Shown here piece after piece: positions 1 to 49,871 of a stretch of 49,871 nt of DNA. Each line of letters opens with the position of its first letter. The stretch's first letter is position 1. The stretch is from the NCBI GenBank assembly GCA_013152275.1, contig JAADGS010000081.1, positions 1-49,871 of the forward strand, given 5' to 3'. The DNA comes from Actinomycetota bacterium (GTDB taxonomy: Bacteria; Actinomycetota; Acidimicrobiia; Spongiisociales; UBA4744). The position numbers were made by a program, and so were the translations under genes. Under the pieces are notes generated by a model. The model was not told the DNA's origin. It ran no database searches and saw only the letters and a list, made by a program, of their open reading frames with translations.

Positions 1-225
1 TGGTCGCCGCCTGGCGCGACCCCGTCCCCATCCTCCGAGTCCCCTAAGCAGGACGATTCCCGTCGTGTGCCCGCTACGTTCCGTCGGATCCGGACACACG
101 GGGTGTACTGCCCGCAAGAGGGGGATCGCTTGTGGCGGTCGTTGTTTCCGGTAGCTGTGTTGCCCGGTCTCGTCGGACCCGTCGGTTTGTGAACCGAGTG
201 TCGAGGTTGGACAAAGAAGAGGGTG
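1..225. other. no gene recognised left of the insertion sequence
   Basis: I see no coding region, RNA gene or clear regulatory site here. Open frames are short and have no recognisable protein motif. It is simply the left flank of the insertion sequence and the edge of the window. Confidence 0.5.
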
Positions 226-229
226 CTAG
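226..229. repeat. CTAG, putative target duplication (left)
   Basis: CTAG stands directly outside the left inverted repeat and again outside the right one (1892-1895). The sequence is itself palindromic, so it could be the last 4 bp of the inverted repeat instead of a duplicated target. Confidence 0.5.
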
Positions 230-245
230 GAGCGTGGGTCAGTAT
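230..245 (+). repeat. left inverted repeat of the insertion sequence
   Basis: Sixteen bases matching 14 of 16 positions of the reverse complement of 1876-1891. It lies just outside the transposase frame, as expected for an IS end. Confidence 0.8.
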
Positions 246-307
246 CTGCTGGTGAAGAGGCCGGTTGGTCCTCGCGTTTGTGGTTGGGTTCGACGAGAAT
301 CGTGGGT

Positions 308-1774
308 ATGGGAAACAACTGTGGTGATGAGACACTTTTCGAGGTGGCCGACGACGGTGTCCCTGTGGTGGGGAGGGTTCCTGCGGGGAGGTCGAAGGTG
401 TTCCGTCGTTACGATCCGGACCAGTCGTTCCTGATGCCGCCGTCTCTTGATGATTGGCTCCCGCAGGAGCATACGGCCCGGTTCGTTGGGGAGGTGGTTG
501 ACGGGTTGTTGGACCTGTCGGTGGTCTACGACTCGTATGTTTCAGCGTCTGGTGCGCCGCCGTATGACCCCGCAATGATGTTGAAGCTCCTGTTGTATGC
601 GTATTCGACGGGGGTGACGTCGTCTCGGGAGATGGAACGCCGCTGTCACGTCGATGTGGCGTTCCGTTGGCTGTCGGCGAATGCCGCTCCGGATTACCGG
701 TCGATCGCCCGGTTCCGTCGCCGTCACCTGGTGGCGTTGGACGACTTGTTCACCCAGGTGCTTGTCCTGTGCTTAGAAGCAGGACTCGTCACGTTGGGTC
801 GGGTCGCTTTGGACGGCACGAAGCTGCGGGCGTCTGCTTCTCGGCATAAGGCGATGAGCTATGGGCGTCTCGGACCCAGGATCGGCCAGCTTGAGGCCGA
901 GGTGGCGGCGATCCTTGCCGACGCTGAAGCCGTCGACCGTGCAGAAGACGAAGAGTTTGGCGAGGACCGGCGTGGTGATGAGGTCCCCCCAGAGCTTGCC
1001 CGTCGGGAGTCCCGTCTCGCCAAGCTGCGTGCAGCGAAAGAAGCCATCGAGGCCGAGGCCGCAGACAAGGCAGCCGGCAAGGCGGCCGGCAAGGCCGCAA
1101 AGGACGGCGCCGACGAGACCGGGATCAGCGAGGCGGCGGCGACAGCGGCTGCTGGGGCGACCCCCGCTGATCGGGCGCAACGGAGTTTCACGGATCCGCA
1201 AGCCAGGATGATGAAAACTGTTGACGGTTTCCATTACGCCTATAACGCCTAGGCCGTCGTCGACGAATACTCCCAAGTCGTCATAGCGGCGAACGTCACC
1301 GATCAGGCAGGCGACGTCGCGCAGCTCATCCCCATGATCGACGCTGCGACCGCCAGTCTCGCCGATGCCGGTATCGAAGCTGTCCCGAACATGTTTCTCG
1401 CCGATGCGGGCTACTGCTCCCAAGACAACCTGGAACAGATCTCGGATACGAAGGTCAACGCTTTGATAGCCACGGGGCGGATCAGACGTAACGAGCGGGT
1501 ACCCGACACGCCGAGAGGGCCGATCCCGAAAGACGCGACCCGGCGCGAACGGATGGCACGCCGGCTGCGTACCAAGACCGGGCGGGCCGACTACGCCAGA
1601 CGCAAAGCCATCGTCGAACCAGCATTCGGACAGATGAAAGTCCGCCAACACGCCGGACATCTCCGGCTACGAGGAATCGCCGGAGCGCAAGGCGAATGGA
1701 CACTGCATGTCATCTGCCACAACCTGCGCAAACTCGCCAACGCCGCCAACCCGGCACCGGTCGCAGCTACCTGA
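308..1774 (+). pseudogene. IS1182-family transposase, interrupted by a TAG stop
   Basis: The reading frame continues unchanged from 308 to 1774 except for TAG at 1250-1252. The first part carries the N-terminal transposase domain and the first catalytic Asp (VALDGTK). A Lys/Ala/Glu-rich linker follows. After the stop the frame resumes with AVVDEYSQVV, the second Asp (FLADAGY) and the catalytic Glu (VEPAFGQMK). In this family the interrupted motif normally reads YNAQAVVD, so a single C-to-T change (CAG to TAG) explains the stop. ATG 308 is preferred over upstream TTG 278 because it begins the conserved part. No frameshift is seen, so the lesion looks young. Confidence 0.85.
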
Positions 1775-1875
1775 CCCGCCGCCCCGTCAACACCCAGCGT
1801 CGCGTGCGGAGAACATCGCGACAAGCGAGAGTCAAAAGCTGGACCGGACACGAACCAGCAAAGATCCGTCAACTA

Positions 1876-1891
1876 ATACCGACCCATGCTC
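1876..1891 (-). repeat. right inverted repeat of the insertion sequence
   Basis: Reverse complement matches the left end at 14 of 16 positions; followed by CTAG at 1892-1895, the likely right copy of the target duplication. Confidence 0.8.
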
Positions 1892-2149
1892 CTAGGAGAC
1901 CAGGAGGTCGAGATTGCAGGGAGAAGACGGGCCGGACTCGAGGCGCCGTCACCCTCCTGCACACGGCCACAGAGGGGAGAGGCGGCTTCGATGTGCGCCG
2001 ATGCCGTCCACCTCGATGGGAAACCACCGGTCGAGCCGTATCCGCCGCCCTTCGGATCATCCTGGTGGCAGCGCTCCCGCAGGGAAACGCCGTCGATGTC
2101 GGCCGGCTGTCACGACATGCGCCCTCCATGATTCCGACACGTTGTCGAG

Positions 2150-2155
2150 TAGGAT
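2150..2155 (+). promoter_or_regulatory. TAGGAT, putative -10 box of a leaderless mRNA
   Basis: TANNNT hexamer ending 7 nt before the ATG at 2163, with no purine-rich ribosome site between. Same arrangement recurs at several starts in this window. Confidence 0.45.
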
Positions 2156-2162
2156 TCCCACG

Positions 2163-3062
2163 ATGAATGCGATCACGCTGCGAGACGTCACCAAGCGCTA
2201 TGGCTCGGTGACCGCCGTCGCCGGTCTGACGACGACCATCCCAGCGGGAGCGCTCACCGGCTTCCTCGGGCCCAACGGCGCCGGGAAGACCACCACGTTC
2301 CGCTCGATCCTCGGTCTCACCCGGCTGACGTCGGGCACGATCGAGGTGCTGGGCATGCAGGTTGGTCCCGACACGCCGGCGATCGTGAAGAGGGTGGGGG
2401 CGGTGGTGGAGGAGCCCGGGGTCCAGGAGACGCTGAACGGCAGGGACAACCTGCGCGTCGCGGCACGCGAGCTGGGAGTGGGTGACGATCAGATCCCGAA
2501 GTTGTTGGAGTTCGTCGAATTGAGCGAGGACGCCGGTCGCAAGGTGAAGGGGTATTCGAAGGGCATGCGCCAGCGGCTGGCGTTGGGGATGGCGCTCCTG
2601 GGGGATCCCGATGTGCTGCTGCTGGACGAACCGCTCGACGGGCTCGATCCCGCCGGCCAGGCCAAATTCAAACGCCTGCTACGTGGGCTGGTCGATCAGG
2701 GACGCGCATCGGTGGTGGTGTCGAGTCACAACCTGGCGGAGGTCGAACAACTCGCCGATCACGTGGTGATCATCAGCCGGGGGCGGCTCGTTGCGGCGGG
2801 CACGCTCGAAGACATCGTCGGGCCCGCCCAGGGAGTGATGGTGGAGATCGCCGATTCGGAAAATGCCGCCGCGGTGCTGCGTTCCGCCGGGTTCGAGGTG
2901 CATGTGGGGGAGAGGAGTCTGGAGGTGGTCGGCCAAGGCGTCGACGGCCCGGCGGTGTCCCGTGCCCTGGCGGTCGCGGATCTCTACCCGGAGCGGATCA
3001 CGCCCAACCGTTCCAACCTCGAGCAGCGCTTCCTCGAACTGACCGAGGGTGAGGCGCCATGA
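2163..3062 (+). CDS. ABC-2 type transporter, ATP-binding protein
   Basis: A 299-residue ABC ATPase that would power an exporter with the permease encoded next. Walker A GPNGAGKT is at residues 36-43, the signature is the SKGMRQR variant (131-137) usual for ABC-2 systems, and Walker B DVLLLDEP is at 149-156, followed by the D-loop GLDP. The last roughly 90 residues form the accessory domain found in drug or lipid exporters of the CcmA/NatA/BcrA type. ATG 2163 is chosen because the conserved MNAITLRDVTKRYG start begins there; the open frame upstream has no homology features. It overlaps the permease start by 4 nt (ATGA), so the two are translationally coupled. The substrate cannot be told from sequence. 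Confidence 0.9.
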   Translation: MNAITLRDVTKRYGSVTAVAGLTTTIPAGALTGFLGPNGAGKTTTFRSILGLTRLTSGTIEVLGMQVGPDTPAIVKRVGAVVEEPGVQETLNGRDNLRVAARELGVGDDQIPKLLEFVELSEDAGRKVKGYSKGMRQRLALGMALLGDPDVLLLDEPLDGLDPAGQAKFKRLLRGLVDQGRASVVVSSHNLAEVEQLADHVVIISRGRLVAAGTLEDIVGPAQGVMVEIADSENAAAVLRSAGFEVHVGERSLEVVGQGVDGPAVSRALAVADLYPERITPNRSNLEQRFLELTEGEAP

Positions 3063-3832
3063 GTGGGCTGATCCGCGCCGAGATCATCAAACTCATCCAT
3101 CGCAAGCTCTACTGGGTCCTGTCGATCGTGCTGTTGGCTCTCGTAGGGCTGTTGGTGTTCGTGATGCTGGTGCTGCCCAAGCTGGTGCCCCAAGACGTGC
3201 AGGGGCTCACGCTGCCGGCGGTGTCCGATGTGATCACGTTGGGGGCGCAGCAGATCCTCGGACAGTCCTGGTTTCCGCTCATTCTCGCCGTCGTGGCACT
3301 CGGCACCGATGTGAGCCGAACCATCTGGGCATCCTCACTGACGCGCGACGCGCGGAGATGGGCGCATCTGATCGCACGGCTTCTGGTGTTCTGGCCGGCG
3401 GTGTTGCTCACCTCACTCGTGTTGGTGCTCGTGTGGACGGTCGCGGCGTCCATCCTGATCGGCGGCCCCGTCGGGCTGGGGGTGGCCGGATGGCTCGCAC
3501 TCGTCTGGAAGGCGGCGCTGATCGAGCTGGCATGGGTGGCGATCGGGTTGTTCGCCATCGCGGTGTTTCGTTCCACCGGTATCGCCATCGGTGTGGCCTT
3601 GGCCTTCTCGTTCATCGAGGGACTCCTGACGTTTTGGTCTGTGTATCGGCCGATCTCGCTGTCAAAAGCCTCGACATCATTGCTCGGAGGGTTCGGCGCA
3701 GCAGGGTCCGCTCCGTATAGGAGTCTGCTGGGGGCGGGGATGTCGCAGTTCCATGCCGTGGTCGTACTGGTCGGATGGGCGGCGGTGATGCTGGTGGGAG
3801 CATGGGCCGGTCTTCGGTATCGGGACCCGTGA
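3059..3832 (+). CDS. ABC-2 type transporter, permease protein
   Basis: A 257-residue integral membrane protein with about six hydrophobic segments, starting with a helix around residues 18-40 and ending with one around 235-255. This topology and the 4-nt overlap with the preceding ATPase identify it as the membrane half of an ABC-2 exporter. The N-terminal MSGLIRAEIIKLIHRK is the usual cytoplasmic amphipathic stretch of such permeases. Nothing marks the cargo. The pair has no other operon partners: a decayed gene follows. Confidence 0.85.
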   Translation: MSGLIRAEIIKLIHRKLYWVLSIVLLALVGLLVFVMLVLPKLVPQDVQGLTLPAVSDVITLGAQQILGQSWFPLILAVVALGTDVSRTIWASSLTRDARRWAHLIARLLVFWPAVLLTSLVLVLVWTVAASILIGGPVGLGVAGWLALVWKAALIELAWVAIGLFAIAVFRSTGIAIGVALAFSFIEGLLTFWSVYRPISLSKASTSLLGGFGAAGSAPYRSLLGAGMSQFHAVVVLVGWAAVMLVGAWAGLRYRDP

Positions 3833-3929
3833 CCCAACCGACCGGGCCGGTGCCGGCGGGCGACCCGTCCGACTAAGTCGAGATGACGCGCGATGCCGGG
3901 CACACATGGCAAGAATGTGCAGAATAGGA

Positions 3930-4535
3930 ACTGCCAGGGAGGTCTTGGACATGGGGTCCGGCAGGGGAGTTGCAGCCTGCCATCTGGCCGAAAACTATGG
4001 CTGTCGCGTCATCGGCACATGTCGGAGAACATGATCGAGTATGCGAGCGAGATGGCAAAGAGAAGGGGACTGGTACCTTGACCGGCAACCTTTGCGGCGT
4101 TCTGTGGGCCGGGAACGCCGCTTGCTGCGTTCTCCGCCTCGACGCACCTGCCGGGGGGCCTTCGTTGTGCGGGTCTTGCCATCGATATCGGATCGACCCG
4201 ACAACTCGACTCGAACGAAAGGGCCGGGTCGATCCGTGTCGACCAGGCGTTCCTGCCTCGGCATCGACACCCCGAACGTTACCGGCCAAGGCACCAGATG
4301 CGACGGCGAGTTTCAGAAGAGCAGATGCACACAAGCTGCCATTTGAAGATGGCGTCTTCGATATCGTCGTGGCGGAATGCACGACCGTACTTCCGGACAA
4401 GGAACGAGCATTCTCGGCATTCATTCGGGTGACAAAGCTTGGCGCGTCCGTCGGTGATCTGGAGATGACCTGGCAAAAGCCACCACCACGGGAGTTGGTG
4501 GACAAGGTTTGTTTCGCGCGCGGTGCATCACCTGC
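3930..4535 (+). pseudogene. SAM-dependent methyltransferase remnant split by an insertion
   Basis: Pieces of a class I methyltransferase can be read in three different frames. At about 3942 the SAM-binding motif I VLDMGSGRGVAACHLAENYG is seen; then, in a second frame, SENMIEYASEMAKRRGL (about 4021-4071); then after a 228-bp insertion, in the third frame, FRRADAHKLPFEDGVFDIVV and the DLEMTWQKPPPRELVDKV stretch (to about 4510). The order of motifs is right for a UbiE/arsenite-methyltransferase-like protein. No start codon precedes motif I and the C-terminal part is absent. It is therefore a truncated, multiply shifted and interrupted gene. Confidence 0.75.
4070..4297. mobile_element. 228-bp inverted-repeat element, MITE-like
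   Basis: The outer ends are CTGGTACCTTGACCGGCAAC at 4070-4089 and, on the other strand, CTGGTGCCTTGGCCGGTAAC from 4297 inward; 17 of 20 positions agree and similarity fades over about 30 nt. It interrupts the methyltransferase remnant exactly between two conserved motifs, and no protein is encoded inside. An internal hairpin has arms GGATCGACCC and GGGTCGATCC. This fits a short non-autonomous transposable element. I see no second copy or source element in the window. Confidence 0.6.
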
Positions 4536-4540
4536 CTCAT

Positions 4541-4959
4541 GAACCGCCGCCCCGTGCTCGGACAGGCCCGGCCAGGGCATTCACGTTGGGACTGCTTGCG
4601 GCAGGTGGATGTGGGGAAACCGGCGGGACGGTAGCTTTCGGCTCGCCGGCACGCTGTACCGCCAAGGCAGGGAGCTGGACGCCGACGCCGCTTCGAGCCG
4701 TTCCGAACGGTCTGTCCTCCGGCGCCTCGTTGCATCACGAAGGCTCAGCAGCTTGATGGCCGAAGGGAGAAGGGCTGTCTGTGAGGGAACCCTGGGCGCC
4801 GGGTGAGGGTACGGGTGTGGTGGCCGATTCGAAGGTGGCGCTCAGAGTCGAAGTTCCATGGATCTCACGCTGTTGCGAGTGCGTATCGTGACTGTCGGAC
4901 GCGGTATCCACTCCGAGAACAACAACGGACCATCGGGGATGCCTCCGAGACGGGACGAC
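4541..4959. other. 419 bp with no recognised gene
   Basis: This lies between the methyltransferase remnant and the 3' end of the minus-strand cytochrome gene. Frames here show no known motif and no ribosome site. It may hold further decayed coding sequence, but nothing can be supported. Confidence 0.5.
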
Positions 4960-7053
4960 TCAGGATTCGGGAGCACCGTTGGAGATCCAGTCTTCGATCA
5001 TCTGGATCTGTGCATCGGAAAGGCTTCCCGACGGTGGCATCGGGCCGCCGAAGTCCTGGGAGCCCAGGAGCTTTTGGAGCACGATACTGGCATCGGGGTC
5101 ACCCGGCACGATGACGGGAGCATTGTCGCCACTGGTCATCACCGACTGGTAGCTGGAGGCATCCCATCCTCCGAGAGAACCGTGACACATCGAGCAGTCG
5201 GCGTCGAAGAGAGGCTTGATGTCGGCGACGAAGGTCGGTTCCTCCGTGGCAGTTGTGGGCCCGCCGGCGAGGGTGCGAATGAATCCAACCAGGTCTTCGA
5301 TCTGATGGGTCGTCAGAACCTGCCCCCAGGCGATCATTGCCGTGGCGGGGTGGCCGAGCTGGATCGTGGTGATGATCTCGGAGTCGCTGTTCGCGTCCTG
5401 GAACGCCGGGTCGATGAGCGATGGGCCGATCCCGCCGGACCCGTCGGCTGCATGGCATTGCGAACAGAACTCGTCCCAAATCTGCTGCGAGCTTCCTGCC
5501 ACCTGCTGAGGCGCGATCTCGGGAGGCAGCTCGACCGGCGGGTTCTTCTCCCATGACCGCAGGAACGCGACGACTGCGTCGATCTGGTCTTCGCTGAGCG
5601 GGCCGCCCGAGGCAACGCCGAACGGCGACATTCCCAGATCCGGCTGGCCTTTCGTTATGATCGCTTTGATCGTTGCGTTGTCGTGGGTGCCGAGATACTG
5701 GCTGGCGCTGATGGGAACGATGACTCTCGTCGGGTTGGAGGGGAGTGGGCCGCCTTCTCCAAATTCGCCGTGACACATCGAGCAGTTCTGGGAGAAGATC
5801 CGCTGACCCACGACTTCCGGGGCTCCCTTCGCCACCTTGACCGTGTAGGCCACCAGGGCATCGATCTGCTCGTTCGTGAGGACGTCTCCCCAGATGGGCA
5901 TCGTTTCATGCTCGGTACCCTCGGAGATCGCCTTGTACGCCGCATCCACCGTCGCGGCCGCGGGTACCCGTTTCCCGTGACAGGATGAGCAGTGTTGTGC
6001 GAAGAGCTTGTCTCCTCCCGGAGCCGACGCCGGGTCGACAACATACCGGGCCAGGGTCACGATGTCCTCGTCGGGAAGCTGGCCCGACCAGGACGGCATC
6101 GTCCGATGTCGGCCGCCTTTCATGATGATCGAGCGAACTTCGGTCTCGTCGGAGACACTGACTCCTGTGCCGTGACAGGTCGCGCAGTTTGCCGCGAAAA
6201 GGCGTTGGCCGTCAGGAGCGATGAGGAAGTTGACGAGGGCCGTTACGGCCGAAGGGTCGAGTTTGACGCTCCAGTTGGGAACATCGAGACCCTCGTGCGG
6301 CGCGAAGCCGGCCTCGAGGGCATCGCGAAGCCGGAACGGATCCGACTCTGCGAGGTCTGTGGCTTGATGGCACTCGGCACATTCGTCCCGGAAGACAGCC
6401 CAGCCGTTTGGTGTGGTGATGAAACCGACGAGGGCGTCGATCTCGTCGACGGAGAGGTCGGCACCCCACGCTGGCATGCCTTCGTGGCTGCCTTGTGCGA
6501 TGACTGCGTGCAGGTCGGTCCCCGGAGGAACCGCCAGGGAGGGGCCATGGCATGCGGCGCAGTTGGCGGCGTAGAGGGCGGCGACCTTGTCGGGCTGCTC
6601 CTCGCCGGCCAGTGGTGCCTGTTGACGGAGTGCTTGCACGGTCAGTGCGACGACTCCCACCAGCACCAGAGCCGTCACGCCGGTGATGCCGAGGCGGTCG
6701 CGGTAGTGGCGTCGAGGAGATCGGTCGAGAAGGGGCAGCGCGAAGAGCAGGCCGACGGCGATCGCCGGGATGACGATCACGCCGATCACCTCGAGATTGC
6801 CTGGGAAATACTTGAGGAGCTGGAAGACGAACAGGAAGTACCACTCCGGTCGTGGCATGTATGTCGCGTCTGCCGGGTTGGCCCTTGCTTCGAGCGGCGA
6901 GCCGAAGAAGTAGGCAAGGGCAACCAGAGCGATGAACACGATGAACATGACGACGGCGTCTTTGAAGATCGCTTCAGGGAAGAAGGAGATGCCCTTCTTC
7001 TTCTTCTCTTCCTCGTATTCGGCGAGGTATCGGCGTCGTTCTTCTTCGTTCAT
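4960..7053 (-). CDS. cytochrome b6f-type subunit IV fused to seven cytochrome c heme motifs
   Basis: A 697-residue protein completing the quinol-oxidising cytochrome b. Residues 1-150 resemble subunit IV (the C-terminal half of cytochrome b), with membrane helices near 32-50, 90-110 and 125-145 and the quinol-site motif PEWY at 69-72. After that come seven CXXCH motifs, the first at 165-169 (CAACH), each in a class I cytochrome c fold with a distal Met-Pro-like GMPAW, TMPSW or TMPIW segment for several. The last repeat resembles the planctomycete-type cytochrome c. The heme part should face outward. ATG 7053 overlaps the cytochrome b6 stop by 4 nt and begins the conserved MNEEERRR; the upstream extension is frame shadow. 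Typical actinobacterial QcrC carries two hemes on a separate chain, so a seven-heme fusion to subunit IV is unusual. Confidence 0.9.
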   Translation of the reverse strand: MNEEERRRYLAEYEEEKKKKGISFFPEAIFKDAVVMFIVFIALVALAYFFGSPLEARANPADATYMPRPEWYFLFVFQLLKYFPGNLEVIGVIVIPAIAVGLLFALPLLDRSPRRHYRDRLGITGVTALVLVGVVALTVQALRQQAPLAGEEQPDKVAALYAANCAACHGPSLAVPPGTDLHAVIAQGSHEGMPAWGADLSVDEIDALVGFITTPNGWAVFRDECAECHQATDLAESDPFRLRDALEAGFAPHEGLDVPNWSVKLDPSAVTALVNFLIAPDGQRLFAANCATCHGTGVSVSDETEVRSIIMKGGRHRTMPSWSGQLPDEDIVTLARYVVDPASAPGGDKLFAQHCSSCHGKRVPAAATVDAAYKAISEGTEHETMPIWGDVLTNEQIDALVAYTVKVAKGAPEVVGQRIFSQNCSMCHGEFGEGGPLPSNPTRVIVPISASQYLGTHDNATIKAIITKGQPDLGMSPFGVASGGPLSEDQIDAVVAFLRSWEKNPPVELPPEIAPQQVAGSSQQIWDEFCSQCHAADGSGGIGPSLIDPAFQDANSDSEIITTIQLGHPATAMIAWGQVLTTHQIEDLVGFIRTLAGGPTTATEEPTFVADIKPLFDADCSMCHGSLGGWDASSYQSVMTSGDNAPVIVPGDPDASIVLQKLLGSQDFGGPMPPSGSLSDAQIQMIEDWISNGAPES

Positions 7054-7709
7054 TTCGATCGTTGTCGCTTCGGGGGCGCACTGATGCTGATGCGAACGAC
7101 GAGGAACAGGTGGATGCCGAGCAGCACGAGCAGCGCGGCCGGCAGCACCCAAACGTGGGTGCCGAAGAAGCGGGTCAGGGTTACCGCGGAGAGCTCGTCA
7201 CCGCCGCGAGCGACGCGAAGGAGCCACTCTCCGATGCCGGGGACGACGGCGATGATGCGAGTACCGACCGTGGTCGCCCAGTAGGCCTTCTGGTCCCAGG
7301 GGAGGAGGTAGCCGGTGAATCCGAAACCAAACACGATGAGCAGGAGCAAGACACCGGTGAACCACGTGATCTCCCGCGGGTATTTGTAGGCACCGTGGAA
7401 GATGACCCTGAGCATGTGCAGGACGGCGAGCAGCACCATCGCGCTGGCACCCCAGTGGTGCAGTCCCCGGATGAGCCAGCCCGCCGACACCCCCGTGGTG
7501 ATGTATTGGACACTGGCGTAGGCGTCCTGGGGACTCGGCACGTAGTAGATGGACAGCAGAATGCCGGTGACGATCTGGTTGATGGCCACGAACAGCGTCG
7601 CCGACCCGAGGGTGTACAGCCAGTTCACCTTCGGAATCTTGCGCAGGAAGAGAGTTTCCCAGATCCGGCGCCAGCCGGTGCGGTCGTCGATCCAGTCTGC
7701 GAGTGTCAT
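7050..7709 (-). CDS. petB: cytochrome b6-type quinol oxidase subunit
   Basis: A 219-residue membrane protein with four helices, forming the heme-binding half of the cytochrome b of a bc/b6f complex. Likely heme ligands are His84 and His98 (helix B, 14 apart) and His185 and His200 (helix D, 15 apart); the 15-residue spacing in helix D is the b6f-type pattern. The protein has no cysteine, so it lacks the covalent extra heme attachment found in chloroplast b6 and some Firmicutes. It is translationally coupled on both sides: 4-nt overlap with the Rieske gene before it and with the subunit IV fusion after it. Confidence 0.92.
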   Translation of the reverse strand: MTLADWIDDRTGWRRIWETLFLRKIPKVNWLYTLGSATLFVAINQIVTGILLSIYYVPSPQDAYASVQYITTGVSAGWLIRGLHHWGASAMVLLAVLHMLRVIFHGAYKYPREITWFTGVLLLLIVFGFGFTGYLLPWDQKAYWATTVGTRIIAVVPGIGEWLLRVARGGDELSAVTLTRFFGTHVWVLPAALLVLLGIHLFLVVRISISAPPKRQRSK

Positions 7710-8182
7710 ACGTCCCAGTGCACCTCGAGTTGTTCACCTTCGACGCGCACATCGAAGGATTCGAGTGGTTTTGGCGGTGGTCCATCGAGCACCTGGCCGG
7801 TTTTGGAGAATACACCGTTGTGGCAAGGGCAGAAGAACGACTGCTCTTTTTCGACCCACCGAACCCGGCAGCCGAGATGGGTGCAGACGTTCGAGAGTGC
7901 GAGGTAGTCGCGGCCATTGTCCGTGAGAACGTAGACACCCGTCTCCTCCGTCTGGGTGACCCAGCCGGTGGTGCGATCGATCTGTGCCTTGAAGAGAGTC
8001 GGGGTGCCCATCTCGACCTGTCGAGTCGAACCGATCGGGACCCAGACGTCCTCGAGGCCGTCCTTGGAGGCCGGAGCGACCACGTAGGCGATCGCGGGAA
8101 CGCCGAAGCCGGCGGCGATAAGCCCGCCGATGGCCGCAACCATCTTCGAAAGAAGTGTGCGGCGACTTAGATCATCAGTCAC
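7706..8182 (-). CDS. petC: Rieske iron-sulfur protein of the bc complex
   Basis: A 158-residue Rieske protein. The [2Fe-2S] ligands lie in CTHLGC (100-105) and CPCHNG (118-123). An N-terminal SRRTLLSK followed by a hydrophobic stretch (about 14-35) is a Tat-type signal anchor, as expected for a cofactor-loaded Rieske protein. The start is GTG 8182, preceded by GGAGGGG 8-9 nt upstream. It is the first gene of the bc module and has its own promoter-like sequence upstream. Compared with typical actinobacterial QcrA, which is over 300 residues with three helices, this is a short single-anchor form as in b6f or proteobacterial complexes. Confidence 0.93.
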   Translation of the reverse strand: MTDDLSRRTLLSKMVAAIGGLIAAGFGVPAIAYVVAPASKDGLEDVWVPIGSTRQVEMGTPTLFKAQIDRTTGWVTQTEETGVYVLTDNGRDYLALSNVCTHLGCRVRWVEKEQSFFCPCHNGVFSKTGQVLDGPPPKPLESFDVRVEGEQLEVHWDV

Positions 8183-8457
8183 TGTGGTTTCCCCTCCGCG
8201 GCCCAGAGTGTACGGCTTGGGACATCAGGAGGCCAAATGGCGGTCTATAACGCGGTGAGGGGTCCGATGGGACTCCTCATGGCGGCGTTCCCTGGCTTGC
8301 CAAGGCCGGGTTATACGGCGCCGCTGCCGGCGATGCCGTCGTGGGGTGTCTCGAGGACCCGGGATTTGTTCCGGGTGCAAGTCCGTCCTCCGCCGCACAG
8401 TCGTGGTACTCGTGCGAAGGAACTCCGTACGGCCGGGCTTGGTGCGAACGGGCACGT
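8183..8457 (-). other. 275-bp intergenic gap with hairpin and promoter
   Basis: The only sizeable gap in the minus-strand respiratory gene run. Near the end of the NHL gene a hairpin has arms ACCCGG (8357-8362) and CCGGGT (8371-8376). The promoter at 8207-8236 lies at the other end. No gene is seen in between. Confidence 0.5.
8207..8236 (-). promoter_or_regulatory. putative promoter of the Rieske-b6-subunit IV module
   Basis: On the minus strand TTGGCC (8236-8231) and TACACT (8212-8207) are separated by 18 nt, about 25 nt before the GTG start. This suggests that the bc genes can be transcribed apart from the upstream cytochrome genes. Confidence 0.5.
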
Positions 8458-9612
8458 TCAGGGTGTGGTGTCTGCGAATCGAACGAACGATTTGGCATAC
8501 AAGTTTGCCTCGCTCTTGTCCACCTGGGGGAGCCCGTCCAGGCGGAACAATGCAATTCGCCCGTTTTCGCGATCGGCGATCGCGAAGATTCCGTCGGGGC
8601 CGATCGCCAGCTTTTCGGGGAAGTTGAACGTGTCCTCGCCGGGCCCTCCTGCTCCGAACTCGCCGATGAGGTCCCCGTCGGGAGAGAGGACGACGATGTG
8701 GCCCTGGCCGGTGCATTTGTTCTGGAACCGGAACGTGTCGACGACATATACGTTGCCGTCGGGGCCGACGGCAACCGAGCGGGGTAGCTGCCAGAAGCCG
8801 ACGATTTGATTCTTCTCATCGGGTTGGCCCGAAACCCACAGCACCGTGCCTGTCTTGTCGAGGGCCACGACGCGCCGATTCAGCGTGTCTGCCACATAGA
8901 ACCGGTCCAGGTTCCGGTCGATGTCGAAGGCGTCCGGGAAGCTGAAGCCGCCAACCTCGCGAGACTTCTTTCCGGTTCCCCAGTAGTCGACGACCTTCCC
9001 GTCTCGGTCGAAGAAGTACAGACCGTCATTGCTCGAGACCACGATGAAAGCTCCCCACACGCGAACTTCGAACGGTGTGAATCCATCCTGGCCGAAGACG
9101 GAAGGATCCTGATCGGCCGCCGGATAGGACTCGATGTACCGGCCATCGCCGGAGAACACGAACACCTGGTGTGCGTTCCAGTCCGCGACGTACAAGCGGC
9201 TGCCCGTCTCATCGAAGGTAAGCCCGTAGGGGCTCGTCAGGCGTCCCTGGCCCGCTTCTCTGACGAAGGTGCCGTTCTCATCGAATTCCAGGAGCCGGGC
9301 GTGACCGGTATCGGCGACCCATACGCTGCCGTCGGGTCCGACCGTCACACCCATCGGACGCAGCAGTAGGTCCTCCGGCTTCGTTCCGATTCCGTAGATG
9401 GAACGTTCGATGGTCATCGGACATCCCTCCGCCTGCGCCGAGGTGTTCGAAGGGGGTGCCTCCGGTGGCCGCAGAAGGAACAGGATCAGAATGCCGAGAC
9501 CCACCGCCGCGGCGCCGAGCAAGGCGAGAAGCAGCCACAGCAGACGCCGCGAGGCCGTCGAAGTATCCGGTGTGCCCGGATCCTCCGCTGTGGGCTGTGG
9601 CGATTCGTTCAT
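8458..9612 (-). CDS. membrane-anchored NHL-repeat beta-propeller protein
   Basis: 384 residues: a short cytoplasmic tail, one membrane helix around residues 23-46, then an extracytoplasmic propeller of NHL repeats (for example PMGVTVGPDGSVWVADTGHA, SPYGLTFDETGSRLYVADWN, PRSVAVGPDGNVYVVDT). NHL propellers generally serve as protein-binding platforms; no catalytic residues are evident. Its start overlaps the TPR gene stop by 4 nt, so it belongs to the multiheme cytochrome operon. A scaffold or assembly role for the cytochromes is inferred from position only. Confidence 0.8.
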   Translation of the reverse strand: MNESPQPTAEDPGTPDTSTASRRLLWLLLALLGAAAVGLGILILFLLRPPEAPPSNTSAQAEGCPMTIERSIYGIGTKPEDLLLRPMGVTVGPDGSVWVADTGHARLLEFDENGTFVREAGQGRLTSPYGLTFDETGSRLYVADWNAHQVFVFSGDGRYIESYPAADQDPSVFGQDGFTPFEVRVWGAFIVVSSNDGLYFFDRDGKVVDYWGTGKKSREVGGFSFPDAFDIDRNLDRFYVADTLNRRVVALDKTGTVLWVSGQPDEKNQIVGFWQLPRSVAVGPDGNVYVVDTFRFQNKCTGQGHIVVLSPDGDLIGEFGAGGPGEDTFNFPEKLAIGPDGIFAIADRENGRIALFRLDGLPQVDKSEANLYAKSFVRFADTTP

Positions 9613-10268
9613 GATCCCTCCGTTGTCGTAGGAGAGCCCCCGAGGCGTCTTATGGCGTCGAGGGCTTCTTCACTATCAGGGTTGAAGTCTGCGGCGCGCC
9701 GGTACTGTTCGAGGGCGCCGGCGGTATCACCAAGCTGCTCCAGTGCCTGACCGAGGCCGAAGTGGGAACTGAAGTCGAATGGAAAGTCGGAGATGGCGTT
9801 CTCGTATGCCACCTTCGCTCCGGACGCGTCGCCGCGTGCCAGCAGGAAATCCCCGAGGGCCACCAGCGGTGCGAACGCGCGAGAACGCGGGGCCGCATCG
9901 GCGCTCCGGTTGAGGTAGTCGATGGCGGTGTCGGGATCGGTGTCTCTGGCGAGGAGACCGAGCTGGAACAGCGCCATCCAGTCGTTCGGATCCAACTCGA
10001 GCGCATCATGGAAGGCCTTGGCGGCTGCGGTTTCGTCGCCTGCGTCGAGATAGGTGAGGCCAAGTCCGGTGTGGGCCCAGGCCGATGGCTTCTCGTCGAT
10101 GCGTGCCTGCCAAATGGCAGCGTCTCTCGCCGCGGCGGTGGCGGGCGGTTTCTCCGGGCGAAGCTGGAGTACCACCGTGACTGCACCGAGGCCGAGAACG
10201 ACGAGCGTGAGCGCAACGACGGCGATCAGGAGCCCTTGAGGGACGGATCCGGACGAAGGTCTCGCCAT
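9609..10268 (-). CDS. TPR-repeat protein with membrane anchor
   Basis: 219 residues with an N-terminal membrane helix (about 12-33) and three to five tetratricopeptide repeats, for example GLTYLDAGDETAAAKAFHDA and GLGQALEQLGDTAGALEQYR. The layout resembles the periplasmic TPR part of CcmI/NrfG, which present apocytochrome for heme attachment. Start codon ATG 10268 overlaps the preceding stop by one base. Given neighbours with many heme sites, a role in cytochrome assembly is plausible, but it is an inference. Confidence 0.75.
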   Translation of the reverse strand: MARPSSGSVPQGLLIAVVALTLVVLGLGAVTVVLQLRPEKPPATAAARDAAIWQARIDEKPSAWAHTGLGLTYLDAGDETAAAKAFHDALELDPNDWMALFQLGLLARDTDPDTAIDYLNRSADAAPRSRAFAPLVALGDFLLARGDASGAKVAYENAISDFPFDFSSHFGLGQALEQLGDTAGALEQYRRAADFNPDSEEALDAIRRLGGSPTTTEGS

Positions 10269-10915
10269 TACGGCTGCGCTCCATCGTCATGCCGGACGAG
10301 CGTCACGGAGGCTCGTTGCTCCTCCAGCCAGGAACGGTAGGCCTGCTCCTTCCTGTCTTTTTCGAGCTGGTCCCGAATGTCATTCTTCACTTCGAGCAAC
10401 GGCTGGTCTCCGAAGTCGCCTTTGTGCGCCTCGTAGTACGCGGCTATCTCGTCGTCGGACACCGAGACATCCTTCACGATTTCGGCGAACACGAGCGATC
10501 CCACGAGCTGAAGTCTGATGCGCCGCTTCAGCTCCCTCCGATCGAGTCCGAGGTTCTCCATCCAGGCTTTGAACTCCTTGGGTGAATCGAACTTACTCTG
10601 CATGGAGTCGAACTCCGCATCCACGTCTTTTGCGGACACGTCGATGCCGACCCGTTCGGCCTCCTGTTCGATGATGATGTCGTCCACGAGCGATTGAAGG
10701 GCCATCTCACGCCACTGTTGGGGATCCGTGACGGCTCCACCGTGCATCGACGTGAGGGTCGAGAGTCTCCGATCCAACTCGGAGCGGTGAATTGGCACGC
10801 CGTTGGCCTCGGCAACAACAGGACCGGATCGCAGCAGCGTGGTGGCTGCAAACGCGATCCCGACCGCGATGGCGACGGCAACGGCCGAGAGGATCAGGAT
10901 GGTTCGGCGTTTCAC
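10268..10915 (-). CDS. SurA/PpiC-type exported chaperone domain protein
   Basis: 215 residues: a signal anchor (about 5-28), then a SurA N-terminal-like helical domain (VAEANGVPIHRSELDRRLS, SLVDDIIIEQEAERVGI, VSDDEIAAYYEAHKGDF). The parvulin isomerase domain that usually follows is missing, so it is probably a chaperone without isomerase activity. It starts with GTG 10915, overlapping the upstream cytochrome stop by 4 nt. Similar small chaperones accompany multiheme cytochrome clusters in metal-reducing bacteria, which supports a folding role here. Confidence 0.75.
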   Translation of the reverse strand: MKRRTILILSAVAVAIAVGIAFAATTLLRSGPVVAEANGVPIHRSELDRRLSTLTSMHGGAVTDPQQWREMALQSLVDDIIIEQEAERVGIDVSAKDVDAEFDSMQSKFDSPKEFKAWMENLGLDRRELKRRIRLQLVGSLVFAEIVKDVSVSDDEIAAYYEAHKGDFGDQPLLEVKNDIRDQLEKDRKEQAYRSWLEEQRASVTLVRHDDGAQP

Positions 10916-11763
10916 GGTTCTCCTTGTGTTTTTGATTTGCGCGGGAAAGCCGGCAGGTCACGGAGAGGGATCTTCCCGCCGGCATGGCAGGCGTCCGAGC
11001 ACCAGCGGGTCGTGTGACAGCTCGTGCAGGGACCTTGGGTAGGTTGGACAGTCGAAGTGCCGTGCGTCGCCACCCAATCCTCGGGATGCGAGACGTCGTG
11101 GCAGGCCTCGCACGTTGCCCGCTTGTGACAGGCGGCACAGGCGCCCGGGTCGCTGCCGTCGAACGGTGCCGCATCGACGAGGCCTCCGTGATGATCCCCG
11201 ATGGTACCTGGGAGATGGCACGTGTCACAGTCGGGCGTCGCCGGTCTCGGGTAGCCGAACAGGAAGAAGTGCCCCACGGATCCGGGTGTGTGACAGGTGT
11301 CGCAGAGTGATGGATCTTTCACATCGTGACAATCGGCGCAGGTGTCTTCGGGTGGAGGCAGTGGTTCGGGGTGGAGCGTGTCGGTATGGCAGGTCGCACA
11401 GGCGACACCCAATGAGGCGTGCTCGGCATGGTTCAACAAGAGATCGCCGAAGCGGCGCTGCTGCGCGTAGTCGGCGTGGCACTCCAGGCAGGAAGCGAAG
11501 TCCTGGTCGGCCGAGGGTGCCGGACGGAGTTTCCACAAGGGTTGCACCCAGTTGTCGAACAGCGACGAGCTCCACGAGATTGCCCGCTCGGGGATTCCGG
11601 AGCTGGTGTCCGTTCCGCTCCATGTCGCTGCCGCGCGCTCGACGGTTATCCCCAGGTCGTCGCGGAACGTGGGCGACACGGAGATCGCGATGATCAAGGC
11701 ACCCTCGATGAGAATGAGGATGAGGGCTGCAAGCGCAACCAGGAGTGCTCTTCGTGAGGTCAC
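10912..11763 (-). CDS. membrane-anchored multiheme cytochrome c, 8 CXXCH plus one CX3CH
   Basis: 283 residues with one N-terminal helix (about 7-30). Eight CXXCH motifs follow (CLECH, CATCH, CADCH, CDTCH twice, CAACH, CEACH, CTSCH). Near the C-terminus CSDACH is a CX3CH spacing that could hold a ninth heme. Heme sites are spaced closely, every 12-30 residues, as in the NapC/c3-like superfamilies of electron-transfer cytochromes. GTG 11763 overlaps the preceding cytochrome stop by 4 nt. The protein should be anchored in the membrane with hemes outside. Electron partners are unknown. Confidence 0.88.
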   Translation of the reverse strand: MTSRRALLVALAALILILIEGALIIAISVSPTFRDDLGITVERAAATWSGTDTSSGIPERAISWSSSLFDNWVQPLWKLRPAPSADQDFASCLECHADYAQQRRFGDLLLNHAEHASLGVACATCHTDTLHPEPLPPPEDTCADCHDVKDPSLCDTCHTPGSVGHFFLFGYPRPATPDCDTCHLPGTIGDHHGGLVDAAPFDGSDPGACAACHKRATCEACHDVSHPEDWVATHGTSTVQPTQGPCTSCHTTRWCSDACHAGGKIPLRDLPAFPRKSKTQGEP

Positions 11764-12563
11764 GGCTTGTCTCCCATCTGGAAGAGACGCTGCTCACGGT
11801 GCACGGCGTGGCGCGCATGGCACGCCTCACATTCCACCCGTTCGTGGCACGTCGTACACGCTGCGGTACCTGTGATCTCGACGCTGCGATAGTGCTCGGC
11901 AAGCCACGTGTCGGCATGGGGGATGTCTGTGCCGTGGCATCCCGCGCAATACGAAGGCTGATGGCAGAGTTCGCACGCGTCGACTCCGACGGTCTGCTGT
12001 ACGGATCCGTGGGTTGTCTGCCAGTCGGCGGGATGCGGTATCTGGACGCGAACGTGGCACGCGGTGCAGAACTTCGGCGTATCGTGGCACGCCGCGCACT
12101 CATCGGGAGCATCGAGCGCCGCGGCCCCATGGGTGAAGGTGAACTGGTCTGGATGTGGTCCGGACTGGAGGTCGACCTCCAGGTGGGCGGTGTTGCCGTG
12201 ACACGTGGTGCAGTCGGCTTCTGCTTTGGGATGGTGCTCCATCTCGGCGAGATCGTGACACGTCGTGCAGGGTTCGGAGGCCAGCACGTCTTGGGCGAGG
12301 TTCAGGCCTGTCGCCTTGGCCGCCAGCTCGCGCGGCAGCGTCGGCAGGTACTCGATGACACCCAGAAGCCCTGGGCGCGTATGACAGGCCAGGCAGGGCA
12401 CCTGATCGTGCACCGCCACGGCGGCGGATGCCGTCGCGGTTTCGTGGCAGGAGCCGCAGAACGACTGTGACGCCGGAGCCCTGGTCAGTCCCGAGAGCAG
12501 CACGATTGCCACGACGCCGCCCAGTACGGGGAGCCACCACTTGATCTTGAACCGGCGCGCCAT
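11760..12563 (-). CDS. membrane-anchored decaheme cytochrome c
   Basis: 267 residues from ATG 12563, which follows an AGGTGG closely; an in-frame GTG two codons earlier is an alternative. One N-terminal helix (about 9-26) is followed by ten CXXCH motifs (CGSCH, CLACH, CTTCH, CTTCH, CAACH, CTACH, CELCH, CAGCH, CTTCH, CEACH). About ten extra His residues give likely bis-His ligation. It is paralogous in layout to the decaheme protein encoded before it: both contain the HPADW motif after a CTACH site. Confidence 0.88.
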   Translation of the reverse strand: MARRFKIKWWLPVLGGVVAIVLLSGLTRAPASQSFCGSCHETATASAAVAVHDQVPCLACHTRPGLLGVIEYLPTLPRELAAKATGLNLAQDVLASEPCTTCHDLAEMEHHPKAEADCTTCHGNTAHLEVDLQSGPHPDQFTFTHGAAALDAPDECAACHDTPKFCTACHVRVQIPHPADWQTTHGSVQQTVGVDACELCHQPSYCAGCHGTDIPHADTWLAEHYRSVEITGTAACTTCHERVECEACHARHAVHREQRLFQMGDKP

Positions 12564-12569
12564 GGCCAC

Positions 12570-13382
12570 CTACTTGTCGGTCTGGGGGTGGCGAGGCCGG
12601 TCGGCCTCCAGATTCTCTTCCCCGGTCGTGTGGCAGCGTACGCAGGTGGCGGGTTGGTGACAGGAAAAACAGGTGTTGTTGGCGGAAGTCTGGACGACGC
12701 TCGGGTGGGTCGCCTTCCAGGAGACGTCTGCACCGCCTTGGGGATGGTGGCAGGCGTCGCAATCGTCCCGGGATCTCGATGCTTCCAGCTGATGGCACTT
12801 GGCACAGGTTTCTGGTCCCGCCTCGAAGAACGCGAGCGGGTGGGTGCTGGTGGCCCAGTCTGCAGGATGAGGTATCTCGACCCCGTGGCAGGCCGTGCAG
12901 AATTGTGTCGTGTCGTGGCAGAGCGTGCAGCTCTCCGCGTTCGCCTGAAGGCCCACTCCGTGTTCGGTCGCCCATCGGTCCGCATGGCTGCGCGGAGACG
13001 GGATGAACGAGAGGCTATGGCATAAGGTGCAGCGGCCGGGGGCGAAGGCGGCGGGCGTCTGACCATGACACGCGAAGCAGCGATCCATGGAGGGAGTGAC
13101 CCCATGGTCGGCAGGGTCGTGGCACTGGGAGCAGTTGGCATTCGAAACCGCGAAATGCGCCTTGTGGGTGAACGTGGGGAGAGGGGCGACGTCGCCCGCC
13201 GTCAGGGATTTGTCGAGGTTCTCGTGGCACTGAGAGCACTCCTTGAAGGCCGGCAGATCTGCGGCGGCCGGAGGGCTCGTCGAGGTTGGTGAAGCCGTCT
13301 CCACCTGCTGGCGCTGAAGGAGGAACCATCCTCCAACCGCAGCGAGGAGAATCAACACGGCGACGGTGAGCTTGCGCGCCAT
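12570..13382 (-). CDS. membrane-anchored decaheme cytochrome c
   Basis: 270 residues with an N-terminal anchor (about 5-22) and ten CXXCH motifs (CSQCH twice, CFACH, CTLCH twice, CTACH, CAKCH, CDACH, CFSCH, CVRCH). It is the first cytochrome after the Rrf2 regulator, 6 nt downstream of its stop, and so probably the first product of the regulated operon. A GGAGG lies about 10 nt before ATG 13382. The CTACHGVEIPHPADW stretch is shared with the next decaheme protein, showing a duplication. Function as an electron-transfer protein is sure from the heme motifs; direction and partner are inferred. Confidence 0.9.
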   Translation of the reverse strand: MARKLTVAVLILLAAVGGWFLLQRQQVETASPTSTSPPAAADLPAFKECSQCHENLDKSLTAGDVAPLPTFTHKAHFAVSNANCSQCHDPADHGVTPSMDRCFACHGQTPAAFAPGRCTLCHSLSFIPSPRSHADRWATEHGVGLQANAESCTLCHDTTQFCTACHGVEIPHPADWATSTHPLAFFEAGPETCAKCHQLEASRSRDDCDACHHPQGGADVSWKATHPSVVQTSANNTCFSCHQPATCVRCHTTGEENLEADRPRHPQTDK

Positions 13383-13388
13383 CGTCGA

Positions 13389-13796
13389 CTAGGCCTCCAT
13401 TCCTGTGCTTCCGTCCAGAAGGTCGCCGAAGCTGACATCGAAGGCTTCGATGATCGCACGCTGGGCTCGAGCACATACGGGCTTGAGCGCACAGTCGTCG
13501 CTCCGGTCGCAGCTGCACGGATCTCCGACGCAGTAGTTGACCGTGAAAGGGCCTTGGATGGCCTCGATGACTTCGAGGACGGTGATTGAAGCAGGTGAGC
13601 GAGCCAGTGTCACACCACCGCCGACACCACGCCGAGTGGTGACGATGCCCGCCCGAGCCAAGGTGGAGACGATCTTGCCGAGAAACGCCGTCGGCACACC
13701 TTGTGCCTCCGCGATCTCGCCGGTGCCTGCGTGCCCGCGCCGGGCGATTTCCAAAACGCACCGCAGCGCGTAATCAACCTCGCGGGTCATCACCAT
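13389..13796 (-). CDS. Rrf2-family Fe-S cluster transcription regulator
   Basis: 135 residues. The N-terminal MTREVDYALRCVLEIAR and the winged helix LGKIVSTLARAGIVTTRRGVGGGV are typical for Rrf2 proteins. C-terminal cysteines at 96, 102 and 108 have the C-x5-C-x5-C spacing that holds an Fe-S cluster in IscR and NsrR; further Cys at 89 and 94 are present. ATG 13796 is chosen because GGAGA lies 6 nt before it. It heads the minus-strand cytochrome operon, so it probably controls that operon in response to oxygen, nitric oxide or redox state. Which signal cannot be decided. Confidence 0.9.
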   Translation of the reverse strand: MVMTREVDYALRCVLEIARRGHAGTGEIAEAQGVPTAFLGKIVSTLARAGIVTTRRGVGGGVTLARSPASITVLEVIEAIQGPFTVNYCVGDPCSCDRSDDCALKPVCARAQRAIIEAFDVSFGDLLDGSTGMEA

Positions 13797-13849
13797 GATG
13801 AGTCTCCAACCTCTGCATATCAGTCCTGACGGCGTATCGGACATCAGGG

Positions 13850-13879
13850 AGCCTAGGTCGGCTGCTCCGGACGGAGCAA
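13850..13879 (-). promoter_or_regulatory. putative promoter of the rrf2-cytochrome operon
   Basis: Minus-strand TTGCTC (13879-13874) and TAGGCT (13855-13850) are spaced by 18 nt and lie about 55 nt before the Rrf2 start codon. Confidence 0.5.
13863..13878. promoter_or_regulatory. palindrome TGCTCCG-GA-CGGAGCA, candidate Rrf2 operator
   Basis: A perfect 7-bp inverted repeat with a 2-bp centre that overlaps the predicted -35 box. Its position is ideal for autorepression by the adjacent Rrf2-type regulator. Whether that protein binds it is inference. Confidence 0.45.
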
Positions 13880-14022
13880 GACCGAAGGACCCCGATGTGG
13901 GATCAACGGACCTTCCATGTCGTTGAACACTCCGTGTGTTCGGGAGCCGGTGACCGGGAACCGGATGGTGGTCATGAGGTTCCGGCCACGAGTATGCCAG
14001 GACTCGACCGTGACGGTTCGAT

Positions 14023-14044
14023 GCCGGCCTTCGCCGGCCGGCAC
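14023..14044 (-). terminator. hairpin after the 11-heme cytochrome gene
   Basis: TGCCGGCC and GGCCGGCA pair perfectly around a 6-nt loop, 22 nt beyond the stop of the minus-strand gene ending at 14066. No T-run is evident, as is common in high-GC genomes. Confidence 0.6.
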
Positions 14045-14065
14045 ACTCTTGGATGGCCGTTGCCT

Positions 14066-16429
14066 TCAAAAGTTGCTGCTCCCGTGATAGTGGCACTTCG
14101 TGCACGCGCCGGGGTTCCGCGAGTGCCTCATGGGGAAGCCACCATGACAGACGAAACAGAAGTTCTGCGCGAAGTCGGACCACGAGACCCATAGCGCGTC
14201 GAAGTTGGTGAGCGTTCCGGTCCGTGCACCGTTGGGACTCACCATGTTCTCTTTCAGCATGTAGGCGTTGGAGGAACCGTGGAAGTCATGGCACGCGGTG
14301 CAGGCGAGATTGCCGGAGCCGTTGGGACCGTGCCTCGCACTGTTGTTCCAGTTCGCGGCGGTGAACCTGTCGTGCGGACGTCCGTCGGCGTCGGTGGACG
14401 CGGTGTCATCGACGAGCCGGATGTCGTACGGAACGGTCGCTCCTGCAGAGATCGGAGCGGTCGTCGTGGGATCGATGTGGCACTTTTCGCAGAACGAGGC
14501 GATGTCACCTCGGGTGAGATCGGCCGATCCGGTATCCCAGTTGACGATCCACTTGGTGGTGATGTCGGAGGGATCGACCAGCTTGGACGTCGAGGCGCCA
14601 TCGTTTTGATCCGCGAGGTGAGGGTTATGGCAGGAGACGCACTCGACCTGACGTGTGCCCCCGTCCTGGTCGGCGGCCGCGATTGGATGGTGGTAGATCC
14701 TGATCGGATTCCCATCGGCCGTTGTCGTGTCGTTGACGGCGGCGGCGAATGCGTCATAGGGATTGGTGCCTCCGGACGTGTTCGGCGTGGTGGAGGTGTG
14801 ACAGGTGAAGCAGGTCTGCTCCTCGTCGGCGATGGTGAGAGCGTTGAAGTCGGATCCATGGGGTTGATGGCACTCGAGGCACTGGATCTCTGCCTTCGCC
14901 GGGTCCTTCGCTATCAGCAAACCGTGGGCGCTGGCGTCGAATGGGCTGTAGTCCCATCCCTTCAGACCCGGGTAGGGCGCTCCCGACCCGTGGCACGTGT
15001 AGCAGTAGGTGTTGCCGATGGGAGATGCCGTGGGGGAGTAGAGCCATGTGCTGCCGTTCCACACCCGGAGCAACTCGGTCATCTCGGATCGGAGCCTGTG
15101 TGGCGTGTGGCAGTCGGTGCAGGTGAGTTCGTAGCCGTCCGTGGCTGTGGGTACGGGATGGTATGACGTCTTCGTGGACGCTCCGATGACGCTCTCTCCG
15201 AATGCGGACTTGATGTCGGTCGAAGCACCGGTGCCGTCGTGGCACTGATAGCAGGTTTCTTTCTCGGTGGGCCGGGCGAACAGGTGGATCGGTGCGGAGG
15301 CTCCGTGGACGCTGTGGCAGTTCTGGCAGAGATTGGTCGAATCGGAGTATCCCCCATGAGGGTCGGTCACAGACGCCGCTGCATACAGTGACAAGTGGGC
15401 CATCTGCACGGTCACGGTGCCGGCGGCCACGTCGACACTGGCGGCGCCGGTGGTGACCCACCGATCCGAGGACCACACTTGGACAACGGTCGTGTCTTCG
15501 GGGTATCCGGAGGGCAGCGGGTATTCGGGGGGAATCTCGAAGGCGAGGGCAAGGGTGGCCGGTGCCGACGGGTCGAACCGTGTGCCGGACGGACCGAGTT
15601 CGAAGGAACGGGAGACCAGTGTCCGGTTCGTGTTCGCATCGGGCGGGTGGGGGATCTGGCGGATCGTGAACACGGTGTCCGAGTCCACTGCGCCGGCTGG
15701 AATGTGGAGGGCCACGGTGCCTGTCGTCGGCACCAGATCACCGCCCTCGGGTCCCACCGTCTGTGCCATGGCGACATTGTCCGACGAGACCACGGATGAT
15801 GGATTGCTCCGATTGCCGGCAAGATCGATGGCGATGACTCTGTAGGAGTAGATACCCGGCGCCGGAGGCACGTCCCGCAGCTCGGGGACGGCTGTCGTGG
15901 AGAGATCGGTCCACGGACCGCGTGCGTCTGCCGACCGCTGAACGAGCCAGGTCACCACGTCGGGGTCGTCGGGTTCAGACCATCTCACCCAGTTGTCCCG
16001 TGCGGCCGTGGCGGACACGTCCTGCGGGGATGCCGGCGGCCCGTCGTCGTTCCCCTGACGCTGTGATACCACACGGACGGTGAAGACCTTCTCGTAGTCG
16101 GGAGCGCTGACCGAGAGTTGGTAACGGCCCGCCGGTACCTCGGCCCCCGTTGCGGTGCGTCCTCTCCACGTGAACGCATAGTTGCCCTCGACCGTATGGA
16201 CCCATTGGAAGACGGGGGTTCCGCCCTCGGCTCGCACGGCAAACGTCACCGGCATCGCGGCCTGCGTCCGTACACGGACGGTTGCCCAATCGTGACTCGG
16301 AGCGACCACCGTGGTGTTGCGCGCGGACACCGTCGGGACGGTTCCAGGAGCCGTGACCATGGCTGTGGCAACAAGAGCGATAGCCAGGTAGAACATAGGG
16401 CCCAGAACTCCAGACCATTTTGGTCGCAT
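14066..16429 (-). CDS. secreted 11-heme cytochrome c with Ig-like N-terminal domains
   Basis: 787 residues. A signal peptide (first about 36 residues, ending VSA) is followed by a FlgD-like Ig domain (FTWRGRTATGAEVPAGRYQL), a fibronectin type III-like domain, and a ZU5-like domain (VGPEGGDLVPTTGTVALHIP). From about residue 370 come eleven CXXCH motifs, several in doubled-CXXCH style (CQNCHSVHG, CLECHQPHG, CTACHDFHG). Start ATG 16429 is preferred because GAGGGG precedes it and the signal peptide begins there. Such large extracellular cytochromes with adhesive domains serve as terminal electron-transfer proteins at the cell surface in metal reducers; here that is inferred. Confidence 0.87.
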   Translation of the reverse strand: MRPKWSGVLGPMFYLAIALVATAMVTAPGTVPTVSARNTTVVAPSHDWATVRVRTQAAMPVTFAVRAEGGTPVFQWVHTVEGNYAFTWRGRTATGAEVPAGRYQLSVSAPDYEKVFTVRVVSQRQGNDDGPPASPQDVSATAARDNWVRWSEPDDPDVVTWLVQRSADARGPWTDLSTTAVPELRDVPPAPGIYSYRVIAIDLAGNRSNPSSVVSSDNVAMAQTVGPEGGDLVPTTGTVALHIPAGAVDSDTVFTIRQIPHPPDANTNRTLVSRSFELGPSGTRFDPSAPATLALAFEIPPEYPLPSGYPEDTTVVQVWSSDRWVTTGAASVDVAAGTVTVQMAHLSLYAAASVTDPHGGYSDSTNLCQNCHSVHGASAPIHLFARPTEKETCYQCHDGTGASTDIKSAFGESVIGASTKTSYHPVPTATDGYELTCTDCHTPHRLRSEMTELLRVWNGSTWLYSPTASPIGNTYCYTCHGSGAPYPGLKGWDYSPFDASAHGLLIAKDPAKAEIQCLECHQPHGSDFNALTIADEEQTCFTCHTSTTPNTSGGTNPYDAFAAAVNDTTTADGNPIRIYHHPIAAADQDGGTRQVECVSCHNPHLADQNDGASTSKLVDPSDITTKWIVNWDTGSADLTRGDIASFCEKCHIDPTTTAPISAGATVPYDIRLVDDTASTDADGRPHDRFTAANWNNSARHGPNGSGNLACTACHDFHGSSNAYMLKENMVSPNGARTGTLTNFDALWVSWSDFAQNFCFVCHGGFPMRHSRNPGACTKCHYHGSSNF

Positions 16430-16502
16430 ATGCACGGAAACCCCTCGGCTTGCTGGCCGCGGGCAGTGTACCTGCACGGTGTTCTCGCTGCCACCCTCCG
16501 TG

Positions 16503-16532
16503 TTGACGCCCCCCCTGCGAAGAGGCTATATT
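16503..16532 (+). promoter_or_regulatory. putative promoter of the hexaheme cytochrome gene
   Basis: TTGACG at 16503-16508 and TATATT at 16527-16532 are separated by 18 nt, near consensus for a housekeeping sigma factor, and point toward the gene starting at 16668. The untranslated leader would be about 125 nt. Confidence 0.6.
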
Positions 16533-16667
16533 TGCACCATAAGAGGACACCATTCCATGGGGTTATTTTGGAGTGAAAAAGTCGGATTTACGAAGAGGTA
16601 GGGTCCGAGAAGGGATTTGGGGTATGCTGCCGACAGGCGGTATGCCACCGAGAGACGGGAGGCCATT

Positions 16668-17715
16668 GTGAGAGGGAAGTGGAGAATCTGGCTGCTGGCA
16701 TGTCTGGGAGCCGTATTCATCCTTGCGCTTGGATCAGCCGCTTCGGCACAGCCGGAGCAAGCCGACCCAGTCGGAACCAACGTGGCGCCTCACGGGGGGT
16801 ACTCGTCGTTGACCAACCAATGTCTGCAGTGCCACGATGTGCATGACGCTGCCGGACAGTATGCCTTGATGGAAAAGGCGAGCGTCAGCGCAGTGTGCAA
16901 CACGTGTCACGCGCCCGGCAGCACGACCGCGCCGACCGGTGGTCCGGGCGGCGGTATCACGGGGACCGTGTCCTCGCGAGCGGTGTACACGGAAACGGGT
17001 GGCAGCGAACACACCCCGGGTGTGAATAACATCGATGGCAATACGTTGACCCAGTCTGCATGGTCCTATCCCGGGCCGCCGACTGGTAACTCGGGGGTTG
17101 CCGCAGGCATCGGAACGACGAGCGACACCGACGGTGGTCTCTACTGTGCGTCGTGTCACACGCCGCACGGTACGTTTGGCCAGGTCGTGAACGACTGGAC
17201 GAAGGCGGCCGATGAAGGCACGTCGATCTCGGTCGACAACGGCGGGGCACCGCTGATTTGGACCACCAAGTGGCTCGACTACGACGAGAGATGCGTGGGC
17301 GTTCTGCGCCAACTCGGGTGACGTCATCACGGCAACCGGCGGCAACGAGTCCTGCATGAGCGCAGGCACCAGCGGTTCGTCGTGGGCGACGGTGCTGGAT
17401 GCCGCAGGCGTGACCAAGTCACTGTTTGCGTACAACCTGCTGTCTGCCGGTCCGAACCATCAGTACTCCCCGGGACAGGCGACATTCAGGACCGTGAACG
17501 AAGGTACCGACGTATATGACTGGTGTGCGACTTGCCATACGAGCAAGGTAGATACGGCGCACAACCACTACACGACGTGCTACGCGTGTCACGGGAATCC
17601 GAGCAACGATGTGAATTCGGACGACTTCCCGCATACGAGCACCGCCGACACCTTGTTGAAGGAGTATCCGGACGGGTTGTGTCTGAACTGTCATACATCG
17701 GGCAGCTTGCCATAG
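16668..17715 (+). pseudogene. secreted hexaheme cytochrome c, frameshifted
   Basis: GTG 16668 follows GGGAGG at 5 nt and begins a signal peptide ending ASA. Three CXXCH motifs (CLQCH, CNTCH, CASCH) are read up to about 17288. There one extra base (A in GACGAGAGATGCG) moves the frame; the next frame continues with DAWAFCANSGDVIT and three more motifs (CATCH, CYACH, CLNCH) to the stop at 17715. Restored, the protein would be about 349 residues. The first heme region, HGGYSSLTNQCLQCHDVH, closely matches that of the divergent 11-heme protein. The single-base shift may be a real mutation or an assembly error. Confidence 0.8.
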
Positions 17716-17743
17716 CCGACCCGGACTGAACAGACGAGAAGAG

Positions 17744-17775
17744 AACGTGGGGCGGGAGGTTTCCCGCCCCACGTT
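17744..17775 (+). terminator. strong hairpin terminator after the hexaheme gene
   Basis: Arms AACGTGGGGCGGGA and TCCCGCCCCACGTT pair perfectly over 14 bp with a GGTT loop, 29 nt after the stop codon. Confidence 0.8.
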
Positions 17776-17861
17776 TCGCGTCGTCATCCCGGTTGGAGCC
17801 CGACAGGGAGTCCATGGGTGTCGGTAGGATGAGCGGGGGTCGGCTCAGTCGAGGAGGATTC

Positions 17862-19565
17862 GTGGATACGGTGGTCATCGATGGGGCGCTCGGGGTTCTG
17901 GCGGAGAACAAGCAGCGGTGGGCCCGGCTGCCGGTGCGAGAGAAGATCGGCTATCTCGACACGCTGCGACTTCGGACCAATGACGCGGCGGCGGACTGGG
18001 TGGCGGCCGCGCTGACCGCCAAAGGGCTGAGCCCCACATCACCGCTCGCCGGCGAGGAGTGGATGTCCGGTCCGTATGCGCTTCTCGGATGGTTGAATGC
18101 GGCTCTCACGACCCTGAGGGCCGTGGAGAGGGGCGGAGACCCTCTCGAAGGCCTCAAGGTGTGGGCGAGGCCCGATGGCCAGGTCGTGGTGCGTGTCTAT
18201 CCGACCGATCTGTGGGAACGTCTGCTACTCAACGCGTACGCGGCCGATGTCTGGATGGATCCGTCGGTAACCCTCGACTCTCTGCCCGACACCGTGGCTG
18301 CGTTCTATCGGGAGTCAGATCCGGAAGGTGCAGTGTCGTTGATCCTCGGAGCCGGGAACATCGCATCGATTCCGCCGCTCGACCTCGTCTACAAGCTCTT
18401 CGCGCAGGGTCACGTCGGGATCGTCAAGACCAACCCTGTGAACGAATACCTCGTTCCCATCTTCGAGCGGATCTTTGCGCCGCTCATCGATGAAGGCTTC
18501 ACACGGTTCGTGCGTGGAGGAGCGCCCGAAGGTGCCTATCTGACCGGCCACGAGCTCGTCGACGACATTCATATCACCGGCAGTGCGCGAACCCACGACG
18601 CCATCGTGTTCGGTTCCGGTGCCGAAGGCGCACGACGCAAGGCAGAGCGTCGGCCATTGCTCACCAAACCGGTCACATCCGAGCTGGGTGGTGTCAGCCC
18701 GACGATCGTGGTTCCCGGTCCGTGGACAGAAGCAGATATCGGCTTTCAGGCGGAACATCTCGCATCTCAAAAGCTGCACAACGATGGGTACAACTGCATC
18801 GCCTCTCAGGTGCTGGTGCTGCCGAGCGGGTGGTCTGGAACCGACAAGCTCATCGGCGCGTTGCGGAGCACTCTGGCCCAGGTCGAAGAGAGGCCCGCGT
18901 ACTACCCCGGATCCGACGAGCGTCAGAACGCCGCGATCTCGCATTATCCGGCCGCCGAGCGGCTCGGGGCGGGAGCCGCCAGGACGCTGATCGTCGGAGT
19001 GGATCCAGGCGATGCGGGAGCGTACTGCTTCAACGAGGAGTTCTTTGCTCCCGTCTACGCGACGACGATGCTCCCGGAATCGGATCCGGACGACTTCCTG
19101 AGAGCCGCAGTCGAGTTCTCCAACGAGACGCTGATTGGAACCCTGGGGGCCAACATTCTCATTCATCCGAAAACGGCCAAAGATCTCGGACCCCGGCTGG
19201 AGTCCGCCATCGCGGACCTTCGCTACGGCACCGTCGCCGTCAACACGTGGACGGGAGTCGGATTCCTGATGGGAAGGGCTCCGTGGGGAGCGTACCCGGG
19301 AGCAACGATCGACGATGTGCAGAGCGGCATCGGATTCGTCCACAACGCGCTCCTGTTCGACAAGCCTCAGAAGACCGTGGTCGGTGGCCCGTTCCAGCCA
19401 TTCCCAAGGGCCATCACGCAGGGCCAATTCCACATTGCACCCCGTCCGCCGTGGTTCGTCACGAGCAAGACCGCACACATCGTCGGAGAACGACTCACAC
19501 GCTACGCCGCCGACGGAAAGCTCTGGCGGTTGCCGGGGATCTTCAGCGCTGCACTGAGAGGCTGA
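17862..19565 (+). CDS. aldehyde dehydrogenase family protein
   Basis: 567 residues of the NAD(P)-dependent aldehyde dehydrogenase superfamily. Features: the cofactor region LILGAGNIASIPPLDLVYKL, the general-base Glu274 in SELGGVSPTIV, the catalytic Cys312 in NDGYNCIASQ, and EEFFAPVYATTM near the C-terminus. GTG 17862 is chosen because AGGAGG lies only 4 nt upstream; the frame is open further up without conserved sequence. It is larger than the usual 480-500 residues, with an extended N-terminal region, so the substrate may be atypical. It stands alone between a terminator and a glycosyltransferase gene. Confidence 0.85.
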   Translation: MDTVVIDGALGVLAENKQRWARLPVREKIGYLDTLRLRTNDAAADWVAAALTAKGLSPTSPLAGEEWMSGPYALLGWLNAALTTLRAVERGGDPLEGLKVWARPDGQVVVRVYPTDLWERLLLNAYAADVWMDPSVTLDSLPDTVAAFYRESDPEGAVSLILGAGNIASIPPLDLVYKLFAQGHVGIVKTNPVNEYLVPIFERIFAPLIDEGFTRFVRGGAPEGAYLTGHELVDDIHITGSARTHDAIVFGSGAEGARRKAERRPLLTKPVTSELGGVSPTIVVPGPWTEADIGFQAEHLASQKLHNDGYNCIASQVLVLPSGWSGTDKLIGALRSTLAQVEERPAYYPGSDERQNAAISHYPAAERLGAGAARTLIVGVDPGDAGAYCFNEEFFAPVYATTMLPESDPDDFLRAAVEFSNETLIGTLGANILIHPKTAKDLGPRLESAIADLRYGTVAVNTWTGVGFLMGRAPWGAYPGATIDDVQSGIGFVHNALLFDKPQKTVVGGPFQPFPRAITQGQFHIAPRPPWFVTSKTAHIVGERLTRYAADGKLWRLPGIFSAALRG

Positions 19566-19655
19566 GCCGTCTGCGGATCCAGGAAGGTCCTGAGTCCCCG
19601 ACTCGTACCGAGAGCGAAGCGTGCTCCACTCGTTCAGCGGCGCGCCGGTTCCCAT

Positions 19656-19661
19656 TAGCCT
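19656..19661 (+). promoter_or_regulatory. TAGCCT, putative -10 box of a leaderless mRNA
   Basis: TANNNT hexamer ending 7 nt before ATG 19669, with no Shine-Dalgarno between. Confidence 0.4.
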
Positions 19662-19668
19662 GTCGGTG

Positions 19669-20733
19669 ATGCGTGTTCTCGTCGTCAGCAACGATTATCC
19701 ACCGGCGCCAGGCGGTATCCAACGGTATGTCGGCGACCTGCTGCGGCACGTTCCGTGGGACGTGCACGTAGCCGCACCGTTTCATCCGGAGGCTTGCTCC
19801 GACCCTCGGGTTTCTCGCTACGACCGGGCTCTGACACCGACACGAAGGGCCGCAACGTGGATCGCCGGGCGGGCTCGCGAGCACCGGTGTGACATGGTGT
19901 TGTACGCGGCGCTTCCACTTGCCCTGCTCGGGCCGAGCGTTGCCGAGCAGACCGGGATGCCATACGCGCTGTTTCTGCATGGAGCCGAGATCACCGTCCC
20001 TGCAGCGGTGCCAGGGCTTCGGAGGCGCTATGCGAGCACGCTGGGGGGTGCCGCTGCACGATTCGCGGTGAGTCGCTACACGAAGCGGAGAGTGGAAGAG
20101 CGATTCCACGTACCCGTCGTCTGGGCGGGTGCGGGAGTGGATATCGACGTCTTCTTGCCCGGACCCGTCGAGCACGAAGGCTTTGTGGTCGGATGCGTGG
20201 GGAGATTCGTGCGGCGAAAGGGCCATGCCGACGTCCTGCGAGCAGTCTCCTCGCTGCGAGCGCAAGGACTACCGGCACGATCGATGATGGTCGGCTGGGG
20301 ACCGAGAGAGAAACGGCTACGGCGCATCGCTCGCCGATCTCGGGTCCCGACCGAATTCATGGTCGGAATCTCGCGAGCGGCGCTCGCCGACGCCTATCGG
20401 AGAATGGACGTCTTTGCAATGCCGGCCCGCTCGCGTTGGGCAGGCCTCGAAGTGGAAGGTCTCGGACTCGTCTACCTGGAGGCGGCGGCAAGTGGACTTC
20501 CCGTCATCGCCGGTCGCAGCGGAGGAGCACCCGAGACCGTGGACGATGGGCGAACCGGCTTCGTCGTGGCGGACGAGCCACAGCTGATGTCGGCTCTGCG
20601 AACGCTCCAGGAGGATCCCGATCTTGCAGCTCGCATGGGTTCCGCCGGCCGTGCCAGGGTGGCCGAGCTGTTCACATGGCCCGCAGTGGTGGCCCGCGTC
20701 GATGCACAGCTACCGAAGGCACCGGATGCATGA
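19669..20733 (+). CDS. glycosyltransferase family 4
   Basis: 354 residues of GT-B fold. The N-terminal VLVVSNDYPPAPGGIQRYVG is the acceptor-side glycine-rich motif of GT4 enzymes. C-terminal GCVGRFVRRKGHADVL, MVGWGPREKRL and the E-x7-E region EGLGLVYLEAAASGLPVIAG bind the nucleotide sugar. It resembles mannosyltransferases of the PimB type found in Actinobacteria, but the acceptor is not provable. The 8-nt overlap with maf suggests co-transcription. Confidence 0.88.
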   Translation: MRVLVVSNDYPPAPGGIQRYVGDLLRHVPWDVHVAAPFHPEACSDPRVSRYDRALTPTRRAATWIAGRAREHRCDMVLYAALPLALLGPSVAEQTGMPYALFLHGAEITVPAAVPGLRRRYASTLGGAAARFAVSRYTKRRVEERFHVPVVWAGAGVDIDVFLPGPVEHEGFVVGCVGRFVRRKGHADVLRAVSSLRAQGLPARSMMVGWGPREKRLRRIARRSRVPTEFMVGISRAALADAYRRMDVFAMPARSRWAGLEVEGLGLVYLEAAASGLPVIAGRSGGAPETVDDGRTGFVVADEPQLMSALRTLQEDPDLAARMGSAGRARVAELFTWPAVVARVDAQLPKAPDA

Positions 20734-21298
20734 GACCTTCGTGCTCGCGTCGGGGTCGCCGCGGCGACACGAGTTGCTCGCGCTGGCCCGTGTCCCGCAC
20801 ATCGTGGATGTACCTGAGATCGATGAGACTGCGTTGCCTGGTGAGTTGCCCGACATCTATGTCGCTCGTCTCGCCCGAGCCAAGGCCGGTGCCGTGGCTG
20901 CTCGCCATCCCGAGTGCTGGACGATCGGCGCGGACACGGTGGTCGTTGTCGACGGCCATATCGTCGGCAAGCCACGTGACATCGTCGAGGCCGAGGAGAT
21001 GCTCGAGACGTTGGCCGGGAGACGACACGAGGTGATCACGGCCGTGGCGCTCGTTCACGGTTCCGAGATCAAGGAGCGATCGAGTACCACCTCCGTGTGG
21101 ATGAGGCCCTTCGATCGGGAAATCGTCCGCTCCTATCTGGCCACCGGCGAGCCGATGGACAAAGCCGGTGCCTACGCAGTCCAGGGCGTCGGAGCCCTTC
21201 TGGTCGATCGTGTCGACGGAGACTTCTTCACGGTCATGGGGCTTCCCCTCGATGCGGTGATCGAGATGCTGAGATCCGTCGGGTTCGGGGCCGTGTGA
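20726..21298 (+). CDS. maf: Maf-type nucleoside triphosphate pyrophosphatase
   Basis: 190 residues. SGSPRR at 9-14, GADTVVVVDG and the KPRD segment are the signatures of Maf/YhdE proteins, which hydrolyse dTTP, UTP or modified nucleotides to the monophosphate and keep them out of nucleic acids. The C-terminal GAYAVQGVGALLVDRVDGDF and GLPLDAVIEMLR complete the family pattern at normal length. ATG 20726 begins the conserved sequence and overlaps the glycosyltransferase gene by 8 nt. Confidence 0.93.
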   Translation: MHETFVLASGSPRRHELLALARVPHIVDVPEIDETALPGELPDIYVARLARAKAGAVAARHPECWTIGADTVVVVDGHIVGKPRDIVEAEEMLETLAGRRHEVITAVALVHGSEIKERSSTTSVWMRPFDREIVRSYLATGEPMDKAGAYAVQGVGALLVDRVDGDFFTVMGLPLDAVIEMLRSVGFGAV

Positions 21299-21544
21299 AC
21301 GCATCGAGGCAGGATCGGGCAGACCGCGTCGGGGAGCGCTCGAAGATGACCTCGGGGGTCTTGGGCGGAGGCGGTCCCGATGGGCACACCTCGATGGGCC
21401 TACCGATCGGCTCGTGGTGTTCTCCGGCCCCTTGGATCCGATGACGAGAGCCGTCACGCCGGCTCCGTGGTCCTGCGGCACCGCTGGTCGAGGCACGAGG
21501 TACCTGGAGTCCCGACCGGTGAGGCTCTGGCGGTTCCGAGGGGG

Positions 21545-21550
21545 TACTAT
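21545..21550 (+). promoter_or_regulatory. TACTAT, putative -10 box of a leaderless mRNA
   Basis: Ends 8 nt before the GTG at 21559; no ribosome site lies between. The 260 bp before the gene hold nothing else I recognise. Confidence 0.45.
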
Positions 21551-21558
21551 CGGGTCCA

Positions 21559-23238
21559 GTGAGTTTTGACTACGACGTATTGGTGATCGGTTCCGGGTTC
21601 GGCGGCAGCGTGAGCGCTCTTCGGTTGACGGAGAAGGGCTATCGGGTCGGCGTTCTCGAGGCGGGGAGACGCTGGGATGAGACGACCTTGCCGAAATCGA
21701 GTTGGAACCTGCGTCGCTTTGTCTGGTTCCCACGTCTGGGGATGAAGGGAATCCAGCGTATCACGCTCCTCAGGGACGTCATGGCGCTCTCCGGTGCGGG
21801 TGTCGGCGGGGGCTCACTGGTGTGGGCCAATGTCTCCTATGAGCCACACAAGGAGGCTTTCTCCGACCCGCAATGGGACGGGATCACCGACTGGAAGCAG
21901 GAGCTCGCTCCCTTCTACGACCAGGCACGGCGCATGCTCGGCGTGCAGACCAACCCGGTCGAGACGCCTGCAGACCTGGTCATACAGGAGGTCGCCCGGA
22001 GACTCGGCGTCGAAGATACCTACGAGCCGACCCCGGTGGCGGTGTACTTCGGCGAGAGCGGCATTACCGTGCCCGACCCCATCTTCGGCGGTGTTGGCCC
22101 CGATCGAACCGGGTGCATTCTGTGCGGAGGCTGCATGACAGGGTGCCGTCACAACGCAAAGAATCGTCTCGACAAGACGTATCTCTATCTCGCAGAACGA
22201 AACGGGGCGCAGATCCACCCTGAGCATCAGGTCGTCGACGTCGTGCCGCTCGACGCCGGCGGATACCGGGTCGTGACCGAGCGTCCGGGAGCCTGGCTGC
22301 GACGCCGGCGCCGTGCATACACGGCAGAGCAGGTCGTGTTCTCCGCCGGAGCACTGGGAACTGCCCGGCTGCTGCTCAAGCTTCGTGACGAAGGACACCT
22401 CGAACGGCTGTCATCGCGCCTGGGTCGACAGCTGCGTACCAATTCGGAAGCTCTGGTCGGTGCCTCTGCCCGTACGGTCGACGTGGACTATTCGAAAGGC
22501 GTGGCGATCAGTTCGTCGTTCCAACCGGACGCACACACGCACATCGAGCCTGTCCGCTATGAGAAGGGCAGTAACGCCATGGGGCTGCTGTCGGCGATGA
22601 TGGTCGACGGTGGGGGGCGGGTGCCGCGTTGGCTGCGTTTCCTCGGGTCGGCCGTCTTGCACCCGATCCGACTGCTTCGTTCGTTGTCCGTTCGCCACTG
22701 GTCGGAGCGGACGATCATCCTGCTCGTCATGCAGAGCTTCGACAACAGCCTGCGGCTACGTCGTGGGCGATTCGGCCGTCTCACGACCGATCAGGAGAGC
22801 GGAAAACCGAACCCGACGTTCATTCCGGTGGCGAACGAGGCGGCCCGGATCGCGGCCGACGTGATGGGCGGTGATCCAGGCAGCAGCATCAACGAGGTGC
22901 TCTTGGATATCCCGTTGACGGCACACGCGATCGGTGGAGCCTGCATCGGGGCCACTCCGGAGCGTGGCGTCATCGACCCGTACCAGCGGGTGTTCGGCCA
23001 CGATGGGCTGCACATCGTGGACGGCGCTGCGATCACGGCGAATCTGGGTGTCAACCCTTCGCTGACGATTACGGCGATGAGCGAACGAGCGATGTCGTTC
23101 TGGCCGAACCGCGGAGAGGAGGATCCCCGGCCCGCCGTGGGGGATCCCTACGAGCGGTTGGAGCCGGTCGCTCCGCGTGATCCGAGTGTTCCGCACGACG
23201 CACCGGCCGCCCTCTTCTATTCCCAACCGTTCTCGTGA
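21559..23238 (+). CDS. GMC-family FAD oxidoreductase, cholesterol oxidase-like
   Basis: 559 residues. The FAD dinucleotide motif GSGFGG is at 11-16, and the C-terminal GMC part has GGACIGATPERGVIDPYQRV with GLHIVDGAAITANLGVNPS, as in cholesterol oxidases and related sterol or alcohol oxidoreductases. Near residue 190 CILCGGCMTGC is a Cys-rich insert like those in Fe-S-containing GMC relatives. It starts at GTG 21559. The stop codon lies inside the left arm of a dispersed palindrome, which therefore encodes the last residues. The substrate is unknown. Confidence 0.85.
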   Translation: MSFDYDVLVIGSGFGGSVSALRLTEKGYRVGVLEAGRRWDETTLPKSSWNLRRFVWFPRLGMKGIQRITLLRDVMALSGAGVGGGSLVWANVSYEPHKEAFSDPQWDGITDWKQELAPFYDQARRMLGVQTNPVETPADLVIQEVARRLGVEDTYEPTPVAVYFGESGITVPDPIFGGVGPDRTGCILCGGCMTGCRHNAKNRLDKTYLYLAERNGAQIHPEHQVVDVVPLDAGGYRVVTERPGAWLRRRRRAYTAEQVVFSAGALGTARLLLKLRDEGHLERLSSRLGRQLRTNSEALVGASARTVDVDYSKGVAISSSFQPDAHTHIEPVRYEKGSNAMGLLSAMMVDGGGRVPRWLRFLGSAVLHPIRLLRSLSVRHWSERTIILLVMQSFDNSLRLRRGRFGRLTTDQESGKPNPTFIPVANEAARIAADVMGGDPGSSINEVLLDIPLTAHAIGGACIGATPERGVIDPYQRVFGHDGLHIVDGAAITANLGVNPSLTITAMSERAMSFWPNRGEEDPRPAVGDPYERLEPVAPRDPSVPHDAPAALFYSQPFS

Positions 23239-23279
23239 CGCTCAAAGGGAATTAACCGCATCAAGCGTCACGAGAACGG
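23227..23279. repeat. 53-bp dispersed palindrome, family B, copy 1
   Basis: Arms CCGTTCTCGTGACGCT (23227-23242) and AGCGTCACGAGAACGG (23264-23279) pair perfectly over 16 bp around a 21-nt loop. The second copy is at 34386-34438. Here it lies between convergent genes, covers the GMC stop codon (23236-23238) and ends just before the acyl-CoA ligase stop, so it could terminate both. Confidence 0.85.
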
Positions 23280-24899
23280 TCAGTCTTCGAGTACGACATC
23301 CGAGTAGCGGGCCCGCACGCTTCGCTTGTCGAACTTTCCGGTCCCCGTCTTCGGCAGTTCCTCCACGAAATCGATCCTGTCCGGGACCCACCACTTCGCG
23401 ACCTTGGTGTGCAGAAACTCGGTGAGTTCTTTCGCATCGACCTCGGCTCCCGGACGTTTGACGACGACAGCGAGTGGCCGCTCTTGCCAGCGGACATGAC
23501 GCACACCGACGACGGCGGCTTCAGAGACCGCCGGATGCGCCATGAGGGCACGTTCCAGATCGAGTGACGAGATCCATTCCCCGCCCGACTTGATCACATC
23601 CTTGGCGCGATCGGTGATACGAATGTATCCCTCGGGCTCGATCTTGCACACGTCGCCCGTCCGAAGCCATCCGTCCTCGAATGACTCCTCACTCCTCGGA
23701 TCGCGAATGTACTCGGCGGCGATCCACGGTCCTCGGATGAGAAGCTCGCCGAATGCCTTGCCATCGTGGGGGAGTGATGTCCCCTCGTCGTCGACGATCT
23801 TGGCCTGCAATCCGGGAACGAGCATCCCGGCGGTCTCCAGAAAGTCGAGCTGGCGTTCGAAGTCCCAATCTTCCATCCCCGGCTTGAGCTGTGACACCGA
23901 GGCGATCGGATTGGTCTCGGTCATTCCCCAACCTTGCACGATGGTGATTCCCCTGGCCTCGTGAAACCACTTGATCATTGCCCTGGGAACGGCAGAGCCG
24001 CCGACGATGAATGCTCGGATGCTCGAGGTGTCGGCCTCCGGGTGTTCCATCAGGTATTGCTGGATGCCGACCCAGACCGTGGGGACACCGGCGGAGAAGG
24101 TGACCTTCTCGTTTTCGAAGAGCGACACGATGCCTTTGGGCGAGAGATCGGGCCCGGGGTAGGTGATCTTGGAGCCGCACATGACCGCCTGGTACGGGTA
24201 CCCCCATGCCGCCGCATGGAACATCGGGACGACCGGAAGGATGTTGTCATCGGCTCCGACGGGATAGTTGGCGACGTTGGAGATCGTATGCAGGTAGGTG
24301 GACCGCTGCGTGTAGGCGACACCTTTCGGATTCCCCGTCGTGCCCGACGAGTAGCAGTACATCATGGGGGAGCGCTCATCGAGAATCGGCCACATACCCC
24401 ACGGCTCTGCGTCCGCGATCAGGTCTTCATACGCGATCGCGTTCGGAAGGGATGTGTCGCCGACGGAATCGCCCATGATGATGTAGTGCTCGATCTTGTC
24501 GAGGTGCTCGGCGAAACGCTCGACGAGAGGCACGAGGTTCGGGTCGACGAAGATCACCCTGTCGCCACCGTGACCGACGATGAACGCGAGCTGTTCCGGG
24601 AACAGGCGAATGTTGAGCGTATGCGCCACCCGACCGGTATTGGCGGTTGCCCAATAGAGCTCATGGTGACGCTGATTGTTCCAGGCGAACGTTCCCGCGA
24701 CATCCCCGACTCCGAGGCCGAGTGTGGTCGCGAGTGCAGTTGCGAGCTTGCGGATCCTCAGATCCGTTTCCGCGTACGTGTGTCGCCGAATCGAGAGGTC
24801 GGCTTCTACGGAGACGATCTGCTGGTCCGGGAACAGCGCTACGGAATGGTCGTAGAGCGTTGAAAGAAGGAGCGGAAAATCGTCCATCATGTGCGGCAT
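23280..24899 (-). CDS. AMP-forming acyl-CoA synthetase
   Basis: 539 residues of the adenylate-forming family, activating a medium- or long-chain carboxylic acid to its CoA thioester. The P-loop-like motif YSSGTTGNPKG is at 183-193; QGWGMTETNP is the adenine-binding motif; DGWLRTGDVCKIEPEGYI and ITDRAKDVIKSGGEWIS form the hinge; the catalytic Lys is in KTGTGKFDKRSVR. ATG 24899 is used because AGGAGG stands 6 nt upstream inside the otherwise possible 5-codon extension from 24914. Close relatives are fatty-acid ligases. Confidence 0.9.
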   Translation of the reverse strand: MPHMMDDFPLLLSTLYDHSVALFPDQQIVSVEADLSIRRHTYAETDLRIRKLATALATTLGLGVGDVAGTFAWNNQRHHELYWATANTGRVAHTLNIRLFPEQLAFIVGHGGDRVIFVDPNLVPLVERFAEHLDKIEHYIIMGDSVGDTSLPNAIAYEDLIADAEPWGMWPILDERSPMMYCYSSGTTGNPKGVAYTQRSTYLHTISNVANYPVGADDNILPVVPMFHAAAWGYPYQAVMCGSKITYPGPDLSPKGIVSLFENEKVTFSAGVPTVWVGIQQYLMEHPEADTSSIRAFIVGGSAVPRAMIKWFHEARGITIVQGWGMTETNPIASVSQLKPGMEDWDFERQLDFLETAGMLVPGLQAKIVDDEGTSLPHDGKAFGELLIRGPWIAAEYIRDPRSEESFEDGWLRTGDVCKIEPEGYIRITDRAKDVIKSGGEWISSLDLERALMAHPAVSEAAVVGVRHVRWQERPLAVVVKRPGAEVDAKELTEFLHTKVAKWWVPDRIDFVEELPKTGTGKFDKRSVRARYSDVVLED

Positions 24900-24989
24900 G
24901 GAGCCCTCCTGCATCGTCGACCTTTCGACGCTAGTACTCCAGCACGTTCTGGGACTCGCGAACCGGGTTCTTTTTGAGAAACCGACCGA

Positions 24990-25790
24990 TCAGTTTCCGA
25001 CTTGCCCCTTGGCGTCCTTGAGAGCCGACTCGATGTCGGTGCGGAGCTGCGGCGGAAGGCTCGGCTCGGTCAGAACCTTTTCGAGCAGGGGGATTGCCGA
25101 CTCGGGGTCTTCGAGCCCGTAGAGATCGACGATACCCAGGAACAAGGTGGCTTCGAGGTTGTCCGGTTCCTTTTGTAGCGCCTCGTCCAGATACTTCACG
25201 GCGGCCTCGTTCTGGCCCGTGACATAGGCGAGCCACCCGACTCGGCCGAGCGTGTGGCTCGCCTCCTCGTCCGTCGGATTCTGATCCAACACCGTGAGAT
25301 AGTGATCGAGGGCGTTCGAGAAGTCGTTGGCTTCGAAGTACCGGTCGGCCAGCGCGATCCGCATCTGGATGACATCGGGGTTGGCCGCCACGGCGGCCTC
25401 CATCTGCTCGATCTCCGAGTTGCCGGAATTGGTCAGGGGCGCTGCGCCGGAAATCGGTGGCGCCGTTTGCGCCGAGGAGATGACGAGCACCAACACCACG
25501 GTGAATGCTGCGACGAGGATCCCCGATCCGATGAGAATGCGTTTGGTGGATCGACCCTGCACCGGCGCTTCGACAGGGGCCTCTTCCTCAACGCTCGGTT
25601 CTGTCGGAAGTTCGTCCAGCTGCGCCTGCGCCTCCGCGAGGTCCTGCTCGTAGCGGGCGCGCAGGTCCTGGGCGGTCGCCTCGTCGATCTCGCCCGCGTC
25701 GACCTGCTCCGCGAGCTCCTGGATGTCTCGGGCGATGAGATCGCGACGTTCGGTCAGACGCGCTCTGATCTCGCCGGAACGGGAAGTCAT
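24990..25790 (-). CDS. CcmI-like TPR protein of cytochrome c maturation
   Basis: 266 residues: an N-terminal helical coiled region (1-60) containing an AEQVDAGEIDEATAQDLRARYEQ-like repeat segment, a membrane helix near 85-108, and an outer TPR domain (residues 125-250). The gene overlaps the CcmH gene by 4 nt, which is the usual ccmH-ccmI pairing. CcmI chaperones apocytochrome c for heme ligation. With so many heme sites nearby this function is fitting. Confidence 0.75.
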   Translation of the reverse strand: MTSRSGEIRARLTERRDLIARDIQELAEQVDAGEIDEATAQDLRARYEQDLAEAQAQLDELPTEPSVEEEAPVEAPVQGRSTKRILIGSGILVAAFTVVLVLVISSAQTAPPISGAAPLTNSGNSEIEQMEAAVAANPDVIQMRIALADRYFEANDFSNALDHYLTVLDQNPTDEEASHTLGRVGWLAYVTGQNEAAVKYLDEALQKEPDNLEATLFLGIVDLYGLEDPESAIPLLEKVLTEPSLPPQLRTDIESALKDAKGQVGN

Positions 25791-26188
25791 GACGTTCCTC
25801 CCCGGTGGGAACGCATCTTCGACAGGATGAGGGCTACGCCTGCGATGAGCGCGACGCCCGGCAGCAGCCAGACGAGCAGAGTCTTCCCCGAGAAGGGTGG
25901 ATCAACAAGGATCGCCGTATTGTAACGATCCTCGAAGTACTGGATGATCTGATCGTCGGTCCATCCGGCCGCAACCTTCTCGCGAGTGATCGCCATCATC
26001 GTCTGGGCGGTCTCGGAGGGTGACTCGGCGATCGTAACCCCCTGGCAGACGGGACACTTGATGCGCTGACCGAGACTGTTGACACGATCTTCGGGTGTCG
26101 CGTCGCCGGCGATCAGACCTGCAACGACGATCCCTGCGAGCACCAACGTGATGACGCCTGCGATGATCTGTCTTGTGCGGCCGGACAT
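25787..26188 (-). CDS. ccmH: CcmH/NrfF-type cytochrome c maturation protein
   Basis: 133 residues. One N-terminal helix (8-27), the thiol-redox motif KCPVC (Cys45, Cys48) in QRIKCPVCQGVTIAESPSETA context, and a C-terminal helix (about 105-125) are the CcmH/CycL design. The protein reduces the apocytochrome CXXCH thiols before heme attachment in system I. ATG 26188 is preferred, with GGAG upstream; the longer frame is unlikely. Only ccmH and ccmI lie here, so other ccm genes must be elsewhere. Confidence 0.88.
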   Translation of the reverse strand: MSGRTRQIIAGVITLVLAGIVVAGLIAGDATPEDRVNSLGQRIKCPVCQGVTIAESPSETAQTMMAITREKVAAGWTDDQIIQYFEDRYNTAILVDPPFSGKTLLVWLLPGVALIAGVALILSKMRSHRGGTS

Positions 26189-26237
26189 GGACGCTCCACA
26201 CTCGGAGGAAACAGCAAGGATACCAGAGGCTGGGTGA

Positions 26238-27275
26238 ATGGATTCTGGGAGTGGCGGCCAAGGGTCTACGCTGCGCGATGTGGATCGCCCGTTCGACATC
26301 GTTCTGTTGCTGGCCCTTCCTGCGTCCGGCAAGTCCGAGATTCGCCGCTACCTGGCGTCGCTGCCGCCCGAGGTTGCCCGCTCGGATTTCAACCTCGGGC
26401 CCACGATTCAGATCGATGACTACCCGTACGTGCATCTCATGCGGCGGATCTCGCAAGAGCAGGTTCGGCTCGGCTCGACACCCGCGTTCTTTGCCGACGA
26501 TGCCGAGCCGTTTCTCGACGATCGGGATTGGGGGACCCTCACGGTGCTTCTCGACGAGGATTATCACGCGCTCGGGCGAGAGACGCCGGAGCGCATTCAG
26601 GATCCTGCACGATGGCTCCTCGATCGCCTCGATCGTGCCCGGGCAGCGGCAGGGGCGCCTGTCCCTTTCGCCGGTCTCGCCTCGCGAGCAGCGCTCGAGA
26701 CTGCCATCGCGAAGGACGCGGCGGAACTCGTCGAAGGGCTCCCGTCCGGGCCTCTCGAGGGGGGTGAGACGGTCGTCATGGAGTTTGCCCGGGGCGGACC
26801 TCGCGGGTCGGCCCTGCCCCTTCCGCCGCCCTTCGGATATCGTTATGCCCTATCGATGTTGTCGCCGGAGATACTCTCTCGGGCGGTGATTCTCTACGTG
26901 TGGGTCAGTCCGGAGGAGAGCCGGCGCAAGAACCGGGAACGCGCACGTCCGGGTGCCGACGGTTCGATCCTGCACCACGGAGTCCCGGAGGCGGTGATGG
27001 AGGCGGAGTATGGCGTCGATGACATGGCGTGGCTGCTCGAGTCATCGGACGTTCCTGGCACGGTCACGGTGCATGCGCACGGCCGCGTCTTTCACCTTCC
27101 CGCCACGCGGTTCGACAACCGTGTGGACCGAACCTCATTCTTGCGCGCCGACCCGGCGGAATGGCCCTCAAACGAGATTCGGACCGTGCATGAAGAGTTG
27201 CAGCGAGCGTTTCGCTCGTTGCGGGAATCACGCAAGACGGTGGACGAACTCGGCGACGTGAGTGGGGATTGCTAG
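26238..27275 (+). CDS. P-loop NTPase or kinase-like protein, unknown function
   Basis: 345 residues. LPASGKSE at residues 27-34 is a Walker A of the nucleotide-kinase type, although the first Gly of the motif is Ala. A later ILYVWVSPEESRRKNRERARPG segment resembles the lid and Arg-rich region of small kinases. No recognised substrate domain is seen. It is divergent from ccmH, and its last 48 nt overlap the 3' end of the convergent flavoprotein gene. I do not recognise the family. Confidence 0.65.
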   Translation: MDSGSGGQGSTLRDVDRPFDIVLLLALPASGKSEIRRYLASLPPEVARSDFNLGPTIQIDDYPYVHLMRRISQEQVRLGSTPAFFADDAEPFLDDRDWGTLTVLLDEDYHALGRETPERIQDPARWLLDRLDRARAAAGAPVPFAGLASRAALETAIAKDAAELVEGLPSGPLEGGETVVMEFARGGPRGSALPLPPPFGYRYALSMLSPEILSRAVILYVWVSPEESRRKNRERARPGADGSILHHGVPEAVMEAEYGVDDMAWLLESSDVPGTVTVHAHGRVFHLPATRFDNRVDRTSFLRADPAEWPSNEIRTVHEELQRAFRSLRESRKTVDELGDVSGDC

Positions 27276-27854
27276 CCGGGGATTCGAGGATTCAGGAGGA
27301 TCCGCAGTTATCCGGGTCGGGATGACACCCGTCCACACCGGCCATGCTTCCACCGACGTCGGTGGTCCCGAACGGGCTTTCAGAGATGCTTCGTTGAGCG
27401 GAATCGAAACGACCGCGGTCGCGCCCACTTCTTGGTCGGTCATCGGACGCAGATGAGGGAGCCGTCCGGGAATGAGGTGTTCGACGATAGCGTCGAGTGC
27501 AGCTCGCTTCTCCTGCGGATCGGTGACCTTGGTGGCCTTTCCGAACACGACCACCGACCGGTAGTTGAGCGAGTGATGGAACGCAGAGGGTTCGAGCACC
27601 AGACCGTCGAGCAAGGCCACCGAAATGGACACGTCGACACCGGATTGCAGGGCTTTCATCATTCGGCTCGCCGGCGATCCGTGGAGGTACAGCCGGTCGT
27701 CGACACGCGCGTATGTCGAAGGGATCACCACAGGTCCATCGTCGATAAAGCCCACGTGACAGATCATCGCCTCGTCCAGGAGTGCTGTGATGTCGGCGGG
27801 GTCGAAGGTTCCGCGTTCCGGATGACGCTGAAAGGTTGTGCGGTCGGTAGACAT
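27228..27854 (-). CDS. pyridoxamine 5'-phosphate oxidase-like flavin-binding protein
   Basis: 208 residues with the split-barrel FMN-binding fold. MICHVGFIDDGPVVIPSTYA and LYLHGSPASRMMKAL are the typical strands of NimA/HugZ-like flavin-binding proteins. ATG 27854 is chosen because a TAAGCT box precedes it by 7 nt and the family start matches. It may reduce nitro compounds or bind heme or F420; none is proved. It overlaps the convergent P-loop gene by 48 nt at the 3' end. Confidence 0.78.
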   Translation of the reverse strand: MSTDRTTFQRHPERGTFDPADITALLDEAMICHVGFIDDGPVVIPSTYARVDDRLYLHGSPASRMMKALQSGVDVSISVALLDGLVLEPSAFHHSLNYRSVVVFGKATKVTDPQEKRAALDAIVEHLIPGRLPHLRPMTDQEVGATAVVSIPLNEASLKARSGPPTSVEAWPVWTGVIPTRITADPPESSNPRLAIPTHVAEFVHRLA

Positions 27855-27861
27855 GCGCCGG

Positions 27862-27867
27862 AGCTTA
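27862..27867 (-). promoter_or_regulatory. TAAGCT, putative -10 box of a leaderless mRNA
   Basis: On the minus strand the hexamer ends 7 nt before ATG 27854, with no Shine-Dalgarno between. Confidence 0.4.
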
Positions 27868-27893
27868 GGAGCCCGCCGAGCAATGCATGGCAC

Positions 27894-27972
27894 GCACCTC
27901 GACGACCGTGCATGGCTCGTCGAGGTGCCTGGTACCTCGCACCTCGTACCCGGTACCGCTCGCGAAGCGAGC
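27894..27972 (-). terminator. paired hairpins downstream of aceE
   Basis: GCACCTCGACGA (27894-27905) pairs perfectly with TCGTCGAGGTGC (27917-27928); a second hairpin, GCTCGC-GAA-GCGAGC, is at 27958-27972. Both lie after the aceE stop (27990) on the minus strand. Confidence 0.6.
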
Positions 27973-27989
27973 CTACGACAGCGGACCGC

Positions 27990-30707
27990 TCACTCCTCAC
28001 TCACGTCAGGCCAGGAGATGCGCGGGTCCGGCAAATCCGGATCGATCTCGTATCTGGCGATGGCGTCGGCGACGACTTCTGCGGGAACCGCACCCTCTGC
28101 CTCGAGGGAGGACAGCACCGCTACGACGACGTGCCCGGTGTCGGTCTCGAAGAAGTGGCGCAGCGCCTCACGAGTATCGCTACGTCCGTACCCGTCCGTG
28201 CCCAGCGGGATGAAACGGCGAGGCACCCAGCGGGCAATCTGATCGGGGACCGCCTTCAGAAAGTCGGTCACGGCGACGATCGGACCGGCGGCGCCGTTGA
28301 GGAGACGGGTAACAAGCGGTACCCGAGGTTCAGCGCCCGGGTGCAGGCGGTTCCAGCGCTCGGTGGAGAGGGATTCTTCACGGAGGCGCTTGTAGGACGT
28401 TGCGCTCCACAGTTCCACACCGACGTCGTAGTGCTCGGCGAGTTGGTGCCGGGCTTCCCGGGCTGCCGCGTGGGCCGTTCCCGAGAAAAGCAGGGTTGCC
28501 TGAAGTGACGGCCCTTCTGGCGCCGGCGCCCATCGGTAGAGACCGTCGATGATGCCCTGGTCGACATCTGCAGGCTTCGGTGGTTGGGTGTAATTCTCGT
28601 TGTAGATGGTGATGTAGTAGAAGACGTCCTCTCCGTCGCTGCCGTACATGCGCTCGATGCCCCGTTGGATGATCGTCGCCAGTTCATAGGCGAACGCCGG
28701 GTCGTACGCTTCGCAGGATGGGATGGTGGAGGCGAGCAGGAGGCTGTGCCCATCCTGATGCTGGAGCCCTTCGCCGAGGAGTGTCGTGCGTCCGGCCGTC
28801 GCTCCCATGAGGAACCCCCGGGCGCGGGCATCGGCCGCTGCCCACATGAAGTCGCCGATACGTTGGAAGCCGAACATGGAGTAGAAGGTGTAGAACGGCA
28901 CCATCGGCACCCCGCGGTGTGCATACGCCGTTGCTGCAGCGGTCCAGGAAGCAATCGCTCCCGCCTCGGTGATTCCCTCTTCGAGGATCTGGCCGTCGGT
29001 TGCCTCTTCATAGGAAAGGAGGAGCCCTGCGTCGACGGGGACGTAGCGCTGTCCGTGCGGCGCGTAGATCTTCAACTCTTTGAACAGCGAATCCATCCCG
29101 AATGTGCGGCCTTCGTCGGGGATGATCGGAACGACTCTGGGGCCGAACGTCTCGTGGCGAGCCAGGTTGCGGAGGAGTCGTGTGAACGCCATCGTCGTCG
29201 AGAACTCCTGCGCGCTCGAACCCGCATCGAATTCGGAGAACGGGTCCGGTCCCGGCAGCTCGATCGGCCTGCGGATTCTCACACTTCGTTTCGGGACGGA
29301 ACCGCCGAGCGTCTTTCGGCGCTCCATCAAATACTCGTACTCGGGGGTGCCCACGTCAGGCCTGTAGTACGGCGGCTCCCTGTCTTCGGTCAGCATCTCG
29401 TCGGGGATCTCTTCTTGCAGATGGAGGCGATCCCGAAGCCCGATCAGCTCACGTCCGGTGAGCTTCTTGATCTGGTGAGTTGCATTGCGGGCCTCCACCG
29501 ACGGACCGAGGGTCCAACCCTTGATCGTCTTGGCGATGATCGCCGTCGGGCGGCCCTCGTGTTCGACCGCGGCCCGGTAGGCGGCATAGATCTTGTGGTA
29601 GTCATGCCCGCCACGAGGGAGTTTGCGTAGCTGGTCGTCACTGAGATGCTCGACGAGTTTGCGCAGCCGCAAGTCGGGTCCGAAGAAGTTCTCCCTGATG
29701 TACTCGCCGGACTCGACGGCGTATTTCTGATACTCGCCGTCGAGGGTGCTGTTCATCTTGTTGACGAGCACGCCGTCGACATCCCTCGCGAGCAACCCGT
29801 CCCAACCGGATCCCCAGATCACCTTGATGACGTTCCAGCCGGCGCCGCGAAGCATGGCTTCCAGTTCCTGAATGATCTTTCCGTTGCCCCGCACAGGGCC
29901 GTCGAGGCGCTGAAGATTGGCGTTGATGACCCACGTGAGGTTGTCGAGACCTTCCCGTGCCGCGATGCCCACTCCGGCAAGCGCTTCGGGCTCGTCCATC
30001 TCCCCATCGCCGAGGAACGCCCAGACACGCGACTGCGAGGTGTCGTCGATATGGCGATTGTGGAGGTACCGGTTGAAACGGGCCAGATAGACGGAGTTGA
30101 GCGGACCCAGTCCCATCGAGACGGTCGGGTATTCCCAGAAGTTCGGCATCAACCGGGGGTGCGGGTACGAGGAGATGCCCTGGCCGGCGACCTCGAGCCT
30201 GAAATGGTCGAGTTGGTCCTCGGTCAGGCGGCGTTCGAGAAAGGCACGGGCATAGATGCCCGGAGCTGCATGACCCTGGAAGAAGATCTGGTCGCCGGAG
30301 GACCCATCATCCTTCCCTCGGAAGAAATGGTTGAAGCCGACTTCGTAGAGAGCAGCCGACGAGGCGAATGTGGACAGGTGCCCTCCGATTCCCTCCGCTG
30401 CATGGTTGGCACGCACGACCATGACGGCGGCGTTCCAGCGGATGAACCTGCGGATGCGCTTCTCGAGCACGTCGTCCCCCGGGAACCACGCCTGTTCCTC
30501 GGCCGGGATCGTATTGACATAGGGTGTGTTGATCGTGGCGGGGATCCCCACCTGCTGCTCCCTGGCGCGCAGCAACATGCGAGACAGCAGATACCGCGCC
30601 CTGGTCTTGCCTTCGATGGCGATGAGTTGGTCAAGGGAGTCGAGCCATTCTTGGGTCTCGGTGGGGTCGGTGTCGGGGAGTTGCTGCACGAAGCGGTCGA
30701 TATTCAC
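27990..30707 (-). CDS. aceE: pyruvate dehydrogenase E1 component, homodimeric
   Basis: 905 residues, the normal length of AceE. It decarboxylates pyruvate with thiamine diphosphate and passes the acetyl group to the E2 lipoyl domain. The thiamine-binding motif GDGEMDEPEALAG starts at 233, with the NLQRLDGPVRGN segment closing it at about 265. EGITEAGAIASWTAAATAYA lies in the pyrimidine-binding domain. The start is GTG 30707 behind GAGAGG. E2 and E3 genes are not in the window. Actinobacteria typically use this single-chain E1, which helps the taxonomic guess. Confidence 0.95.
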   Translation of the reverse strand: MNIDRFVQQLPDTDPTETQEWLDSLDQLIAIEGKTRARYLLSRMLLRAREQQVGIPATINTPYVNTIPAEEQAWFPGDDVLEKRIRRFIRWNAAVMVVRANHAAEGIGGHLSTFASSAALYEVGFNHFFRGKDDGSSGDQIFFQGHAAPGIYARAFLERRLTEDQLDHFRLEVAGQGISSYPHPRLMPNFWEYPTVSMGLGPLNSVYLARFNRYLHNRHIDDTSQSRVWAFLGDGEMDEPEALAGVGIAAREGLDNLTWVINANLQRLDGPVRGNGKIIQELEAMLRGAGWNVIKVIWGSGWDGLLARDVDGVLVNKMNSTLDGEYQKYAVESGEYIRENFFGPDLRLRKLVEHLSDDQLRKLPRGGHDYHKIYAAYRAAVEHEGRPTAIIAKTIKGWTLGPSVEARNATHQIKKLTGRELIGLRDRLHLQEEIPDEMLTEDREPPYYRPDVGTPEYEYLMERRKTLGGSVPKRSVRIRRPIELPGPDPFSEFDAGSSAQEFSTTMAFTRLLRNLARHETFGPRVVPIIPDEGRTFGMDSLFKELKIYAPHGQRYVPVDAGLLLSYEEATDGQILEEGITEAGAIASWTAAATAYAHRGVPMVPFYTFYSMFGFQRIGDFMWAAADARARGFLMGATAGRTTLLGEGLQHQDGHSLLLASTIPSCEAYDPAFAYELATIIQRGIERMYGSDGEDVFYYITIYNENYTQPPKPADVDQGIIDGLYRWAPAPEGPSLQATLLFSGTAHAAAREARHQLAEHYDVGVELWSATSYKRLREESLSTERWNRLHPGAEPRVPLVTRLLNGAAGPIVAVTDFLKAVPDQIARWVPRRFIPLGTDGYGRSDTREALRHFFETDTGHVVVAVLSSLEAEGAVPAEVVADAIARYEIDPDLPDPRISWPDVSEE

Positions 30708-30792
30708 GAAGACCTCTCTGGCCGGTCGAGGCAGAGGCTATCGAAACATGAGGCCTAAGCGGGGTCGCGCGGCACGGTGACTCGGCCGGGCG

Positions 30793-30798
30793 TAGACT
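30793..30798 (+). promoter_or_regulatory. TAGACT, putative -10 box of a leaderless mRNA
   Basis: Ends 8 nt before ATG 30807; no ribosome site lies between. It is divergent from aceE. Confidence 0.45.
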
Positions 30799-30806
30799 CG
30801 ATTGGC

Positions 30807-32147
30807 ATGCAGGACACCTATGTAGACAAGTCGTTTTGGCTCGCCACCTACGGTCCGTATACGCCAAACGATCCGGTGGGCGAATCGATGGATGTCGACG
30901 TGGCCGTAGTCGGTGGCGGCTTCACCGGACTTTCGACCGCCTACAACCTGTGCCTGCTCGAGCCGACACTGCGAGTCGCGGTCCTGGAAGCCGAGGTGAT
31001 CGGCTACGGGGCCAGCGGTCGCAACGGTGGCTTCTCCATGACGCTGTTCGGTCTCGAACCGGCAGTCACGAAGTTCCGGTTCGGGGTCCAGCGGACCGTG
31101 GAGGCACATCGATACATGGAGCGGGCGGTCGACTATGTCGACGACCTGGTTCGTAGCCGGAACCTTCAATCCGACTACTGGTTCCCCGGCTTTCTGCGGG
31201 TGGCGACCACGCCCGCCTACAGCAAACGCATCCAGCACGACATGAAGTTGCTCACCGACATGGGTATCACCGGCATCGAGTGGTGGGACGCCGATCGGGT
31301 GCGGGAGCAGGTTGATTCCCCCTTGTTCCTCGGTGCCTGGTGGGAGCCCCGTTCGGGCCTCTTGAATCCGGCCAAGCACGTGAGGGAGTTGAAGAGGATC
31401 GCCGAGGAGGCCGGTGCTGTGATCTATGAGCACAGTCCGGTTTCACAGATCGATCGCGGTGATCGTTTCAGACTCCAGACGCCGGGAGGGACGGTCACTG
31501 CGGGTCGTATCGTGCTGGCCACCAACGCCTACTCGCATCTGTTGCCGGGGTTGCGTCGTTCCCAGGCGCCCGTCTTCACGCATATGGTCGTCACCGAACC
31601 GCTCTCCGATGAGCAACTGGAGGTCATCGGTTGGTCGAACCGGCAGGGCATCGAGGATGCCCGTAACCTGGTGCACTACTTCAGGCTCACCGCCGACAAC
31701 CGCTTGGCGATGGGAGGGAGTGACGTGTCGCTCACGTATGGGACCGACATGGGTCGCGATCTCAACGAGCGCGTGTTCCGAGACCTCGAAGCCGACGTCG
31801 TCGAGATCTTTCCTTCCCTTGCAGGAGTGCGGTTTACGGATCGGTGGGGTGGGCCGGTGTCGGTACCGGTCGACATGGCGCCGGCCATCGGCTTCTTGGG
31901 GGACCCGAGGGTCGTGTACTCGATCGGATGTGTCGGGCACGGCGTGTCGCTGTCTCAACTCAACGGAAAGACGATTGCAGATCTGGTGCTCGAGCGTGAC
32001 ACCGACCTGACCAACGTCTGGTTCGTGGGACGTCGGCTGATTCCGTGGCCTCCGGAACCGCTCCGATTTGCCCTCTCGGCCGGCATCCGAGGCTATCTGC
32101 GGGGCGAGGACTGGGTCCACGAGCGTCCCCTGCGTGCAGGGCGCTGA
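30807..32147 (+). CDS. FAD-dependent amine or amino-acid oxidoreductase (DAO family)
   Basis: 446 residues. GGGFTG at 36-41 binds FAD, and [17 protein letters not shown] is the conserved substrate-side segment of the gamma-glutamylputrescine oxidase and glycine/sarcosine oxidase group. C-terminal [21 protein letters not shown] contacts the flavin. ATG 30807 is supported by the upstream TANNNT box and by alignment to the family start. The likely reaction is oxidation of a secondary amine or amino acid; the substrate is not determinable. Confidence 0.85.
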
Positions 32148-32158
32148 AGCAGGGTCGG

Positions 32159-32164
32159 TACACT
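32159..32164 (+). promoter_or_regulatory. TACACT, putative -10 box of a leaderless mRNA
   Basis: Ends 6 nt before ATG 32171, directly after the preceding stop codon. Confidence 0.45.
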
Positions 32165-32170
32165 CGCCCG

Positions 32171-33115
32171 ATGGGCAGACTTCCCGTGTTCGAGGACGTG
32201 CAGGCCGCCGCGGATCGGATCGCGGCCTTCGTACATCGCACCCCGATCATGACCTCCGCGACACTCGACCGTGATCTTGGCGCGTCGGTGTTCTTCAAAT
32301 GTGAGAACCTCCAGAAGATCGGTGCCTTCAAAGCCAGAGGAGCCGTGAACGCGGTCCTTTCCCTGGAAGAGGGCACTGCCGCCCGTGGAGTCGTGACGCA
32401 TTCGTCGGGGAACCACGGGCAGGCGCTCGCCTATGCGGCGTCGATCCGGAAGATCCCCTGTGCCGTCGTCATGCCGGATACGGCTCCACGGATCAAGGTC
32501 GACGCGGTGCGGGGCTACGGGGCCGACGTGGTGTTCTGCGCGCAGTCCGAGCGGGAGGTCACTGCGGAACGGGTGTGCGCCGAACGGGGAGCGACGATCG
32601 TTCACCCGTTCAACGACCCGGTGGTGATCGCCGGTCAGGGCACTGCCGCATTGGAGCTGGTGGCCCAGGTCGAGGGTCTGGATCTCCTCGTGGCGCCGAT
32701 CGGAGGGGGAGGTCTGCTGTCGGGAACGACGCTGGTGGCCGAAGCGCTCCTCCCGTCGGCCGTGGTCGTGGGGGCCGAACCCGAGATGGTCGATGACGCG
32801 TACCGGTCGCTGGTCAGCGGGTTTCTCCAGCCAAGGGTGCCTCGCGCGGCGACGATCGCGGACGGCCTGATCACGGGGATGGGAGAGTTGGCCTTCGAGA
32901 TCCTGCGGGAGCGTAGGGTCGAGATCGTGACGGTTTCCGAAGAGCAGATCGTCGCCGCGGCAAGGTTCTTTGCGGAGAGGATGAAGCTGGTGGTCGAGCC
33001 GTCGGGGGCGACGAGCCTGGCGGGCGTTCGGGCGATGGGAGAGCGCGTCGCCGGCCTGCGGGTCGGGGTGATCATCTCAGGCGGCAACACCGACTTCTCC
33101 TGGCTACCCCGTTGA
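32171..33115 (+). CDS. threonine/serine dehydratase or serine racemase (PLP fold type II)
   Basis: 314 residues. The PLP Lys54 is in IGAFKARGA; SSGNHGQALAYAA binds substrate carboxylate; GGGGLLSG binds the phosphate. Length without a C-terminal regulatory domain suits catabolic threonine dehydratase or serine racemase. It would convert L-threonine to 2-oxobutanoate, or L-serine to pyruvate or D-serine. Translation is predicted to be leaderless from ATG 32171. The stop codon shares two bases with a dispersed palindrome. Confidence 0.9.
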   Translation: MGRLPVFEDVQAAADRIAAFVHRTPIMTSATLDRDLGASVFFKCENLQKIGAFKARGAVNAVLSLEEGTAARGVVTHSSGNHGQALAYAASIRKIPCAVVMPDTAPRIKVDAVRGYGADVVFCAQSEREVTAERVCAERGATIVHPFNDPVVIAGQGTAALELVAQVEGLDLLVAPIGGGGLLSGTTLVAEALLPSAVVVGAEPEMVDDAYRSLVSGFLQPRVPRAATIADGLITGMGELAFEILRERRVEIVTVSEEQIVAAARFFAERMKLVVEPSGATSLAGVRAMGERVAGLRVGVIISGGNTDFSWLPR

Positions 33116-33162
33116 ACCCAGGGCTCAGGGGGGTCGTGGCGACCCCTACGAGCCCTGGGTTC
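33114..33162. repeat. 49-bp dispersed palindrome, family A, copy 1
   Basis: Arms GAACCCAGGGCTC (33114-33126) and GAGCCCTGGGTTC (33150-33162) pair over 13 bp, with a partly paired GC-rich middle. The left arm starts inside the TGA of the dehydratase gene. Copy 2 is at 49761-49817. It may act as a terminator or a REP-like element. Confidence 0.8.
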
Positions 33163-33210
33163 AGGGGACCGGGCCCGCGCGGCGGTCGGGAGCCCTCGCT
33201 GCGTGGGGAC

Positions 33211-33216
33211 TATGGT
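33211..33216 (+). promoter_or_regulatory. TATGGT, putative -10 box of a leaderless mRNA
   Basis: Ends 6 nt before ATG 33223, with no ribosome site between. Confidence 0.45.
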
Positions 33217-33222
33217 GCCGCG

Positions 33223-34413
33223 ATGGACATACATGCGCTTCGCGCCGACACCCCCGGATGTTCCGACGTCGTTCACTTCAACAATGCCGGCACTTCGCTG
33301 CCTCCACGGCCGGTCATCGACGCGCAGATTGCCTGGATCCGTCGGGAGGCCGTCACCGGCGGGTACGAGATGGCGGAAGATCTCCAGGAGCAGGTCGCCG
33401 GTGTCTACCACTCCCTTGCCCGATTGATCGGTGCCGAAGCGAGTGAGATCGCGCTGATGGAGAACGCCACCGCTGCCTGGTGGCAGGCGTTCCACGGCCT
33501 CGACCTGCACGGCAAGACGGTGCTCACCTCCGAGGTCGACTACGGGGCGAACTTCATCACCTATCTGCAGGCTGCCCGGCGCGACGACGTGAACACGGTC
33601 GTCGTTCCCTCGGATGAGTCTGGGCAGATCTCCCTCGAGGAACTCGAGAAGCATCTCGATGGGCGCGTCGGGCTGCTCGCCGTGTCACACATGCCGACGA
33701 ACGGCGGGCTCGTCAACCCGGCAGCAGAGATCGGGGCGCTGGCCCGCAAAGCAGGCGTTCCGTTCCTCCTCGATGCGTGTCAAACGGTCGGCCAGATGCC
33801 GATCGATGTTGACGCCATCGGGTGCACCTTCCTCTCGGCGACCGGTCGCAAGTACCTGCGGGGGCCGCGGGGCACCGGTTTCCTGTACGCGCGATCGTCG
33901 TTCCTGGAGGTCGACGAACCGTTGATGCTCGATCACTTCGGTGCTTCCTGGGTCGAGCCCGACCGGTACGTTCTGCGTCCCGACGCCCGCCGTTATGAGA
34001 CGTGGGAATCGAATCACGCGATCAAAGCCGGGCTGGGAGTCGCAGCCGAGTATGCGATGTCGGTGGGACTCGAGTCGATCGCGGGGCGGGTCTTCGCCCT
34101 TGCGGCAGAACTGCGGGACAAGCTCGCCGGGATCGGGGTGCCCACGTACGACCTCGGTCGGGTGAAAGGGGGGATCGTCACCTTCTCGGTGCCCGGAGTG
34201 GATTCGGCAACCGTCAAGCGAGAGCTCCGTGCGCAATCCATCAACACGTCGCTCGTCGATTCCACATCCACGCTCATCGACGCCAGGCGCCGGCACCTTC
34301 CGGAGATGGTTCGCGCGTCGGTGCACTACTACAACACGAGTGCAGAGATCGACACACTGATCGCCGCGCTCGAGCCGTGGTCTTCCCGTTCTCGTGACGC
34401 TTCACGGGGATAA
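33223..34413 (+). CDS. class V aminotransferase, cysteine desulfurase-like
   Basis: 396 residues of PLP fold type I. VHFNNAGTSLPP begins the domain; FLLDACQTVGQ contains the PLP Asp184; LSATGRKYLRGPRGTGFLY holds the Schiff-base Lys210. The GRKYLRGPRGTGF form is seen in a SufS-related subgroup near isopenicillin-N epimerase and EgtE. No SUF genes are close, so it may be a C-S lyase or epimerase rather than a true IscS. The last residues (RSRDASRG) come from the dispersed palindrome that covers the stop codon. Confidence 0.85.
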   Translation: MDIHALRADTPGCSDVVHFNNAGTSLPPRPVIDAQIAWIRREAVTGGYEMAEDLQEQVAGVYHSLARLIGAEASEIALMENATAAWWQAFHGLDLHGKTVLTSEVDYGANFITYLQAARRDDVNTVVVPSDESGQISLEELEKHLDGRVGLLAVSHMPTNGGLVNPAAEIGALARKAGVPFLLDACQTVGQMPIDVDAIGCTFLSATGRKYLRGPRGTGFLYARSSFLEVDEPLMLDHFGASWVEPDRYVLRPDARRYETWESNHAIKAGLGVAAEYAMSVGLESIAGRVFALAAELRDKLAGIGVPTYDLGRVKGGIVTFSVPGVDSATVKRELRAQSINTSLVDSTSTLIDARRRHLPEMVRASVHYYNTSAEIDTLIAALEPWSSRSRDASRG

Positions 34414-34438
34414 TCCGGTCCAACCGTCACGAGAACGG
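34386..34438. repeat. 53-bp dispersed palindrome, family B, copy 2
   Basis: Arms CCGTTCTCGTGACGCT and ACCGTCACGAGAACGG pair over 14 perfect base pairs, around a 21-nt loop. Same length and arms as 23227-23279. It covers the aminotransferase stop codon (34411-34413). A further GTCACGAGAA at 34465-34474 runs into the ribosome site of the next gene, perhaps a broken third copy. Confidence 0.85.
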
Positions 34439-34472
34439 ATGGAATGGTGGGGGACCTCTAAACTGTCACGAG

Positions 34473-34479
34473 AAGGAGG
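34473..34479 (+). promoter_or_regulatory. AAGGAGG ribosome binding site of the formate dehydrogenase gene
   Basis: A full Shine-Dalgarno 5 nt before ATG 34485; it fixes the start of the catalytic subunit, which therefore lacks the usual N-terminal Fe-S domain. Confidence 0.8.
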
Positions 34480-34484
34480 TGCGT

Positions 34485-36380
34485 ATGCATCGAGATCGGC
34501 TCACCCGCCCGCTCGTCCGGGAAGATGGGGTTCTTCGACCGGCATCATGGGACGAGGCGCTCGACAGAGCAGCCGGCGGCATTCAGGCCGTCACCAGTCG
34601 GTACGGTCCGGGAGCGTTCGGGGTGATGAGCTGTTCCAAAGGCACCAACGAGATGAACTACCTCGCACAGAAGTTCGTCCGTATGGCCGTTGGCACCAAT
34701 ACGATCGACTCGTGTAACCGTACCTGACACGCTCCCAGTGTCGTCGGTCTGGCGACAGTGTTCGGAGCAGGTGGCGGAACGAGTTCCTACAGGGAAGCCG
34801 AGGACACCGGCCTCATCGTCCTGTGGGGCTCCAACGCGCGCGACGCACACCCGATCTTCTTTCATCATGTCCTCAAGGGGATCCGCCACGGTGCAAAGCT
34901 GATCGTCATCGATCCCAGGCGCAGCTCGTCCGCGACGTTCGCCGATCTCTGGCTCGGTCTGGACGTTGGATCCGACATCGCCCTTGCCAACGCCGTCGGG
35001 CGCGAGATCATCACCGCCGGCTTGCACGATCGCGAGTTCATCGAACGCGCCACGAGCGGCTTCGATGATTACCGGACCGCCGTGGACGCGTGGACGCTGG
35101 ACCGGGCGGCGAACGTCACCGGCGTTCCTGCAGATGCGATCTCCGAGCTCGCCCACGCCTACGCGCTCGCGCCGACGGCCCAACTGTGCTGGACTCTCGG
35201 CATCACCGAGCATCACTGTGGGACCGACAACGTCTTCTCACTGATCAACCTGGCATTGCTCACCGGACACATCGGCCGGTGGGGATCCGGTCTGGTTCCC
35301 TTGCGGGGCCAGAACAACGTCCAGGGAGGAGCGGACATGGGTGCGCTTCCGAACAAGCTCCCCGGCTTCAAGGACGTGTCGGACGATACGGAGCGGGCCC
35401 GGTTCGAAGCAGCGTACGGTACGAAGCTGCCGGCCGAACCGGGATGGCACATCTCGCAGATGTTCGACGCGATGGAACGTGAGGATCTCAGGTCCCTGTA
35501 CATCATTGGAGAGAACCCGGCACAGTCCGAAGCCGATGCGACGAGGGTGCGCAAGCTTCTCGCCGGCCTCGATCATCTCGTCGTGCAAGACATGTTCCTC
35601 ACCAAGACGGCAGAGCTTGCCGATGTGGTCCTGCCGGCGGCGGCAGGCTGGGCCGAGACGGACGGCACCTTCACCTCGTCGGAACGTCGGGTGCAGCTCG
35701 TGCGAAGAGCTTTGGATCCGCCCGGTGAGGCGAGAGACGACCTTGTGATCATCGCCGACCTTGCCGCACGCATGGGCTGTGACTGGGGCCATCCGGTTGC
35801 AGAGGAAGTGTGGGATGAACTGCGGGGGCTCTCTTCGATCCATGCGGGAATGAGCTATGAGCGTCTGGCATCTCACGGCGGTCTTCAATGGCCGTGCCGC
35901 GACACGGACGATCCCGGTCGGCCGTTCCTTCACGGCCGTCTCTGGGACGATCCGGTGACCGGCCCCAAGGCACCGTTCACGCCCGTCGAGTGGAGTCCCC
36001 CCGTCGACCGGCTCGACGAGGAGTTTCCCATCAGGCTGACCACGGGACGCCGACTCGATAGTTACAACACCGGTGTGCAATCCGGACGGTACTCGTCGCC
36101 GAAGCGATGGGGTGAGAGCATCGATCTCTCACCGGAGGACGCCGCCGCCCTCGGGCTTGCCAATGGCGATCTGGCGCGTGTCACGTCGAGACGTGGATCT
36201 GTCGAGGCGCCCGTACGCACCGATCCCAACCTGAGACCGGGCCTGGCGTTCCTGACGTTCCATTTCCCCGATCAGGTGGACACGAACGTGCTCACGTTGG
36301 ATGCGTGGGATCCCAAGTCGGGAACGTCCGAATACAAGGCGACGGCGGTCAGGATCGAACGGCTTGGAGAGCCCTCATGA
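34485..36380 (+). CDS. fdhA: formate dehydrogenase catalytic subunit, selenocysteine (UGA) at residue 81
   Basis: 631 residues if TGA 34725-34727 is read as selenocysteine. The frame is uninterrupted on both sides and the context CNRT-U-HAPSVVGL is the Sec/Cys active site of molybdenum/tungsten formate dehydrogenases. Later motifs are the bis-MGD binding ones: LIVIDPRR, PLRGQNNVQGGADMGALP, IGENPAQSEAD, LPAAAGWAETDGTFTSSERR, and the C-terminal molydopterin-binding domain with LTTGRRLDSYNTG. The enzyme oxidises formate to CO2 or reduces CO2. The normal N-terminal [4Fe-4S] domain is absent: the protein starts at HRDRLTRPLVRE, and the missing piece is the C-terminus of the gene at 38134. The stop overlaps the next start by 4 nt. 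Confidence 0.9.
34725..34757 (+). promoter_or_regulatory. UGA codon and SECIS-like hairpin
   Basis: TGA at 34725-34727 is followed after 11 nt by a hairpin with arms TGTCGTC (34739-34745) and GGCGACA (34751-34757) and the loop GGTCT. The E. coli fdhF SECIS also has a GGUCU apex, beginning at the same distance (19th base) after UGA. SelB recognises such an apex. Confidence 0.8.
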
Positions 36381-38137
36381 ACGTGATCGGCGATGCGGAG
36401 CGTAGGGCGATCGACGCCGTATTGGGTCCGGCGACACTCGGTTGGGATGCATCGGCGCGAACGGCAACCGGTGGTCGTGTCGCTCGAGGCGGTGCCGCGC
36501 TGAAAGCTCGACGCCACTTGCTCCTGCCGGCGCTGCAGGCGGCGCAGCGAGCCATGGGATGGATCACGCCCGAGGCTCTCGACTATCTCGACCAACGGCT
36601 CGGAGTGTCGCCGGCCGAGTCGTTCGGGGTCGCAACGTTCTACGACCTCCTGGACACCGCTCCAGGACCCGACACGGCGATCAGGGTGTGCGACGACATC
36701 GCCTGCGCGGGCAGCGCCCAACTCATTGCCGACACGAGAGCCCGTCACGGCGATGCTGCCACCGTCGAACCGGTGTCATGCCTCGGGCACTGTGCCCACG
36801 GTTCTGCCGCGCTGGTCCGTGTGGCCGGCCGGCAGGACGTGACTGTTGCCCCCGCTTCGCTCGAAGGCATCGACGCTGCGATAGCGGGTGAAACGGCACC
36901 TGTCGTGGTCGACCGTATCGGTGGACGGTTGGCTCTTCTCTCGAGAGTCGGCGTCGTCGATCCGTCCAGCCTCGACGACTACCGCAGCCATGGTGGCTAC
37001 GCGGCATTGGAGAAAGCCTTGAGGATGGGTCCGGCCGCGGTGATTGCGGAGATCGATCTCTCACTCCTGCGGGGCAGGGGCGGCGCTTCGTTCCCGACGG
37101 GTCGAAAATGGGCGGCGGCGGCGCGTTCCGAGTCGACACCCAAGTACGTTGTCTGCAACGCCGACGAGTCCGAACCGGGGACGTTCAAGGACCGGGTCAT
37201 TCTGGAGAACGACCCGTTCGCCATCGTGGAAGCCCTCACCATCGCAGGGCTTGCCGTGGGCGCCTCGCAGGGCTTCGTCTACGTGCGCGGCGAGTACCCG
37301 CTGGCCGCGGAGCGTGTCGAGAACGCAGTGTCGGTGGCACGAGAAGCCGGTCTGCTCGGGCCTTCGGTAATGGGATCCGGCTTCGAGTTCGATGTCGATG
37401 TGCGGAGCGGTGCCGGCGCATATGTGTGTGGAGAGGAGACTGCGCTCTTCAATTCGATCGAAGGTTTTCGCGGCGAGCCGCGAGTGAAACCTCCGTTCCC
37501 GACAGACGCGGGACTCTTCGGCAAACCGACGGTGATCAACAACGTCGAGACACTCGCCAACATCTTGTCGATCGTCGCCGGGGGAGGTAAGGCGTACGCC
37601 GCGTCGGGGCGTGATGGATCCACGGGAACGAAACTGTTCCCGGTCTCCGGGAGCGTTGCCATGCCCGGCCTCTACGAAGCGCCGTGCTCCACCCCGCTCG
37701 GCGAGATCATCGAGATGGCCGGCGGAGTGATCGGAACGTTTCGTGCTGCTCTGGTCGGGGGCGCCGCAGGAGTCTTCATGGGCCCCGACCGGTTGGACGA
37801 TATCATGTCGTTCGAGCGCCTCGCGACCCTTGGTGAATCGTACGGGTCCGGTGCGATCGTCGTATTCGATGAAACGTCGAATCTGGATGCCGTCGTACGG
37901 CGGATTGCCGACTTCTTTCGCCGGGAATCATGCGGACAGTGCGTGCCGTGCCGGATCGGGACCGTTGCCCAGCAGGAGGCGCTCGGTCGTTTCCTGGACG
38001 GTGATGACAGTCGGCGCGAGATCCTCGCCGATGTGGACAGGGTCATGACGGACGCCTCCATCTGCGGCCTGGGGCGTACCGCTGCATCGGCGATCCGATC
38101 GGCTCTGCGCCTGGGGCTGATCGGAGGTGCGCCATGA
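36377..38137 (+). CDS. formate dehydrogenase diaphorase subunit, NuoE-NuoF fusion
   Basis: 586 residues. The first about 160 form a NuoE-like [2Fe-2S] thioredoxin fold with Cys in VCDDIACAGS and SCLGHCAHGS. The rest is NuoF-like: the FMN/NADH region LRGRGGASFPTGRKW and GAGAYVCGEETALFNSIEG, then the [4Fe-4S] motif SCGQCVPCRIGT with a fourth Cys in ASICGLGR. It would pass electrons between NAD(P)+ and the catalytic subunit, making the enzyme a soluble NAD-linked or electron-bifurcating type. It overlaps genes on both sides by 4 nt. Confidence 0.92.
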   Translation: MNVIGDAERRAIDAVLGPATLGWDASARTATGGRVARGGAALKARRHLLLPALQAAQRAMGWITPEALDYLDQRLGVSPAESFGVATFYDLLDTAPGPDTAIRVCDDIACAGSAQLIADTRARHGDAATVEPVSCLGHCAHGSAALVRVAGRQDVTVAPASLEGIDAAIAGETAPVVVDRIGGRLALLSRVGVVDPSSLDDYRSHGGYAALEKALRMGPAAVIAEIDLSLLRGRGGASFPTGRKWAAAARSESTPKYVVCNADESEPGTFKDRVILENDPFAIVEALTIAGLAVGASQGFVYVRGEYPLAAERVENAVSVAREAGLLGPSVMGSGFEFDVDVRSGAGAYVCGEETALFNSIEGFRGEPRVKPPFPTDAGLFGKPTVINNVETLANILSIVAGGGKAYAASGRDGSTGTKLFPVSGSVAMPGLYEAPCSTPLGEIIEMAGGVIGTFRAALVGGAAGVFMGPDRLDDIMSFERLATLGESYGSGAIVVFDETSNLDAVVRRIADFFRRESCGQCVPCRIGTVAQQEALGRFLDGDDSRREILADVDRVMTDASICGLGRTAASAIRSALRLGLIGGAP

Positions 38138-38940
38138 GGATCACGATCGACGGCCGGCCGCTCGACGTTGCCGACGGAACGACGATCCTCCAGGCTTGTC
38201 GCGACGAACGCATTACGGTACCGACGCTCTGCTTCCTGGAGACACTCGAGCCTGCCAATGCCTGCCGGCTCTGTGTGGTCGAGGTCGAAGGTTCGACGTC
38301 CCTCGTTCCTTCGTGTTCCCGGGAGGTGGTTGAAGGGATGGTCGTCAACACGGATTCGCACCGGGTGCGGCATGCTCGTCGCATGGTGCTCGAGCTGCTC
38401 GCGGCGACCTCGGACCTTTCCAACGCCGGCCTCGACGGCATGATCGAGTCGTATGGAGCGGAACCGGAGCGCCTGCACCTCACCACATGCGGTCGGGAGC
38501 CTGCAATCGACAACAGCCTCTACGTTCGAGATCTCGACCGGTGCATCCTCTGTCGTCGCTGCGTCGACGTGTGCGGCGACCAAGCCCAGAACACGTTTGC
38601 CATCACCGTCGCTGGGCGCGGGGCAACTGCCCACATTGCCACGGAGTTCGATGTGCCGTTGTCCGACTCCGCCTGCGTGTTCTGTGGGAACTGTGTTGCG
38701 ATCTGTCCGACCGGTGCGCTGATTCCGCTCGCCGAGTTCGAGCTGCGCAGGGAGGGAACCTGGGACGAGGCACTCCAACAGGTCACGCTGACGGTGTGTC
38801 CGTTCTGCGGGGTTGGCTGCAACCTCGAGTTGTATGTTCAGGACAACCGGATCGTCAAGGTGACGTCTCCACTGGATCACGACATCACGAACGGCAACCT
38901 GTGTATCAAGGGACGGTTTGGACACCGGCACGTGGAGTGA
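38134..38940 (+). CDS. formate dehydrogenase Fe-S subunit ending in the displaced FdhA N-terminal domain
   Basis: 268 residues. The N-terminus is a NuoG/HoxU-like [2Fe-2S] ferredoxin (Cys near 33, 44, 47, 61), next the Cys-His region (CGRE), then two [4Fe-4S] clusters in CILCRRCVDVC and CVFCGNCVAICPTG. From residue about 216 the sequence CPFCGVGCNLELYVQDNRIV ... LCIKGRFGHRHVE is the bis-MGD enzyme [4Fe-4S] N-terminal domain, which in intact FdhA continues directly into the HRDRLTRPL segment that starts the gene at 34485. So this protein is the N-terminal half of a long FdhA, placed after its C-terminal half. Confidence 0.88.
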   Translation: MRITIDGRPLDVADGTTILQACRDERITVPTLCFLETLEPANACRLCVVEVEGSTSLVPSCSREVVEGMVVNTDSHRVRHARRMVLELLAATSDLSNAGLDGMIESYGAEPERLHLTTCGREPAIDNSLYVRDLDRCILCRRCVDVCGDQAQNTFAITVAGRGATAHIATEFDVPLSDSACVFCGNCVAICPTGALIPLAEFELRREGTWDEALQQVTLTVCPFCGVGCNLELYVQDNRIVKVTSPLDHDITNGNLCIKGRFGHRHVE

Positions 38941-39113
38941 CCCGCCAGCTTCTTCCTTCCCCCTCAGGGGGAAGTGCCGAGTCTTCGAGGCGATGGGGGT
39001 GTTCCCGAACTGGCGTAGCCGGAGCCAGACCCCTCAGGGGGAAGTCCCGAGTCCTGGGAGGGGAAGCAAAGAAGGCGAGGGTTAGAACCCGGTGCTCCGG
39101 TAGGCTGCGCGAT
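38941..39113. repeat. intergenic direct repeat with hairpin
   Basis: CCCTCAGGGGGAAGTGCCGA at 38961 recurs as CCCTCAGGGGGAAGTCCCGA at 39031; over 23 bases one differs. The first copy is part of hairpin TTCCCCC-TCA-GGGGGAA right after the operon end, a likely terminator. Confidence 0.6.
39101..39106 (+). promoter_or_regulatory. TAGGCT, putative -10 box of a leaderless mRNA
   Basis: Ends 7 nt before GTG 39114 of fdhD; no ribosome site lies between. Confidence 0.45.
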
Positions 39114-39887
39114 GTGAGATCGACCCAGCGCGACATCGTTCGTTTCCAGGAAGGGACTCCTCGGCGAGCCGTTGACCACCTCGTCACCGAAGAGCCGCTC
39201 GAGTTGAGGATCGTCGATACGCCTATCGCCGTGGTGATGCGCACACCGGGTGACGATGCGGACCTGGCCCTCGGGTTCTCGCTCACCGAAGGAGTCCTCC
39301 TCGAACCCGACGAGCTCGCCGGCGTGACGGAGGTCGGAGAGAACCGCCTCCGATTGGATCTTGCTCACGGTGTACGGGTCGACCCCGAGCAATTCCGCCG
39401 GAACCTGTACACGACCTCTTCGTGCGGCGTGTGCGGCAAGGCATCCATCGATGCGGTGCGCATCGCCGCTTCCGAGGTGGTGACCGAAACCCCGATCACG
39501 GCGCACGTTCTGGGCGAGTTGCCGCACATGCTGCTGTTCGAGCAGGAGACCTTCTCGGACACCGGGGGGCTGCACGCCGCTGCGCTCTTCGACTTCGAGG
39601 GCAGACTGGTCGAAGCGCGTGAGGACATCGGAAGGCACAACGCCGTCGACAAAGTCGTTGGCGCAGTTGCGCGCAGGTCATGGCCCTTCGGCGCGATGGT
39701 TCTGTTCGTGTCGGGCAGGGTTTCCTTCGAGATCGTGCAAAAGGCCGCAGTCGTGGGGATTCCCTGCGTCGCCGGGATTTCGGCAGCGTCGTCGCTGGCC
39801 GTGGATCTCGCCCGAGAGTTGGGAGTAACCGTCGTCGGATTCGTGCGCGGGGGAGGCTTCAACCTCTACACGGGTTTGGTGGGCTGA
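39114..39887 (+). CDS. fdhD: formate dehydrogenase accessory sulfurtransferase FdhD
   Basis: 257 residues. FdhD carries sulfur from IscS to the bis-MGD cofactor before its insertion into formate dehydrogenase. The sulfur-transfer pair is in SSCGVCGKASIDAV; EEPLELRIVDTPIAVVMRTPGDD and EDIGRHNAVDKVVG are other hallmarks, and SGRVSFEIVQKAA near the end. GTG 39114 is supported by the family start and the box upstream; the longer open frame begins within the preceding gene and is a shadow. Its position directly after the formate dehydrogenase operon fits its role. Confidence 0.93.
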   Translation: MRSTQRDIVRFQEGTPRRAVDHLVTEEPLELRIVDTPIAVVMRTPGDDADLALGFSLTEGVLLEPDELAGVTEVGENRLRLDLAHGVRVDPEQFRRNLYTTSSCGVCGKASIDAVRIAASEVVTETPITAHVLGELPHMLLFEQETFSDTGGLHAAALFDFEGRLVEAREDIGRHNAVDKVVGAVARRSWPFGAMVLFVSGRVSFEIVQKAAVVGIPCVAGISAASSLAVDLARELGVTVVGFVRGGGFNLYTGLVG

Positions 39888-39978
39888 CGGCCGACGGCAA
39901 TCGCTGGACACAGCCAAGACACAGGATACGGAAACGATTGGAGACGACTGTGATGTGCGGTTGTCGAGGGAGTGAATC

Positions 39979-41592
39979 ATGGATATGCAGTTAGGCGCTT
40001 ATGAGACCGCCGTTCGACAACGCCTTCGCGCGTGGGACGCATCGGGTTTTGCTCACCGTTTGTGGGCGAAGGATCCCACACTGTGGTTCGAACAGGAAAA
40101 GCCCGAGATCGTCGATCGACTTGGCTGGCTGACGCTGGCAGACGACATGGCTCCGCATGCTCGTGAACTCGCGGCGTTCGGAGCCGAGGCTCAATCCGAG
40201 GGCATCCGTCATGTCGTACTGCTCGGCATGGGCGGATCCAGCCTTGCCCCCGAGGTGTTCCAGCGGACGTTGGGCAGCAAGTCGGGATTTCCGACGTTGG
40301 TCGTTCTCGACTCGACGCACCCCGATGCGGTGCGCGCGGTCGACGCCGCCATCGATCCTGCAGCAACGATGTTCGTGGTCTCTTCGAAGTCGGGTACCAC
40401 GTTGGAGACGCTTTCGGGATTCCGGCATTTCTGGTCACAGACGTCCCGGATTCTCGACCGTCCGGAGCGCCGATTCGTCGCGGTCACCGATCCGGGAAGC
40501 CCTCTCGAAGACCTGGCGAGGAGCCGGGGCTTTCGTGCCGTGTTCTCGGCTCCGGCGGACGTCGGAGGACGCTATTCGGCTCTCACGATGTTCGGCCTCG
40601 TCCCGGCCGCCTTGATCGGCGTGGACCTCGAACGGCTGCTCGGTGCTGCCGCAGCGATGGCCCGGCGGTCCGGATCTGCCGTGACCGCGTCCGCCAATCC
40701 CGGGTTGCGGCTGGGGGCGGCGATGGGGGAGTTGGCCCTCGCCGGGAGGGACAAGCTGACCTTCCTGGTTTCCTCGACGCTCAGGGCGTTCCCCGACTGG
40801 TTGGAGCAACTCGTAGCCGAATCGACCGGCAAGGATGGAAAGGGGATCGTTCCCATCGCCGGTGAGCCACCGGCCGATCCTGGCGAGTACGGGCAGGATC
40901 GACTCTTCATCTCCTATCACCTCGACGGAGAACCTGCGCCCAGAACCGATGGCATCGTTGCTGCGGGACATCCCGTGATCACGATTTCCCTTGCCACCGT
41001 CTATGAGCTGTCGGCCGAGATGTTCCGGGCAGAGATAGCTACGGCAGCGGCAGGTTCCGTGCTCGGCATCCACCCGTTCAATCAACCCGACGTCCAACTT
41101 GCCAAGACTCTCGCCCTCGAGGCGATGGAGGCAGAAGCGGGTGCCGCGGAGCCGATCGAAGCGGTCCGACTCTCAGAACCGGATTTCATCGATTCCGTCG
41201 CTGCGTTCCTCGATGTCGTGGACACCGGCGACTACATTGCCATTCAGGCCTACGTGCCGCGCAACGCCGAGAACGAGGGTGTGCTTCGGCGGCTCCGAAC
41301 GGGGTTGCGCGCAAGAACGGGCGCTGCGACGACGGTCGGGTTCGGCCCCCGTTTCCTTCACTCGACCGGACAACTCCACAAAGGTGGAGCAAACAATGGG
41401 GTGTTCTTCCAAATCGTCGACGAGCCTTCTTCAGACTTGCCCGTGCCCGAGGTCGACTACTCCTTCGGGAAGATCATCCGGGCCCAGGCCGACGGGGACT
41501 ACCGTGCGATGCGGGGCCGTGGTCGCCGGGTGCTGCGCATCGACCTGGGCAGGAGGACACTTGCCGAGATGGAGCAGGCATGGCCGACGTAA
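39979..41592 (+). CDS. pgi: glucose-6-phosphate isomerase
   Basis: 537 residues. It interconverts glucose 6-phosphate and fructose 6-phosphate. GMGGSSLAPEVF and SSKSGTTLETLSGF are the sugar-phosphate binding loops of SIS domains, and LHKGGANNGVFFQI contains the catalytic-region Lys. The sequence is of the type otherwise found as the C-terminal part of bifunctional transaldolase-isomerases; here it stands alone with a RBS-like GAGGGAG before ATG 39979. It begins a four-gene pentose phosphate operon. Confidence 0.9.
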   Translation: MDMQLGAYETAVRQRLRAWDASGFAHRLWAKDPTLWFEQEKPEIVDRLGWLTLADDMAPHARELAAFGAEAQSEGIRHVVLLGMGGSSLAPEVFQRTLGSKSGFPTLVVLDSTHPDAVRAVDAAIDPAATMFVVSSKSGTTLETLSGFRHFWSQTSRILDRPERRFVAVTDPGSPLEDLARSRGFRAVFSAPADVGGRYSALTMFGLVPAALIGVDLERLLGAAAAMARRSGSAVTASANPGLRLGAAMGELALAGRDKLTFLVSSTLRAFPDWLEQLVAESTGKDGKGIVPIAGEPPADPGEYGQDRLFISYHLDGEPAPRTDGIVAAGHPVITISLATVYELSAEMFRAEIATAAAGSVLGIHPFNQPDVQLAKTLALEAMEAEAGAAEPIEAVRLSEPDFIDSVAAFLDVVDTGDYIAIQAYVPRNAENEGVLRRLRTGLRARTGAATTVGFGPRFLHSTGQLHKGGANNGVFFQIVDEPSSDLPVPEVDYSFGKIIRAQADGDYRAMRGRGRRVLRIDLGRRTLAEMEQAWPT

Positions 41593-42182
41593 CGACGCTC
41601 TTCTTCGACGTCGGGGGAGTGCTGCTGACCAACGGTTGGGATCGGCGTTCCCGTCTCCATTGTGTGGAGAGCTTCGGTCTGGACTGGGAGGAGTTCCGGG
41701 ACCGGCATGAGTTCGTCGCGGATGCGTTCGAAACAGGTCGCATGACCATCGACGAGTACCTCGATCGCACCGTTTTCTATCGCGACAGGAGCTTTTCGCG
41801 AGAAGCGTTCATCGGCGGTATGCAGGCCCAGTCCAAACCGGTGCCGGGTGCACTCGAGTTTGTGTCCAGCCTGTCGGATAGGTATCTGCTCGCGACGCTC
41901 AACAATGAGTCGAAGGAGCTCAACGAGTACCGGATCGAGACCTTCGGACTGCACGAGATCTTCTCGGTGTTCCTCACGTCCGCGTACCTTGGAGTCAAGA
42001 AGCCCGACGAGGCGATCTACCGCCTTGCACTCGACATCACCCATCGGCGGCCTGAAGAGAGCGCGTTCATCGACGATCGGTCGCTCAACATGGAATGTGC
42101 CCGGGACCTGGGTTTGCACACAATCACCTTTGAAAACGTCGGCCAACTCAGAAGCGAATTGGCCGCACTCGGCATCAACTGA
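41580..42182 (+). CDS. HAD-family hydrolase
   Basis: 200 residues of the haloacid dehalogenase superfamily. Motif I is DVGGV near residue 10, where the usual DxD pair is reduced to FFDVGGVLL; motif II is LATLNNES; motifs III/IV are KKPDEAIY and FIDDRSLNMECA. It likely removes phosphate from a sugar phosphate or a damaged metabolite. The 13-nt overlap with pgi and position before gnd suggest a housekeeping role in this pathway. Confidence 0.82.
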   Translation: MADVTTLFFDVGGVLLTNGWDRRSRLHCVESFGLDWEEFRDRHEFVADAFETGRMTIDEYLDRTVFYRDRSFSREAFIGGMQAQSKPVPGALEFVSSLSDRYLLATLNNESKELNEYRIETFGLHEIFSVFLTSAYLGVKKPDEAIYRLALDITHRRPEESAFIDDRSLNMECARDLGLHTITFENVGQLRSELAALGIN

Positions 42183-42194
42183 TAGGAGATCGAA

Positions 42195-43106
42195 GTGGAC
42201 ATTGGAATGATCGGCCTCGGCAAGATGGGGGCCAATATGGCGGAACGTCTCATCCGGCACGGACACCGGGTTGTCGGATTCGACCTGAGTACGGACGCGG
42301 TGGCCGCTCTCGTCGAAGGGGGAGGCGAAGGTGCCGACTCGCTCGAGGCCATCGCGGCCGCGCTTCCCGCTCCGCAGGCGCTGTGGGTGATGGTTCCGGC
42401 CGGGCATCCGGTCGACGCTACGATCGACGCGCTTCTGCCCCACGTGGGTGCCGGCGCGGTGATCGTCGATGGGGGAAACTCGTTCTACAAGGATTCCATG
42501 CGTCGAGCCGAACGCTGTGCCGAATCCGGCGTCGAATTCGTCGACGTCGGCACGTCCGGAGGCGTTTGGGGTCTGGCGGAGGGGTATTCGATGATGGTCG
42601 GCGGGTCCGTCGAGGCCGTCGAGCGGCTACGCCCCGTATTCGAGGCGCTCGCGCCGACCGCCGAACTGGGCTGGGGTCATGTTGGCCCTGCCGGATCAGG
42701 GCACTTCGTCAAGATGATCCACAACGGTATCGAATACGGCCTCATGCAGGCCTACGCGGAAGGGTTTGCCGTTCTCGAAGCCAAGAAGGAATTCGGTCTG
42801 GACCTGCACCAGATCGCAGAGATCTGGCGGTACGGCTCGGTCATTCGCTCCTGGCTCCTGGATCTGACGGCGACGGCTCTGGAAAAGAACCCGACCATGG
42901 ACGGCATCGCTCCGTTCGTACCCGACTCCGGCGAGGGCCGTTGGACCGTGTTCGAAGCAATCGATCTGGACGTCGCAACACCAATCATCGCGGGCTCCCT
43001 GTTCCGCAGATTCCGGTCCAGAGACGAGGAGGGATTTGCCGATCGGATGTTGTCGGCGATGCGCAACGCGTTCGGCGGACATGCCATCAAGCCGGATCCG
43101 TCGTGA
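42195..43106 (+). CDS. gnd: 6-phosphogluconate dehydrogenase, decarboxylating, short form
   Basis: 303 residues, the short NAD-preferring GndA-like type rather than the 470-residue form. The Rossmann motif GLGKMGANM is at 7-15; GTSGGVWGLAEGYSMMVGG and HFVKMIHNGIEYGLMQAYAEGF hold the substrate and catalytic Lys residues. It converts 6-phosphogluconate to ribulose 5-phosphate and CO2. GTG 42195 follows TAGGAG. The stop overlaps zwf by 4 nt. Confidence 0.92.
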   Translation: MDIGMIGLGKMGANMAERLIRHGHRVVGFDLSTDAVAALVEGGGEGADSLEAIAAALPAPQALWVMVPAGHPVDATIDALLPHVGAGAVIVDGGNSFYKDSMRRAERCAESGVEFVDVGTSGGVWGLAEGYSMMVGGSVEAVERLRPVFEALAPTAELGWGHVGPAGSGHFVKMIHNGIEYGLMQAYAEGFAVLEAKKEFGLDLHQIAEIWRYGSVIRSWLLDLTATALEKNPTMDGIAPFVPDSGEGRWTVFEAIDLDVATPIIAGSLFRRFRSRDEEGFADRMLSAMRNAFGGHAIKPDPS

Positions 43107-44539
43107 AGCACATCGAATCGCATCTCTTCGTCATCATCGGAGCCACCGGGGACCTGACGAGCCGGAAACTGCTGCCGGCCCTCTACGCGATGGTTGCCGA
43201 CCGGGGACTCGGGGACCGCTGTCGGATTCTCGGTGTTGCCACATCTGAACTCACAGACGAGGCGTTTCGGGAAAGCACCAGAGATGCGCTTCGAGCTGCC
43301 GGCCACGACGATGAAGAGTTCGAAGCCTGGTCCGACAGGGCAGTGCACTACCAGTGCATCCGCCCAGGATATGACGCGCTCAGGGAGCGCATCGAAGCGC
43401 TGGAACAAGAGTATGGGATGCCCGGCAACCGGGTCTTCTATCTGGCGCTACCTCCTCGCGTATTCCCCACTGCGATCGAGGGCCTGGGCGATGCAGGTCT
43501 GGCCAAGAGTCCCGGCTGGACCCGTCTCGTGGTGGAAAAACCGTTCGGAAGGGATCTCGAGAGCGCCCGTGATCTCAACGAGCTGGTGCATGAGTACTTC
43601 GACGAATCGCAGGTGTACCGCATCGATCACTATCTCGGGAAAGAGACCGTCCAGAACCTGCTCGTCCTCCGTTTCGCCAACTCGCTGTTCGAGAGTTCCT
43701 GGAATCGGGACCGCGTGAAGTCCGTTCAGATCAGCGTCGCCGAGGAACTCGGTGTGGAACACAGAGCCGGGTACTACGAGCATGCCGGAGCGCTGCGGGA
43801 CATGGTTCAGAATCATCTCGCTCAGGTCATGACCTTGGTGGCCATGGAGCCGCCCGCTTCGCTGGAAGCAGACGCCATCCGTAACGAAAAAGTGAAGGTC
43901 CTCCAGTCGATTCGGCGCATCGACCCGGAGCAGGTCGTGGTGGGGCGTTACGGCCCGGGCGTATCCAACGGTTCTCCTGTCGTGGGCTACCTGGAGGAGG
44001 ATGGCGTCGCCGGCGACTCGACCACGGGCACATTCGTGGCGATGAGGATCGATATCGACAACTGGCGCTGGCAGGGCGTACCGTTCTACCTGCGCACCGG
44101 CAAGCGCCTGCCTCGCCAACTCACCCAGATCGCCATCGAGTTCCACGAACCGCCCGTGTGTCTGTTCGACCGTGAGGGGTTCTGTCAAGTCCACTCGAAT
44201 ACGCTCGTCATCACGCTGCAGCCTCACGAGGGATTCGAGCTGCTCTTCGATGTGAAGGCACCCGAAGAGCGCTTCCGGCTCATGACGCTGCCCCTGGACT
44301 TCTTCTACGAGGAGGCGTTCGGACCTCTGCCCGCAGCGTACACGACCCTGATCGTGGACCTCCTCTTGGGTGATCAGACGCTGTTCGTCCGGGCCGACGA
44401 AGTCGAGGAATCCTGGCGTCTGTTCACTCCTCTTCTTGCTCGAACCGAGGAACCGGCCCCTTATCCGGCAGGCTCGTGGGGTCCCGCAGCATCGGAACGG
44501 CTCCTCGCTCTTGACGGAAATGCCTGGGTGGTGCGCTGA
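43103..44539 (+). CDS. zwf: glucose-6-phosphate 1-dehydrogenase
   Basis: 478 residues. The NADP-binding GATGDLTSRKLLPALY is at 13-28, VEKPFGRDLESA is the coenzyme-proline segment, and RIDHYLGKETVQN holds the catalytic His and Lys. The enzyme makes 6-phosphogluconolactone and NADPH. GTG 43103 overlaps gnd by 4 nt. With gnd and pgi this gives the oxidative pentose phosphate branch; the lactonase is not seen. Confidence 0.95.
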   Translation: MKHIESHLFVIIGATGDLTSRKLLPALYAMVADRGLGDRCRILGVATSELTDEAFRESTRDALRAAGHDDEEFEAWSDRAVHYQCIRPGYDALRERIEALEQEYGMPGNRVFYLALPPRVFPTAIEGLGDAGLAKSPGWTRLVVEKPFGRDLESARDLNELVHEYFDESQVYRIDHYLGKETVQNLLVLRFANSLFESSWNRDRVKSVQISVAEELGVEHRAGYYEHAGALRDMVQNHLAQVMTLVAMEPPASLEADAIRNEKVKVLQSIRRIDPEQVVVGRYGPGVSNGSPVVGYLEEDGVAGDSTTGTFVAMRIDIDNWRWQGVPFYLRTGKRLPRQLTQIAIEFHEPPVCLFDREGFCQVHSNTLVITLQPHEGFELLFDVKAPEERFRLMTLPLDFFYEEAFGPLPAAYTTLIVDLLLGDQTLFVRADEVEESWRLFTPLLARTEEPAPYPAGSWGPAASERLLALDGNAWVVR

Positions 44540-44594
44540 GAACGGCCGCGTTGAATCTGGCCGAGCACTGCAATCGTCGATATGCAGCAGACGC

Positions 44595-45059
44595 CTACGA
44601 CAGCTCGGCTCTGATCGGTTTCACCAACGCGATGTAGTCCTCGGTCGCCATTCGGATCGTCTCGACGTGGTTTCCCGCGTTGAAGACCATCTCATCGGCC
44701 GTGAACCCCGTGTCCAGGTACACGGGCATGTCGTACAGGTTGCCGAACGGTGGCTCTGCTCCGCGTTCACAATCCGGGCACAGAGGGCTGAATTCGGCTT
44801 CCGTGGCGAGACGCACTTCTGCGCCGACCGCGGCGGCGACCTTGGACAATCGGACGTGCCGATTGGCCGAGAGTACGGCCATGATCGGTGACGATCCCGC
44901 CATCACGATCACCGTCTTGGCGAACTCGTCACCGGGGATGTGCTCGATGGCAGCGATCTCCTGTGCCGTGTACGCGGGACGGTGCCGTTCAACATCGAAT
45001 GCGACGCCGTTGTTGGTGAGGAAGTTTCGGACTCGTGCTGCAACTTTGGTCATGGGCAT
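44595..45059 (-). CDS. YbaK/EbsC-type aminoacyl-tRNA deacylase
   Basis: 154 residues. The fold of YbaK/ProX editing proteins is shown by GDEFAKTVIVMAGSSPIMAVL and the LATEAEF...CERGAEPPFG region with the GXXXP-type loop. Such proteins hydrolyse mischarged Cys- or Ala-tRNA-Pro. AAGGAGG precedes; both ATG 45059 and GTG 45062 are possible, with little effect. It stands alone. Confidence 0.85.
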   Translation of the reverse strand: MPMTKVAARVRNFLTNNGVAFDVERHRPAYTAQEIAAIEHIPGDEFAKTVIVMAGSSPIMAVLSANRHVRLSKVAAAVGAEVRLATEAEFSPLCPDCERGAEPPFGNLYDMPVYLDTGFTADEMVFNAGNHVETIRMATEDYIALVKPIRAELS

Positions 45060-45132
45060 CACCCTGTCCTCCTTCTTGTAGTACTACACGAGCCATCGAC
45101 TGATTTCCAGGGCCGTAGGTCCCGAAATTACC

Positions 45133-45162
45133 TTGACGAACGTTCGCTCGAGCAGATAGGGT
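45133..45162 (+). promoter_or_regulatory. putative whiB promoter
   Basis: TTGACG (45133-45138) and TAGGGT (45157-45162) are spaced by 18 nt. The transcript would have a leader of about 145 nt, and I see no other feature in it. Confidence 0.55.
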
Positions 45163-45312
45163 TGGGCCACGCCATCTGGGAGGTGTCATGCGGATGCGAA
45201 CCTCGACATACGGGCCGTCCAGGCCTGGTTCGTCGCGTCCGCGGCCACTCGTTCCCTGACCTCACAGTCCTTCCGAGCCGCCGGACGTTTCCGGAAGGCA
45301 AAGGAAGTACCC

Positions 45313-45615
45313 GTGAACGATATCTACCAGCGTGGGGCGTGTGTGGCGTCCGGCAAGCATGATCTGTTCTTCTCCGAGCGACCCGTCGACCTGGAACGCG
45401 CCCAGGCGGTCTGCGTCCGCTGCCCGGTCCGGCTGACCTGTCTGCAATCCGCCCTCGAAGAAGAGGTCGAGTGGGGCGTCTGGGGAGGGGTGATCTTCTG
45501 GGAAGGCCATCCGTACTACCGGCGCAGGGGCAGGGGTCGTCCACGGCGAGAAGACAAGGACAGGCCGCTCACGGCGGACATCCGCGAGTTGTGGGAACTC
45601 GTTTCGTCCGCATGA
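45313..45615 (+). CDS. WhiB-family Fe-S transcription regulator
   Basis: 100 residues. Cys10, Cys34, Cys37 and Cys43 are the four [4Fe-4S] ligands, in CVRCPVRLTC for the last three, and GVWGG at about 55-59 is the turn that contacts the principal sigma factor. A basic C-terminus (RRRGRGRPRRE) would contact DNA. The family is confined to Actinobacteria and their phages. Which paralogue this is cannot be told. It starts at GTG 45313. Confidence 0.93.
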   Translation: MNDIYQRGACVASGKHDLFFSERPVDLERAQAVCVRCPVRLTCLQSALEEEVEWGVWGGVIFWEGHPYYRRRGRGRPRREDKDRPLTADIRELWELVSSA

Positions 45616-45630
45616 GCCGTTGAGCATTCG

Positions 45631-45647
45631 ACGGGCCCGGGACCCGT
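45631..45647 (+). terminator. weak hairpin after whiB
   Basis: ACGGG and CCCGT pair around 7 nt, 16 nt beyond the stop codon. The rest of the 226-bp gap to 45841 holds no gene I recognise. Confidence 0.35.
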
Positions 45648-45841
45648 GTCCTGGGAGTCGACTGAGCGGTACTTGGCACGCACTCCCTCGTACCCCGGCG
45701 GTAGGGCCGCCGCGTTCTCGATGGACCACGTGGGAGGGAAGGCCTGCATTCGGCCTCTACGTCCATCTCACGGTCTCTGGTCGACCTGAGGTTGCGATAG
45801 GAGATACGAACTACGTGGTACCCGTATCGCTCGGCAGACTT

Positions 45842-46189
45842 CTAGTCGCTCTTCGGCCCCGCGCCGAAAACGGTGGTGTGCCCTTCCCGGCTCGCTGCGT
45901 AGTACACGGAGTAGCGGCGCGACGACATCGTGCTGTCGCAGCACGACAGGACGTCTGCCATCAACCGGTTCGGGAGGCTCGATACCGCGAACCGTTGCGC
46001 GTGCTCTTCGTCTTCGAAGCGAGTCAGCACGAGCACTCGCGAAGGCTTGTCGGCATCCACGAGCACCTGATGCTCGAGGGGCCCATCCGGGTCCGAGAGC
46101 GCGGCGCGTTCCCACCGCTGCACGGCACTGGTGAATGGTCCCATTGCTCCGGGGAGGATATGAAACTCCGCTACGTGCATGTACTGCAT
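45842..46189 (-). CDS. antibiotic biosynthesis monooxygenase-like (ABM) protein
   Basis: 115 residues of dimeric alpha-beta barrel type: MHVAEFHILPGAMGPFTSAVQ at the start, then VLVDADKPSRVLVLTRFEDEEHAQRFA. Such small proteins are quinone- or heme-related monooxygenases or have unknown roles. No operon partner is present. Confidence 0.65.
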   Translation of the reverse strand: MQYMHVAEFHILPGAMGPFTSAVQRWERAALSDPDGPLEHQVLVDADKPSRVLVLTRFEDEEHAQRFAVSSLPNRLMADVLSCCDSTMSSRRYSVYYAASREGHTTVFGAGPKSD

Positions 46190-46266
46190 GCAATGAAAGC
46201 TAGTACCGTTCTCGGAACAGCGCCGTTTCGGTCAGGGCACCGACTGCCGGCCGACTCTCGCAGCGA

Positions 46267-47202
46267 CTACGGGGTGAGCATTCGACGGAGCCCGGTCGGA
46301 TTGGCCGGGTGGCGCAGTTTCATCAGCGCTTTCGCTTCGATCTGACGAATGCGCTCTCTGGTCAGATCGAAACATCTGCCGACCTCGTCGAGGGTGTGGG
46401 GAATACCATCTTCCAGGCCGTACCGCATCGACAAGATGATCCGCTCGCGTTCTTGGAGTCTGCCGAGGACCACGGCAAGGTCCTGTCTGCGCATCTCGAG
46501 GGCAACGAGTTCGAACGGTGCCGTGGCGTTGGTGTCTTCGATGAAATCTCCGAGAATGGCCTCGTCCTCTCCGACGGGTTCGAAGATGGAGACGGGCTCG
46601 GGGGCAACCCTCATCGCCTCGATCACCTTACGGACTTCGAGTCCGGAGTGGTTCGCGATCTCATCGGGGGTAGGAGCCTGTCCCAGGCGTTTCGTGAGGT
46701 GGTTCTCCGCATGGCGGACCTGGGAGATGGTGTCCATCATGTGGACGGGCACCCGGATCGTGCGGCCCTTGTCGGCGATGGCCCTGGTGATCGCCTGTCG
46801 TATCCACCAGGTCGCATACGTCGAGAACTTGAATCCTTTGCGATAGTCGAATTTCTCGACAGCATGGATCAACCCGAGGTTGCCTTCCTGGATGAGGTCG
46901 AGAAGCCCCAGGGCCGTGTTCGTGTAGCGCTTCGCTATGGAGACGACCAATCGAAGATTGGAGCTGATGAACCGCTTGCGCGCCTGTTCTCCTTGCTGAA
47001 CGAGTGCGGTGGTCTTCTCGCGGTCGTGGTCGGAGAGGCCGTTTTCGAGGGTTTTCGCGGCCTCTCTGCCCGACTCCATCGTCATGGCGAGATCGACCTC
47101 TTCTTGTGCGGTGAGCAGAGGGTAGGTGCCGATCTCGTCGAGGTATCGACGGATCGTGTCTTCGTGACCATCCCGGTTGGCGAGGCGGTTGCTGCCTGCC
47201 AC
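46267..47202 (-). CDS. RNA polymerase sigma factor, sigma-70 group 1/2
   Basis: 311 residues. Region 1.2 is [16 protein letters not shown]; region 2 with the core-binding and -10 helices is [20 protein letters not shown] to [17 protein letters not shown]; region 3 follows; region 4.2 is [24 protein letters not shown] 47202 is chosen because GAGGAGG lies 5-6 nt upstream. The short N-terminus (no region 1.1) suggests a HrdB/SigB-like group 2 factor rather than the main sigma A, but either is possible. Confidence 0.9.
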
Positions 47203-47297
47203 GTGTGCCTCCTCGGTGCGACGTGCCGGCACCTGAGTGTTTGTGCTCTGGCGTACTTTATAGATCGTCGGCCGCGAGAGGCCCGAGCTTGAATTGG

Positions 47298-47371
47298 TGG
47301 GCGCTGACGGGTTTGAACCGCCGACCCCCTCGGTGTAAACGAGGTGCTCTGCCAGACTGAGCTAAGCGCCC
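47298..47371 (-). tRNA. tRNA-Val (anticodon TAC)
   Basis: 74 nt folding into the cloverleaf: acceptor GGGCGC with GCGCCC, the D-arm AGCTCAGTCTGGCAGAGC, anticodon arm CCTCG-TTTACAC-CGAGG with TAC at positions 34-36, and T-arm GCGGTTCAAACCCGT. The discriminator base is A; CCA is not encoded. Confidence 0.95.
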
Positions 47372-47435
47372 GGGTTGACGGAGACTAGTGCAAGATCGAC
47401 GATGGCGAGGCGCCTTCGGGCGCTGCCAGGCTTGT

Positions 47436-47441
47436 TACCAT
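47436..47441 (+). promoter_or_regulatory. TACCAT, putative -10 box of a leaderless mRNA
   Basis: Ends 8 nt before ATG 47450, with no ribosome site between. Confidence 0.4.
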
Positions 47442-47449
47442 CTCCACTC

Positions 47450-48172
47450 ATGGGAGCCATGAGCGAATTCCAGAGTCTGGCCGATCTGTTGGAGCTTCAG
47501 CGGGTCGATTCTGAAATCGATCGTCTTCTGGAGCAGCGTGCGTCTTTGCCTGAACTGGAGCGCTACAGGAGCGCACATCTCGAGACGGAAGAGATCCGAA
47601 CGGAGCTGTCCGAGAAGGAAACCGTCTTTCGTGAGCTCAGCCTCGATCTCGACCGAACCTACGGCGAGCTCGAGATGGCGGAGACGAAGGTGGGTCAGCA
47701 GGAACGGCGCCTGTACGCCGGAGGCATGAGCGCAAAAGAGACCGAGAACATGCGACTCGATGTGGAGAGTCTGCGAAACCGGGTACGCGAGACCGAGGAC
47801 AGGGTTCTCGAACTCCTCGAACTCAAAGAGACGCTCGAGAAGGAAGTTGCGGTCATCCGCGATGAGCTCGCTGCAGCAGAGGCAGAGGAGCAGCACCTGA
47901 GCGGGATCATCAAGGAAGCTTGGAAGGGCATAGACGCAGCACTGGCGGTGCGAGAAGAAAGAAAAGTGGCCGCGATCACCTTGATCCCCCCGGACCTGTT
48001 GGAACTCTATGAGCAGCTACGTGGGCGAAAGGAGGGCGTGGCCGTGGGACGCCTCGATGAGACCGGAGTGTGTGGTGGGTGTCATCTCAAGCTCTCGGCG
48101 GCCGAGCGGCGGCAAGCGCTTGCCGAGGACCCGCCGCGCTGCATCCATTGCCGTCGTATCCTCGTGCCGTAG
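47450..48172 (+). CDS. coiled-coil zinc-ribbon protein (CT398/DUF164 type)
   Basis: 240 residues. Residues about 15-170 form a long coiled coil rich in Glu, Leu and Arg; the C-terminus has a zinc ribbon, with Cys pairs in VCGGCH and CIHCRRIL. Proteins of this group are widespread in Actinobacteria and often next to RNase H or Nif3-like genes; their role is not settled, with suggested links to flagella or nucleic acids. Start ATG 47450 follows a TANNNT box at 8 nt. Confidence 0.85.
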   Translation: MGAMSEFQSLADLLELQRVDSEIDRLLEQRASLPELERYRSAHLETEEIRTELSEKETVFRELSLDLDRTYGELEMAETKVGQQERRLYAGGMSAKETENMRLDVESLRNRVRETEDRVLELLELKETLEKEVAVIRDELAAAEAEEQHLSGIIKEAWKGIDAALAVREERKVAAITLIPPDLLELYEQLRGRKEGVAVGRLDETGVCGGCHLKLSAAERRQALAEDPPRCIHCRRILVP

Positions 48173-48264
48173 GCAGATCGTTTTCCTCGCCGTAGCTACG
48201 TATTTCGCACTTCGTATCGGGGCGCAGCATCGACGCAAGACTGCGGGGCGGGCGGGGCGGCCTC

Positions 48265-49023
48265 TCAGCTCTTCCTGAACAACTGCATGCCTGCGGCGAC
48301 GACGAGGAGTCCCGAGAAGAGCAACTGGAGCGTCGGGCCGGCGAGACTGAACGCCAGGAGCGCACCGAGCAACACGCCGACAATGCTGCCGGCACCGAGG
48401 ACGAGAGCGATCGGGATGTCCACTCGGTGGGCTCGGTAATGGACGATGGCAGCCGATGCTGCAGTCGGAACGATGGCCACCAGCGACGTTCCTTGTGCGA
48501 TGTGCTGCTCGAGGCCGAAGACGAGGGCAAGGATCGGCACGTAGACGAGTCCTCCTCCGAGGCCGAGCATCGACATCAAGGCGCCTGTTGCCATGCCGAG
48601 GAACACGATCGCGATCATGGTTCCGACGGTGTCTTCGACACGTTCGAGGCCGGCGACCGTTCCGAGTCCGCCGAGCGCGAGCCTGATCGCTGCGATGACG
48701 GCGACCAGCACGAACAGTGCCTTGAGCCATTTCGACGGCACCTTGCCCATGACCGTTGCGCCGGCGAACGCTCCGAGAATCGCTCCGGCGGCAAGGAGCC
48801 CACCTGAACGCAGATCCGCCGCTCCTCCATCGAAGAAGAGAATCGCTCCCGTGCCGGCCGTCACGACGACCGCAGCGGACGATGTCGCGTGGGCGCGGTG
48901 TTGCTCGAAGCCAAGGACGAGGACGAGGCCAGGGACAAAGATGAGACCTCCGCCGATGCCGAACAGCCCGCTGGCAACTCCTGCCATGATTCCGATGAGG
49001 GCTGCCGTGAGGGTTTGCGACAT
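48265..49023 (-). CDS. TauE/SafE-family sulfite exporter-like permease
   Basis: 252 residues with about eight hydrophobic helices in two related halves, each with a Gly-rich motif: GVASGLFGIGGGLIFVPGLVL near residue 15 and GMATGALMSMLGLGGGLVYV near 150. The family exports sulfite, sulfoacetate or similar anions, and many members are uncharacterised. ATG 49023 starts directly at the membrane segment and follows a TACACT box. Confidence 0.88.
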   Translation of the reverse strand: MSQTLTAALIGIMAGVASGLFGIGGGLIFVPGLVLVLGFEQHRAHATSSAAVVVTAGTGAILFFDGGAADLRSGGLLAAGAILGAFAGATVMGKVPSKWLKALFVLVAVIAAIRLALGGLGTVAGLERVEDTVGTMIAIVFLGMATGALMSMLGLGGGLVYVPILALVFGLEQHIAQGTSLVAIVPTAASAAIVHYRAHRVDIPIALVLGAGSIVGVLLGALLAFSLAGPTLQLLFSGLLVVAAGMQLFRKS

Positions 49024-49032
49024 GGTTCATTG

Positions 49033-49038
49033 AGTGTA
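49033..49038 (-). promoter_or_regulatory. TACACT, putative -10 box for the permease gene
   Basis: Minus-strand hexamer ending 9 nt before ATG 49023, facing the -10 box of the divergent lipoprotein gene at 49050-49055. Confidence 0.4.
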
Positions 49039-49049
49039 GAAGCCCGCGC

Positions 49050-49055
49050 TATCGT
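49050..49055 (+). promoter_or_regulatory. TATCGT, putative -10 box of a leaderless mRNA
   Basis: Ends 7 nt before ATG 49063 of the lipoprotein gene. Confidence 0.4.
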
Positions 49056-49062
49056 CACCCTG

Positions 49063-49758
49063 ATGTCGCGTCTCCTTGCCCTTGTCGTCGTGGCAACACT
49101 CGTGGTTGGCTGTTCGGCGCCGTCCGGGGAGTCGACGACAACGACCACTACCACGGTGCTCGGTGCCGAGACGCCCGACGGTGCGCTACGCGATCTCTTG
49201 TCCGCCATCGGCGACGGCGATCTCGCCAGGGCGAGTGAGCTGACGGACGATGAGCAGGTAGCTCTTCTCATCGCCTTGGACGGAGCCACGTTGTCCGAGG
49301 CGACGGGCATGATCGAGGACGGGATTCCGGAAGCATCCCTGGCCGCTTTCTGGACATCGTTCCAGGACACGTACGGACGGAACGTTCGGGAAGGACTCGG
49401 TGACATGTTGGTGGCTGCGGGGCCGAGGGTGACCATAGATGGCGTGGAGTTCGCCAATGTGGAAGTGGCTCTGCGAAAGGACAGCGGGCTGGCTCGCTGG
49501 ATCGCCTACCGGGACGAGAACGGTCGGTGGAGAATAGATCTCTTTGCCACGTTCGGTCCGACCGTGGCTCTACCCATGCGTCTGTGGCTTACGAGGCAGC
49601 CTGATGATCCAGACATTCGCGTCGTGAGGGGCGCGATCGCGGCTCAAAGGCCAAGCCTTCTTGCCGCGCTCCAGCAGCAACCTCTCGGACCGATCTCCCC
49701 GGGCGTGGCCGAGCAGATCAGGGGGCTACTGGGTGATGTGGGGGCAGCGACCCCTTGA
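49063..49758 (+). CDS. secreted lipoprotein, unknown function
   Basis: 231 residues. The signal peptide ends with the lipobox VVGC, so Cys17 would be lipidated. A Thr-rich spacer (about residues 25-32) follows, then a domain beginning TPDGALRDLLSAIGDGDLARA, like DUF4878/lumazine-binding-like folds that ride on lipoproteins. The family is not recognised. ATG 49063 is chosen over the upstream open frame because the signal peptide starts there. Confidence 0.75.
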   Translation: MSRLLALVVVATLVVGCSAPSGESTTTTTTTVLGAETPDGALRDLLSAIGDGDLARASELTDDEQVALLIALDGATLSEATGMIEDGIPEASLAAFWTSFQDTYGRNVREGLGDMLVAAGPRVTIDGVEFANVEVALRKDSGLARWIAYRDENGRWRIDLFATFGPTVALPMRLWLTRQPDDPDIRVVRGAIAAQRPSLLAALQQQPLGPISPGVAEQIRGLLGDVGAATP

Positions 49759-49760
49759 AA

Positions 49761-49817
49761 CTTTGAACCCAGGGCTCAGGGGGGTCGCCACGACCCCCCT
49801 GAGCCCTGGGTTCAAAG
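49761..49817. repeat. 57-bp dispersed palindrome, family A, copy 2
   Basis: The arms begin CTTTGAACCCAGGGCTCAGG and close with its complement, pairing 26 bp perfectly around the 5-nt centre GCCAC. It starts 3 nt after the lipoprotein stop and is likely to terminate that gene. Its 49-bp core matches 33114-33162, with the centre in the opposite orientation. Confidence 0.88.
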
Positions 49818-49871
49818 GAGGCGAGGCGTGAAGGCGCCGTGAGCGATCCGGGCGGGCTACGCGAGATACTC

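Follow-up and report, generated by a model that had tools for sequence, protein, structure and literature searches.

In Geobacter, the extHIJKLMNOPQS "bc complex" cluster (GSU2940-GSU2930) joins a Rieske protein, a cytochrome b6, and a subunit IV to 10- and 12-heme cytochromes (PMC5877670, PMC2825233, PMC6148476). This cluster is conserved in the six Geobacter genomes that have been compared, with its members found at higher abundance on Fe(III) (PMC2825233, PMC5877670). Related quinol-oxidizing complexes serve other respirations: QcrABC drives anaerobic respiration in Campylobacter (PMC6195509), and in Methanoperedens a Rieske/cytochrome b complex with pentaheme cytochromes has been proposed to serve nitrate reductase (PMC4683180). 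A different kind of cluster is described for Dethiobacter alkaliphilus, in which multiheme cytochromes of Fe clusters are co-encoded with NHL and TPR proteins (PMC10376724).

We analyzed a 49,871-nucleotide stretch of DNA (the window) that lies on one contig (C81) of a 3.07-Mb genome of 100 contigs. A WhiB gene in the window (45313-45612) marks the host as a member of the Actinomycetota. Omp85 was absent from the host genome; the same search was positive in seven diderm control genomes. Hence, the cell is probably monoderm, in keeping with the monoderm or thick-walled cell of the original prediction. With moderate confidence, we read the locus described below as a modular electron conduit across the wall of this monoderm actinobacterium, charged here by a Q-cycle menaquinol oxidase.

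Re-deriving genes, strands, spacings, and heme counts, we found the minus strand unbroken from an Rrf2 gene (position 13790) down to position 4960, as expected from the ten closely packed genes with one 275-bp gap that had been proposed. From 16477 to 4960, the order on this strand is a secreted 11-heme cytochrome, Rrf2, cytA, cytB, cytC, SurA-N, TPR, NHL, Rieske, b6, and subunit IV-c7. Rrf2 and cytA are 6 bp apart, and cytA abuts cytB. Overlaps of 4 bp join cytB to cytC, cytC to the SurA gene, TPR to NHL, and Rieske to b6; SurA and TPR overlap by 1 bp, and b6 overlaps the ATG of subunit IV-c7 by 7 bp. The 275 bp between NHL and Rieske are thus the sole exception to overlaps or gaps of ≤6 bp from Rrf2 to subunit IV-c7. 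CxxCH motifs number 10 each in CytA and CytB, 8 in CytC, 7 in subunit IV-c7, and 11 in the secreted protein, far above the counts in composition shuffles (mean, ≤0.11; maximum, 2). Downstream of the operon and close to where the contig begins lies a transposase with a DUF772 domain, in two ORFs (278-1771, plus strand).

The Rieske [2Fe-2S] protein (7706..8182, minus strand; Pfam Rieske, E = 5.1e-13) has a Tat-like SRRTLL start and an intact cluster motif, CTHLGC ... CPCH. Cytochrome b6 (7050..7709, minus strand; Pfam Cytochrome_B, E = 3.1e-51) is of the four-helix type by sequence, hydropathy, and Pfam, with four hydrophobic segments and two pairs of b-heme histidines 14 and 15 residues apart. 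Subunit IV is separate and carries PEWY; its gene (4960..7056, minus strand) fuses a b6f-type subunit IV with three transmembrane segments (Pfam Cytochrom_B_C, E = 1.2e-10) to seven class-I c-heme domains (Cytochrome_CBB3, E = 1.9e-66; repeat alignment). These intact motifs bear out the quinol-oxidizing core that had been predicted. Since the Rieske motif, the b-heme histidine pairs, and PEWY are all present, the complex should oxidize menaquinol by a Q-cycle with proton translocation, as is established for the Rieske/cytochrome b family. A covalent heme cn cysteine is typical of b6f and of Bacillus Qcr but not of bc1; the b6 of the window lacks any cysteine and hence a covalent heme cn. It also falls below the cutoffs of the NCBIfam b6 and ExtP models (222 bits for ExtP; cutoff, 290). 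Across the other genomes of a 296-genome phylum set, nothing matched the fusion of subunit IV to seven c domains at E ≤ 1e-30; its only ortholog was in a sister species (G001, locus L014). A scan of named genomes with subunit IV-c7 yielded matches to the c domains alone, in two unrelated MAGs.

Cells attach c-type hemes on the outward-facing side of the cytoplasmic membrane. CytA (12570..13382), CytB (11760..12569), and CytC (10912..11763), all encoded on the minus strand, each have one predicted N-terminal membrane helix. In CytA, all ten heme motifs are invariant or nearly so across 12 homologues (30 to 76% identity). CytC has a CX3CH site in addition to its eight CxxCH motifs; because this site is kept in 5/5 homologues, nine is the better heme count. 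Motif counts and Pfam thus confirm three anchored multiheme cytochromes with 10, 10, and 8 to 9 hemes, together with TPR, NHL, and Rieske/b6/heptaheme proteins. Relatives of CytB have a weakly NapC/NirT-like N terminus (best E, 1.8e-4), a lead that CytB might also be in contact with quinol. A weak profile match (8e-6) links part of the CytC chain to PDB 6i5b, which we take to be OcwA. Structure models of CytA and CytC reached pLDDT values of only 63 and 45, and a fold search with the CytA model gave no significant match; hence, we make no claim about the fold of either protein.

The 11-heme cytochrome upstream (14066..16477, minus strand; Pfam Paired_CXXCH_1, E = 1.8e-24) had no match in a PDB search. 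Its N-terminal part scored 26.0 bits for ZU5 (cutoff, 21) and 26.2 bits for FlgD-Ig (cutoff, 27). The sister species has lost most of the Ig/ZU5 region by deletion, and other relatives lack it altogether; all keep the 11-heme core. A secreted protein with 11 hemes and an Ig/ZU5 region is therefore present here as proposed, but the adhesive part is not a conserved feature. In reading the window, we noticed no pilin or S-layer gene. Divergent to it, and missing from the original prediction, is a secreted 6-heme cytochrome (16617..17712, plus strand) whose frame is broken into two overlapping ORFs with three hemes each. Its homologues are intact at three loci (L015, L016, and L038, the last in the host itself), and the frameshift may be a true mutation or an assembly error. 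The three anchored cytochromes, the secreted 11-heme protein, and the complex-bound heptaheme domain hold about 47 hemes in all.

Three further minus-strand genes complete the block: a SurA-N-like chaperone (10268..10915; Pfam SurA_N_3, E = 3.6e-14) and a TPR protein (9609..10268; Pfam TPR), both conserved in relatives, and an NHL beta-propeller (8458..9612; Pfam NHL, E = 4.2e-25) that is 48 to 85% identical to its counterparts in relatives. Each has one N-terminal hydrophobic helix as a predicted anchor. The SurA-like protein has the N-terminal chaperone domain of SurA but, according to Pfam, no confident PPIase domain, so that the earlier assignment holds for the N-terminal domain only. By analogy, all three are likely folding and scaffolding partners, a role proposed for the NHL and TPR proteins of Dethiobacter (PMC10376724). 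Looser multiheme-TPR-NHL clusters recur in many further members of the phylum, indicating that the association of these protein types is general.

The Rrf2-family regulator (13389..13790, minus strand; Pfam Rrf2, E = 1.1e-30; NCBIfam rrf2_super, 94.6 bits, cutoff, 73.3) has Fe-S cluster-type cysteines. Such a gene adjoins the six-gene block from cytA to NHL in four genomes and precedes it in a fifth. A scan for consensus promoters and terminators did no better than shuffles. By comparison with the sister species, we detected an operator-like perfect dyad, TGCTCCG-NN-CGGAGCA (13863..13878), 73 to 88 bp before the Rrf2 start and just upstream of a -10-like TAGGCT. The sister species conserves the dyad, and no second exact copy occurs in the host genome; two more distant relatives (G007 and G028) lack it. 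Its position, conservation, and uniqueness suggest that Rrf2 regulates its own expression from this putative site. Together, the cysteines, the placement in five genomes, and the dyad favor the proposed control of the block by an Fe-S regulator.

Comparison with related genomes, which the original prediction had called for, revealed the six-gene block cytA-cytB-cytC-SurA-TPR-NHL, complete and in identical order, in five genomes: that of the window, the sister species (G001, L014), G007 (L015), G028 (L016), and the distant G269 (L074). Among 149 genomes, cytC occurred in the host and three relatives, namely, G001 (same genus; 77%) and G007 and G028 (same order, another family; 42 to 43%), and in 3/3 of these the 11-heme gene and Rrf2 precede cytA. 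A phylum-wide profile search with CytA matched 47 of 396 genomes, many of them through general multiheme similarity; strong full-length matches came from G158, G269, and G417. In G269, a 6-heme gene precedes the block. A sixth genome, G417 (L075), has on fragmented contigs Rrf2, a HemA-like gene, a 6-heme gene, cytA, and cytB, with cytC on another contig. The G269 and G417 cassettes lie with genes that we assigned by eye as Ccm-like and heme-biosynthesis-like, and within their order cytC occurred in only one genus among 27 genomes. This patchy distribution is as expected from horizontal spread or frequent loss. No cassette was found in plasmid searches. Judged by gene order, the six-gene block is a portable cassette.

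What follows the cassette differs between lineages. In the window and the sister species, it is Rieske/b6/IV-c7. In G028, a nonaheme cytochrome and a b561-type cytochrome b begin 147 bp after NHL; in G007, these two are joined by a NapC-like hexaheme protein, and a transposase-like gene is inserted after NHL. The host itself has a second, decaying cassette copy (L038, 10550-12940, on contig C26) with frameshifted remnants of Rrf2 and cytC, no cytB, and open cytA, SurA, and NHL frames; it adjoins a nonaheme/b561/NapC-like hexaheme block. A third such block lies on host contig C92, where a gene read by eye as menD is found near a quinol module and where decaheme and octaheme lipoprotein cytochromes stand in tandem nearby (L042, 9111-12703). 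In the distant G158, an independent operon has 6-heme, Rieske, b6, IV/1-heme, and cytA genes in a row, downstream of ccmA, ccmC, ccmF, and ccmH (identified by eye). Unlike the b6 of the window, that of G158 has one cysteine at the expected cn place, and the two are 47% identical, consistent with Rieske complexes having joined CytA-type decahemes on separate occasions. Thus, the single quinol-to-surface operon originally envisaged stands as to its quinol-oxidizing core and conserved cassette, but the Rieske block is specific to one genus and another quinol-oxidizing block replaces it elsewhere. We concluded that the pathway is better described as a modular cassette than as one fixed operon.

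Under our preferred reading, the Rieske, b6, and IV-c7 proteins would form a complex whose Qo site oxidizes menaquinol, with one electron sent back to the quinone pool via the b hemes in a proton-motive Q-cycle. The other electron would pass from the Rieske centre to the seven-heme arm on subunit IV and then to CytA, CytB, and CytC, which we picture as multiheme "wires" anchored in the cytoplasmic membrane and exposed on its outer side. Anchored SurA-N, TPR, and NHL proteins would assist folding and scaffolding, and Rrf2, acting at the dyad in front of its own gene, would probably regulate the cassette. Transport of electrons through the wall and past it would fall to the secreted 11-heme cytochrome, together with surface lipoprotein cytochromes whose genes lie at other loci. 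Two proteins are candidates for the surface terminal: the 11-heme cytochrome and, by linkage, a decaheme lipoprotein. In G028 (L016), the gene for the homologue of the latter, 61% identical to the decaheme on C92, lies ~2.5 kb away from the 11-heme gene at the head of the cassette. Two observations count against the conduit: the locus itself encodes no recognized terminal reductase, and the seven-heme fusion is limited to the genus of the window.

Sequence cannot give the direction of electron flow, which we consider likely to be outward. The same hardware could run in reverse, with electrons entering from Fe(II) or another outside donor, the Rieske complex reducing quinone for biosynthesis, and nitrate, or O2 via cytochrome bd, as the acceptor. 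The bc complexes can operate backwards, the host class is probably Acidimicrobiia, which include known iron oxidizers, and the host has nar genes and cytochrome bd. However, the Calvin cycle is typical of many Fe(II) oxidizers, and of this cycle we saw no sign in the host: its RuBisCO match is, on reading by eye, a RuBisCO-like protein rather than form I or II. Moreover, in relatives the same cassette is attached to NapC-like/cytochrome b561 modules of the quinol-oxidizing kind. We therefore regard reversed flow as unlikely. Elsewhere in the window, molybdopterin oxidoreductase genes and a NuoG-like Fe-S protein gene (34479-38937, plus strand; formate-dehydrogenase-like, with a seemingly split catalytic ORF) possibly constitute an electron donor module.

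Improbable to a similar degree is a role for the Rieske complex and cytochromes in serving a soluble extracytoplasmic reductase, of nitrate, nitrite, or similar, rather than an extracellular solid. Methanoperedens offers a precedent, in that its pseudoperiplasmic nitrate reductase and pentaheme cytochromes are paired with a Rieske/cytochrome b complex (PMC4683180), and a soluble acceptor is possible given the narHJI genes on host contig C63. A 12-heme lipoprotein with two NrfA-family (Cytochrom_C552) stretches (L038, 298-2229) also lies beside the second cassette on C26; it is a possible surface reductase. Yet we recognized no soluble reductase at any cassette locus examined, so that the fixed link to a dedicated enzyme that would speak against the original prediction was not seen. 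The nar cluster comes with a cytochrome b of its own, encoded ~6 kb from it on C63, and about 47 hemes in five cytochromes far exceed what such a reductase needs. Around narHJI (L039, C63, 40000-59900), we also noted cytochromes with one or two hemes and a GltD-like FAD/Fe-S oxidoreductase, whose pairing with cytochrome b recalls anammox Rieske/cytochrome b complexes. As to oxidases, cytochrome bd, which takes quinol directly, was the only one detected in the host. We also considered a Rieske complex feeding a heme-copper oxidase, for which PF00115 had no match in the host; this result is weak, as the control missed Corynebacterium glutamicum, which carries an aa3 oxidase, and it does no more than suggest that the host lacks a heme-copper oxidase.

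The exchange junction coincides with the 275-bp gap after NHL (8183..8457, minus strand), where the window and the sister species share in part a promoter-like TTGGCC-18-TACACT. Because of this conserved stretch, two transcription units, one on the NHL side and one on the Rieske side, are as likely as one, and the Rieske block may be transcribed apart from the cassette. Least probable is a chance adjacency of two separate systems, the Rieske/b6/c7 block and the cassette: the gap with its promoter-like sequence and the exchange of the block at the same place in relatives would fit, but every cassette of the order with readable flanks is followed or faced by a quinol-oxidizing module, and in G158 Rieske/b6/IV-c immediately precedes cytA. 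In the distant G269, no quinol-oxidizing module directly follows NHL.

In extracellular respiration, most of the known quinol oxidases (CymA, CbcL, and ImcH) do not pump protons. Returning to the trans-wall conduit, we tentatively propose that a proton-pumping Rieske/b complex is hard-wired to it through the seven-heme arm, giving energy-conserving (Q-cycle) extracellular respiration, and that the cassette is a portable module that takes different quinol oxidases in different lineages. If this is true, coupling an anchored heme wire to a Q-cycle complex would alter the energy yield credited to extracellular respiration and would explain how it can benefit thick-walled cells. Because the cassette stays constant while the quinol oxidases beside it are exchanged at a single junction, the function of each module can be tested directly; in metagenomes, the cassette can serve as a marker for candidate electroactive Actinomycetota.

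Of the known systems, Geobacter ext is the closest precedent for a Rieske/b6/IV core coupled with multihemes; it shares with the window a Rieske protein, a b6, and a subunit IV-like protein encoded with multiheme cytochromes, and it is linked to extracellular reduction. It belongs to diderm cells and includes the porin ExtI and the rhodanese ExtH, whereas the locus described here has no such genes and its host no Omp85. The window instead has single-membrane-anchored cytochromes, seven hemes fused to subunit IV, SurA-N/TPR/NHL proteins, and a b6 that, by its score, is outside the ExtP family. A porin-cytochrome conduit of the Mtr/Pcc type is likewise not evident, with no porin gene among the locus genes and no Omp85 in the genome. 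Bacillus-type QcrABC and b6f-type complexes share the Rieske protein, the split cytochrome b (b6 plus subunit IV), and a c domain fused to subunit IV; the window differs in having seven c domains rather than one and a b6 without the cn cysteine. Methanoperedens and anammox bacteria also combine Rieske/cytochrome b with multiheme c-type cytochromes, some with CX3CH in Methanoperedens, but their hosts and partner proteins differ, and the anammox complexes have NAD(P) oxidoreductase subunits (PMC4683180, PMC12954380). Among Gram-positive-type cells, the closest precedent is found in the Dethiobacter clusters, which share with the window several multihemes, NHL, and TPR; the extracellular electron transfer cytochromes of Thermincola and Carboxydothermus also come from Gram-positive-type hosts. 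As to a homologue of the cell-surface terminal reductases OcwA/OmhA, CytC gave the weak profile match to OcwA over part of its chain, and the 11-heme protein gave none in the PDB. In the portions of these two reports available to us, quinol oxidation is assigned to CymA-, ActA-, or CISM-type proteins rather than to Rieske/b, and the fixed A-B-C-SurA-TPR-NHL cassette is not described (PMC10376724, PMC7829351). Like the window, OPB41/Anaerosomatales are Actinomycetota with clustered multihemes, proposed there for Fe(III) reduction; unlike it, they have no Rieske module or NHL or TPR cassette reported in the accessible part of that study (PMC9686372). From its gene content, the system thus appears to join a quinol core like that of Geobacter to a multiheme/NHL/TPR conduit of the monoderm kind and to add an extended heptaheme arm, so that a system of known kind now reaches a new lineage.
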